Shown here: in pieces, positions 1-64,000 of the stretch
How positions within the stretch are numbered: position 1 is the first letter of the stretch
Layout of the letters: every line of letters begins with the position of its first letter
Source of the DNA: Allacma fusca
Lineage: Eukaryota; Arthropoda; Collembola; Symphypleona; Sminthuridae
DNA: 64,000 nucleotides
Direction of reading: 5' to 3'
NCBI GenBank assembly: GCA_947179485.1
Contig: OX359246.1
Coordinates: 3,410,001-3,474,000 of the forward strand
Program-made: the position numbers and the translations under genes
Notes under the pieces: generated by a model
What the model was told of the DNA's origin: nothing
Seen by the model: the letters and a program-made list of their open reading frames with translations, nothing else
The model's database searches: none

Positions 1-128
1 GCGGATATTCGATTTTAATTTACTACAACAGCCAATCAGATAAAATCCTTAACTGCGATCATAAAATTTGCATTTCATAGTCCATGTGATATGCAAGAAA
101 ACCCCAAAGTTTACGAAACAAAAAAATC

Positions 129-149
129 ATGAGACAAGGCAGGTTATAA
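129..149 (+). other. short upstream ORF (6 codons)
   Basis: An ATG opens a 6-codon frame that stops at TAA, five bases before the ATG of the possible secreted-peptide ORF. If both lie on one mRNA it could lower translation of the peptide. Seen in sequence only; such tiny frames are common by chance. Confidence 0.2.
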
Positions 150-153
150 AATC

Positions 154-270
154 ATGATTAACCCATTTATGATATTACTGCTGCTGTTGTGTATGATCAG
201 CTCAGGTGTCAGTGCTTCAAATGATATCTTTTGCTCTTTTGAGGGAAAACCCAATCCCTGTAACAATTAA
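154..270 (+). CDS. possible small secreted peptide, 38 aa
   Basis: The frame runs from ATG to TAA and encodes 38 residues. Residues 1-21 look like a classical signal peptide: a short polar start, a hydrophobic core (MILLLLLCMI), then a small-residue region ending in GVSA as a plausible cleavage site. The predicted mature part is 17 residues (SNDIFCSFEGKPNPCNN) with two cysteines that could close one disulphide loop. I do not recognise the family. It could be a short secreted effector or regulatory peptide, the 5' exon of a longer gene, or chance. No promoter was identified and the window begins only 153 bases upstream. The signal-peptide shape is visible; secretion and function are inference. 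Confidence 0.35.
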   Translation: MINPFMILLLLLCMISSGVSASNDIFCSFEGKPNPCNN

Positions 271-1869
271 TTATCATGAAGTATACATCTTATTTGAACT
301 TTTGTCAGCCCATGGGAAATATTCACAGATTAAATCTAATACGGAAAGTATTCGAAGAATACAATCATTTCAATCAGGCTGACGTTGATTAGATGAAAGT
401 AAAGTTAATTTAGACTATTTTTCAATTTAATGCTTAATAATCATCGTTACGCGATCATTTGAGTCTTCGCGTAGGGTGGGGTCAGCTACCACCGTGAATT
501 ATTAGGACGAATTTTAAGTTTTTTCAAAATTTTATAATTTTGTTCATAAAAACTATCATCACGATTTCAACCACATAACCAATAACCAGTTTACATAATC
601 AATAATCACAAAAGATTTCATTGAAATCGATTCATTAGTTTTATAGTACACTGACATTGGCCTTGAAGTCCAAAATTTCAAGAACTGTTTTCTCAAACAC
701 TATCCGGCCGATTTCAACCAAATACGAATTTAGGCTAATTTTTTATACAAGTCCTATAGTTTTAATGAAATTCATTCTCGTTTAATCAGAATCCTTCAAT
801 CGGATGATCAGAAAAGAAAAGAAAACAAACAAATGCAATGAACTTCAGCTATAGTCCAAGTTCAGAAGCTATTATGAGGTGCAACACAAAGCTAATGTGT
901 ATATACTGCTACATCTGGGATCATCGATCGTACGCGCTGCTGAAAATCAAAACATGATTGACAGATGAATTCCGCGTCCGTAGTACAAACGAAAGCAGGG
1001 TGTTTTCAATTATTGACTATCCCATACAATGACATGTGTGTGAATCAGATGTGCTCAGACATACAATTACTTAATGTTAAATTAATGCATTATTCTGTTA
1101 ATTATTAGTGTTAAATTCTTGTGCTAGACCCTGAAGATAAATAACGTTCTAGTACATGCAATAATTGTATTGATGCACATGGACGATAAATAAGATTGAT
1201 CTTATCCGAGGAAAAATATCGCTCATAGCATTAGTACAACGCATTAAATAGGTCGTGTTTAACCTGAGTCAACGCACCGGGATTAATTGTAGAAAGCGTG
1301 TGTTCTTCGATTTCGTTGAAGTATTTAGCAAAAGTAGTTAGCCGCAATGATTATTGAATTATAAAATCTATTAGAAGCATTATCCATTGTTTGGAAGTAA
1401 ACTGAATCGTAGGCCCAGAATTTCCCGCCAGGTCATGCCCAATTTTTGAATTCGAATTTTGCTTTGTTTAATTCGTTAGCAATAGAAGTATTTCAGGAAA
1501 ATCAATATTGTTATTTTATGTAACAGGTCCTACTGTACTACCATTATTGGGACACCTTCCACTACTCGGAAGTCATCCTTGGTAAATTTTACAGAGGTGG
1601 AAGATGACTTACGGCCCTGTAATTGGGATTTTGGTTGGAAGCTATCGGTAATTTATAAATGTTTGCAATTAGTGACAGTTGGTTTAGAAAATAATTGGTT
1701 AAGATTTGGTTCGAAAAGGTATTGTGTGCAGATGCAGAATAAAATATAATCACGATTTTGGTATTTATGGCCTTGGCGTTTTTGAGGTTGGTTTGGAGCA
1801 ATTTTTATTGCAGCTTCTGAAAAGAGATTTGCTTGGCGTCTACGGAACGGGTCGCTTGGAATTTATATA
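271..1869. other. intergenic, nothing recognised
   Basis: AT-rich unique-looking sequence with no supportable exon, RNA gene or strong repeat. Open frames here are short and compositionally random. Confidence 0.6.
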
Positions 1870-2135
1870 AGATTCCTTCTAAATTGCATGAATCCCCAAT
1901 AAAAATAGTTTGTAATTTGTGCTTTAAAAAATGTCAATCAAATGCAGGCTGTCTGGAAAAAAGGAAAACTAATAAACGAGAATTTCGATTAGAACTCTTT
2001 AAACTAAATTTTTAAACTTTTGTTTTGCTAAATTTTATCCTGAAATTATAGGGACTTTATCCAGTGACATTTCCTACTAGCGTTGACTCAAATCTGAATC
2101 TCTCAAATATCCCAAACTTTAATTACTATATGATA
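1870..2135 (+). repeat. diverged repeat, copy 1
   Basis: This segment aligns by eye with 2735-3010. Shared blocks include GTGCTTTAAAAA, an AAACTAATAAACGA-like stretch, TTTAAACTAAATTTTT, GTGACATTTCC and CAAACTTTAAT. The copies differ by many substitutions and by an insertion in copy 2. The small open frames inside are not conserved between copies, which argues against coding. Most likely an old dispersed or tandem repeat. Confidence 0.6.
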
Positions 2136-2734
2136 ACTTTACCATACTTGCACTTTTGGCCCAAAGTTCAGATTGAGTTCCATTCAAATCCCAAAAATTT
2201 CAATTCCGCTTGTCCAAAGCTTGTTATAGTTCAGTATAAATCACTCCGTACTTTCCAGTGGTACATTCAGTTAATTACATCTTTGCTAGTATTCTTTCGA
2301 ATTTCAATTCAATTCATTACATACTTTTGTGTAGTTAAGGTTAGTTCGCTGTCTCTGTCTCTGTCATTAGCAGTCAATTAGTGCAAGTCATTTATGATAT
2401 ATTTAAGTGACATTTAGTTATATTTTTATAGCTGACTTTGAACTTTAACTAAAGCACGATTTTTTCTAAATGACTGATTAGATAACTACTTTCAAAACTC
2501 CAATGTTTTGAAAGCAGTATTGACTTTGAGTGTTATGGTAAACGATCGATATAAGAAAGCCAAGCTTACAATTATTGAATCATTATTAATTAATGCGATG
2601 TCGCCTAAAATGTGCCAAGTATGCATTATGAATTATAAGAAACCAGCTTGTAAATAACTATTCCTTTGATTTGTAATTTATTTAATTAAATTTCGCTTAA
2701 CGTTAATAGGACTTATTGTAAGAAAGGCTCCTTT

Positions 2735-3010
2735 AAAATTACACTAAAACCCAATCAAATTACTTTGCAATCTGTGCTTTAAAAATTTTAGTAAAACGGG
2801 ACCATCTGGGAAAAAAAGGAAAAATAATAAACGATAATTTTGATTAGAACTTTTTAAACTAAATTTTTGTTGTGGTAAATTTAATCCTTAAATTATAAGA
2901 AGTTTATCCCGTGACATTTCCTTCTAATGGTGGCCAAAGGATATTTCGGCATTCACTTTGTCTTTTTTCGGAATCTCTCAACTATCCCAAACTTTAATAA
3001 CCAAATAGTA
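2735..3010 (+). repeat. diverged repeat, copy 2
   Basis: Partner of the repeat at 1870-2135, about 870 bp downstream in the same orientation. It carries an extra block around 2930-2975 that copy 1 lacks. It lies just upstream of the larger 3.16 kb duplication. Confidence 0.6.
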
Positions 3011-3224
3011 CATATACTGTATTGTTCTGTATTCATGAGTTGCCAAATTGGGGAATGTGTGTTATGACACAGCACTTAAGGCAAACGAAAAATGTTTCTT
3101 TAGGTTTGTGGACCACCATTGTTGACGTTCACGGGATGGAGGCAATCTAAACCTAAATAAACTTCTAAATAAATGCAAACTGTTTATTATACATCACATT
3201 AAACAATAATTATTATTGATTTCT

Positions 3225-3480
3225 ACTATTTTTGCCAACGCGAATTTTGAAAATCCTTGATCCTTTTTCAGCAGTGATATTTAAAAGCTTAGTGACCTCT
3301 GTGCAGGGAAATGCAGAAATGGTCTTCCATCGTGATTTACAAAAATCCGTCCCCTGCCCTACAGAAAAACGTTTAAGACCCACTTGAATTTCAAGTTACA
3401 CTGTAATTCCATCTTGAATTTGATTTGGCATTTGGCATCGAAGTCGAATTTCAAGTTGTATTTGAGCACAAATTAGAAAC
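3225..3480 (+). repeat. highly conserved ~255 bp block, copy A
   Basis: By eye this block matches 6381-6640 with only about ten differences, while the rest of the duplication has drifted much further. It contains a pyrimidine-rich tract ending TTTTTCAG, which resembles a splice acceptor. The minus-strand frame open in copy B is broken here by a TAG, so protein coding is not supported. Possibly a younger mobile fragment present in both copies, a gene-conversion tract, or a constrained non-coding element. Confidence 0.6.
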
Positions 3481-6380
3481 TTAATACAGACTATTCACAG
3501 GTAAGTAGATCATTTTGCGTTTAAAGAATTCCGTATCTAGGTCATTTTACCTTTAATAAAACATTAAATATCCTAAAATTGCTTTTTACAGACTTTCTCC
3601 TAAGCTGAAAATAATTAAAATTTGAACAAATCAATGAAATCACAACATTTAAATAACAGTAGATTTCTCCATTGTCATTTGGTTTGAATATTTCACCTAC
3701 AAATTTTATTTTTACGGAAACATTTTAATAATTTAATCCTGTAGTTATCTCGAGATAGAACATGCTCACAACTAAACATTTCAAGCAGTGCTTGTCGCAA
3801 ACAAACACGCATGAATGTTTAAATTTATAAATTGTTACTACTGTATTTTGTAGACATGAGTGAATACATAATGCGAAGGGCATGAAAAATTAAAGCACCG
3901 GTTTTCTTAACTGCTTTTAATTCTTCGGACCTCCATACATCTTAAAATTATTTAGACGTGAGGACAATACCGCCGTGCAAGTATACAGTCGCTGTGTTCT
4001 GGAATTACTTTCTGTTGCCCAATTAGTTGTGACCGCAGGTAATAAAAATGACATTTGTTTTTAATTATTTGCATTGAGCCAGGTTGGATGTAAAAATGAA
4101 TATTAAAACTGCGCGCCACGTGCAATGACCGGCAAGGGCACGCCAAATCGCCACCATGGTAACAGCATGAAGCCTGAAATACTAGACTATTACCTAATGC
4201 AATAGGGCTTGCAAAGCATTAGTCATTGTGACTACATAACCCTGCTGTGAATCTAAATACATATACGCTGGCTGTAATAATAATGAAAGATTCCCAGGTC
4301 CATAAAACCCAATTCTTGTGATTGCAGTAACTTTGTTTATACAAAAATGACATACACACTAAACACGGCCAAACGTCAAAGTTATTTACTTGAATGACAT
4401 TTATGCTTCTACGTGCGTAATTAATAAAACACATGGAAGCTGCTTTGTTTTACGCTGAACAAAGCACGTGTAATATTTTTATATTTTGTGGGATGCTCTA
4501 CTGTTGCGTCTAACTTTGTGATCGAAGATATTTCGACTTATGTGTAAGAGGTTCATGAAACATTTAACGTGATTCCTTGCGGTTTTTTATGCTACGTGTA
4601 TAATTATTTAATCAAATCCGAAAAGTTCAAATCAAATCAACGATTCAATCCCAGGTTATTAGAATCTTGATTATGTTCCGACAACTGTAATACACGTGTA
4701 TGTATTTTTCATGCTAGATACATTTGCTCCCATTTATTGTAGATGTTGTGTATTTGTGCTTTGTGTTTACAAATTTAAAATAGGAACTTATGTAGGAAAT
4801 ATGTTTGCATAAATAACGATTTTGAGACCTGAAACTGCTATAACGCTTAACTGCTATTAGATTTTGAACTTTACTCTACTCTCGCTCGTATCAATTTTCC
4901 CTTCTCATAGCCCTCAAATAATTAAACACTGGAGAATGTTCCGATTTTAGAAGAATTTTTTGAGCACACTTTGTCGCTTTTGTCCATTAAACGTTTATAC
5001 ACAGGTGTTCTTATTTGATGCTCCCCAAGCAGTACTGTCAATCGGAACACAAATAAGGTAGGAGTAATAATTGTACCTTTCCTGGTCTTTGACAGGCGGA
5101 TCATGTAATCATACTAACTCGTGTACTTTTTTTTATTTTATGGGATAATTTGCCTGAACTTAACCTTTCGGAACGAAGATAATTCGACGTCTGTCTAGTT
5201 GGGTGTTTATTAAGAAATTGTGGAATGTCAGTCCAGTTTTGATATGACACTTGTATAATTACGCGTTCATGAAACTCCATGCCAAAGTAGAATTTCATAC
5301 CCAGGTGATAAGCATCTTCATTATTATTTTACAGTAACTTTGCTGTAGTTTACATACCTGATTGTCTTTTCCTTGTTACCTGCAGGCGTTTCCAGAAGCA
5401 GCTCTGTATTTATGTGGCTCAAAACTTTAAAATGTGAAACTCTGTAAAAATTATTTCTATCAAATAAGGATTTAAATTTAAGCAAGTTTATTTTTTAAAA
5501 TGTCTTGATGAGTTTTTTTCGCTTCAAAGAAATCGTTTTGTACCTTTCCAAATTAAACATCCACATTTTGAGCGTAGAGTACAGTTTGGAGGGAGTGGAT
5601 CCCGCCCTATTTAAACGAAAATAAGCTTCTACAAAATTTATGTACAGAGAAACAAATTGAAGTTACGTGTTTAAAATATTTGAATATTCCTTTGACGTGT
5701 ATAAACACTCAATGCATTAGGGAAAACGATGCCTTCTTGCGACTTGTATCCACTAAAGTATATGCATTATGAAAGCAAAATGAAAAAGAAAATTCAATGG
5801 GTTTTATACATATAAATTGATATTAATACGCATAATAATAAACTCATTCGGACGCTTGCAATATATACCTTTAGTACGTTTGAGTTAGTATGAATTGAAT
5901 TTGGTGTTTGCACGTACAACAATTCAATAGCAAACGCCAATATTACTAGTATTTAACGACGATGCTGTCGCAAGGGAATATTTGGAACGAGAAATATTGT
6001 TTAGATCCCCGAATTAAAATACCGCAGCAAATTTGAACGTTCATGCTCGCAAAATTGAATCCCATTGAATATTTTTTTCCTGCGAATCATTTTTACAAAA
6101 ATACCCCCTTAGCTCCGCTTAAGTCAATTTGAATTCAAATTACACTTTGAAGTCTTACTTTCGCAAAATTTGACATCAAGGTTGTTATTTGGTTGCAACT
6201 GTTCAAACTCAAACAATACTTAAAACGTTATGCTCCAAATAAATTAATGAGGAGGGGTTTTAATTTTGCTAACAGGAATTTTTGAATTTATTGGCTAGTT
6301 TTACGTAGAATGTGTTATACAGACAAGGGATGTTTAGATTATTTGACCCTATTTGTAAGGGTTTGACGTCTTGTAGTGAA
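3225..6380 (+). repeat. upstream copy (A) of a diverged ~3.16 kb tandem duplication
   Basis: Sequence from 3225 is repeated in the same orientation from 6381. Matching blocks stay in order: 3225-3480 with 6381-6640, 3955-4100 with 7090-7235, 4295-4340 with 7425-7470, 4860-4940 with 7900-7980, 5095-5345 with 8690-8945, and about 5900-5950 with 9310-9365. Copy A has roughly 125 bp near 4680-4805 that copy B lacks. Within the copy, blocks starting CCCAGGT and followed by an 'attagaatctt' or 'gataagcatctt' stretch recur near 4296, 4651 and 5301, so the unit itself looks built from smaller subrepeats. No coding frame is shared with copy B. Confidence 0.75.
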
Positions 6381-6640
6381 ACTATTTTTGCCAACGCGAA
6401 TTTTGAAAATCCTTGATCTTTTTTCAGCAGTGATATTTAAAAGCTTAGTGACCTATGTGCAGGGAAATGCAGAAATGGTCTTCCATCGTGATTTACAAAA
6501 ATCCGTCCCCTGCCGTACAGAAAAACGTTTAAGACCCACTTGAATTTTAAGTTACACTGTAATTCCATCTTGAATTTGGTTTGGCATTTGACATCAAAGT
6601 CAAATTTCAAGTTGTATTTGAGCACAAACTAGAAACTTAA
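6381..6640 (+). repeat. highly conserved ~255 bp block, copy B
   Basis: Near-identical to 3225-3480. On the minus strand a 62-codon frame runs through 6437-6625, but copy A has a stop in the same frame, so I do not call it a gene. Confidence 0.6.
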
Positions 6641-8072
6641 TCCAGACATTCCACGGGCATGTAGATTATTTCTCTTTTAAATAAATCCTTATCTAGGTCA
6701 TTTTGTATATAATAAAAAAAACAAACCCAGAATTTTAAACTCAACTGAAAGCAATTAAATATATTAATATACTATTAATATAATTAATTAATATATCAAT
6801 AAAATATCCCCATATTTAAATATAAGTGGCCTTCTGAATTTTCATTTTTTGAATATCGAACCTACAGTATCTTTTTATGGGAACTTTGGAGTAATTTTAT
6901 CCTAGTTAATATCAAAATAGAATATGATCGTAGCTAAAATAATGAAGCAGTGGTTGTGGAAAACGGACATGCATCAAAGTTTGAAATGATGAATTTTACC
7001 ATGAATAGACATGAGTAAATATCTGATGCGAGGACAAGAAAAGCAATGGTTTTCATAATTGTTTTTAATTACATCTTAGAATTATAAGTTCTTGAGAACA
7101 ATACATCCGTGTAAGTATACAGTCGCTATATTCTAGAATTACTTTCTGTTGCGCAATAAGTTGTGACCGCGGGTAATAAAAATTATTCTTGTTTTTAGTT
7201 ATGTACCATGCGTCAGGTTGGATGTGAAAATGATCACACACGTGCAGTGCCCAGCAAGGTCAAGCCAAATCGAAACAATGGTAGCGAACCTGAAGTACAG
7301 GACTATTACGGTTCGGATGAAATAATGTCCATTCCGTGCAAAGCCTTAGTCATTCGTACGACTATAAAAACTACTGTGAAATCAAATACATATACGCTGC
7401 CAATAATAATTATTATACATTCCCAGGTCAATTAAAATCAACTCTTATAATTGCAGTAGTTTTGTTCATATAAAACTGACATGCACACTAATCAGGCCAA
7501 ACTTCAATGTTGTTTTCTTGAATGGCATTTATGTTTCTACGTGCTTACCTTACCAAACACATGGAAGCCGGTTTTTGTTACGCTGCATGCACCACCTATA
7601 AAACTTTTATATTTGTGGGATGCTATGCTGTTTAGACTAACTTTGTGATTGAAGATAATTTGACTTGGACGTAATTCGCCATTCATTAAAAAGTTTCATG
7701 GAACGATGAATGTGATTCCCGACGGTTTTGATATGCGACGTGTATTATTATCTCACCAAACCCAAAGAGTTCAAATCAAAGCAACAATATATTCCCAGGC
7801 CATTAGAATCTTGATTTGTTTCCTTGTTGTAAGAATGATGTTTGCATAAATAACGATTTTGAGACCTGGAAGTGCTATTGCCTTTAACTGATATTAACTT
7901 ATTTCCTACACTACGCTAGCTCGTATCAATTTTGCGGTTCTCATAGTCTTAAATAATTAAACATTTGACAATGTTTGGATTATACACTAATTTTTTGTGT
8001 GAATTTTGTGGCTATTGTCCATTAAACGTTTATATTCAGTTGTTATTACTTAATGCTCCACAAGCACTTATA

Positions 8073-8627
8073 GCTAGCATAGAGCCGTCATAAAAGACCC
8101 TGGGCTTATAATATATGAAAATCATAAAGAGGGAACCTAAATCATTCCGAGCTGCTCTTAAGAAACCAAAAGGCTTGTTTTCATGACCACCATATGACTT
8201 TAAATACTTCCAAAACCCTACTTTACATTATCTACTCTTATCTTATCCCTCTTGACTAAAGTACTATATACGAAAATGCCGGAACGTTTATGTAACTTAT
8301 GACAAAATACAACACTCCATGTAGTACAATTACACAAGCATTAGCAATAAACTATGGAAATTCAGAAACTGCCTAAACCCGACAGAAGTTTTCCTAGTAT
8401 ATGCATAATATTTAAGATTTAGCTTAAAGTTTCCAATGGTAAACGAATCGAAATACTCAGGTACAGTATTCAGAAGTTCATCATTCCGTTATACTCAAAT
8501 AGTTACGACATTGTTTGTGAACATTAAATTACTTACAGGGCAGTGTCAGTACTAACGCCTGAGCAATGCCCATGACCCTGCAGAGCACACTTCATGAGTA
8601 TGATAATGCGGTCAAAAGGCCTTGCTA
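8073..8627. mobile_element. ~555 bp segment present only in duplication copy B
   Basis: Copy A reads directly from 'gctccccaagcag' (about 5025) into 'caatcggaacacaaataagg' (about 5040). In copy B the equivalent blocks ('gctccacaagcac' and 'caatctgtacacaaataagg') are separated by about 555 bp. That is either an insertion in B or a deletion in A. No long frame, terminal inverted repeat or clear target-site duplication is obvious, so the mobile-element label is only a guess. Confidence 0.35.
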
Positions 8628-9496
8628 TCAATCTGTACACAAATAAGGCCAGAGTAATAACTGTACCTCCCCTGGTCTATAACAGCCGGATCGTGTAATC
8701 CCAATAAATCGTGCGATTATTTTTTATTTGATAATTTGCCGGTTAACATTGTGAACGGAGAGAATTCGATTCTAGTCTAAATGGGCGTTTATTAGGTAAT
8801 TGAGAACAGTCAGATCGGCTTTAAAAAATCACTTGTGTAATTATGCGTTCATCAAACTCGGAAAATCCAAACCAAAATGGGATTTAATTCCCAGGTGATA
8901 AGCATCTTTATTATGTTTTTACAGTAACTTTGCTGCGGTTTATATACGTTATTCTCATTTCCTTGCAAGCTACACGCGTTTTCAGAAGAAGCACTGTAAA
9001 TGTATGTAGCCTACAAAGTTAAAATGCGAAAATCTGTAAAAAGTATTTCTGTCAAATAAGTATTTAAATTTAATAAAATACATTCTTTACAATTATCTTA
9101 TACGGGGGGAAACAAAACATCGTCTGAGGACAAAGTACATAAGTATTTAAAAAACTTCATAATTCAATTGAGCAATAATTATACAAACAATTGTGCAAAA
9201 ATTACTAAACATTGATAATGTTGAAGATTTTAATCAATTAGTTGATAGTTAATTGACATTAATACAAATAATAATAAACTTAAAAATAAAATATAGCTAT
9301 GTACGTCAATTGAGTTTGGTGTTTGCACACAAAACTTTAAAAAAAAACAAACGCCAATGTTACTTGTTGTTCGATCGCCATATCTTGAAATTATTCAGCT
9401 CACATTCGAATAAATATGTGTAAAGAAATCTTTTTTATCCAAGTGCGTCATACGTTTATTTTAAACAATGCACGTGTGCATACCTTATATTAGAAA

Positions 9497-9589
9497 ATGA
9501 AAAACAGTCATCACAACATGTTTCTATTCCTGCAATGGTGTTTGTTATACATCCTGCTGTTAATAAGTGCACATGGAATTGTTCAATGA
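9497..9589 (+). CDS. possible signal-peptide-like micro-ORF, 30 aa
   Basis: A 30-codon frame begins MKNSHHNMFLFLQWC and continues into a hydrophobic core (LLYILLLISA) followed by HGIVQ and a TGA stop. It reads like a signal peptide with almost nothing behind it. It ends 43 bp before the TATA box of the terpene synthase. It may be the remnant of a decayed secreted-protein gene, part of a spliced exon (a GTAGGT lies just after the stop), or chance. No homology is recognised. Confidence 0.2.
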   Translation: MKNSHHNMFLFLQWCLLYILLLISAHGIVQ

Positions 9590-9631
9590 AATTGTAGGTT
9601 GTCTTTTGATTTAAATCTCATCGATTAGTGA

Positions 9632-9639
9632 TATATAAA
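9632..9639 (+). promoter_or_regulatory. TATA box of the terpene synthase gene
   Basis: TATATAAA, followed by an initiator-like gCAGTat with its A at 9663, about 31 bp downstream. That is the usual spacing for metazoan TATA-to-start. The downstream gene starts at 9872, giving a predicted 209-nt leader if unspliced. Placement is inferred from motif and spacing only. Confidence 0.55.
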
Positions 9640-9660
9640 GCCAAGCGTTCGTACATCGGC

Positions 9661-9666
9661 GCAGTA
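9661..9666 (+). promoter_or_regulatory. initiator-like site, predicted transcription start
   Basis: The core CAGT (9662-9665) fits the arthropod Inr core loosely. Its support is the distance to the TATA box at 9632. Confidence 0.4.
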
Positions 9667-9670
9667 TCAA

Positions 9671-9703
9671 ATGCACAACAGTAAATCTCATTACTTCTGT
9701 TAG
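9671..9703 (+). other. uORF in the terpene synthase leader
   Basis: A 10-codon frame (ATGCACAAC...TGTTAG) lies entirely in the predicted 5' leader, starting 8 bases after the predicted start site. It could reduce translation of the main frame, or be removed if the leader is spliced. Confidence 0.3.
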
Positions 9704-9871
9704 CACTTCTATTGCGTATAGTTTTGCACAATATTATCCATTTATAATTTTTTGTATACAATATCGTTTAATTGAAGACTGTTTCTACTTCAAATCGCCA
9801 ATAATCATCTTAGTAAATCCTTTAATCAAATTATTATTTTAATACTGTCACTTGAGAAACATATCAGAAAT

Positions 9872-11053
9872 ATGAATATACATGACAATATTAAGGTGTT
9901 AAACATTCAAGGTTCCGTCAAATTGCGTGATACTAAAGAAAAGTTTATTGCCGGTAATCTTACATTTTGCTGGCCATATAAGTGGGAGTCTGATTTGAGT
10001 GTTTGGCAGACACTGGTTGATAACGTGGTAGACAATGTTATCAATTATGTGAACCAACGCTTAAATGTCAACGATACTTCGCGTCTGATTTCACTAATCG
10101 AGGATGCAACGTGGATGGCAATCTTTACCATATCCGAGTCTTGGAGAAAGGTTGCACTGGATAACGACCTCATATTTCGTAAGATAGTTTTATACGTAGT
10201 TCATTTCTACATGTTGTACGTATTGGACGACGTCGCCGAAAAAATGGTGGGACACGAAGGCCACGCCAGCTTTGTAAAAACGTGTGGACGGCTTCTCCAA
10301 AAGATCTACATGTTGGAATTCCCAAATATAAATGCTCTGAAGGAGCATCCTTACACACAAAGTCTTAGCGTATCCCCGAATTTCAATGAAAAATACGTTA
10401 TTGTATTTTTTGACGTAGTCGAAGATCTGAAAACGTTAGTTTATGTCACGCCTGCAACCATGAAATATTTGGCAAGCTCTATGAGGTATGTTTTTGAACT
10501 ACAGACATGGTACGGAAGTGAAAAATGTTCGCACCTCTTGGACTCAAGTCTTCGTCACGATTTACGAAGCTATGTAATCGGATATGATGTACTAGTCGAG
10601 TTTGTTCTCGTGGTGTACGAAATCCAAGCAAGTTCAAAGGTCAGGGAAAGTTTTTACTGGGACAGGCTCTACAGATCCGGAAGGAAGTTGGGATACCTAT
10701 TGAACGATATATTCAGCATTAGAAAGGAACTGCAAGAATTCCTAATAGACGGAAAACGCATTGACAATGGAATCCTTCTTGGAATGGAAACAGACAACCT
10801 GACATTTGAAGAATCGCTTCAAATTCAACTGAACCATCATAATGCATTGGTTCTCCAGTTTCGTATGGAGTGTCAAGGTGCATTAACGGAAGATGATGTA
10901 ACCTTTGACATGGACGATAATGACAGGGGAATATTTATTCAGTCGTTGGACTGTTTAACTACGATGCTGTCACATCTGATTCAAACTCATCTTAAGATGG
11001 AGCGCTACAAAACAGATGTCACTTGCAGGTTCAAACACTACTGCGCAAAGTGA
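9872..11053 (+). CDS. class I terpene synthase, microbial-type, single exon
   Basis: The 393-residue product should ionise a prenyl diphosphate with Mg2+ and cyclise or rearrange the carbocation; substrate (C10, C15 or C20) and product cannot be read off. Hallmarks visible: the aspartate-rich DDVAE at 119-123 at the end of a hydrophobic helix (VLYVVHFYMLYVLDD); the second metal site N278-D279-xx-S282-xxx-E286 in NDIFSIRKE; Arg232 exactly 46 residues before N278, the known position of the pyrophosphate-sensor Arg, with Gly237 after it; and R378-Y379 near the C-terminus, the RY pair of microbial-type enzymes. After the second motif, NGILLGM and LTFEESLQ fit the family helix. An acidic stretch (TEDDVTFDMDDND, 339-351) lengthens the NSE-to-RY gap to 100 residues. 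No plant-type N-terminal domain. The frame has no intron. The start is the first in-frame ATG after a TGA at 9773. Isoprenyl diphosphate synthases are unlikely because their two DDxxD motifs are missing. Confidence 0.9.
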   Translation: MNIHDNIKVLNIQGSVKLRDTKEKFIAGNLTFCWPYKWESDLSVWQTLVDNVVDNVINYVNQRLNVNDTSRLISLIEDATWMAIFTISESWRKVALDNDLIFRKIVLYVVHFYMLYVLDDVAEKMVGHEGHASFVKTCGRLLQKIYMLEFPNINALKEHPYTQSLSVSPNFNEKYVIVFFDVVEDLKTLVYVTPATMKYLASSMRYVFELQTWYGSEKCSHLLDSSLRHDLRSYVIGYDVLVEFVLVVYEIQASSKVRESFYWDRLYRSGRKLGYLLNDIFSIRKELQEFLIDGKRIDNGILLGMETDNLTFEESLQIQLNHHNALVLQFRMECQGALTEDDVTFDMDDNDRGIFIQSLDCLTTMLSHLIQTHLKMERYKTDVTCRFKHYCAK

Positions 11054-11235
11054 TTTTTGCAGCTGTTTGGCAAGGTCGACTTGAATTTTATTGTATGGCT
11101 GTTGCGTTTAAGTATTTTCACCTCTCTCACAGAGACAAACGTTTACTAGAAACATGATACATCCCGTACAAATAATCCCATATGTGGTTTTGGTGTACAT
11201 TTTTGGTATAATTATTGTTAGCTGATTTAATTTAA

Positions 11236-11253
11236 CATGGCTTAAAAGCCATG
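11236..11253. other. perfect short palindrome in predicted 3' UTR
   Basis: CATGGCTT-AA-AAGCCATG, eight complementary base pairs around two bases. It lies between the terpene synthase stop and its predicted poly(A) signal. Possibly an RNA hairpin, possibly chance. Confidence 0.3.
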
Positions 11254-11307
11254 AAGGAAACTAAGCTCGTCCTACTAATGTCTACCAATGAAACTCAAAA
11301 CTGAATG

Positions 11308-11313
11308 AATAAA
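11308..11313 (+). terminator. poly(A) signal AATAAA of the terpene synthase gene
   Basis: First canonical AATAAA after the stop codon, 255 bases downstream of it. It would give a 3' UTR of about 270-290 nt. Assigned by position only. Confidence 0.45.
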
Positions 11314-12118
11314 ATTCAGTACGTTTGAATTTGCGAGATTCTTTCTACGTTTTCACTATATCCTTTAGATTACTAAAACGTCACGAGTTAATTGCACACA
11401 ATATTTAAAACAGACACTTTGCTAATATTAACTGGAGTACTATCAACAACAATGGCATTTCTCTCCATGTATATTTAAGATATGACCTATATTTTCAATT
11501 TTCAGTCCCTTTATGCACCTATTCAACGCTAATTCATGGATTTATGATTTCTGTAAATAATTTCGAGCCCACAATTTGTACACTTTCCTACGGCAGTATA
11601 AATTAATCTCAGGACACATCATATGAAGCAACTAACTCAACTGTATTTAAATCATGAATAATCAGATTTGGCTAATTGAAAATGCCATGCCATTTTTGGC
11701 ATCTATAGCATTTTTGACACTGTTAGCATAATCCACGTGTTATAGGAATTTTGGGCATATTTAATTACTTTCTTTCATAATTCCTCCGCAAAGCCATTTA
11801 ATATTTTTTTAGAAATTTAAACCTTATATAATGCATTCGATGCATATTTTGTTAGTACTCATGTAAATATCTTTACTGTATAAGTGCATACATGATATTC
11901 CATTATTTGGAGCAGGCCGTGTGTCTCAAATCAGTATTATCATTATCTTAAATTTTCTTCCACTTGCTGGTTTTTATTTCAGATAAAATATAGCAACCTC
12001 AAATCAATGACAATATTTGGCGTCATTGGTTTAGAAATTGCTAAAAACAGCGTGTCGTGCAATATTTATTATTGTCACAGGAAGCAGTTGAACCAGGTGT
12101 TGAGAATATTGTTGAAAT
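11314..12118. other. intergenic, nothing recognised
   Basis: AT-rich sequence with no supportable exon. Small hairpin words such as TGCCAttttTGGCA occur near 11690, without clear meaning. Confidence 0.55.
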
Positions 12119-12317
12119 TAGTGCGCCCAGTGTTTCGTTTCTGAAACTAAAATTTCCTTTTCGTTTCAGTTTGTTCCACAAAAATTCATCGAGCAAACTG
12201 AAACGAACTGAAAAATTTTTTTGTGAACTGAAACGAAACCACAAATTCGGTTCATTTCAGAGTTCAAACCTAAACGAAACAAATTTTTTGATACGAACTG
12301 AAACAGTGGGCGCACTA
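12119..12317. mobile_element. inverted-repeat MITE, hAT-like
   Basis: The left end TAGTGCGCCCAGTGTTTC is the reverse complement of the right end GAAACAGTGGGCGCACTA with one mismatch. The interior is also partly self-complementary, with repeated GAAACGAAC/GTTTCGTTT words. GTTGAAAT occurs at 12111-12118 directly before the left end and again at 12320-12327 after the right end, with two extra bases (TA) between. This looks like an 8-bp target-site duplication, as made by hAT elements. No transposase is encoded. Open frames on both strands here are by-products of the symmetry. Confidence 0.75.
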
Positions 12318-12417
12318 TAGTTGAAATAGATGGTAAATACACTGGGGAAGTTACGATGCAAGAAAAATAATTTTTAAATTGCAAGTTTCTGTAAAATGTA
12401 TAGCTTTGAATGAAGTT

Positions 12418-12457
12418 TGATATTTAAACAAATATTTAAACAAATATTTAAACAAAA
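12418..12457 (+). repeat. 12-bp tandem repeat, ~3 copies
   Basis: Unit ATATTTAAACAA repeated in tandem. It creates the frame FKQIFKQIFKQ, which is not a gene. Confidence 0.8.
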
Positions 12458-13018
12458 GTGGCAAATAAAGAGTTTTACAAATATTCAGCTATGTCTTAAA
12501 TTCCTGCCAAAATGTCCAAAATACACGGCATTTTTGGCACTTTCCGGACAGTTTTGGCTTTTTCAGAGCAAGTTTGAACGTGCAGGCATACAATTTTGAG
12601 CATTTTCATTTGACCAAACCTTTGACTAGTCAACACGAATTGTTGGATAAAACGTATTAATGCTTTTATAAATTTCATGTCTTTGCCTTACGTGATTAAC
12701 TTTATTGAACAAGTCAAATTATATGCAATTACATTTTAATCAATTTATATACATCTACCAGACTGTCATCATTAAGCACTGACAAGCAAGTCTTTTTTAG
12801 ATTTTTTATTTTCCGTTTACATAGTAGTGTCCATCATCAGTTCAAATTGTAAGTCACCTTCCCAATGAACTTGCTCAAGTCTGATATTGTTGATTCACAC
12901 TTATAATGTATAATTATTGCACAGATATAATTGCATGCTGCCCAAAGAAAACATTTATTCCCGACGTTGTCAAGAGTCAATACTGTAATTTGTGTTTGAC
13001 TATACACATGTGCTAGTT
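12458..13018. other. intergenic, nothing recognised
   Basis: AT-rich, without motif conservation that suggests a gene. Confidence 0.5.
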
Positions 13019-13175
13019 TTGTCCCTGGAGTTTCTTCCCGCACATCTCCAGCACTGAGGTCTCTAGCGGGATAAATCCGAACTCTGTGGAACTCTTTCCG
13101 AATTGGGAAGTCAGATGGCGCTGGAGTTCCGACAAGAAAACGAGTTTTATCCATCCTGGATTCCCCGTGGAAGAA
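13019..13175 (-). other. GC-richer island, possible old exon or repeat fragment
   Basis: About 150 bp with clearly higher GC than its flanks. The minus-strand frame across it is open (MDKTRFLVGTPAPSDFPIRK and onward) within a 143-codon frame spanning 12837-13268. The rest of that frame is AT-rich low-quality sequence. The plus-strand frame carries a TAA. I do not recognise a protein family. It could be a fragment of a dispersed repeat, a decayed exon or a conserved non-coding element. Confidence 0.3.
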
Positions 13176-13782
13176 ATAATACCCAAAAATTAATGTATAA
13201 AAAATTAAATGGTAATTCTCACTCTGCCCCAAATTTAAAGATAATTCCTTGAAATACTTCGTGTACATACAAGGTTGACATTAATCAAGAAAAAATTTTG
13301 GGTGCAGAAATTAATGCTGTAGCTACAATGATAATTGTCGCTAGGTTTTTTGTGAACAATTAGATGACAGTAAATTAAAATTTAACAAAATTGGGAATTT
13401 TTGGAAAAATGAGGGCAAAAAATATTTCTAAGTATGGATTTTTTTAGATCCATTTCCGATTCAAAAGACATCCTTGACACTACGGCGTGTGGAAGAATGG
13501 GAGGGAGAATTGAGCCAAAGTAGCACTTAATGCCCTTTCAATGAGGAATGACAACAAGTGGACACTCAACGTGTAAATATGCACTCCAAAAGGGAATAAC
13601 GTTCTTAAGGTAATAATGTACGGGCGTTGGGAGGGGATTTGGGGTGAGAGAGCACATGTGGACTTTTAGCATGGGATGTACATAATGGGGAATTTATGTA
13701 CATGTGGAGCTCGGCGTGCGACAAGGACATCCGACTCCGACAGGAGGACAATTTCTGGAGGATTTATTGCCCTCCGCTCCCT
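13176..13782. other. intergenic; change of sequence style begins
   Basis: From about 13.4 kb onward the sequence becomes dominated by AAAATTTT-type words and short slippage-like repeats, unlike the preceding 13 kb. No gene is seen. Confidence 0.5.
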
Positions 13783-13836
13783 TCACATACACATACACAC
13801 ACTCGTACACATACGTATACATATACATATGCACAC
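13783..13836 (+). repeat. CA/TA-rich microsatellite
   Basis: Interrupted run of CACATA, TACACA and GTATAC words. Seen directly. Confidence 0.8.
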
Positions 13837-15789
13837 CGTCCCATTCTCCACCTTTTTAAGCTTTCCAAGATGGACTGGACCCCGTCTCGTTAATAGCTTC
13901 GCGTGTGCCTGGACAATCCCATTGTAAAATCCCATAGTGAGCCGGGCTAGGGACGAGGCAATAAAATTATTTCCCCTGTCCACACGTTGTCAAAGGCCCT
14001 TGTACACTCACTTTGCGTTGTAAACCATGTCTATTTTACATGCACGCAGGGTTGGACAAATTCCCTGCAAAATTCCTCTCAATCTTTTTAGAAGTGTTTT
14101 AGTGTTTTGCCGAACCAGAAAACAATTTCCTGGTCACCTGCCCCAATGTTTTTGAAAATCCATAACAAAATTTCCTCACTTAAAATATTTACCCTAAAAT
14201 TTGCGGACCTGTAAAATTTTTAAAGTTTCAACAATTATAAAATTAGGATAGGAAAATTTGACTGAAATTGCACTAAAATTGGTGTAATCAAAAATTTCTG
14301 GAAATTTATTTTTAAATCAGTTTTTTGAGTTGTGTTGGATATGTTTTTAGAAAACTTCAATGGGAAACTTGTTAAAATTATGGGATTTATATGAAAATTT
14401 GATTGACCGTAAAAATTTGGAAGGGCTGAAAACATAAATATTTCCTGAATGTTTTCAGGTGTCATGAGGTGTTTTTTTAAAAATATTTCGAATTTTTTCC
14501 AACCCAGTTGAAAATGAACAGCTTAGCAAATATTAGCTCAGTCAAGGGTGGCAAGTGAGCTCAAGATCGCTAGAACACAATCAATATTGAGATCGTGTAC
14601 ACAAATTTACATGCAATTGTGCTGTTAAGAAAACAAAAATGGGCGGGGCTTGTTCCGGCTTTAGGAATTATTCCCAAAATAAAAGTGACAGGAAGGATAA
14701 ATCTGTCTTATTGTTAATTGAGGACCCCCGAATTATTAATAAAGTGTCACACGTCGTTATAGAATTTAGTCTGAAATTTCCGAATTATTCCTGTTCTCTA
14801 AACCAAAAACATATTTTCACATTGCGGGTTCATTTATTTCCTACGGAACAAAATTTTACACTTATACTGTAAAAGTAGTTTAATGTCAAAATATTTTGAA
14901 ACTTACGCAAAGAATTTCTTCTACATTTTTTTCAAAATTCTGCAAATGTTTAAATAATTTTTAAGGTCATAAATGTTTGGCAGAAATTTGAACGTGAGAA
15001 TATAATTCTCGGGAATCTGCTTTCTTGGAAATTTAGACAATATTGGGTGCAAAAAAGTTTGGCATAAAATTTGCCTTTCCTAATTTTGTAAATGAACATG
15101 TGAAAGTTGAATTCAGAAGCAGTATTGAATTGGTTTCCGTGTTTCAAAAATCCAGGTTTTGTTTTTAAATTTTCAAAATTTTGAATTTGAAGGAAAATTT
15201 TTAGAAAGTAGTTACATTTTGTCGGGGATGTTTTTAAAAATTGTCCTGAAAATTTTCGTATATTTGCAGATTCAAAAATCCCTAGGTGCGTAAGTAGAAT
15301 CTAGTTTTTGAGATTCAATGTAGGGATTTATTTTGTGTTCCGTAAAATTTTAAGCATTTCCAAAGGCGTAAAATCCCTTGGGCGCCGTTCAATTACGGAA
15401 ACAAAAGCTGGATTTCCTTGTCTGTGGAGAGTGGGAAGAAATCCGAGGGAAAAAAGGAGTAACATTTTTTTCTTAGACACTTACACTTAGTGCTGTATTA
15501 TAGTTGCAGCTTTGTTGCTTTTATTGAGATATTCTGTTGCAACAGAAAATTTGAATGCATTCAACAAAAACAACAACAATAACAACATTGCAATTGAAAA
15601 CAATAACTTAACTAAATGCGGTTCACTGTTAGGACTCAAAATCAGTTCCGGTTTGGATACTAGTTGAAGTTTGAGACAAGTTTCAAATTCGAATGAAATT
15701 CAAGTTTTCATTCAGTATCAAATTTAGTTAAAAGTTGAAACTTCAATGAAGATACGTTTCGAAAAATTAAGACTATATAGAAAATACAG
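13837..15789. other. intergenic, degenerate AAAATTTT-rich sequence
   Basis: No exon-like stretch. Open frames are short and of low complexity. GACACC/GTGTCA and similar words are scattered without pattern. Confidence 0.55.
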
Positions 15790-16430
15790 ATTGTTCAAGT
15801 TGGATTCGGGGTTCAAATTGCAATCCAAGTTCAAGTTTGAATCGACATTCAAGTTAAAATCGACGTTCTAGTTTTAATTCAGGTTTAAGTTTCAATCCAG
15901 ATTCAAGTTTGAATCGAGGTTTAAGTTTCAACCCAAATTCAAGTTTGAATCGAGGTTTAAGTTTGAATCGAGGTTTAAGTTTCAATACAGATTCAAGTTT
16001 GAATCGAGGTTTAAGTTTCAACCCAAATTCAAGTTTGAACCGAGGTTTAAGTTTCAATCCAGATTCAAGTTTGAATCGAGGTTCTAGTTTACATCCAGGC
16101 TCAAGTTTACATCCGGATTTAAGTTTCAATCGAAGTTCAATTTTTACTCTAAGTTCAAGTTTGAATCTAGGTTCAAGTTTGAATCGTTGTTCTAGTTTGA
16201 ATCTAGGTTCAAGTTTAAATTGTAGTTCTAGTTTGAGTCAAAGTGTAAGTTTAAATCTAAATTTAATTTTTAATGAAAATATAATTTTGAATCAAAGTTT
16301 AAGTTGGAATCGAGGTTCAAGTTTGATTTGAAGGTCAAGTACGAATCGAAGTTGAAGTTTCAAGCAAAGTTGAAGTTTCAATCAAAGTTGAAGTTTTAAT
16401 CGATGTTGTAGTATGAGTCAAAGCTATACA
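15790..16430 (+). repeat. 18-bp degenerate tandem array
   Basis: The core unit AAGTTTGAATCGAGGTTT and variants (AAGTTTCAACCCAAATTC) repeat over about 640 bp. The period is a multiple of three and the unit lacks stops, so long frames appear on both strands (SLNRGL repeats on plus, KLEPRF/KLKPRF repeats on minus). These are repeat artefacts unless expression is shown. Confidence 0.9.
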
Positions 16431-16710
16431 ACTGCAACTGCAACACAAATAGCCCAAACAACAAAATTGAATTAAAACAACATAATAAAAAACAAAGCAG
16501 GTTTTGTGAATCGCACACAACTGCAACAAAACTAACAAAAAATTCCAGCACTACTTCGACTGCAACAGAAACGAACTGGGCGGGATGAAATACTCCAATT
16601 TTATAGCCTCATAATTCAATCTTTGAATGATCTTCTCTCTCATTTCCCTCTCCCTCCACTCACTCACTCTCTCCCAGCTCCTCTGTGTTAAGTCAATGGG
16701 AATGTTTTTT
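16431..16710. other. intergenic with pyrimidine-rich stretch
   Basis: Contains a CTCTC/CTCCA-rich stretch near 16632-16685. No gene seen. Confidence 0.5.
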
Positions 16711-16732
16711 GTGTATGTGTGTGTGTGTGTGT
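16711..16732 (+). repeat. (GT)n microsatellite
   Basis: About eleven GT dinucleotides with one interruption. Confidence 0.9.
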
Positions 16733-19070
16733 AAGTAAGGAATTGCTAAGGATTTAATTCAATGGGAGAACAAGTGGAATAAATGTCTTATTTTCATTCT
16801 TCAACCACCACGGCCAACGCTCCAGAGCCGGACGGACCCAATTCAATCCAATGTTATTTAAATGGACCTCTTCCAAAGAATTATTTATCTCCACTTCAGT
16901 ACTTGTTTGTTTTTAGGGACCCAGCTCCCTCCACCCACTACGAATACATGCACTTTTAATGTAGAGTCTCAAAAAGTTACACTTTTTAGATTCTCAGAAT
17001 ATTTTATATCCCTTAAAAATATTTATTACAAATTTCTGGAAAAAAATTTTTAGCCTAAAACTAAATTTTGTTGCTGCTGCCTATGCAATTTTGGACTGTT
17101 AAATATTTGTAAATTTTCCAGAAAAAAGTTCTTTTAAAAATATTCTTCTAGAAAATATCAAATGTATGCTTAAAACTCTCTTGTTTATGAAAAGGAATTT
17201 CATACACAATTATGGTAAATGTTTTGAGGGACAGTTTTGTTACCTTGCAAAAAATATCTTTAGAGGAAAGTTCTGGAAATTTATTGACGTAAAATTTTTT
17301 TCGCATAAAATATCTACTTCCTTTGGTTGAACCAGATATTTCCCCCCAATTATAGTTGCATTAAGGAATTTCGTCAAAATCGTATAATTTGTCCTGAAAC
17401 AGAATGTTTTTTGAAAAAAATGCCAAATCTGACACAGAATCAACATTTTTCAACAAAATTTATTGGGTGACATTTTTGCAATTCCTCCGGTCTAAAATTC
17501 GTTATGTGTTACGGGCCAAACGGTGGGAGGAAAATTTCAAGGAATTCCGATCAGGGACAAGATATTAATCAATTGGAAGCTTCTGAAGAAAGAATGGGAC
17601 AACAGATGCTGTGTACAGGACCAGTCGCGCTTAAAAATTATGCAACCGGAATTTTTGATATGCAAAAAAGGAAAGGTTTTCTTGATTTTTGATTTACTTC
17701 ACGCCCTCCGGTCTGTCAAGTCACATGGGTTTTCCGTTTTCTCAAAGGAAATTTTGCAGAAATAATTTTTCCAGTTTTAACCCTCTTCTTGGAAAATTTG
17801 ACACCATTTCCTTCAAACCATTTGTTTTTCAAAATGTATCCCAAAATTTGCGTATAATTTATTTCGGAAACAATTTTTGCAAACAAATTGGTGTATTAAA
17901 TATTTTTGCCTGCTTAAAATGTTTTAGACATTTTGCAAAATTAATTTACATCATATTTTACGTCCAGGTTTTGAGCTGCCCTGGTGTTGTAGTTACCCGA
18001 ATTTGAAGCGCTCGCCCCAAAATTTGAGGTATTTTGTTCAAAAGTGTTTCAAACTGGTGAGTAAAATTTCTCCTTGTCTGCCAGCTCTCCTCGTCCCGGA
18101 AAGGAAGGTAAATGTAAAATCTATTAGAGACGTATGGCTCCAGGAGAGATTTTTCCTTCCCTGGACGTGAGAGGCGAAGACAGGCTGAATTTCCCTAAGT
18201 CAATTACTTGAAAGGAAAATTTATGTGGAGGAAAACGGCACATTGACTTTCCCTTGCTTTCACTTCCTCCAGCGCACTTGTTTCCTATTCCTCCCAGCCC
18301 TCCCAGTCCCGTATTACTTTTGATTAAAACCAAAGCGAGCTCTGTCTAAAAAAATATTGACACGCTAAATTCCTCCATTTGAGCGAACATCGACAATTTC
18401 TCCGATTCCATTTCCTGAGGCGGAAATAATCGCTGACATTTAATCAAAACATCCTTGAAAAATTAAAAAAATTTCCCTTTTAAATATTTTAATAAACTGG
18501 AATTTAGCAGCGAGGTAAATTCTTAGAAATTAAAATCTGTTGGAAAATATTTAAAAATTTGGACTGGAAATAATTTTGATGCGGAAAATTTTAAAAGAAC
18601 AAACCCTAATTCTGGAACAATTTTGCGGGTTTTTGTGATGTTTTTTAAAGACAATAACAAAACTTTGTTAAAACATATCTAGGTATTCGGGTGGAAATTT
18701 TTGCAAAATGAGTTGGAAAAATTTTGAAATTTTTTCTAAGAGTCCAGGAAGGCTATTTTTTGGGGGAAAGTGAGAAAAATTGGGTTTTGTCCGTGTGAAT
18801 ATTAGGGACCGTGGGAAAAAAGGGAAATCTATTGGAAATTCAGGATCAGTGGCTCGGAGGGCAAATGGAATGCAAATTTAGGAGTGAATGGGCGACATAT
18901 TGTTTTCACTTTCCTTTCTTTATGTATAAGGTGTATGGCGGACGCTGAGTTGAATCAATTGTGGGAGCTCCGTCTGAGACCCGTATATTCCCACATATGT
19001 ACATACGTATTAGGAGGAACTGGAGAAAGCACTGGGGAGGTGGAACATTAGACAAAATTTGTTTGCTTCT
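16733..19070. other. intergenic, nothing recognised
   Basis: Slippage-like AT-rich sequence. A short GC-richer patch at 18060-18330 shows no consistent frame or splice structure. Confidence 0.5.
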
Positions 19071-19118
19071 CTCACACCCATCTCTCTCACACTCACTCTC
19101 TCTCCCTCTCTCTTTACA
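19071..19118 (+). repeat. (CT)n-rich microsatellite
   Basis: Interrupted CTCTCACAC/CTCTCTCC run. Confidence 0.8.
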
Positions 19119-19379
19119 ATTCTCACAAATGAGAGAACTACGAAATCTTGAGTCCTCGTGGAAAGTATCCCTCCATTGTCACTTTTCTAAGGCTTCTCAC
19201 AAATCCTAGCATCCGCAATCCACAAAGTAACACTTTAATGCAGAACCTTTCTCCGCTAAAATACCCCTTTGTATTAGTCACCCAACCAATATTTCATACT
19301 CTAAGTTATCCACAAAAATTTGTTAGCCTGACAACCTGAAGAAAATCTGTTTTCTAAATAAACATTTTTCGAAAAAAAC

Positions 19380-19800
19380 GAGAAAAATTTACGTCCGAAA
19401 AATTTCAGCCGAAAAATGTTAAATTGCAAAATTTTACCCGAAATATTTTAATTCGGCAAAATTTTTACTCAAAATATTTTAATTCCGCAAAAATTTTACC
19501 CAAAATAGTTAACCTAAAAAAATTGTACCCCCAAAATTTTTAAAGCCAAATTTTACCCCTAGAATTAATCAAGCTGCATTTTGCCCCTAAAATTCATCAA
19601 GCCAAATTTTACCCCTAAAATTTATCAAGCCAAATTTTACCCCTAAAATATATCAAGCCAAATTTTACCCCTAAAATTTATCAAGCTGAATTTTATCCGT
19701 AAAATTTTAAGTTTTACCCCAAATGTTTTAGCTCAGCAAAACATTCACCCAAATATTGTTACCACAAAAAAATTTCACCGCCAAAATTCGACAAAAAATA
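19380..19800 (+). repeat. 28-bp tandem array with degenerate flanks
   Basis: Best copies lie at about 19535-19700. The unit of about 28 bp joins 'aagccaaattttacccct' to 'aaaatttatc'. Diverged relatives (aaaattttaccc, ccgaaaatttt) extend on both sides. No coding meaning. Confidence 0.8.
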
Positions 19801-21410
19801 TTTATCCCTCACAGTTTACCAATCAACGTAGAGTAGATTTGTTCCCAAGAAACTAAAATGTTCCTTAAATTCAAGTAGGTCTTTACAAATTAAAGATTTT
19901 TTGTGCTCCATGAAAGTAGTATTTGTGGTAAAAATATCTTTCAAAACGGTAATCCTACAATTTTTAACAAACTTGAATGACGATAAAATTTGAATGTGTG
20001 ATAAAATTCTTTCAAATTTTATGGTTCCTCATAATTTTTTAGTTAGGATAAAATTTGGGCTTTAAAAAATAATGAATGTTTCTGTCTGAAATGACACGCT
20101 AGCAAAAGTTGAAACATTTTGAGGCTAAAATTTTTGTTTTTAAAAACAATTTTTCTGGTCAATAATTTTTAAAAATTTTGCGCAAATAAAGAGCGAAATT
20201 AAATTTTTGCTTATATTAAGGGCTATTTTAAATGTTAAAAGGAATAGGAATTTTAATCCTCTTTTCCGTAGGGAAAGTAAAGTTTGAGAATGGGCTAAGA
20301 ACGTGTTAAGTTACGAGGATGTAAATTGGTGTGCATCAAATATGGGAAAATCCCTAACCACAGAAGCTCACTCCACTATTGGCAGGTATTTACTCAATGT
20401 CTTGAGCCCATGGAGGGAAATTCCCTGTGGAGGAAGTTGACGAAGCATTTGTTTTCACTTCTATATTCCCATAAAACTGAGGGGAAGAAAACACGGGGCT
20501 TGCAAAAGAAATTGCTTTCTATCGTTTTTGAACTCATCAATGCGGAAATACAAATAGGGAAACAAATAAAGGACTTTTGCTGCATTTTTGAATACGGGAA
20601 AGTGGGAGTTGCATAGTTGAGCGGAAAGATTTGGAAGGTTGGAAAAAATTCTAGTTTCTCTTAGCCACTTTTCCCCCGACCTTCTGCAAGTGTTAAACTT
20701 GGACTGGCTTGATTTCAATTCATTATTTCACTAGGGTGCAGTCCTCTGTGTGGAACATTTTTGCCGGTAAAATTGTACAGGGACCCGAAACCTTTCCGTG
20801 AAATTTATTTTTGGACCCATAAATTGCCCTAAAGCACTAAATTTAGTGGAAATAGTAAATTGTGAGACTTTGAACATGTAAAGTTTTCAAACGAATGTTC
20901 CACTGCATTTGCAACGAAATCTGAAATGCTTTGAATCGATAATTGTGAAACAATTTTGTTACGAATATTTTACAATTAATTGCAATAATACATGTTCATT
21001 TTTGAGAATACAGCATACCCTATTTTTGAATCTATATTTAAGAGGAAATTCATTTGAGCCTTTTAATACAACTATATTCAAATTTAGGACAATATGTTTC
21101 AGACATTATACATAGATTATATTAGATCGAAATATTTGTTTGAAATAGGTTACAAAAATGTTTCCATACTAGACGCAAAATATTTTTCTGATTTAAATAT
21201 TTTTTACTGATGCGGTTACAATTTATTTAGCATATTGACCAAAATTGGGTTAAAATAGAGGAAAATTTTATGTACTTTCCACCAAATTTTGACTTACATT
21301 TGCGAGAAATTTTATTACGAATTACAGCGTAATTTGGCTACGATTCGGGATAAAATTTTCTTTGATTATAACAACTTTTATTTCAGGTTTAAGGGAAATT
21401 GTTTGGACAA
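19801..21410. other. intergenic, nothing recognised
   Basis: No exon-like conservation. Frames around 20326-20616 are AT-rich and overlap on both strands without a credible gene model. Confidence 0.5.
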
Positions 21411-21572
21411 ATTTTAAAAAAATGACAAATTTGAAACAAAAATTTTGACAAATTTGAAACATAAATTTTGACAAATTTGAAACATAAATTTTGACAAATT
21501 TGAAACATAAATTTTGACAAACTTGAAACACAGATTTTGACAAATTTGAAACACAAATTGTTAGATTTGAGT
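21411..21572 (+). repeat. 23-bp tandem array, ~6 copies
   Basis: The unit contains GACAAATTTGAAACATAAA followed by TTTT. Since 23 is not a multiple of three, the minus-strand frame across it cycles through different residues, which identifies it as repeat-derived. Confidence 0.85.
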
Positions 21573-24500
21573 GCAAATTTGTATCAGATTTGGTGCAAAA
21601 TTATTTTTAGATTTTCAAAATGCCGTTTTCATTTTTAATCAACAAATATTTTTGTTTTAGAACAAAACTGAATTTTCAAATTTAAGCGAAAAAGTTTCAG
21701 ATTTGGTAAGCATTTGGTTTTAGATTGGAAACAATATCCCTATCAGATTACAATTTTATTTCAAGCAAAATTTAATTCAAATCACGTGCAAATTTCTGGC
21801 CAAATCTAATTCAGATTTTGCAAAAATTTTACAAACACATTTGTAAAATTTTACTATCAGATTTGCTAAAATGTTTTATGAAAATAAATATACATCAAAC
21901 TTTTCAGATTTGAACTCAAAATTTGAATACCCAAATCTCCAGCATTACTCGCAAATTGTTTGAAAATTATTTTTCCAAATTGTATCCTAACTTTGAATCT
22001 AATTTTTATTTGGCATTCGTAATACATTTTTCTACAAGCATTGCAAAATTCTCGCTGTCAAATGTTATTTTTTAAGAATTACTTAGGGGTAAAAATATTT
22101 GATCCAGGCCCTGTATACATTACATTGATAGTTTTAGAGTTCCTGAGCCTTGTCTGAATATTCGTTGTGATTTCAAAGACTCGGGAAAAATCCATGAGAT
22201 GCTTTCTCCAAGTTTCAGCATCCATTTGGTTTTTTCCCTGTCTTCCATTTTAACAAAGGACCTGTTTAATACTATTTGTAAATCCTGGATCTGGCCAGAA
22301 TCAACTCCCTCACTTTCCACAAACTTCCAACTATTGTTTACTATTTACAATCTTCTGCACAAGAGAATCTTCCTCCTTTTCTCCCTCCCTCCTCCTTCCT
22401 TTCAATGTACACAAACAACTTTCTCTCAACTAATTTATCAAAAAGTTTTGGGGGCTGAGGGAAGGCCCGGCTCTAATTCTCCGTCTTCAAACAACCAACT
22501 AGAAAGGCGAAAAATTTTCCCTAGTTTAAATTTTATAAACCTTCAAATCTGGGAAACAAAGCTCGGACCATCTTCTTTGTCTCACAGGAGAGCGAACTCA
22601 TGACTTAAATATTGGGGCGTAAAATTTTAAACAACTTTTGCATTTAAATTTCCTATTTTCTGCCTCGCGATTTAAAAACCATTTTGGACCCCTCAAAAAT
22701 TTTCCAGTCTCAGCGCACATACTTTCAAACAAAATTTTTGATTTACTAGGTTTTGTTTACTTCAGTAAAATTGGGTGAGAAAATTTTAAGGCGGAAATTC
22801 AAAACTTTGGCATTATATAGGGCGTGAGGGGCTTTGAAGAAAATATTTTAAAATTGGTTCAAAAATATGTAAGAAATGTTTCTGCTGGTTTCCATTAGGA
22901 GATGCAAAGAATTTTTGATCCAAATAGGGGCAAAACTTGACTCGAAATTTTTATTGAAGGCAGGGTGGGCACATGAGGGAAATTTAAGGAAAGTTTGGGA
23001 AAATGAGGGTGACGGATGTACAGGTCGAATAATAATAGGGCGGTCGTCATGTTGCTCATGACTTGGAGAAAATATGAAGATCCTGGAGACATAATGCGGA
23101 GAAAGTTTTCAACGGACTTCCTTTTCAGGATACAGGGAGTCAAAACATTTGTAGTCCAGCGCAACCTAAACTTATGGGATGGTCAACATTTTATTAGTTT
23201 TATTTTTCGAATTTCTGGGACATTTTTTGAAACTAGAGTCATTGAATTTATTGATGAAAAATTTTGTGAGCCCTGTTTGTGAAAATATTTCAAAATTAGG
23301 GATCAGACCTGACCAAGAAAATTTTTCAAATTTGGGCAAAATTTGCACACATTTAGGCAAAATTTGTGGAAATTAAGTCAGAATTTGTACCGACATTTTT
23401 TCCAAATTTGGCAACGAGTTGTCAATTTTTGGAGAGTAGCTGCCCAAATTATGATGTAAATCATAAAAATGTGATATGAAATATAAAAAACGTGCGTTGC
23501 AAAATGGAGACCAAACTTTGTGCAATTTTGGAAAACATTTGTTAAAATTTGTACATAGCTTCGTCTAAATTTGGCCACACGCTGCTTAATATGCGGTCAA
23601 AATTTAAAACAAAATATTCATCAACAATTTTTTTAACATTTGGGGAAACTATTTAAAATTTGGGAAGCCGTTGCCAAAGACATGGTCGTATCAAGACCAA
23701 ATTTGGTGAAATACGGGCAAGCCATAATCAAAATATGTGCAAAATTTTGTAAACCTTTGGCCAGATGTTTGCCAAATAAATTCCTGAATTGTAGGTCTTG
23801 TCAGTTGGTAAACATTTGGCAAAAACGCCAAGAAATTTTACGCAAATTCGACAGAATTAAACAAAATATGGTTAAACGAGAGAAACATTATCAGAATCTG
23901 TGCAAAATTCTGCAAACTTTTTTCAGCGGTTGCCAAATGTATAGTGAATATTTTTGTCAAAGCATTTGGTAAAACGTTACAACAACCTTGAGAAATTTGA
24001 CAACAATTGGGCAAATCAAAAGCAAAATATGGTAATAATTTGGGAAAATTTGATAAAAATAGAATACTATTTCGTTAAAAAAAAAGTTTACTTTAAATTT
24101 TAGTACAAATCAGCTGCGTTTTGACAAAACGTTTAGTAATTTGTAAGCCTAAACATGTTTACTAAAATTTTGTAAACATTTTAGTAACAATTTGGGTGAA
24201 ATTTCGTGAAAGTTTTGACAAAATTGCGCAAATCATAACGGAAACATTTAAGTTTTATAATACAAATTATTAAGTTTGAAACAAACTTTTTTACCCATAA
24301 GGATTGGGTTGAAGAAACCTCCTTGCAGCACCCTATATAAATGGGTTCGCGGGCATTGTGTAAAACTTTCACCTTCCACATTTCTGCCGCTGAAAATTCG
24401 GGCTTTCATGAAGCTCTTAATTATTCTCAAGTTTGATTCGCCATTCATTATTTATCGTCAGATAGTGTCTTCCACTCTGTTTTCACATTCTCCAGACCTT

Positions 24501-25480
24501 CCCTTTTGGCTTGCATAATTATGCTAAACTTGTAAGAGATGTCAGATTTCCCTCCATCTCATCACTTATTATATTTCCCTTTTCAAATCCCAACCACATT
24601 GTTTTCCTTCAACACAATCTCTCCTTATCAACTTCCTCCGACACTCTCTAATCTCCAACCAGACGGTTCATATGGAGCTCTGTAGGTTGCCCTCAAAATC
24701 TTACCTTCCACGAAGACCACCTTCTAAGAATACCCATCCCCTCATATTCAACCCCGATTTATTTCTATCCCAAAAATTCAGATTTGCAAGGAAACAGACA
24801 AAATTACCACAAATAATTATTACGTTCTCAAATAATTTTGCCATAAATTTGTATTTGTTTATCAAAACATTTTGTACTAAATTTTATTTCGCATATTAAT
24901 TTTGACACCTACGAAACCTATTACCTGGGAAAAACTTGATATGTTAAAGAACAGACACGCGGAATGCACTAATTTATATTTGGCCCCATTGTTGAATAGA
25001 AATTTCAAATTACAATTTTTAAAAGTTTTAAAATTGTTTGACAAAATTTGGTCCTGAAATTTCCATGGAATATTTTGATGACAATTGCACAAATATTTGA
25101 CACAATTTACCATAATATGAAAAAATGTTTTAAAAATATTTGGAAAATATTTAGGGCAAAATTTGTGAGCAATTTAGGAAACTGTTAAGGGCAAAATTTG
25201 ATGTTACGTTGGGAAATATTTTGGGCAAAAGTTTTATATTGGTCGGCAAATCATTAAGTCAAAATCTGTACAGAACATGGGCGAAAATTTGGGTATAAGT
25301 ATTAAAATTTTAATCCAAATATTTTAAAATTGTATCAAAATTTTAACAAAATCGGACCAAATTTAAAAAAATTGGTTTAAAATTTAAAAAATAATTCAAA
25401 ATCGTTAAAATTTTGGAGAAAAATTTGAGAAAAAATTTACATAAAATTTTCTTTAGAAACGATTGGGGAAAATGCACATC
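21573..25480. other. intergenic, AAAATTTG-rich degenerate repeats
   Basis: Long runs of variants of caaatttg/gcaaaatttg, especially at 23280-24250. No exon, RNA gene or mobile element is supportable. Confidence 0.5.
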
Positions 25481-25645
25481 AAATTTTGGAGAAGTCTTCG
25501 GGGAAAAACGTACTTAAAATTTTGGAGACATATTTGGGGGAAAACGTACATAAAATTTTGGAGACATATTTGGGGGAAAACGTACATAAAATTTTGGAGA
25601 AATATTTGGGGGAAAATGTACATAAAATTTTGGAGAAATTTTGAA
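25481..25645 (+). repeat. 36-bp tandem array, ~4 copies
   Basis: The unit joins ATAAAATTTTGGAGACATA and TTTGGGGGAAAACGTAC. It yields repeated KFWRHIWGKTYI in one frame and a comparable frame on the other strand. Not a gene. Confidence 0.9.
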
Positions 25646-28600
25646 AAATATTTTCTCCCAAAATGTTTGGTGCAAAATTGTCGAAATTTGGAAAAATATT
25701 TGACATAAAATTGTCCACAAATGCTCGAAAGTACCTATTGATATATGCTCTCCAAAACATATTCTGTTAATTTCCCTAAGATTAGTATCATACCCTCAAA
25801 CTCCGGGGAAATTATTGACATGAGCAATTGACAAAACTTAATTATCAGACAAGAAATTTGCTACGTTGTTGGGTTTGACTGAGAATGGTTTTTCTCTGAA
25901 AAGAAGTAGAGATGACGGGCATTGAGAGAAAATATGATAATTCCGCTTGTTTTGACAGTCCCAGGCAGAACAAGCACTTATTGGACTGTAATTACTCCCC
26001 TTGGCTAAGCAAATGTTTGAAGGACGGACTTGGACAGGAGAAGCTCCGGCGTTGCCAATATAATATTACGCGAAAGTATTTTTATTGAATTATTTCTCAT
26101 GCTCATTTTCTCAGGATTTGGAGTGCGCAAACTGCTTTGACAAGCGGTTTTTGGCATGTTCTCAGGGATTGCAATCAGCAACGTCTCCTTCGTTGTCTCT
26201 TGTCACAGCAATTTTCTCCGCATAATTCCTGAAATCTCTCCATAATGTCTGTCTTCCTAATTTCCTTTCTTTTCCCATTAATTCTCGTACGATTTGGCTT
26301 ACAAATTTGGATGGGGATTTCGATCTAAAATGTAATTAAGATTTGCCCTATGTTCTGAAAAAGTATAGAAATTCAATGAGAACTTATTTTATTTAACTAA
26401 AAATTTAACTGTTATTTAAAATTAATTTAAAATTTGGCCAAAATTTTTAAAAAACCCAAAATTTTAAACTGTTTACAACTATTTTTGACATTTTCATAAA
26501 AATTTGAAGCAGTTTATAAAATTTTTAGTTATTTTATTAAAGCAGTATATTTTAACCAAATTCGAAAATTTTGAAAAACATTTAATATTTTACCAAAATT
26601 TTCGCCCTGTTTACCAAGTTTGCTGCGTTCGTACAAAAATGTTTCCCAAAATTGTATGAAAACGTGGAGGGATTAAAAACATTTGAGCAAAAAATCGTTC
26701 TATTCCAATTTTTTCCAAGCAAATATTTTTTCCCCACTAATTTTTAACAAATTGGGCTGAAGCAACCATTGAAACCCAATTTGCACCGAGACAAATGCTC
26801 ACCATATTGTATGCAAACGCCAGATTATTTCTTCCCCACTTATTTGCATTTAATTAGCATCAGATTTGTACACTGGGCTGTACATTTTATCGCGCTGTAA
26901 TTCCAAGTGCTTGGATTCCCTCCCCTCATTTTGCCAGATATGGGGAAAGCCCATAAAGCCTGGATTCCGTCCCATATATGTGTTAAATTGTATGCATTAA
27001 AAGACACTTGCTCCACTTTCGGGCTACTTTCACTCAAGCACGCAGCTGGCAACAAAAGCACTAAGCTCTGCTCTTTCCGGAAAAACAGCTCAACTGACCG
27101 GCATCCATCTCAATTTGTCACTTTGGACGGGACTGGAGCTGTGACAGATTTAAATCCCTCTTTCGTTTCAACAGCCCAACTCTTTTCCCTATACCGAAGA
27201 AACTGGTATAAGCAATTATTTATGGATTTAGCACGCAAATATGCACCACATACAATGTTTTCTGCAAATTTTAAAAACACACCCGAATTTCAAAATTTTA
27301 CGTGGTTTCAAAAAAATTCCATGACGATTAAGGGATCCTTAGCAAAATTTTACTGTTAAATATTTCCTCTGCATTTGGGCAAAAATTTGTTAAAAATTTG
27401 AGGTACTTGATCACCGAACATTTTTACAGGATTAGATTTTGACAAGTTTTTAAACGCCCGTAATTTATGCAGCACACAAATTGAGGTTTTAAAATTTTTC
27501 ATGATATTTTAAGAAAATGCCCCAATAATTGCAAGGGTTTTCTTGATTAGAAAACATTTGCAAAGTAATTAAAATGTTCGAAATATGTAAACCCATTTTC
27601 CCCTAATTGGCTGCTCATGCCCTCAAAAAGGTCTAAATAAATTGGTAACTGGCAAGTGATTGCAAATAATTTTTAGGCAGCATTCCAAATCCCAAGTAGT
27701 GGGCTCACGGTAAATACCAATTTGTCACACGCTCCAAACTATAGAACTGCCCCATTTATGTCTGAAATTGTTTCGTGTGAAAACGCATTCATTTTCAAAC
27801 ACTTTTACCCAATAAATTTTTCCGGCGTCCTTGAAACCTTGAAAAATTTCTTTGTTCTTCGTAATACTGGACACGAGAAAATTCCCTGATATTTTTTTAT
27901 GCTGATGCTACAAGCCCAAAGCCCAGTTTGATATACTGGGAAAATACGAATGCAAAATATTTTTTAAACTCTTGCTCATAACATTAACGAGGCTGATGAG
28001 ACAGGGACAGGGGAAAGAATAGAGAAAATTGTGAATATCAGTATTGCGCATGAAATAGCCCCAAGTGTAAAAAGCCCTTTCTCCAAATCCTTGCTACTTT
28101 CTCCTCGAAACACAATCCTCTGTCTAACAGTTCCGTGCAGACAAGCAACCCACAAAGTTGCTCCACTCTGCCCTCAAATTTTCCTCCTCCCTACTGAAAA
28201 AACAGGAAAAATCAGTGACAGGCAAAATTTTACACCGAAACCCATAAGCATTTCGCATTTCCCCACAAAATATTCCGTATTTGCGAGAAATACTTCCAAA
28301 ATTTTTAACCCCCAATTTTGCACCGTTTGCAAGACATGTGAAAATAACTTTTTTGTCAAAACATCCTGATTCAAAAGAAAACCTCATTGAAATAGAAGCA
28401 AATTGGGGCAAAACGCCTTCAAACCTGGAAACATTTCGATGAATTTCGTTCCAAGTGGCAAAAATTGTACGGAAAAGTGGTGGCAAAATGGGGAAAATAT
28501 TTTCAGTGAAAACATCCAAACCGGCAGACGTTCCAATGATAAAAACGTGAATTGCAAGTGATATACTATAAATTACACGAGATTTTTTTGTTATATTTTT

Positions 28601-29560
28601 GACATAAGTGAACTGAAATGTCAAATTTTATGACAATTTTGTCGGTTAGGAACATTTTCCGGGAAATTCAAACAAATTGAGTGGGGTAAGTAGAATATAA
28701 GTCAAATATTTTTGTTGGTTTGTTTAGCCCTCATTTGTAGAGGCCAACAAGTCTGGAGAAGGGTATTTTTAGACATGCAAATAGTTTTGGGAGAGTTCAA
28801 GTATTCTGTGAAAATTGTGCTCACCGTAATTATGCCCGCGTCCAGACGAGCTCTCCGGAGACGGTTTATAAACTGTCAAATCGATTGTTAATTTATTTGC
28901 GTTTATATTCTGCCCATAACAGATTATGTCATTTTGAGGGGATTACGGGCAGATGTGCAGCTGCTGTGAAAACCAATTGTATTTGCATTAAATTTAAAGG
29001 ATAATCGACGGTCCCCCACTCGTTGGGAAATTTATTTTCTATAATTCCCATATCAATAAAATAGGTAAACATATTTTACGGCTTTCAAAATTCAGGCGCA
29101 CGGTTTAGTCTAATATAATCTTTGGAAACAGCATTTTATTACGATTGACGTAATGAGTGCCGTGTTCAAAATAAAAGTTAAAGTTGTAAACGGCCGTGCA
29201 ATAAAAAGCATTACCAAAATTTATACGGGATATTTTATATCAAATTTACGAGCCCGCAAATTTATAAAAAATCTTTCCTACCACTTTGCGAGAAACGTAT
29301 TGCCACAAAATATTACTCTAAATTAACACCCCAAATGTTACCCTAAATGTTGTTCTCAAAATTTATCATAAAATGTTGCTACACAGTTTAATCATTAACC
29401 GTTGTCAAAAATTTTACTTAAAACCTTAATCTTAAATCCAGCTTTAAATCGCAACCTAAAGTTTGAAATTAAACTTTTATACGTTATTTGGTCACAAATT
29501 TACTACGAAATTTTGCTATACAAAACGTTTACCATAAAAATTGTACCACAAATTTTTACC
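25646..29560. other. intergenic, nothing recognised
   Basis: Includes GC-richer patches near 25960-26260 and 26900-27200 with no coherent coding frame, splice pairing or repeat. Confidence 0.5.
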
Positions 29561-30085
29561 TTCAAAATCTTATCCCGAAAATTGTATCCCGAAAATCTTA
29601 CCACAATAATTTTACCTGAAAAATTTCCCTATGAATATTTACCACAAAAATTTATTCGCAGAATTTCAACACAAAATTGCTACCCCCTAAATTTTACCCC
29701 CAAAATGTTACCCACAGAATTTCACCACAAAAATGATACCCCCAAAATGTTACCCACGAAATTTTTCACCAAAATGTTATCACAAAAATTTTACCCGAAA
29801 GTTTTACCACAAAAATTTTACCCGAAAGTTTTACCACAAAAATTTTACCCGAAAGTTTTACCACAAAAATTTTATCACACCAATTTTACCACACAAATTT
29901 TACTCCCAAGATTTTACAACACAAATTTTACTCATAAAAATTTACCACACAAATTTTACTCATAAAATTTTACCACGCAAATTTTACTCCCAAAATTTTA
30001 CCACTCAAATTTTACTCCCAAAATTTTACCACACAAATTTTACCACGAAAATGTTATCACAAAAATTGTACTACGAACTGTAACC
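29561..30085 (+). repeat. 27-bp tandem array grading into ACCACAAATTTT variants
   Basis: The core at about 29770-29870 repeats a 27-bp unit joining TTTTACCACAAAAATTTTAC and CCGAAAG. Its flanks are degenerate copies (ACCACACAAATTTTACTC). The resulting 187- and 116-codon plus-strand frames (KFYPKVLPQ repeats) are artefacts of a period divisible by three. Confidence 0.9.
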
Positions 30086-33000
30086 CTAAAATTTTATCCA
30101 AACATTTTGCATGAAGGTGTTAATAACCAGTAAAATGTTTATCCGTAATGAATATTTCAGCGAAGTTTTAAATTGTTTTGAAATTTACTTTGGAAAATGA
30201 GACGAAACAATTTATTTCTTCGAAATATGGGTCCTAAAACCGGCGAACAAATGTTTCCCTTAAAATATTTAACCATGAATTCGAAAACGTTTGTGTGCTC
30301 TAAGCAAAAAACGGACTAATTACCACAGTTTTTACACCAATTGCAAGCAATTTTCGCCAAAATACGCCGAAAATTTCCCCGAAGGACTAAACCGGGATTC
30401 CACGGCTCATAAATATTGGCGCCGTTTTAATTACAGTACTTTTTTAATAGTGTTTTGTTTTGAAATGGATCTCACTGGTTGGAGCAGTATTTTCGTTAAT
30501 AACAGTAATATCTTGCAAAATTACAAGCCGTCTGTCTGTCCCTTGCTGGAGAAAATTTGATTGAGTTGTAGGTTTATGGGAATTTATAATAAATGGACGT
30601 AACCCGTAATAACTATAAGCCCGAAAAACTGTGTGTGAGCTGGAGGTTGTGTGTGAGAAAGCGGGGGAAAAGCGCTCACCTTGAATATTAAATCAAGAGA
30701 AAATCCATAAATTCCGGTCTATATGTTTCCCTCCGTCCCAAGCAAATATACAATTAGGGTTATGTACACAATTGTAGTCTGACTTGCGTTTTGGGGAATA
30801 AAGAAGTCATGCCGGGGCATATACAGTCACGGGAATGTCAAGTTCCAGCAAAAAATTTCCCTCCGTCCGTTTCCCTCCTGCCACGCTCCTCAAACCTTTC
30901 CCATTAAAACATCCTGCATATAGAAGGCTCATTTGGCAAAATTATTTATCAGCTTTTCCCCCCTGCCCCGGCGCCGTCACAATCCTTCCAGTTACTATTT
31001 TCTTTTTCCTTCCATTTCCTTTTATTTTCTGACCCGGAATTTCTTCAAATTCCAGAAAATTTACACCCCATAAATGCTTCTCCTTCTGTTTCCTCGCCAT
31101 AAAAATTTATATCAAGGAACAAATTCCAGGTAAAAAATTCCACCCAAATTTTTGTAAACAAATTTCAGATATTTTTGCCCAAAATGTTTGCATTGATACG
31201 TCCATATTTTATAAATCTGCAAGTTAGCGGTTGAAAACATTCAGGCTCAAATAATTATTTTTCAAATCTAAATTGTGCAGACCCACAATAAACACCCACC
31301 TAAAAAGACCAGGTACATTAAATTAGGCGCTTGAAATAAATTTGACCAAATTTAATAAAATACCATATTAGGCCGAATTTTGCCAAATGTTTTAAAAAAT
31401 ACAAACGATATTATAAGAGGAAACGATGCAGGTAAAAACATTTGGGGCGTTCGAAAATTGTATCAAAATTTAGGGGCGAAAAAATTAAAAACTTTAGAGT
31501 GAATATTTTGTCCACTAAAATTGTGGAAAATTTTTCAGCAATTTATTAAATTTTTTAAGACAATTCTAAATAAAATTTGCTGACAATTTTGTTGACAATA
31601 TCTGGGCAAATATGCTTTTCGAAAACGCTTAAATTTTACATGAAAATTAAGAAAAAGTCACGAAATGTTTTGGAAAATTCATTAGAGAACGCTGAAATTT
31701 GATTCGAATTAGAACGCCGATAAAAATTTATGGTTTTAAAAGGGGAAAATTTGAATGGCGCCAAAGGGGCATCCCGCCTAAATTTTTTTCATCCGTAGAA
31801 AATGATCCGCTAAGTGGAGAGGACCTTATTTGGGAAATTGCATTTAGTTGGGACAGTAGTAGAAAAGGGGAACCCGAAATCCGGAAAATCAGAGTTCCCT
31901 TGAGAGACGCAGCCGACGTATTGGGATCGGGTTGGCTTCGTTAAAATAAAATCTTGGCGTCTCTTTTTCCTCATCTGATTTCATTTAATATCAGATTTTC
32001 TCTTTGCATTTTCTCCCAGAAGCCCTTAATTTGATCCGCTTCCAGGGAGACGCACATGAAAAAAAAACCAAATGTACTTATTCCTGACGTCCTCCGGTTA
32101 ACCATTATGTGCATGCGTAAAATCATAAATTTTACGTAAAATTTTATGCAGGGAAATCTCGTTACCAGGAACGTATTTTTCTTACGCGTCCATTTCCAAA
32201 GCTTAGGAAACTTCCCACAAGCTAATGTTTTCACGTGGCAGAAGAATTACAGTGTATTGAGCTGCTGTCCAGGTTTTTACGCATGTTTCCACTTATGCGT
32301 GTATATACGTATTATGCATACGGAACTAACTCCATATGTCGAAACATACGGAATTTCGTACGTGCTTTCAGGTTTCAAAGGGGTAAAATGAGTATAGGCG
32401 TAATTACTCGAGTATGTGTTTCGTACTGTATGGAAAATGTATATTTACGGGTATGTTTCAGTTTGGGAGTTGAGGGGCATGTAGGCCAGGTAGGAAATTA
32501 AGCGTGTGCCAAGGAAATGAGTTAAAGGAAGATTTCTCGGGACTTGTGACTCTCTCGGATTTGAACTAGTCTTGCGGAGAAATGGAATGCCATAAGGAGC
32601 CTTGTAATTGGCTTCGTCTCTGACGGACCCACGTCTTCCCAGTTATTGATGGCAAAGGAGCATATATGCAATGCATTAAGCATTTGTCATTTATGAAATC
32701 TCCACCCTATCCTTGAACTCCTCATGCGGGCGGAGTGAACTGTGGCTCAAAATCCATGCATGAACAGGGTGCTCTTAAAATTCAGAGGAACAAATTTTGA
32801 ATTTGCATTAAATTTTCCTGAAATTAGGCAAAAAAGTAGATTTTACTTAAATTTTGCAATTATTGTTGTTAAAATTTTCCGAAAATTTTTTGGGAAAAAT
32901 TTTGTAGCCCAAAATTTTAACAGGAAGAAAAGCTTGTAACCCAAATTTCATTGGGAAAAACTATTTAAACCGAAATACCCACAGAGGAAAATATTTTGAC

Positions 33001-33387
33001 TCAAAATTTAAACCCCGTTAAATTGCTATAACCGAAATTTTAATGTCGACAAAATTTCCGATGCAAAATTTTAATGGGGTAAAACAATTCTGGAATTTTA
33101 TTGAACAGAAACTTGAACAAAAATTAAAACACAGGACAATTTGTCAAACAACATTTAAACAGAAAATGTTTTTGACCCAAATTTTAAATTTGGAAAACAT
33201 TGATGGTCCAAAATCTTGATGGCATAAGCATCCGTTGGTTCAAAATGTTGGTACAAGATTGTGGCAAAAAAATAAGACCCAAAATTGAATTGGGGAAAAA
33301 TTTTACACCGTTAAATTTGTTAACCCAGGAAAAAATTGTAAAATGTAATGTATTTTTGATAACATTTTTATCCGTTGTCAGGATTTA
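30086..33387. other. intergenic, nothing recognised
   Basis: Mixed AT-rich sequence with moderately GC-rich patches near 30600-31020 and 31740-31940. None shows a convincing exon. Confidence 0.5.
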
Positions 33388-33445
33388 AATTTAATAAAAT
33401 ACTTCGCATTAACTTCGCATTAAATTTAATAAAATACTTCGCATA
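33388..33445 (+). repeat. short tandem duplication
   Basis: The block TTAAATTTAATAAAATACTT plus CGCAT occurs twice with 'taacttcgca' between. Confidence 0.8.
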
Positions 33446-34149
33446 CCATGTTCCGTAAAATATTTCGAATCAAATTTTGAACGCAGTTTTTAGCCAAAAA
33501 TTGTTCTTTTTCGGGGAAAATGTTTATTACCGATAATTTTATACTGTAAATTTGGAGCAAATTTTCTAAATTTTTAATTGTTTAGAAAAAATATAAAATT
33601 TTAATGATTTATTTTGAAAATAGGGTGTTTGAGAGGGTTGTTGTTAATAAATGCGTTTAAGGTGGCGTGGAAAAATGAGTTGTGGGGTTTAAAATTGGAG
33701 GATAATTTTTTTGTGTGATAAAAGGGGGAAGTTGTGAGGGAACCCTGTAGATTTATAATGTGATTACGTGCGTATATGTTGGGGAGTATGCATATGTTGG
33801 GGAGAGGGTGGCCGTAAGTGTTTATATGGGAGGAGGGAAATGTGATGTATGATGTGGCCCATGAGCGTGCATACGTGAGGGCATGTATTGTGATGGAGGG
33901 AATGGTTGGGATGTTGAGATTGCTTTAGAAAGAGTGGAGGAGTGTGCTGTGCCTTATGCCATTAGACAAATCTCCTTTGGTCTCTTTGATATTATGGATA
34001 TCATCTCTCAAGATTGGCTCTCATTTTCTCCGTCTACTCACTCCGTGGTTTGTATCGGCCAAAAGGACTTGTGTCTCCTTTATTTCCCTCTATTCTCTAC
34101 TCTTTCCCCAGCTTCAAAGCTCTTCATAACAATCCAAGACCATTCCCCA
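33446..34149. other. intergenic, nothing recognised
   Basis: Includes a G-rich plus strand at 33640-33910 (ggggag, ggaggg words) with no recognised gene. Confidence 0.5.
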
Positions 34150-34660
34150 AAGTCCGGGCTTACGCTAATTCAGAGCTTGGTTCGAGTCACGTCGATCAGT
34201 TTCCGAACCCTCGGATTTTCAAGTTGAGGTTCACTCTGAGGTCAAGTTGGTCCCAGATTTATCGTCTTTGAGCTTTTGAATTCTCAGGATTTACCGCTTT
34301 AAAAATCCGACCTGACACTGACCTTAAAAAGTTTGACCTGAATTTTTTGGTCTGGATTTGTAATCTTACTTGACCTTAAATGGCGGCTAAGTTGACCTTG
34401 GTGTTGGACGGAGATGACCTTTAGTGTAGTAGGACGTTGTTTGAAGTGGTTTGACCGAATTGACCTTATTTGTGAATAAGTTTGACCATAATGGTATGCT
34501 TGACTTCGAAATTTCTGCTTTCGACACCGTGGCGATTACACTTGACCGCGTTTCTATTACACTTGGCCAAGTATTTGTTCAAATTGACCCGTGACGTTTC
34601 CACTTGACCTCGCTTTTTATACTTGAGTTATCATTTTCTCTGCTTGAACTTGAAAATCTT
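34150..34660 (-). repeat. loose cluster of TTGACC/AGGTCA half-site words
   Basis: Irregularly spaced TTGACC and TGACCT words (AGGTCA on the minus strand), for example in 'cttgaccttaaatgg' and 'agttgaccttgg'. No fixed period is visible, so this may be a decayed repeat related to the AGGTCA arrays elsewhere. Confidence 0.5.
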
Positions 34661-34691
34661 TATTTCACCTTCAATCATATTTGCTAGACTC

Positions 34692-35108
34692 CTTGACTCT
34701 ACTCCACTTGACGCTGTGAATACCTCACTTGACTCCTTGTCCACTCCACTTGGCTCAGTGCCTACTCCACCTGACTCAGTATATATTTCACATGACTCAG
34801 TACCTGCTCCGCTTGACTCAGTGTCTACTCCACTTGACTCAGTGTCTACTCCACTTGACTCAGTATGTACTCCACGTGACTAAGTATCTACTCCACTTGA
34901 CTAAGTATCTACTCCACTTGACTCAGCATCTACTCCACTTGACTCAGTATCTACTCCACTTGACTCAGTATCTACTCCACTTGACTCAGTATCTCCTTCA
35001 CTTGACTCAGTATCTACTCCACTTGACTCAGTATCTACTCCACTTGACTCAGTATCTACTCCACTTGACTCAGTATCTACTCCACTTGACTCAGTATGTA
35101 CTTCACTT
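34692..35108 (+). repeat. 21-bp tandem array carrying TGACTCA (AP-1-like) in most units
   Basis: Unit CCACTTGACTCAGTATCTAC plus T, about 20 copies. At least 14 exact TGACTCA words are present; a few units carry TGACTAA or GGCTCA. The 21-bp period is near two helical turns, so sites would fall on the same DNA face. Frames on both strands (LHLTQYL repeats plus, SSGVDTE repeats minus) follow from 21 being divisible by three and are not evidence of a protein. Regulatory function is unproven. Confidence 0.9.
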
Positions 35109-38100
35109 AACGCCTTTGAATTCTCGACTTGACGCCTTATACTCTCCACTTGACCTCGCATGTTCTGTACCCGCTATTTTCTCCAACGAAAGATTCTGGC
35201 TCGAGTGGCCTTGAAATTCTAAATGCATAACTTGAACTTGAACGGATCTCGAGTAGGGAGCTTGCCATTTGAGACTACGATATGACATATACGAAATTAA
35301 ACATAAGCTGAATGAAGGGTCTTTCAACAAACTCACGTCTTCCTACTCACTCTCTCTTTCGCTCCAGGAATTTCCTTTAATCTCATTTCAAAGTTGACTT
35401 AACAATGCCTTAAAAGTCACAGGTACATTAGAATATTAGCGTTCCCAGGCTTTCAATCTATTCCCAAGCAGAGCGGCCTCTACCTTTGAATTTCCAGATA
35501 TACCCCAATCTGGTGCATGTATACATCTTTATAAAGGGAAAGTTAAACCTCTTAACCTCTACTGTCTGAAATTTCTCGTGAGACCCAAGCCTATAGCGTT
35601 TCAGTATTTGATGCATGTTTTTTAGTTACAGGGCGAAAGGAAGAGCGTTTTCTTATTCTTTCAGTCTCTCAGGCCAAAACACAATTAGCCTCGTAATTTC
35701 TTCGTCCTCTTTAAATATTTAGTGGTCATGGACCTTCGTAAAACAAAGCCTGGGGCTGGGAGTCTCCCGAGTTAATCTAACCCGCATTCGGGCTAATTCA
35801 ATAAAGCACGCGTCAGTGGTGGCTCCCATGAATTTTTTACCTGGGAAAATTTCCTAGAAAAATTAACCTCTTAGGAAATTTCCGCGGACTTCAAACACAT
35901 ATATAAATCTGGGTTTGAATATTGGGTTTGGGGAACGCTAGTGTCTAAAAATAGGGACGTTTTCATTCAAAAATTTTAATAAACGTTTTTCTAAAAATAC
36001 GGGCAATTTGGTTTAAAATTTTAACAAAATTTGGCGCAAAAATGTGGTCAACTTTTTTACAAATTCTGAGAAAATTTTGATAATAAAATTATTGAGAATA
36101 TAGATTTTATCAAATTTTGGTAAATTTGTATGTCACAGTTTACCAAAAATTTAATTGAAATATATTGTCGAAATTAGTAAATAATTCAAAAAATATTTCA
36201 AAAATATTTCAAATCAAATTAGGGGCATTTAGATTCAAAGTATCAAGACATTTGTTGCCAAAATACGGAGATTTTGTCTCAAACGTTTGACAGAATTCGT
36301 GTTTTTGGATAAAAATTTTGAGCTGATGAAACGTTGCTAAAAATTTTGCAAAATCAAAATTCCAAAGTTTACCTAAAATTTATTATTTTTTTTTTCAAAT
36401 TTTATGATTTTTTTTTTCAAATTTTGATGCGCAATTTTAAAAAATTAGGGTACAAAAATCTTAGAATACTTGATAGAATGGGCAAATTAAGTGCAGTATG
36501 TTGGTCTATTAGGGCTAAAATTTTACACCAATTTGGGTTAAAAAATATGGAAACCTGGAAAATTTGGATTCCTGCATATTTTGTTGTAAAAACTAGAAAA
36601 CAATTGAAAACACAATATGTACATGAAAGACGTATGTACGATGTATTTTGCAAAAAGAAGTTTTAAAAACATTATAAAAAATTTGAAACTAAAATTCCGG
36701 TTAAATTTCGATATAAATTTAGAAAAAGCATGGCAAAATAAAAAAGTTGTTTTTAAATATGAGCGAAACCATTTTAAAAATTGGCTTTAAATTATTTCTT
36801 AAAAAATACTGGAAAAATTGATGATGAGCCAATTTTCCAAAAAGGATATGTCCACATATTTTTATACACATAAAAGATACATTTAGGGTTTAATATTAAA
36901 ATTGAATTTATCTAAGTACATGTGTTTACAGTAGGAATGGTTATTCATGGGAAAGAGTGGAATGGATATCTGTATGGTGTGTTAAGCCAAGTCCAATTGG
37001 GCTTGTTTGGGTTGACATAGTCCTCTGGCTCCGTGCTCGGCGTTCCAGGTGAATAAATAGGTAAATACCTGAGGCCAGGAAGCTCCATTCCAAATTCAGG
37101 GGAATGAATTTAGAGCTCAAGAGCACACGCACACAAAGCACTCCTTCCTTTGAGTCCATGTATACGGAGACCAATACCTACAAATTACATTCAAATACAT
37201 AGGGGAAATTCTGACGTGCTCTCGTATTCAAAACTCTCTCCGTCTCCTTCCAAATACAGAGTCAGATTTCTACCAGGGCTGGAAAAATTTACGCAAAAAA
37301 AAACATTCAAAAATGTTCAATTCAAAAAAAAAATTTACGCGTAAAATTTTTGCCCATAAAATTTTGTCCTCAATTTTGGTTTCGTTGAAATTCTTGTCGA
37401 AAAAATCAGAAAATTTTAACGATTAACTTTCTTAAAAATTTCGAAAATTTGGGATATTTTTAGGGAATTTGTGTGTTTATTTTGTATATTTTACGGGATT
37501 TTTCCGACGAAAGCTTGAGTAGGATGTTTTAAAAATTTAGTCGTAAAAGTACCCGTTTGGATGCATATTTTGAGAAATTTTGATTAAATAAAAAATTTGG
37601 GCTAATTGTCGAAAAAATGAAAATTGTTCGGAATTTGATTGATAATTTTTTTAACCTGAAATATTTTTTTTTAATATGGGCAAATTTTAAGGAGAAATTT
37701 TGTTAGGTTAAATTTTCCCAGCCCAGTTCCTGGACTATGTATTTTGCGTACGTATGGAAAAGCGTGGTTTTAGTGAAACTCTCTTTGACCACTTTTCTCG
37801 CTCTCTTGCAGCTCGCTCCTTGATCATGCATTTGTTTGTGAGGTTGAGGAAAAGCTGGGAGTCTTCTTTTCGTGCGTCCTTTCTAAAGCGGAAAATCCTT
37901 TCGCTTACTGAATAATAAACCCTATTTGCCCATAAACTCCGGCATTGAATTTCCCTTTATTATTATGTACACGTACACACATACGTATGCAGAGACGTTC
38001 AATATCCCGATGCAAAATTCAGGCTTGACCCTAATTTTTTCAACCGGGAAAAATGAGATTGTAGAAGCCGTTTTCACCCATTCGGGCCACATTCCTGGAT

Positions 38101-38812
38101 TTCTCCATCAAATTGGGCAACTTAAACAAGTGCATACGCTCGTATTAGGTTCCATTGCTCTTGTTTATTTGTTTACTTTTGCTCCATCAGACGCGTTGCC
38201 TCGTAGTCGATCCAATATTTGACAGGGGATTGGGGCTTGTCAAGGACCATATTTGCTCTCAAGACCCCCTTTCTCAACGGGGCTGTTGACACAGCTGAAA
38301 GGTTTCGACAACTGAGGTAAATTGCATTGTTTGGTTTTCACTCTCTGGCTTCCCAATAACGTTGATTAAAGGGCAAAACCCTCAAATTTGCTTTCCAAAT
38401 TATTTTCCCCTTTCAAATTTTACAGGCGACAAGATTATACTTAAAAATTCTTATTTTTAGGGCAAAATTTTACTGGTAATATTTTTTTTTAAATTGGAAC
38501 CGTGAAATTTATTTGACAAAATTTTAAGGGCTATCATTTTCTGGCAACATTTTACGGGTGATATTTCCTAGACAAAATGTTACAAGTTAGAAATTTTGAG
38601 AAAAATTTTGACGAATGATATTTCGTTATCCAAAATTTTACAGATGATAAATTTGGGAGAATTTTTTACAGGTGATAATTTTTGGAACACAATTTTACAG
38701 ATGATTTCTGCACGTTTATGGGTAAGGCTTTGTGTCAAAATTTTGACGGGTGATAATTTATTGGTGTTTTACAGTCGATATTTTTTTGTAAAACTTTAGG
38801 GTAACTGTTGTT
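35109..38812. other. intergenic, nothing recognised
   Basis: No supportable exon or RNA gene. Degenerate AAAATTTT-type sequence dominates 35950-36900 and 37270-37720. Confidence 0.5.
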
Positions 38813-38920
38813 TGCATAAAATTTTAGGGGTAATATTTTATGCGCAAAATTTTAGGGGTAATATTTTATGCGCAAAATTTTAGGGGTAATATTTTATGCG
38901 CAAAATTTTATGCGTCATAT
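38813..38920 (+). repeat. 28-bp tandem array, ~3.5 copies
   Basis: The unit joins CGCAAAATTTTAGGGGTAA and TATTTTATG. Near-perfect copies suggest recent slippage. Confidence 0.9.
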
Positions 38921-40401
38921 TTTTTGGGAAACATCTAGGAGTTTTAGCCTGGATTTTTGGGGGTAAAATGTTTATGGGTAATTCGAAATACGCGTGAAAT
39001 TTGCTGACCAACCGTCACAACGATGTATAAAGTCAAGTGCAACTAAAAAAGAGTGTTTGGGCATTAACTCCAAATTTCAGTACATTTGGGTTTGGTTGGA
39101 GATAAAAAAAGGGGGAGGGAATCTGAAGAGACACAAATACGGGAATGTTGGGATGCTTTTATGTGGAAACGCGTTGAGTGAAATTAGAGACGAAGGCAAT
39201 ATTTGAGAGGGGAGAGGAATTGGGGGTTGAGAGAGAATTCTGGTGAAGAGACCCGTGAGATTCATCTTCACTTCACCTTCATTACGACCAACTAAGCAGG
39301 AGATTACCAGGGGATTCATTCTTTCCCTCAATTCTGTAAAGACAAAAGCTTAAGTGTGCTTCCACGGATCAGCTTTATGTACAAAATATTGACTTTTCCC
39401 AGCCCACACTACCATAGGCGGAAAAAATTTCCCCCAAAAACCCTCCAGAAAATCACGTCAGAGATTATAGCTAATTTTCAAGCACACAATTTTCTCAAAT
39501 ACAAACAAAATATTACAAAAATTTTGTCGAAAAAAAAACCTTATCTAAAATATTGGAAAATATTTCCACAAATATAAAAACATCCATAAAATATGGACAA
39601 AATTCTGCAAAAAAATAAAATACCAATCACCATCAAATATGAAAGAAACAAGAAAACCCGGTAATTGAAGGCAAATAACGTTTTTCGGAAATGTAATGCA
39701 GCGGGTAAAATTTTACACAAAATTTTACGATCCACAAAAATGCACCAAAAATCTAAATTTGAAAATAAAATCCCAAAAAACATTTTTCGAAAAAAAATTT
39801 ACCATTATTAAATTCGAATTGCAGCGGACGGTAAATTTGTTGTGGCAATTGCGCCAAACATGGTTGTAACGCAGCGGCGGTAAAAAACGGGCCTAAAACC
39901 TGCCAACAGGGCATGTAATTTAGGATTTTTTTGTTTGGATGTCTATTCGATATTTGCTCAAGAACTTGAATTACATATGTACATGCGTGCGTGGTCATGT
40001 GTGTGTGTGCTTTTATTACTTCATCGACGATGCAATTAACCATCTCGAGGGAATATCCATCCAGAATGATGATAACTGACGCTCCACTCATCCCTCTCTG
40101 TCAATGTTTATAAGTAGATTGACTCTCAAGTGTATTTGCTCAGGAACCCCCCTTTTTGGCATTGTACTCCCAAAGTCAATCTCCCCTGCCCTAATCGCTA
40201 TAATTACAGTGTTCCATTGGGTGGTTTTTTGCAAATTGAGCACAATTTCCCATTGTTTTCCCCACAAAAGACACTGGATCTTTTCTTTAACTTCGCATTG
40301 ATCACAGCCCCAACGCGAGTTTTACAGAGAAAAACCATTAATTTCCACCAAACTTCTAAATGAAAATATGCTTAAAATTTTACCCGTTTAAAATACTCCG
40401 C
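38921..40401. other. intergenic, nothing recognised
   Basis: No gene recognised. Short microsatellite-like patches occur (gtgtgtgtgc near 40000). Confidence 0.5.
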
Positions 40402-40665
40402 AAAAATCCTAAAATTTTCAGGAATACGGATTCCAGATAATTTTCTGCATCGATGCAATAATTTGAAATCACTAAAATTTCCAGGAATATGTATTCCAGA
40501 TAATTTTCTGCATACATGCAATAATTTGAATTCACTAAAATTTCCAAGAATATCAATTCCAGAAAACTTTCTGCATCGATGCAATAATTCGAATTCCCTG
40601 AAAACCCTCCAAGTTTCAGGAATGTTAATTCCAGGAAATGTTCCACATCGATGCAACACATTCCT
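40402..40665 (+). repeat. 63-bp tandem array, ~4 copies
   Basis: Each unit contains AGGAATA...ATTCCAG, then TTTTCTGCATCGATGCAATA and CACTAAAATTTCC. The period is divisible by three, so three long frames appear across both strands (SLKFPGICIPDNFLH on plus, CRKLSGIHIPGNFSD on minus). GCATCGATGC is itself palindromic. Most likely non-coding. Confidence 0.85.
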
Positions 40666-41535
40666 GGTACATTGTTAAATTACGCCAAAGATCTGTGTCA
40701 AAATAGAACGTTAACTAAAAACGTACTAACTTTTGCGTTTTAACTGAAACACTTTTTTGTGAACATCTTCGCAGTCAATTTTTTCGTAAATTTCTGACGA
40801 ATAGAAAATTTTAACCAGGAACTGGGCTTAAATTTTTCCCAAATTTTATGCAGACAGTGAAGCGTCGAAGTGCTAGAAAGGTAAGTGTTTCCGTAAAACA
40901 TTAAAGTTCGCTGTTCAGAAAAAAATTGCAAATGGGGTAATTTTCTTTTAAATGAAAAACATGAGATGTTTTGTAAAAATTTTGACTGAAAATTTTTACC
41001 GTTAATTTTGCCGAGGAATGAGATGTGGGCTGAAGCGGAATTCGGTTTGAAATGAGTGAAAAGTGATAAAAACCGAGAAACAGAGACGATAGAGAGGGGA
41101 AAAGTGAAATTCAATGTGGAATTGTTCCCCTGGAGACGCCAGCTTTTAGAATTGGAATGGAACTGAGAACTTTATTAATTTTCCGACCATGAGTGTGCAT
41201 ACTTATGACATTGCTCATGATGTAATAAGCTCTGATTTTCTCCCGCGTTTGAGTCCCATCTCCTTGAAAATTTTACCCGCGTGTGCATATTTCCGCCCGT
41301 AATATCCAGCATGGAATTCCACTGCTGAAAAGAATTTCCATCGTTCCTTGACTTTCCCTGGAAACGGGCGAAAACATGCCTAGTTAGTTCCATTTCCTCT
41401 TTTTTTCCCAATAGGAACCCTCCAGTTGATTTCTTCCTTCTCTCGGGTCCAGGCCCCAGCTTTTCTCATATAATCGAGTTATGAATCAAATCTCTTCTTT
41501 TTTAGTGTCCTATCCCCGGAAAAATTCCGGAGTCT
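40666..41535. other. intergenic, nothing recognised
   Basis: No exon or repeat of note. Confidence 0.5.
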
Positions 41536-41825
41536 AAGAGCACTTGTACATACGGGCCTGCCCGTATTTTATACTAGTTACCCCAATGCTACGCACGTTT
41601 TATACCACACGCCTCAATATTGTACGTATTTTGTTCTGGTTGCCCCAATGTTGTACATATTTTATGCCGTTTGATATACTACCGTACATATTTTATACCG
41701 CTTGCCCCATTCCTGCAAACATTTTATAGGGGTTTTCCAAAATCGTACGCATATTTTATACCCCTTGCCCCAATGTTGTACATATTGCAACCCGTCCGCC
41801 CCAATGTTACGCACATACTGGAGCA
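41536..41825 (+). repeat. ~30-bp degenerate tandem array
   Basis: Copies of CCCCAATGTTGTACATATT followed by TTATACCGCTTG with substitutions and length variation. Confidence 0.8.
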
Positions 41826-44800
41826 TGCAAGTAAATTTTCCCTATTCAGGGTACATTTTCCAGGTATATTTACCCAGTTCCATCAAATATCAAGCAAATA
41901 TGAGCCTACCCCATTGAAATGCAACTATGCAATGGTTGATGCATACGCTACAGGGCTCTGAGAAATGGGGCAAATACGGGGAATTGAAAAGTTGTCAAAA
42001 ATCCCGATAAGAGAAATATATTTTCTTTCACGTCTCCCCCTTATTACACTTCCCGTGATTTAGCGTCCGGACATAAATTAAAATAGGGCTTAATTAATAT
42101 TCCTTGAAGATCCGACTTTCAACAACCTCTTTCAGTTTTTTCCCTCCTGATTTCCGGCGTTTTTTCTCGCTTAAATTATGTCAATTTTTCATCACCTAAA
42201 AGTTTTTTTAGTATATTTTCACAAGTGATTTCTTAACACGTTTAAATTATGATCACGTACTTTATGCACAAAAATTAGGCAGCTTGTATTTAAAATATTC
42301 GGGAAAAAATATTGAAAAATTCACGTAAATTCTGGTAAAACTTTGGGTTCAATTATTTCAAAATTTGGAAGGCAGATTTTTTATACATTTTGCGAAAAAT
42401 TCTTGTAAAGCAAGTTTTTGCAAATTTCGTGTTGAAACCTGAAAATTCTGTCGTTATATCCCCAAAATTTGGTTTAAAATCTGACAAAATTTTGGAAAAC
42501 TTCCTGAAAAATGTTTTGCAAATCGTTGGAAATTTAGGGGCAAATATAATTATGTTTGAGTAAAATTTAGCAAAAATTTGAGGTAAAATCCTGGAAAAGC
42601 TAAAGTTAAAACTGCAAATTTTGCGCAGCAATTGACGAGAATATTCGAAACATTCTGAGAAACACTTTATAAAACCTGAGAAAATTTTTAAAGAATTTTC
42701 TAAAATATTGAAAAACAAAACTAGTTGAATTGTAAATTGTTAAAATATCTTCCGCATCTCCAAACAATGAAAAAAAAATTCTGTAACAAAACATTGCGCT
42801 CAAGTTTTCCAAACAAAATTGTCTACCCATTTAAAAGGCGTTTTCAATGGAAAAAATTATGCTAAGGTTGAAATATTTGATGGGAAAATTTTTCCTACTC
42901 TTGGGGGAATATTTAGATGAAAGTTTTCAGTTTCCCCGATAATTCCGGGTTTGGGACCATATGATTAAAACGAGTTCGTGCATTTATTGAAAATTGCGTG
43001 GGAACAATCTGATAAATCTATATTTTCGGGGTGAGTTCTCCAAGGATCTTAAAAGAAATTGACCTGTCGACATATCAAATTACTACTGACGAGAAAAAAA
43101 AAGTTTTTACAAATTTCCTTTCAATGTACGTTCCTCTGATCCTGGAGAAAGAAAACCATTTATTTTTGACGTGATATTTTTGAAGGGTTGACATGTGTTG
43201 GAAAAAGGGCTTGAGGGATTCCGCCCTTATTTTCTGATTACAGTATTTATAGGGGTTTTAAAAAAAGTTTGAGGTTCGTTGACTTTTCGGGTTTTGAGAG
43301 GGACTCTCTCCTTTGCATGAGCAAATTTCATTTGGTTGATTGTCAAGGAGCGACTGGAGCACGAATGGGTATGACCTAGGACGAGTCGTAAAATATTCAA
43401 TAGCCCCAAATTAAAAAGGCAACAGAAGCTGGAATTATCGGGGGTGTTTGGGAAATAAAACCCGCTTTTAGTGCCGGGCGCAAAGCCGTTCTCGGAGTAG
43501 GTGTGTGTTGAGTCTCTGTGTGGTATGTGTGTGTGTATAGGGACAAGTGTATAAACAATTGGGGAGTGAGTAAATTCTCTATACCCATATTTGCTGGGAT
43601 GGGGCAAGGAGACTGGAGAGGGTATAAAATTCAGGAAAATCGATCCACTCCTTATGCACTCCTGTACATGGGTTTTTTACCGGGAGAAAATATGTTCCCC
43701 TTTTTTACGCTCTGGCAATGCAGCTGGAAATTTGATAGCCCTGATTGGAGAGAACTGATAAAAAATATATTTCTTCACTATCACCACCTTCCTTGTGGTT
43801 CCTTATTTTTTTCTACAAAATAAGTCCTTTTTAGAAGCATCGATTTTTTCCGAGAATGCCAAAATTAATTTTAAATTTGTAGGAAAATGTTAACAAACAC
43901 AAGTTTACAGGCTAGCGTAAAGGTCTATTTTACAAAGAATTTTTAAAATCCTAAATTTGTAAAGGTTAGTACAAATTGTTAAAATTACGTTGAAATTAAC
44001 AAATTATTAGGGTTAAGGCAAATTTCCATATTTGGGATAAAATTTCGAAATTTAAATTTTTGAAAGATCAGAGCTAAATTATCAAATCAAGGAAACATTT
44101 TGAATCCAAAGTTATTTTAGATTAGGACAAATTTTAAAATTTGGTGTAAAATTTTAAAGCCCATAAATTTTAAAGATCATGTAAATGTTTTGAAATTGGG
44201 AAAAATATTAAAATCTCTAGTTATTTCAGGTTGGGACAAATTTGGAAATTCTGTTAGAATTTTGAAATCACCACACTTTGAAGGTTTGAATACATTTTCG
44301 AAATTAGAAAAAAAAAACTAAATTTAGGAAAATTTTGAAAATCAGTATTAAATTCAACAAGTTTTGAAAATTTTGTTACAAATCCCCAAAATTGAAAAGT
44401 GGGATTCTTTTTGGGTAGCAAAATTTTCTACCCTAGAAATTCAAAACTATCGTTTTATAAATTAGTGTTCAATTTCTGTAAAAATTTAAGGTATCCTTAA
44501 AAATTTAAGTTTTTGAGGGCAAAACCCCTCTGAAAATATAAATTTTACGACGAAAAGTTTTTGGAAGTTTCTTTAAAGTAAATGTGTGCATTTGTTTCCA
44601 TCACGTTTTTGTTGAGCAAAGGAAACTCATTGCATATGTACGAAGATACGACAAATCATAAAAAAATTGAGTGGGAAAAATTTAGGGCAAATATTACGAC
44701 GCTCCATCGCTCTTTTATTTTATGGAATTTCTCACATGGTGCTTCGCAAGTTAATATTTTGTCCTGAAAATGCCAAGCTCATAAATGCAGGAACAAATTT

Positions 44801-45835
44801 CGCACTTGGGTGTTAAATTTTTTTTGGGAGTGTGCACTTTTCGCGAGGGTATTGCATTTGTTTAATTACTTCATTATGGGCGGGAAAAAATTTGGTCGTT
44901 CTCATTTGGGCTCGTTCTGAGCTTGGAACTAGGGGAAAATTAGGGAAAGTATTTTTGGAGTCCCAATTAATCCCGAAGTTTCCTTTTTGATTAGCTGTGT
45001 ATTTTGAGTAAAATTTTCTCCTCCAGAGAGTGAGGATAATTAACTGGGCCCTGCTGTAATTCCAATGATAATAATAACCCAAGCATGCATCACTTTATAG
45101 ATATATGGGCGTGTGAAAATTATGAGTCCGGTCCTTAATTCTTGGCATAGCAAGTTTCAATGGGCACTTCCGTCGACAATCCTAAAATTCGTCTATATGG
45201 GATTGTAAGGACTTTTGTTGCTGGCAAAAAGCCAATCAGCTCCTTTACGGGGCATTTAACCAACTCACCATGTACATACATTACAGGGAGAAAGCAATGA
45301 GTGTCGAGAGAACAACTTTGTTTTCCCCATTCCCGTCCCGAACCCCACTTCCACAGTCCCTTCTCCAAACTCTTCACATGCTGTAAATACCCATATTTCC
45401 TCCGTCCCCAATTTTACATTTACATCACTTTGGGAACTTGGGCATTTCCTGGACTCCATATTTCCATTTGTTTCCAACTCATGAAATTCCGCAAAATTTT
45501 ACGGGAATTTCCAAACCCTTTAAAATGGGGATTTTTTTCGAGTGTTTTCAAAGGAAAAAGTTCACAAATATTTTTAAGTTCTTAAAAATTTTGTCCAGAT
45601 ATAAAACCTGTAAAAATCTTTATTTTTCCAAATTCTAGTTCAAGATTTAAGAAGGGCAAAATTCTCCTTCAAAATTTTGAGAGTAGCTTTCAACAACAAT
45701 TCTAAATTAAGCAAGCAAACATTTCCTTTTTCAGATTAAATAAAAGTTTCGTTCAAAATTTGAAGCCAGACAAAATTTTTGTTATGTTTTCCAGTCAAGG
45801 AGAATTTTCTTGTTTAGATGAGTAAACATTTTGTT
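41826..45835. other. intergenic, nothing recognised
   Basis: Degenerate AT-rich repeats (42340-42720, 43860-44560) alternate with mixed sequence. No gene is supportable. Confidence 0.5.
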
Positions 45836-45955
45836 CAGAATTTTAAGAGACGAAAAATTTGGTTTAAAATTTTAAGAGACGAAAAATTTGGTTTAAAATT
45901 TTAAGAGACGAAAAATTTGGTTTAAAATTTTAAGAGTATCAAATTTGGTTTAAAA
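45836..45955 (+). repeat. 29-bp tandem array, ~3.5 copies
   Basis: The unit joins TTTTAAGAGACGAAAAATTT and GGTTTAAAA. Copies are near-identical and the last is truncated. Confidence 0.9.
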
Positions 45956-47280
45956 TTTGAAAAATTCCAAAATTGTGTTCAAACTTTGAAACGTACCAAA
46001 AGTTTTCTTCAAAATTTAATGAGAAACCAACTTAATATATAAAAATTTGAATATACCCGAAATATTATTTACAAGTTTTAAGACACCCAAAACTGTCGTT
46101 AAGCATTTGCACCAAATAAAATAATTATTGGGGTTTTAGTCCAAGGAAAATTGTTGTTAGAAATTGAATGGCAGTAATTTTGTAAAACATTTATGGGTAT
46201 TTCTTATTAAAATTTAAGGGCTGTAAAACTCTTGCAAATTTAAAGTGTCAAAAACATTTCGGATAATATATGAGGGAAAGATAATTTTTCCTAAAATTTA
46301 AGGGAATGGCAAATTTTGGAAAATTTAAAGGCAGCTAGCAAAAACTGATGGAAAAACTTTACGAGTGCAATTATCTTGCTAAAAATTACGGACTGTTAAT
46401 ACTTTTATTGAAATTCAATGTTTGCAATAAAATCAAACCACCGTTTTTAAATCGTACAAATTCCAAAAAATGAAATATTTTTTGCACAGAAAAAAATTTC
46501 TCTATGGAAATGCAAAGGCGGTTGGGTTGATATGCGAGAACAGACTGGGAGTAGTGAAGAGACTGAAATTATTTTGAGGTTCTTAAATGCTGCAAATGAT
46601 ATGGCTAAGCCAGGTTCAAATATTCTGCGGTAAATTCAAAAGCGATGTTTGAGGAAGTAAAGCTACTATACATAGGTGGGATAAGAGAAGTGTGCATATG
46701 ATTCCATTCCTTGGGTACTCAAAACCTCATGAAGCTTGGTGTTTGTCGTTGGAGTACGAGCGTGGTTAACGCGTAGTTTTAAAAGGCACTTGACTCTCGA
46801 GAACCTCTTAGCCTTTCCTTTTCTCACTCCAAATATCTCCGTACACTGCCTTCACTAAAATCTTAAGGAGTCGCGCGGCAGTGTTTCGTTCGGGCTAATG
46901 TCATTTATGAAGAATAAATGGCCGGTCAATAATAATTTCACTCTCACATTGTGCATATTTCAAGTTGGAGACGTTTTTGAATTCAAAAGTTTGCATATGG
47001 CATTTAGAGATCTTAATAGTAATCTAGTATTGTCCGGGTTGAGGTCAAGGTCAAATTGTTCAAGAACAAGTCTGCATAAAACCTAGGTCAGGGTCTCAGT
47101 TTATGTAGTATGAATTTGGCCCGAATTTTAATGCATGAATTAAATTCAGGTTATTTAAAATAAGATCGCACAATATTTCAGATCTGATTTCCTGGAGTAA
47201 GGTCAAACAATTCTGATTTCTTGTACTAAGATCACACATTAAATAAATTCGAGTCACATGGAATAAGGTCAATCATTTAA
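45956..47280. other. intergenic, nothing recognised
   Basis: AT-rich. AGGTCA words start to appear at about 47040, leading into the array that follows. Confidence 0.5.
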
Positions 47281-48011
47281 GTCACAAGGTCAAATAATAA
47301 TCCAGTTCTGGTCGAACCTCATATAATAATCTAGCTATGTTCAAATCTCATATAATAATCCACTTTTTTGTCAAAGGTCAAATAAAAATCTAGTTCTGGT
47401 CAAAATTCAAATAAAAATCTAGTTCTGGTCAAAAGTCAAATAATAATTCGGGTTGGATCGAAGGTCAAATAACAATGCAGGTCTAGTTAAAGATCAAATA
47501 ACAGTCAAGTTCAGGTTAAAGGTCAAATAACATTCTAGTTCTGGTTAAAGGTCAAATAACATTCTAGTTCTGATTAAAGGTCAAATAACATTCTAGTTCT
47601 GGTCAAAGGTCAAATAACATACTAGTTCTGGTCAAAGGTCAAATAACAGACTAGTTCTGGTCAAAGGTCAAATAACATACTAGTTCTGGTCAAAGGTCAA
47701 ATAACATACTAGTTCTGGTCAAAGGTCAAATAACAGACTAGTTCTGGTCAAAGGTCAAATAACAGAGTAGTTCTGGCCAAAGGTCTTATAACATCTTAGT
47801 TCAGGTCAAAGGTCATATAACTTCCTAGTTCTGGTCAAGGGTCAAATAACATCCTAGTTCACGTCAAAGGTCAAAGAACATTAAAGTTCAGGTCAATGGA
47901 CAAATAACATCCTAGTTGTGGTCAAAGGTCAAATAACACCCTAGTTCTGGTCAAAGTTCAAATACCATCTTAGTTCTGGCCAAAGGTCAAATAACCGCTA
48001 AGTTCAGGTCA
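47281..48011 (+). repeat. 30-bp tandem array with DR1-type GGTCAAAGGTCA in its units
   Basis: The unit joins CTAGTTCTGGTCAAAGGTC and AAATAACATAC, about 20-24 copies, degenerate at the left end. Eight units carry exact GGTCAAAGGTCA. Two hexamers separated by one base (TGGTCA-A-AGGTCA, once a perfect AGGTCA-A-AGGTCA) make a direct repeat of spacing 1, the arrangement bound by HNF4- and RXR-type nuclear receptors. The array ends about 3.3 kb upstream of the exon at 51292. Binding is inference. Confidence 0.9.
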
Positions 48012-51000
48012 TCCTGTTAGCTAAAAGCGTCCAGTCCCGTAAAGCTGACTGCTTTGCTCAGCGAAGACACACCCCTATTTTGTTCCATTTCCCATATGTA
48101 AAGTTTACACACGGACGTTGATAACGTAAAAAAGCCAAGGTTTTAAAAAGGAAAGAGCATTCTCTGAAGCCGTAAAGTAGAGAGAACGTGTGGAGGAAAA
48201 TGTTCATTGGACATCTAAACGGTAAGTTTATAGACGCACTTAGTTTTTTTCCAGTGTCATTGTGCCTGGGCTCTTGCGAGACATTCGGGGGAAGAACATA
48301 TTTTAAGGAGTAAATGTACGGCGTCATTATGATCTAATCTAATATAAAAAGGAAATGTTTTCAATGTTCTCCCGCAGTTTCTTTTTCCACTTGTTTTCTT
48401 GCCCCCCTCAATCTACCAAATTCTTGTCTGTGAGTATTTCTTTAATCCCTATTTCTTCGAATACAGAGTACTCAACATGTTATAATCCCCCCAAAATCCA
48501 TCAAAATCCGGCCATTATTACTAAATTTTCTATATTTTTGAAAAGTTTTCACTTTTCCCGAAATTCTTGAAACCTCATCTTGCAAAAATTTAATTTTTTC
48601 TTAAAAATTTGCATTGCCCATGATACGCATCAAATTTTGAAAAATTAGTCAAAAATTTTATTTTCAAAACTAGAAAATTTAATGGACAAATTATCTCATG
48701 TAAAATTTTAAGAAATTTTTTGCAACAAAATCTGTATGCACCAAAATTTTGGTGCTTTCATTTTTGTTGTCACGTTTTGGGCATCCGCCGTTTTAACAAG
48801 GTTTGACTCCACAAAATTTAGGTAAGCCAGCCTGCTGTGGTAAAGCTAGAATAACGAGTCAACGGAAGCTAAGCCAATGAAGCAATTTAGTCCACTGGGC
48901 ACGATTACGAAAAAGACCTCAACTCTCAAACGTTACAAATGAGAGGAGAGAAATGGACTCACTTTCCTCTCAAGCAAATGTGTTTTGTCTAAGGCATTGT
49001 ATTTATTATGGATGCTAAGAGGCCGTTTCGGAATGAAACTCGACAACACATTCAAAAGACACTCAAGGAATTCTATTCCCCATTTTGTAGTTTTCCTCGT
49101 CCGAAATTTCTGGACAAATTTTTACCCTAAAAATTTTAGCGAAAACACCAAAAGCGTAAAAATGTTGTTTTGAAAATAATTAATTTATTTCGTAACATTT
49201 GTGATATTTAGGTTGCATACATTTTGCAGTTAAATACTGGTGCAAATATTATGTTCTAACATCGTATGTGGAAATGTTTTAAACTTTCAAATTTTGGTGC
49301 GATTTTTATGGTATAAAATTGCAGGTGAAAATTTGGGGGTTTGTAATTCAAGTTCTAAAGTTTTAGTGGAAAGTTCTATAGTCTAAATGTTTGGTACAAT
49401 TTTTGATGTTCAAAATTTTGATGCAAATATTGAGGTTCAACATTTTGGAAGCAATTTTTGTGGTCTAAAATTTTGGAAAAAAATTTGGTATTTCACAATT
49501 TCGTGCTAATTTTATTGTTTAAAATTTTAGGGGGAAATATGAAGGTCGAAAATTTTGATGCCAATCTTATGGTCTGACGTTTCAATAAAAAAATTGTGGA
49601 TTAATGTTTTGATGACAATTTTGTGGTTTAAAATTTTGATGGCAATTTTATAGTTTAAAGTTTTAGTAAAATGTATCAAAATTGTAGGGGAAATTTGATT
49701 AAAAATTTAGGGGAAATTTTGATAGTCTAAAATTTTATTGCACGTTTTAAGGTTTAACGTGGTAGTAAAATATTTCTTTCAAAATTCTGGTGCAAATTTG
49801 AGGGTCTAACTTTTTCTAACAAAATTCCAGGAGAAAATATAATGGATTAACATACTATGTGGGAATTTTGATGAAAAAACGTTTTGAAAACATAATCACT
49901 CCCTGAGATTTTAGTTGAATTACGAGCCTCGAAAAAATCAATGTCAGGGTAAATTTTTAATGCATTCATTTGGGAACCCTTAAGTTTCTACACAAAAGTT
50001 TAGAAACGTATTGGGTTAAATGGGGCTCCACAAATCCCTAATAAGTTTCCTGGAAACTTTCCCCTGTTAATTTTGAAAAAGATGGTAATTTAGCCTTCAT
50101 TCCTGAACCTCAGTCACCTTGTTGTTTACTAATAATTTACAAAGTTCCTCCTGCGGCTTTGCTCAGCCCGGGAAATTGTGGGGTTGCGTTAATTAACTCG
50201 ATTTTGCATGAAAATATAAACGAGGACTGAGCTCCAGCATCTGAAATTCCTCTCGTAAAATCCTCAAGACATGAGGGGGAATTCCAAATTGAATTCCTCG
50301 AAATCCTTTGGTCAACGAGTGTACCTTTTCCTCAAATACGGTCGGAAAATTACATCTCCGGAATTTATTCCAAGGAAAAAGATAAAAGCCTCAAATGAAT
50401 TCTTTACAGGCTCTTTCTTAGGACTTAAGGAGCAAAACGTCCCAGGAATTTTCTACTCTATTTTCTTTCAAATACTCTCAAATTAATTTATTCTCTTCTT
50501 ACACACCCACGTAATTAAATGTAAAATTGTAATTGTTCCCACGCTTTTGCCCATTTCTAAACAAAATTGCGTTTTTCTATTCCAGGTCTTTTGCTGCACA
50601 CTGGGAAAATTTATTTCTTGGAAAATATTTGCATAAAAAAACGTTTGTATTGGACAAAATATTTTTTTGGAAAAATTTTCATCCAATCAAGAAACATATT
50701 CTAACCAGAAGATTACGTCTTCAAAAAATGGGTACCCGGAAATTGGGGGCGGAACACAAATTTCGAAAAAACCACATGTTTTATAACCTTCAGTTTCAAA
50801 ATGTGGAAAATAGGATGCGCAAAAAAACGTGAGGATTCAAATTTTCCAAACATTAAAATTGAGTAAAATTTGAGTAAAATCTAGTGTTCAAAAACTTCTG
50901 TCTGTCAATAATCTTCAAAAACTTAACGAGAGTGTCAAAACTGTGAAATACAAAAAATAAACAAAATGAATAACAAAAAGCGTCTAAAAATCTCGAGTGT

Positions 51001-51291
51001 CACGATTCGTTTCACGAAACTTTGATGAAAATTGCCCGTAAATTTGGAAAAAAATTGAAACATCTTGAAAATTTTTGCATTTAAACATTTTCTGGAGTAG
51101 TCCAGTGAAATTGCAAAAATTTGTACATTTTTACACGGGAAGTTTTACGGAAAATATTCTTTTTAGTTGAAACCCAATACAATTTTTGGAAGAAATTTTC
51201 CAGATTGGTATCAGCCCAGATGCCAAACCGGGAAATTTGACGCCGACGAAATTTTTGCCCCAAATTTTGTCACCCCTTAAAATTTTGAAGG
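48012..51291. other. upstream of the membrane-protein exon, no exon recognised
   Basis: No TATA box or initiator stands out. AAAATTTT-rich degenerate sequence covers 48570-49900. An in-frame TGA at 51286-51288 ends any upstream reading frame of the following exon. Confidence 0.5.
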
Positions 51292-52210
51292 ATGAGCAAC
51301 TACTCAACGCTTCCTTATGGGAACAATGTTGGGGTGACCCCGCCCCCTCGTGAGCGCCACCACTCAACCAGTTCAAATAATTCCGCCTATGGGACAATCA
51401 CCAAGGCCACAAGTGGGCGCCTCAATTACCTGGCCAACAACTACGACTCCGGCGTCTCTACTTGCGCCTACGAGGAAGACCCTGAATGGGCTTACCCGCC
51501 CAGGAACCTCATTTTGGCAAATAACCTCCATCAAAATTCAAACTCACCCGCCCCCTCCGACCACGGAACCTTCACTTCCAGCGTGTCCCTCAACCACTCA
51601 AATATCCCGCCCCATGCTATCTACGTCCAAAATACCAACACCGTTGCCATATCCCGCCAAAGCCCCTACAACAACGGGAGTCTCCTCCGACGAAGTCCGA
51701 ACCCCTCCGCCCAATACGTGACCCAGTCAAATTTGCAGCAAAATGTGGTAAAACAATTACAGGAAAAATTCAGTGGGGATGTGGTGCTCAATAATGCGGG
51801 TGAAATTAACAACGTCCCAAATATCCTCTCAGGGGATGTGGAGTTGACCTTAAATGACCAGGCCTCGCTGACGCGCCGGCTTAAAAACGATAATAATGTT
51901 TTAGGGGGCCAAAATAATTTTTCCGTGCCGGATAATAATGGGGGGTTTAGCCCTTTGAGCATGGACCCCCCCGGATTGGGCTACAACAATTCCGGCAAAA
52001 GTGATTCAAATCTTTATGGCGTGAGTGGACAGTTGCGGGAGGGGCGGAGTGTGAATTTTGGGGACAATTTGGACAATGACGCGGACAGTCGGGGCGGGAC
52101 TTATTTGAAATCCGCCTGGATTCACTGTCGTCTTCCACTCCTTATTTTGATCGTTGTGGTGCTCCTCGTCCTTTTTCTATCCTTTTCGGGGGCTCTCATC
52201 TACTTCAAAT
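51292..52210 (+). CDS. first coding exon of a probable type II single-pass membrane protein
   Basis: The exon encodes 306 codons plus one base and ends at a strong donor (AAAT|GTAAGT). It is markedly richer in G and C than its surroundings, as expected for selected coding sequence. The ATG lies one codon after an in-frame TGA (51286). Residues 1-275 are polar and low in predicted structure: rich in Asn, Ser and Pro, with a TPPPRER stretch near 16-22 and WAYPPRN at 66-72. One hydrophobic helix spans about 281-303 (LPLLILIVVVLLVLF...), with no signal peptide, so the N-terminus is probably cytoplasmic. A long cytoplasmic N-terminus followed by one helix near residue 300 matches teneurins, but no EGF, NHL or YD repeats are in view. 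Other type II receptors or proteases are possible. Reading through the donor would add only an AT-rich tail to 52353, best explained as intron. Confidence 0.75.
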
Positions 52211-52831
52211 GTAAGTTTTCAAAATCTGACAAATTTGAAAAATATCCTTTAATTTTTGAACCCAACCAGTCAAAACGCCCAGAAAATCTGGGTTTAAACG
52301 CGTTTTTTCAAAAATTTAAACAAATGAGTCTAAAATATTTCCCCAAAACATAAAATTTTACTCTACAAATTTTTCAAATCAACTTAAACAAGACTTAATC
52401 ATTCATGTCTTGCTATATAAAAAATATACAAAACATTTACCGCAAACGTTTTGCCCCAAACCAGTCAAAACGCCGAGAAATTGTTATTTTTTTCCCGATT
52501 TGAAAATAGTTTCCCAAAAGCTGTAAAACAATTGAACCTCAAATATTGCTTCAAATTTAAAAAAATTCTGCAAGTCCATATTTTGGGGTAACATTTCTGG
52601 CACCGGACTCAAAAAAAAATGTCATCAAATGTTTTCTAAATTAGCAAAAAAAAAATTAGGTGTACATGCTTTTTAGCTTTTTTTATGTGAAAAATTTAAT
52701 GGTTTCGTTGAAATGTTTTCCATGCAACGATTTTTGTTCAAAAATTCTTGGCGGGATTACAATTTCAGAAAAAACAGGAGAAATTTGCAAACGAAGTTTT
52801 TAAATAATGGGCGTTTTTCTTCAAATTTCAG
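52211..52831 (+). other. intron 1 of the membrane-protein gene
   Basis: Begins GTAAGT and ends with a pyrimidine-rich TTTTTCTTCAAATTTCAG. It is 621 bp, AT-rich and phase 1. The sudden drop to AAAATTTT-type sequence after the donor supports the exon boundary. Confidence 0.7.
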
Positions 52832-52867
52832 ATGTTCCGTACAAAACTCATGGGTCTTCAATTGACG
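52832..52867 (+). CDS. 36-nt microexon of the membrane-protein gene
   Basis: Flanked by an AG acceptor and a GTAAGAG donor. It is exactly 36 nt and phase 1 at both ends, so including or skipping it keeps the frame. Joined to the first exon it adds 12 codons (YVPYKTHGSSID, the Y codon shared with exon 1) just beyond the membrane helix, in the predicted extracellular juxtamembrane region. A symmetric microexon there is a natural candidate for alternative splicing. Evidence is splice-site quality and phase only; no transcript is available. Confidence 0.5.
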
Positions 52868-55800
52868 GTAAGAGATAATTTGAAATTTTATAAAGTACGC
52901 AAAAAATTAGGTGTTTTTGAAAATTTTGTGAAAATGGTTTTTTTTGTATTTTATGAACAAAAGTTCTGCCCAAATGTTTGATTGAATTAGGAATTTAACG
53001 AGAAGGATTCCCTCTGTAATTTTCGGGATTAAAATTGCTGTAATAAAATGCGTGAGGAGGAAAAGTTGGAGAAAGTGAGTGAAAGTTGGGGAAAGCTGGT
53101 GAAAGGGAGTTGGAATGGAATAAAGGAGTGTGATTGAATGGCGGGCTTATGAAAGGCAGGTGAGGACATTATGATGAGGAAATATGATGACAAAAGCGGG
53201 CATAAAGAGGGGAAAGTCTATAAAAAGGGGCTGGGAATAAGTAGGCGAAGATACTTTCATTGCTATAATTCACGTCCTCATGGACATGTTTATTACGCCT
53301 TCCCTGTGATTTACTCCACAAGACATTTCCCAGACGCAGAGGGCCATGAAATCAAGGAAGAATCCCAAGAACTCGACCCTCGAGTCAAATAACAAACCAA
53401 TAAGGGTCGCAAAAATAAGGAGCAAAAAAATATTTGAAGAGGAAGGGGAAAACCACCAAATCCTACTCTACTTGATCTCAAAGGGGGAGGGACGATTCAT
53501 TGACTTTCATATATGTACCATTATTCCTGGCCTCCTTTTAAATTTCCCTTTTCCAACGTATATTTGCACCACATGGAATTGTCATTGCCCTCAATTTCCC
53601 GGGAATATTCTCGTTTGACGAAAATTGACAATCTTCTTGTCAAAATGTGGCAGAATGTTTTCAGATTTAACTTGCCTGCCATAAATTTTTACTTCTCTTC
53701 AAGTTTCAACTTTGTTTTTCTGTAGTTAAAAATCATTTATTATCAAAATTTTTTAATCAGGCAAACTTTCAGTCTAAAACTTTCTAAACAATTTTGCCAC
53801 TTTTCATTACAAATTTTGAAAACAAATTCTCATGAAATTCTCAGCATTTTTTGTCCTACTTTGTTTTCGAATTTTTAGGGAAAACAGGGGTTTAGGAAAG
53901 TTTGGCAAAAATTTGTTCAGTTAATGGTAATTTTTCCTTAATTGTTTATATTTTCTGCATAAAATATTCGGGAAGTTTTTTCTATTATCTACTTTTACAT
54001 TTTTGCTGGAAATTTAGCAAACGTTTTGACTGGAAAATTTCAGGTAAATTTTGGGCGTAAATGTTTGCCCAAATATTTTCAATAAAAGTTTTTAAATAAA
54101 ATTGTCGGCAAACTTTTTCTACCACTTGCTTCAATTTTTGCTGATATTAGGGGAAAATTTAAGGGCAGTTTTTTTTTGGAAGAATTTTCGGCAAAATATC
54201 CCCCGAAAATTTGGACTCGTGTTTTTTAAATCATTTTTTTGTTCAATTTTTATGAAAAATTGCGTGTTTTATAAAAACTTTCGTTTTTCATACATTTTCT
54301 CAGTGCTTTTTTAATATTGGAAAATTTTGATTTGTGGGGAAATTTCAAACGCAGAAAATGTTTGTGACTAGTGGAGACTCAATCCGTTGGAAATTACAAA
54401 GGAAGGAAGGAATAAAAGAAGAAAGGGATTTTTTTGAGTGGAGGGGGGAAGATGTTGGAATGAATTTGAAACTGATTGATTTAAGCGTGAAGGTTGACAT
54501 GATAAATATTTAAATGTTTTCTTTGGAAAGCACGTCAAGCCACAAAAGGGAGAAAAAGTCAAGAGAGAAGGAATGCTTTGGAAAGGATTTCCCTCTCCCT
54601 GTTATTTATTACCATTGAAAGATTCTGATATGAAGATGAAAAATGTATCTTTCCCTGCGCCGCTGGACCCCTTTCTCCCAAAACTTCCATTCATCCTCTC
54701 ACTCAACACAGATAAATCCATTGCCTTAAGCCCTCAAATGTATGCATGCAACCGATATTTATGGACGGAGGAATAAATTATCACAATTTATATTTTTCAC
54801 TCCCAACAAAAACATATTTCCTTGGGGCGGTTTTCCACAATTTTTTTTCACCCTAAATCATTTTTGTAGTTTGTTTTAAATAATTTTGTTTCCTTGGGAA
54901 AGTTTTTATATTTTTTACCCTTTTATTGTTTATAACTTTTTCCGCACCAATAACACCGGCTCTAAACTTTTAGCATTGAGATTTATTTCAAAGTGCTTAT
55001 CTCAATAATATTTTCAATTTATTTTGCATTTGACAAAAGTTGACTCAGCATGTGAGGCTTGAAATTTCTTTCAACTTGGTTTATTATTTTTCGAATCCGC
55101 CCGATTTAAAAATAATTTTAGTTGAATTTTATGCCTTAAATGTGCTGTTTGTTTTTACAATTTTGGGCATTTCCCTTAAATTTTATGTAAAGTATTTTGT
55201 GAATATTTGACTAAAGGTTCTTGTATATTTTTTAAACTTGCTGAAGTTCTAATTCTAACAAATTTAATGATAATTTTGAAAAACATTTGGGAAAATTTTT
55301 ATGGAATTTTGAATATGTTTGGGGAATCAATTTTGGGGGTAAGTTCTAGACTATCTTTGGAGAAATTGAGGGTAATGTTTATGAAAATCTTTGCGTAATT
55401 TATGCAAAATTTGGAACAATATTCAAGGGATATTTGTAATAAAATTTTCCAAAATTTGGCTAAATTTTGGAGGGAGTTTTAGTAAATTTTAGCAGTAATT
55501 TTAAAAATTTTCTGGCAAAATATTTCAAAATTTTTAATGTTATTGTTAGTTGGTCATGAAAATATTGAATAACTTTTCTGAGGGAATTTGTAGAAATTTC
55601 AGTGAACGTTTTTTAACATCGTAGCAAATATTTGAATATGTTGTGGTTCAAAATTTGTTCTCAAACTTAGTTAAAACTTGTATTAATTTTGAAGAAACGT
55701 TTTGACAAATTTTACGCGAATGTTTTGATAAATATTTATTCATTTTTATGACCAATTTAACAAAGGGTTTTTTTAAATTGGTAAAATTTTTCTGAATTTT

Positions 55801-57157
55801 TAGCTGAATTTCTCATAATTTCCATCAAAAGGAACCACAAATTTTAGTGATGTTTTTGGAAAAGTTTGTAGAAACTGTTTTCCTCATTACTTTTAAGTAT
55901 ATTCTAGGAAATTAAAACCCCGAACTGCAATGCCAGTTACTTTGCATTTTCTCCCAGCATTCCCAAGTCTTTTCATTTTTTGTTAAAAAAATCGATGGTC
56001 ATCGTCATTCTGCTCCTTTCCCATTCTTCCCATTGAAAAGAAAGGAAGCCCCTTTGGGAAAACTGGTCAATCGGTTTTCGTCCGACGTAATCTAAAAATC
56101 TTTAAGTATGCCTCAAATGGGACATTGATAAACTATGCGCAATTTTAAGGGCTATTTGTGCTCCAGGAAGTTGACCCTTCTAAAAACTTACCCAATAAAC
56201 CTCAACCATATTTCCATGTGTAAGCGCTTTTTAAAAGGTTTAAATTCGGGAAAAAATTTTCCCACGATTTTTTGCCCCATTGTTTATTAAATTTTGCCAG
56301 CAAAAGTGCTCAAGTGCAAGTTTTAGTCACATGGAAAATTTTTATTCAAAAACAATGTCATCCTTAATTTTTGTAAAAACGAAACACTGGGTTTGCGTGT
56401 TATAAAAACCTATTAAAAACGCCATTTGATAGATACCATGTTGAGAGGAAGGGAATGCCGAGATAAGAAAGTTTTATATTGAATTAAACTGAAGGAGAAA
56501 CATGTTTCAGTAAAAGTTTAAGCCCCAATATTTTACCGACATTGACGCCACCTTCGGAATGTACGCACATGTTTAGGGGAACCCCTTAAAATACGCTACA
56601 CATTTGATGATCCCCGTTGGACAAGATTAATGGGCGGTTTTCCTCATCCACGCCACCGTATTTCCCACTTGAGTGACACAAAGTAGCCAGGAATTGGGCT
56701 AAAAATTTGAGGAAATTTAATCCGAAATTTTTATGTGGGAAAAAAAGTTTTAGCGCCGCCCCATTATTGTCTGATGTAAACATCAGCGGGAATAATGGTC
56801 CCTTCTTGTAAAAATTCTAGTCTTTGATTTAGGTGTGTTTTTGAAGAGAAGAGAGGGGAAATTTTGGACGGGAACAAATGTCAGAAATCAAAGTATTCCA
56901 ATGGATTGTAGAGATTTATGAAGCCGAAATCAAACAAAGAAAGAAAATAAATTTTAGGCCCGGGAATGCATATCGGACTGGGGAGAGGCGTATTTGATAG
57001 GGGCAAGTATGCATCCGCCCGTACTATATTTTATGTACAAATGGGCTCTTGGCTTCCACATTATCCGAGCAACTCGGAAATTCCATTCTTATCGACAATC
57101 TCAAAGACAGGGGAAAGTGGATAGGAGTGGAATGAAAATTCTTTAACTTTTCTCCAG
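52868..57157 (+). other. probable intron, no exon recognised
   Basis: Follows the GTAAGAG donor. A purine-rich stretch lies at 53040-53240. No further splice-flanked coding block stands out until about 57.16 kb. Confidence 0.45.
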
Positions 57158-57305
57158 ACTCCAGCGTATTTGACTCAGACCACTCCTCCGCCCCAAAACT
57201 ACTTTTTCCGAGGAGGAACCGATCCCTTTGCGTTACGCTGTGTCGGATGTATGTCGGGCCTTAATTCCTGTTTTAAGACTCGGACACAATTTTTAAACAT
57301 TCCGG
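57158..57305 (+). other. weak candidate exon
   Basis: A block GC-richer than its flanks starts after TTTTCTCCAG and holds possible donors at GTATGT (about 57249) and GTACAT (about 57306). Continuing in phase from the microexon gives DSSVFDSDHSSAPK and on to the first donor before a stop. A different frame stays open through the whole block (LTQTTPPPQNYFFRGGTD and on). With two open frames and no recognised family, I cannot decide whether it is coding. Confidence 0.25.
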
Positions 57306-59940
57306 GCAGGTACATACAGTACAGTGTGGCTCCGAAAATCCTACCTCAAATTTGGACAAATTTTACCCCTAATAAAAATTTTCATTGGTTGACGCAAATT
57401 TTGACAGAAATTTGAACAAATTTGTACCCGAAATTAAAGTAAATTGTTGTCGTATTTGCAGCAAAGGTTCCCGGATATTTGAACAAACTTTTCCCAAAAT
57501 TTTTAGAAATTTTACACGCAATTGACGTAAATTATATCCGAAATTTGAACAAAGTGGATTCAAAATAAAGAAAAATATTTACCAAGATTGATGCAAAATT
57601 TACCCGAAATTTAGGCAAATGTTTTCGGTGATTAACAGAAAGTATAAAAATAAATTTTATCTGTGATTAATGGAATTTATGTGTAAAAATGCTAACGAAT
57701 TTTACTCCAAATTAGAGAAATTATCAGATCAAATAACGGCAAAATTTTGCCCAAATTTGAATAACTTTTATGAATAATTGATGGAAATGTTATCCTATGT
57801 TTAGACAATTTCTGTCTGAATTTAAACAAAATTTGCCCAAAATTTCACCTAGTTCATCCACAATTTAAACGAACTTCACCCATTGTTTATTTACAATTTG
57901 TACATGAAATGTAAATGAAATTTACAATGTATATCATAAAATTTGAAGTTTACTTTTTAAAGAATTTTCTGAAAAAACACTAAAATTTGCTTTAAAATCA
58001 CAAACTTATGAAAACCTTACGGCAAAATTACTTCACATTCCCCCAAAATTGAGTTCGTTTACCCGAAACTTAAGTTAATTTTTCTATAAATTTTCTGAAA
58101 GTTTCCCCTAAATTTACACAAAATGTAAAGCAAATTCACAAAAAATATTCCAATTTTAGCCCAGAACTCACAATAAAATTATCAAAACATAAATTTACTC
58201 AAAAATTTGACTATTCCAATCGCATTACGAGCAGCAAAAAAATATTTCGTCACCCTTTACACAGTATTTGCTTGGCAGACCACTGTTGGTTTCAGGGAGG
58301 CCTGAAGCCAGGAATAATGAGGCAGGAAAGAGTAAACACAAGTTTTCCCTTGGGCCTCCTCATTACTTATAAGGCTTGCACTTGGTACAATTTCCCCTAC
58401 TTTCTCCATCGCTAATTTTCCTCGGAAAAAATTTCCCTCGAAAAAAAAACTTTCCCATATACACTCCCATAGATAATTATTATAGTAACAAACCGGCGGG
58501 AAAGTATTTAACCCTAAAAACATATACTTACGTAAAAACTCACAGAAAAAATTTACTCTTTTTATTTTCTCCCGTCACAGCTCCTGCATTCCCTTTGGCA
58601 TACGTATTTGAGAGACGCAGCCCATATATTTCCCAGCCAAAAATTTTTCTGCAGGAACTCCCCTCAAACCCATAAGGTACAAGGGAGACGCAACTATTGA
58701 GTAAAGTGCGTTGCATCATAACCGGCCGCGTATATCCGGTTCAGCAAATGCCCAAGGCTAATTTCCCCTTGTCACTTTCAATTTGAAAACACGTGTATAT
58801 TCCGGTTTTGGGGGGCCAGGAAAATTTACGCATTTTAGCTTGCGTAAGTAAATGAAGGGAAACGCTCCATGTGTTTAAACTTTTGGGAATAATTTAAATA
58901 CGTGGAAATATTTTCGCCCATAAGTTCTTCAGTTTTTGAAGGTTTTGACAAATAAATCCCTCTTTATTTTTAACAACGCCAAAATTTTACCCACAAAAAT
59001 TACTCAAATTTTGGGGCAAACTTGATATTAAAATTTTGATGTCAAAATGTTGTTTTCAAAATTTGTAATTTTTTGGCAAAATGGGATTTATACCCGTGGA
59101 AAAATATTTCGGATGTAAAATTTTCAGAAAAACGCGGGCATTCCTGGCCAATTTGGGTCTGAGCGTTAAAAATGAGCTTTAGGTTGTTTCTAATTGTATG
59201 TTTTCAATAAACAGGGCTTTTGCTTGGGAATGGGGCAGAGCACGCGAGGGATGACAGTAAATATAAAAAGAGTTGGAATTGGATGGAGAGGAGAAAATAA
59301 AAGGGAATGTTACAAGCTCATGAGCGGGAAATGTGAGGAGGAAATATAGCCGAGAGGGAATTGGGAAAACATCCATGGGACAAAATTTCTTCGCCATAAA
59401 ATCAATGGGGAAAGTTCTGGGAAGTGTTATCTATTGAGGAGGATTATTCCGGGTCCTTAAAGGCCAATCAAATTACTCGAGAATTCTACAGTGGAGGATT
59501 TGCATCGGAATTTATTTTCCCAGCCTTGGAAACAATTACCCGAAAAGTGTGCAGCGTATCCCCAGCTGAGGTCCTTGTAAATAGCCGAAATATTCTTGTT
59601 TTTTCCCCTACACACAATTGACTTTGCCCGAGGAAATTGAATACGAAATTTGATTTGAGCGCCGGGAATTACGTGAAAAATAGGTGAAAGCAAGGGCTTT
59701 TTGCATAAGTGGGATCGTGTTCCTGGGAAATTTAATTACGGTCATCACTTTACATCCCCTAATGTTGATCCGAGTGTTCAAGTATACTCTTGTCATTTAA
59801 ATAGGGCTCGGCACAGGGTCAAGTTCTGTTTCCTCTGTATCAGGTCAGGTCAAATTCGGAAATTAGGGCTAGTGTGGGTTCTGCTGAATTGTTCGCATTT
59901 AAGGTAATGCTTAACGCAAGTTCGCTTCGAGGGTTAAAGT
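57306..59940. other. probable intron, nothing recognised
   Basis: Degenerate CAAATTT/ACCCGAAATT sequence (57340-58250) then mixed AT-rich DNA. No exon. Confidence 0.45.
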
Positions 59941-60420
59941 TTTGAACTGGTTTCTTCTAAGGTCAACTGAGGTCAATTAAGGTCAACTGATGTCAACGTG
60001 GATCAACTTTGTTTAAACAGTTTTTTCGGATTTCAGTGTATTGGGATTTTGTTTGCTAGCTGAAATGATTAATAATTTCAGCTTAGGTTAGAGGTCAGTT
60101 AAGGTCACCTCATATCAACTCGGGTCAACTTTGTTAAATCACAGTTTTGTAGAATTTCAGTGAAAATGGTTTTGGGCTGATGCTTTAACTGTAGTGATTG
60201 GTAATTTCAACGCATCAGAGCTTAGCTGAGGTCAATAAGGGTCAATTCAGGTCAACTTTGTTGCAGGACAGTTATGAAGGATTTCATTGTATAATGATTT
60301 GGGTTGCTTGTTTAATGAATCTGACTTATACTTTCTACTTCTCTTGGGTGTCAACCCAAGGTCGAATTAAAATTTCCATGAAGGTCAAGGAAGGTCAAAT
60401 TGAAATTCTGTTCGTCAAGT
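59941..60420 (+). repeat. AGGTCA cluster with DR4 spacing
   Basis: At 59960-59995 three exact AGGTCA words and one ATGTCA follow each other at 10-bp intervals (AGGTCA-ACTG-AGGTCA-ATTA-AGGTCA), which is direct-repeat spacing 4. Scattered AGGTCA words continue to about 60400. Whether nuclear receptors bind is untested. Confidence 0.75.
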
Positions 60421-60485
60421 AGACTCCGACTGCAGAGGGCCACTACTACAGTCAAATATTGTAACAACGATTATATTTCAACACT

Positions 60486-60680
60486 ATTTCAAGTTTAGGT
60501 CAAGTTTAGGTCAAGTTTAGGTCAAGTTTAGGTCAAGTTTAGATCAAGTTTAGGTCACGTTTAGGTCAAGGTTAGTTCAAGTTTAGATCAAGTTTATTTC
60601 AAGTTGAGGTCACGTTTAGGTCAATTCTACATATGTCAAGTTTAGGCCAAGTTTAGGTCAAGTTTAGGTTAGGTCAAGTG
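60486..60680 (+). repeat. 11-bp tandem array of AGGTCAAGTTT (DR5 spacing)
   Basis: Unit AGGTCAAGTTT, about 16 copies with substitutions. Four exact AGGTCA words start at 60497, 60508, 60519 and 60530, each separated by five bases, the spacing of classical retinoid-receptor elements. An 11-bp satellite can produce this by slippage alone. Confidence 0.9.
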
Positions 60681-62730
60681 AATGAAACGAAGCTTGTTTG
60701 GAAAATGCAAAAATGAGTTTATCGCAAGGGAAAATTCTCTCTTAAGTTTAAATCCAGTGCAAATTACAAAGACCATAATATATGTGTTGAGTCCAATTTC
60801 AGGTCAAGGTGAACTTCAAGGTCAATTACTTGTCAAATATTAAAATAAGTTCTGGTCATTGAACTCGTGAATATGTGAGGTATAGAAACTTAGAATTTGA
60901 CGAACTTGAAACTATTTCAAGTTTTCGACTAAAGTCAAGTACATATCAAATTCAAATCATGAGCCTATCGAATCTTGTCTTTAAAAAAGAGATAGTTTTC
61001 CTTTTCGAAGCTCTGAGTTTTTTTTGGCGCTGAGAGGAAAAATTGGGTAATGGGAATGATCCAGGTGGGAGGAAATTTGCAAGGCTCAGGGCGACAAGTC
61101 GTCATTCCAGAATTCTCCATTGTTTTCCTACCACAAGCAATCAACTTCCACTCTATTAGCTCCTTTTCCATTATCTCCCAAACCTCGCATCTATACTTAT
61201 TTCAAATTCCCGCTATTTTCCCTTTCGGGCATACTTTTTAGACCCATCACTACCTTTTTGGCATCCTTTTTCCTCCGAATTCAATCTCATTACGGGCAAT
61301 CCTCCTTTGACAATTTTAAAGCCAGATATTAGCTTAAAGCAATCCATAAACTGAAAACAATATTAAGGGCAAATATTTTCAGGCAAAAAATTTTTTTTCA
61401 GTTCGTTTTTTAAAAATTGCCCATAACCATAAAATTTTGTAATAAAGTTCTCCAAAACCTTGCAAAATTTTCTCATTAAAATATTTTACAGAAACATAAT
61501 TATGCTCTAGAAAATAATTTCCGATGAAAATTTTCCCGTTAAAATTTATGGGCGGAAACAAAATATGGGAAATATTTTTGTGGAAGGAAAATATGGGAAC
61601 AGAAGGGATCGCGTGTGAAATCTCCGTATAGAAATAAATGCACTCGTGACCTACAGCCGTTGAAATTGAGAGATGAGATGCAGCCGTACATTTGGTAACC
61701 CATATTTACTGGGGAAATTAAAACGTTAGAGACGATCGTATTTTTCCCAAGTGCCATTTCTGTATTTTTTTCGTCTCAAAAAAATCCAGTGTTTTCTCAT
61801 CGTGCCTTATTCCAATTAATGGGCTCGGAATTTTTGGAGGGAAAATTGAGGCGAGAAGTCGTATTTAGGGAACTGATGACAAGTTTCCGGGGAAAATGAC
61901 GGAAGAAAATATGCGTTTGCAATTTTATGGGCTCCCTGGTAGTAAATTTGTGGAATGAGGGACAGAGGCATAAACTCCAGGATAATTACGGAGTGGGAGT
62001 GCCTACGAGAGTCTAGTCCCTGGAAATGAGCAGTCACTTCATATGGGCATGTCATTTGAGTGTATTCCTTTATAATGTCGTTCATTTCGCTCTATTGTAA
62101 TTTTCTATTCGTATTCAAATCCTCCTCCAAGGCTACAGTCCTTTTTGTGATGATGTTGGAAATCAGTGAACAATTCCGAGGATATTTTTTAAGCTCAGAA
62201 AAGAAAAGCAGTTTTGAATTGTTCCTTTGAATAAAGTGGGCAATTGCTCTAAGAAGCCTTGCAATCCTGGTATTTTTAATTGGGCACAGTAAAAAATGAC
62301 AACTTTTATGCATTTTTAAAAGTGCGCTAAAAACATGCGATTTCTAAGAGCAAAACTTAGAAATTCAACGCTAAAATTTTGAAGAAATACTTCCCAAATT
62401 ATCATTTTTAAAAATTAGAACTGTGTGCTCTAAAATTCAAAGCTTATTCCGGAAATTCAAAACACCCTGAAAAATTTACTGTAAATTATATCATTTGCCC
62501 CGGATTACAAACACTTCCCCTAAAATTTAAAACATACCCCTAAAAATTCAAATTTTGTCCCTGAAATACAAAATGTCTCCCAAAAATTATTTCCGAAATT
62601 CGAAACATTTTCCAAAATTTCAAAAAATGCATTAAACACTTGAAATATTTACCGAAAATTCGAAAAATTACCTGAAATTTAAAAAAATTACCTAAAATCC
62701 AGAACGTATTCACAAAACGGTTTGATTTAC
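60681..62730. other. probable intron or intergenic, nothing recognised
   Basis: No exon-like block. A few more AGGTCA words occur near 60800-60830. Confidence 0.45.
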
Positions 62731-62880
62731 CTTAAATGCAATAAATTTACCCAAAATGCAATAAATTTACCCAAAATGTAATAAATTTACCCAAAATGTA
62801 ATAAATTTACCCAAAATGCAATAAATTTACCCAAAATATAATAAATTTACCCAAAACACAATAAATTTATACGAATTGCA
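62731..62880 (+). repeat. 20-bp tandem array, ~7 copies
   Basis: Unit AATAAATTTACCCAAAATGC with variation at the last three bases (TGC, TGT, TAT, CAC). Recent slippage. Confidence 0.9.
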
Positions 62881-64000
62881 AAGCGATTACCAAAAATACA
62901 ATACATTTACCTAAAATTCAAACAACCCCCCAAAAATTCACACCTTTCCACCCAAATTTTAAGCATTTTCCCCAAAATTTGAAACCTCCACCCGAAATTA
63001 AAGCAATGTCCCCAAAACGTCAATTATTATCAATGAAATTCAAACGTTTCCACAAAAAATCAATCATTTCCTCTAAATATCTAATTTTTGTCAAAAAATG
63101 CCAAACTGCATCAACTCAAACCTTTAAAACTTTCCTTCGAATTAAAAAGTTAAATTTAAATTGCAAAACGTTTCTTCCACTTATAAAATCTAGTCCAGTT
63201 TATGCGTATGTATAAGTGATTAAATATGGAGTGAATATATCATATCGACAACTTACATACACATGCGCAATGATGGAGGGATTACTTTTTGGGGAAATTT
63301 GTTGAAGGATACAAAACTATGTACGTAAAAACTTGAATTTCATTGAAATAGCGAAAATCAAAATTTCATCGACTTTCAAAAACTCAAAATTCTTATGGGA
63401 TTTAACATTAACTTTTTCTGAAAAGACAGGGACCCACCTGTGGTATCGTTTTAAATTTTGAAACTTTGGTGACGTGTCCTAGGAGAACGGGGCAAAATGC
63501 ACTCGAGTTACATGAGTTTTGAAACATACTAGGTGAGTACTAAAACATGTGCTATGCTTTGTTTGAATCGGCTTGTACCATCCCAAAATCTTACCTTGTT
63601 AGAATACGATTTTTTTAAATAAATTCAAAAATGGCACCTAACGTTCTAAAAATTCCATTCAAACTCCTAAAATCACTTTTCTTAAAATTCGTCCAATGTT
63701 CAATAAATTATCAAATTCCCAAACGTTAGTCCCTCCTTGTTCCAAATGAATTTTCAATGTTTAAAAATTTTACCATCCATAATAATTTTTGTGGGTAAAT
63801 TGTCTCAAAACAAAACACAAAACAGTAAACTCAATTAAACTTTTTTTATTTTACGGGGCTAAAACGCCTATAATAAAAATCTGCAAAGGGAAAAATAAAA
63901 ATGTTCTGGAGGTCAAAAAATGTTGATTTTGAAATGTATTCTGCCCTGAAAGCTGTATTTTGAGGATTGGGAAAGGAATTCGTTTGAATGTATATTGAGG
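62881..64000. other. terminal stretch, nothing recognised
   Basis: Continues as ACCCAAAATT-type degenerate sequence and then mixed AT-rich DNA to the window end. No exon. Confidence 0.45.

Follow-up and report, generated by a model that had tools for sequence, protein, structure and literature searches.

A divergent gene for a microbial-type class I terpene synthase in the genome of a eukaryote that is probably an animal

The DNA analyzed here is a single stretch of 64,000 nucleotides, which we refer to as the window. On its forward strand, positions 9872 to 11053 hold an intronless coding frame of 393 codons that reads without interruption and encodes a 393-residue protein (P0001), identified as a class I terpene synthase from the reading of the frame, a Pfam match, and the stop-free run. 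An in-frame stop lies upstream at position 9773, and 9872 is the first in-frame ATG. The stop-free run at the gene spans 425 codons, whereas the longest runs in 100 windows simulated with a first-order Markov model averaged 153 codons and reached at most 267, which rules out a chance frame. The G+C content of the frame is 40%, that of the window is 34%, and that of a probable exon at 51292 to 52203, described below, is 51%. A second copy of the synthase was sought in the window by tblastn and rejected, since the next match (E = 0.85) lies on the opposite strand inside the gene itself.

Signals of the kind expected around a eukaryotic gene flank this frame. A TATA-box-like TATATAAA was found by pattern matching on the forward strand at 9632 to 9639, 240 bases before the ATG, and an initiator-like CAGT, read from the sequence, lies on the same strand at 9662 to 9665, with its A at 9663, 31 bases past the start of the TATA-like box. 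The full pentamer TCAGT is absent at this site; the CAGT may be an initiator of the arthropod type. On the other side of the gene, an AATAAA resembling a polyadenylation signal occurs on the forward strand at 11308 to 11313, 255 bases past the stop; both it and the TATA-like box are consensus matches only. With its TATA-like box, CAGT, intronless frame, and AATAAA, the locus has the appearance of a whole gene of eukaryotic type. Between 9300 and 11500, bacterial promoter-like sites occurred at the level of shuffled sequence, and the count of terminator-like hairpins (0, versus a mean of 1.3 in shuffles) was uninformative.

The neighboring DNA is repetitive. A tandem duplication of ~3-kb blocks (3225 to 5950 and 6381 to 9367), in which no gene was identified, lies upstream of the gene, and the blocks share 75 to 79% identity, with 93% over the first 300 bases. 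The last matching block stops 505 bases short of the gene, and the other unit carries no synthase copy. Self-comparison also revealed an imperfect inverted repeat at 12132 to 12234, ~1.1 kb past the stop (71% identity over 104 columns).

The family of the protein was assigned by homology. In a Pfam search, which the sequence-only reading had proposed as a check on its claim, residues 175 to 325 (10394 to 10846, forward strand) matched positions 51 to 195 of the 199-position profile PF19086 (Terpene_syn_C_2; Terpene synthase family 2, C-terminal metal binding) with an E value of 3e-8 and 34.1 bits, above the gathering cut-off of 23.7. This was the sole family listed at a limit of E ≤ 10, a limit at which the search filters nonetheless drop most matches above about 0.1; within the same bounds, no isoprenyl diphosphate synthase family was listed for the protein. 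Five bacterial relatives scored 87 to 163 bits on PF19086, versus 34 for the protein. The single NCBIfam match (E = 3.7e-5, 22.5 bits) was to a model that covers 735 positions of a bacterial terpene cyclase and whose cut-off of 1200 is far above this score.

The cleanest evidence came from a direct BLASTP comparison with L028, a cyanobacterial two-domain terpene cyclase, because it is free of any multiple alignment. Residues 230 to 380 of the protein aligned with L028 over 151 columns at 22% identity (38.1 bits, E = 6e-7 for this one comparison only), with Arg232, NDIFS..KE, and RYK in register, and tblastn gave a similar result. When 386 genomes from the phylum to which G001 belongs (G001 being the genome that carries the Calothrix locus L025) were searched with the protein, 24 contained a match at E ≤ 1, mostly weak. 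The three best matches (E = 7.2e-4, 0.0043, and 0.0099) fell in open reading frames that are 757, 775, and 775 residues long. The frame holding the first of these (L033) and the similar frame from another genome (L028) both exceeded the cut-off of NF041168, a two-domain terpene cyclase model, and we presume that both are geosmin-type enzymes.

Profile searches pointed the same way, though less strongly. A profile built from 7 diverse bacterial terpene synthases gave the protein 17.5 bits, versus 7.9 for the best of 2000 shuffles; a profile of 18 cyanobacterial rows gave 14.5 bits, versus 10.2 for the best shuffle, a weaker separation of ~4 bits. No match at E ≤ 10 was obtained with the protein by phmmer against PDB or by tblastn against 72,556 plasmid records. 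A search of genome contigs and viral contigs with P0001, by a method that detects close relatives only, gave nothing useful, nor did three scans of viral contigs with bacterial terpene synthases. PHROGs returned two weak matches (E = 0.018 and 0.03), both without a known function.

Four landmarks of class I terpene synthases were located in the protein, all at the residues given for them by the sequence-only reading. DDVAE, the candidate first (aspartate-rich) metal motif, read from the sequence, occupies residues 119 to 123 (10226 to 10240), although its alignment varies with the rows used. Arg232 (10565 to 10567), at the pyrophosphate-sensor position, was recognized from the alignments, its spacing, and the pairwise comparison. 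The NSE metal motif, NDIFSIRKE, spans residues 278 to 286 (10703 to 10729) and was found in alignments A4 and A5 and opposite NDIFSYQKE in the pairwise comparison. An RY pair occupies residues 378 and 379 (11003 to 11008), as seen in alignments A1, A4, and A5 and in the pairwise match of ERYK with DRYK. All four lie on the forward strand. Arg232 and the NSE residues N278, D279, S282, and E286 are invariant in A4 and A5, and RY is invariant in A1, A4, and A5.

The claim that these landmarks also stand in the canonical order and spacing held in part. Their order is as claimed, and the distance of 46 residues from Arg232 to the NSE motif is exact, being the same in 22 of 23 bacterial rows and 45 in the other. 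In contrast, the other two distances are mostly longer than in the bacterial rows: DD to NSE is 159 residues in the protein, compared with 135 to 143 in 22 of 23 rows (and 159 in one), and NSE to RY is 100 residues, compared with 82 to 93 (n = 23). These counts cover the 23 rows with complete motifs among the 25 bacterial rows of A1 and A5; L004 and L005 stand outside them, as their motif set was not recognized by the pattern used.

Taken alone, the landmark motifs are weak evidence, and the homology is stronger. A DDxx[DE] motif arose in 1,231 of 20,000 shuffles of residues 1 to 174, and an RY pair arose in 2,307 of 20,000 shuffles of residues 326 to 393. Such frequencies lend something to the idea that the protein is a terpene synthase of the insect style, with an isoprenyl diphosphate synthase as its ancestor, or else another helical protein in which the motifs occur by coincidence. 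The second motif, however, is of the NSE type rather than DDxxD, Pfam listed no isoprenyl diphosphate synthase family, and both PF19086 (E = 3e-8) and the BLASTP comparison (E = 6e-7) connect the protein to terpene synthases. We consider this explanation extremely improbable, and we rejected derivation from an isoprenyl diphosphate synthase, which is close to refuted by the Pfam result. The assignment of the protein to the class I terpene synthases of the PF19086 type is thus well supported at the sequence level, and the earlier description of it as a canonical class I terpene synthase is upheld by PF19086, the four motifs, the pairwise homology across R232, NSE, and RY, and the lack of a listed isoprenyl diphosphate synthase family.

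DDVAE lies outside both the Pfam-matched and the BLASTP-matched stretches, and MAFFT aligned it with the DD motif of the bacteria in only 26 of 60 random subsets of rows. It falls on that motif in alignments A1, A3, and A5 and off it in A4, which contains all 19 cyanobacterial rows. A5 is an 18-row cyanobacterial subset without L023 that was picked after the 60 random subsets because D119 aligns in it, so the placement of D119 in it does not count as independent evidence. DDVAE is the obvious candidate for the role of first metal site, as yet unproven. One further row, L027, was taken out after A3, as it is a phage-type repressor rather than a terpene synthase; L027 601 to 1062 carries HTH_3 and Peptidase_S24 and was a false match obtained when relatives of a cyanobacterial terpene synthase were sought.

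Structure prediction gave a model compatible with this family. AlphaFold without an alignment produced an unusable model (pLDDT of 37.7), while the prediction based on A5 was mostly helical and of low confidence (mean pLDDT of 58.1, pTM of 0.56), with 10-residue block means of 62 to 84 over residues 231 to 370 and lower values elsewhere for the most part. When the A5 model was searched with Foldseek, the best 50 of 228 matches with E ≤ 0.001 were all class I terpene synthases or cyclases, and the best among those listed was the fungal enzyme BcBOT2 (E = 3.3e-7; TM score of 0.70 by target and 0.61 by query). Since the model was built on terpene synthase rows picked for the alignment of D119, the match is partly circular, and it suggests consistency with class I terpene synthases rather than providing an independent test.

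If the protein works by the established class I mechanism, DDVAE and NDxxSxxxE would coordinate three Mg2+ ions, with Arg232 and the RY pair serving to bind and sense the diphosphate. The enzyme would then enclose its substrate, a prenyl diphosphate, in a helical pocket; farnesyl diphosphate would be our guess. Removal of the diphosphate would leave a carbocation to be cyclized or quenched, yielding a terpene hydrocarbon or alcohol, and a role for such a product as a scent or defense compound is plausible. Alternatively, the protein could derive from a terpene synthase and have lost turnover or taken on another role, or the gene could be on its way out. The high divergence of the protein (13 to 20% identity to the bacterial rows) and its mostly longer inter-motif stretches would fit such a history, but decay would be expected to strike one of the four motifs, and their key residues are intact in a frame that is open over all 393 codons. 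We regard this alternative as distinctly unlikely.

We also examined what else the window contains. It holds two convincing coding stretches, which make up about 2.1 of 64 kb, and 49 rows of tandem repeats, some of them overlapping; no tRNA genes were found in it by ARAGORN, and no Rfam matches were found at the gathering score. Long tandem repeats occur at 15704 to 16489, 29506 to 30090, 34635 to 35174, 47278 to 48069, and 62665 to 62984, with units of 18, 14, 21, 29, and 20 bases, respectively, and several of the listed open reading frames consist of such repeats and are not genes. The probable exon at 51292 to 52203 (forward strand, 304 codons) lies ~40 kb from the gene and encodes a polar N-terminal part followed by a hydrophobic stretch, after which comes a GTAAGT donor; its stop-free run of 354 codons exceeds the simulated maximum of 267. 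It is probably a first exon and resembles that of a type II membrane protein. It matched no Pfam family at E ≤ 0.05, and its best phmmer match in PDB reached only E = 0.7; a teneurin-like membrane protein, which we had considered, was dropped for lack of Pfam or PDB support.

A Pfam scan of 142 stop-free frames of the window revealed no convincing domain; it covered this exon together with 141 out of 247 frames of at least 58 residues that passed a repeat filter. Ten frames were also put through a separate Pfam search, with the same outcome. A biosynthetic cluster was likewise rejected, since the nine families that matched at E ≤ 0.05 did so in one frame each, with a best E value of 0.0075, which is about what chance would give over 142 scans. 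A UbiA-like match (E = 0.0081) was among the nine and was given no weight. A codon-usage scan returned three weaker matches, of which two are tandem repeat and the third is antisense within the exon; since the scan was trained on both of the stretches that it ranked highest, it shows only that little else in the window resembles them.

A bacterial contig was rejected, as the sequence-only reading had maintained; gene density, the repeats, the probable spliced exon, and the eukaryote-type gene signals agree with it on this point. Because the DNA is repeat rich and gene poor and contains a probable spliced exon together with eukaryote-type signals, we conclude that the gene sits in a eukaryotic chromosome. 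The earlier interpretation was thus supported in part: the class I terpene synthase gene and the nonbacterial contig stood, while an animal host is what both the sequence-only reading and we infer from the general character of the DNA, the Pfam and PDB searches having identified no other gene in the window. On these grounds, the host is most likely an animal, and the CAGT hints at an arthropod but does no more than that.

A real terpene synthase could also lie in the DNA of a nonanimal eukaryote (a fungus, an amoeba, an alga, or another protist), in which such genes are ordinary. In keeping with this, neither the Pfam scan of 142 frames nor the PDB search with the exon named a window gene as animal. 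Set against it are the very low gene density, the abundance of tandem repeats, the long exon with a hydrophobic end and a GTAAGT donor, and the TATA-like box and CAGT ahead of the gene, all of which suit a large animal genome better than they suit most fungi or amoebae, with none being decisive. A nonanimal source thus appears rather improbable.

Taken together, these results indicate that the frame is a real and intact gene for a divergent class I terpene synthase and that it belongs to a eukaryote, probably an animal. The explanation that we favor, at a probability of roughly 0.8, is that the gene is intact, seemingly complete, and part of the nuclear genome of a eukaryote (an animal being the most likely host), and that its product is a class I terpene synthase with one domain, of the PF19086 type found in microbes; such a gene would have been acquired through horizontal transfer. 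If the host is an animal, it would probably be able to produce a terpene on its own instead of obtaining one from food or symbionts, and the gene would provide an extra case for telling one ancient gain with many losses apart from repeated transfers. Should the host belong to a group already known to carry such genes (mites, gnats, octocorals, sponges, or springtails), the finding would add a gene to a published kind; its significance would extend further only if the host fell outside the animal groups known as carriers. A host from an animal lineage beyond these carriers, with a gene that came from a separate transfer of its own and gives that lineage home-made terpenes, is unlikely.

Springtails are said to be among the arthropods with canonical terpene synthases described by Chen and colleagues in 2024. 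The main text of PMC13342648 mentions neither terpenes nor springtails or Collembola. In PMC6275457 (2018), the enzymes of Folsomia candida are said to resemble the flea-beetle type, which is derived from isoprenyl diphosphate synthases, and this speaks against a springtail parallel; the Folsomia genome paper (PMC5490193) mentions two terpene-related clusters. The sequence-only reading had held that animals mostly lack this family, with octocorals, springtails, and oribatid mites among the exceptions. This is right but incomplete, as trombidid mites, sponges, and fungus gnats are exceptions as well. Insects, like other animals, are described in PMC13143122 (2026) as generally lacking classical terpene synthases save for a rare gain by transfer.

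Among known systems, the bacterial class I terpene synthases of PF19086 (the NF041168 type, pentalenene synthase, and the selinadiene type) share with the protein their family, their motifs and the order of these, and the spacing from Arg to NSE, and they likewise have a single catalytic domain and a similar length. The protein differs from them in its identity of 13 to 20% to the aligned rows, its lower PF19086 score (34 bits versus 87 to 163), its mostly longer DD-NSE and NSE-RY distances, and its eukaryotic host genome. Closer in setting are the trombidid mites Leptotrombidium deliense and Dinothrombium tinctorium, for which PMC6275457 describes microbial-type terpene synthases that are encoded in an arthropod nuclear genome, as may be the case here, and that are at most 30% identical to their nearest microbial counterparts. 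The mite genes form large families of 39, 21, and 17 members, in contrast with the one copy in the window, and we liken the two by description. According to PMC12051294, which cites Chen 2024, fungus gnats of the genus Bradysia carry five genes for terpene synthases, and these are thought to be mite derived. The canonical arthropod terpene synthases of that study (Chen et al. 2024, PNAS, as cited in PMC12051294, PMC13389597, and PMC13143122) are not derived from isoprenyl diphosphate synthases and are reported to have been gained by gene transfer, a description that the present gene may fit. Octocorals have monophyletic class I terpene cyclases, and those of sponges (Wilson 2023) are cited as distinct, according to PMC12685057; both are class I enzymes encoded by animal genomes, and here too the likeness to our protein is one of description. 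Canonical terpene synthases of animals have thus already been published, and the present gene most likely adds one more.
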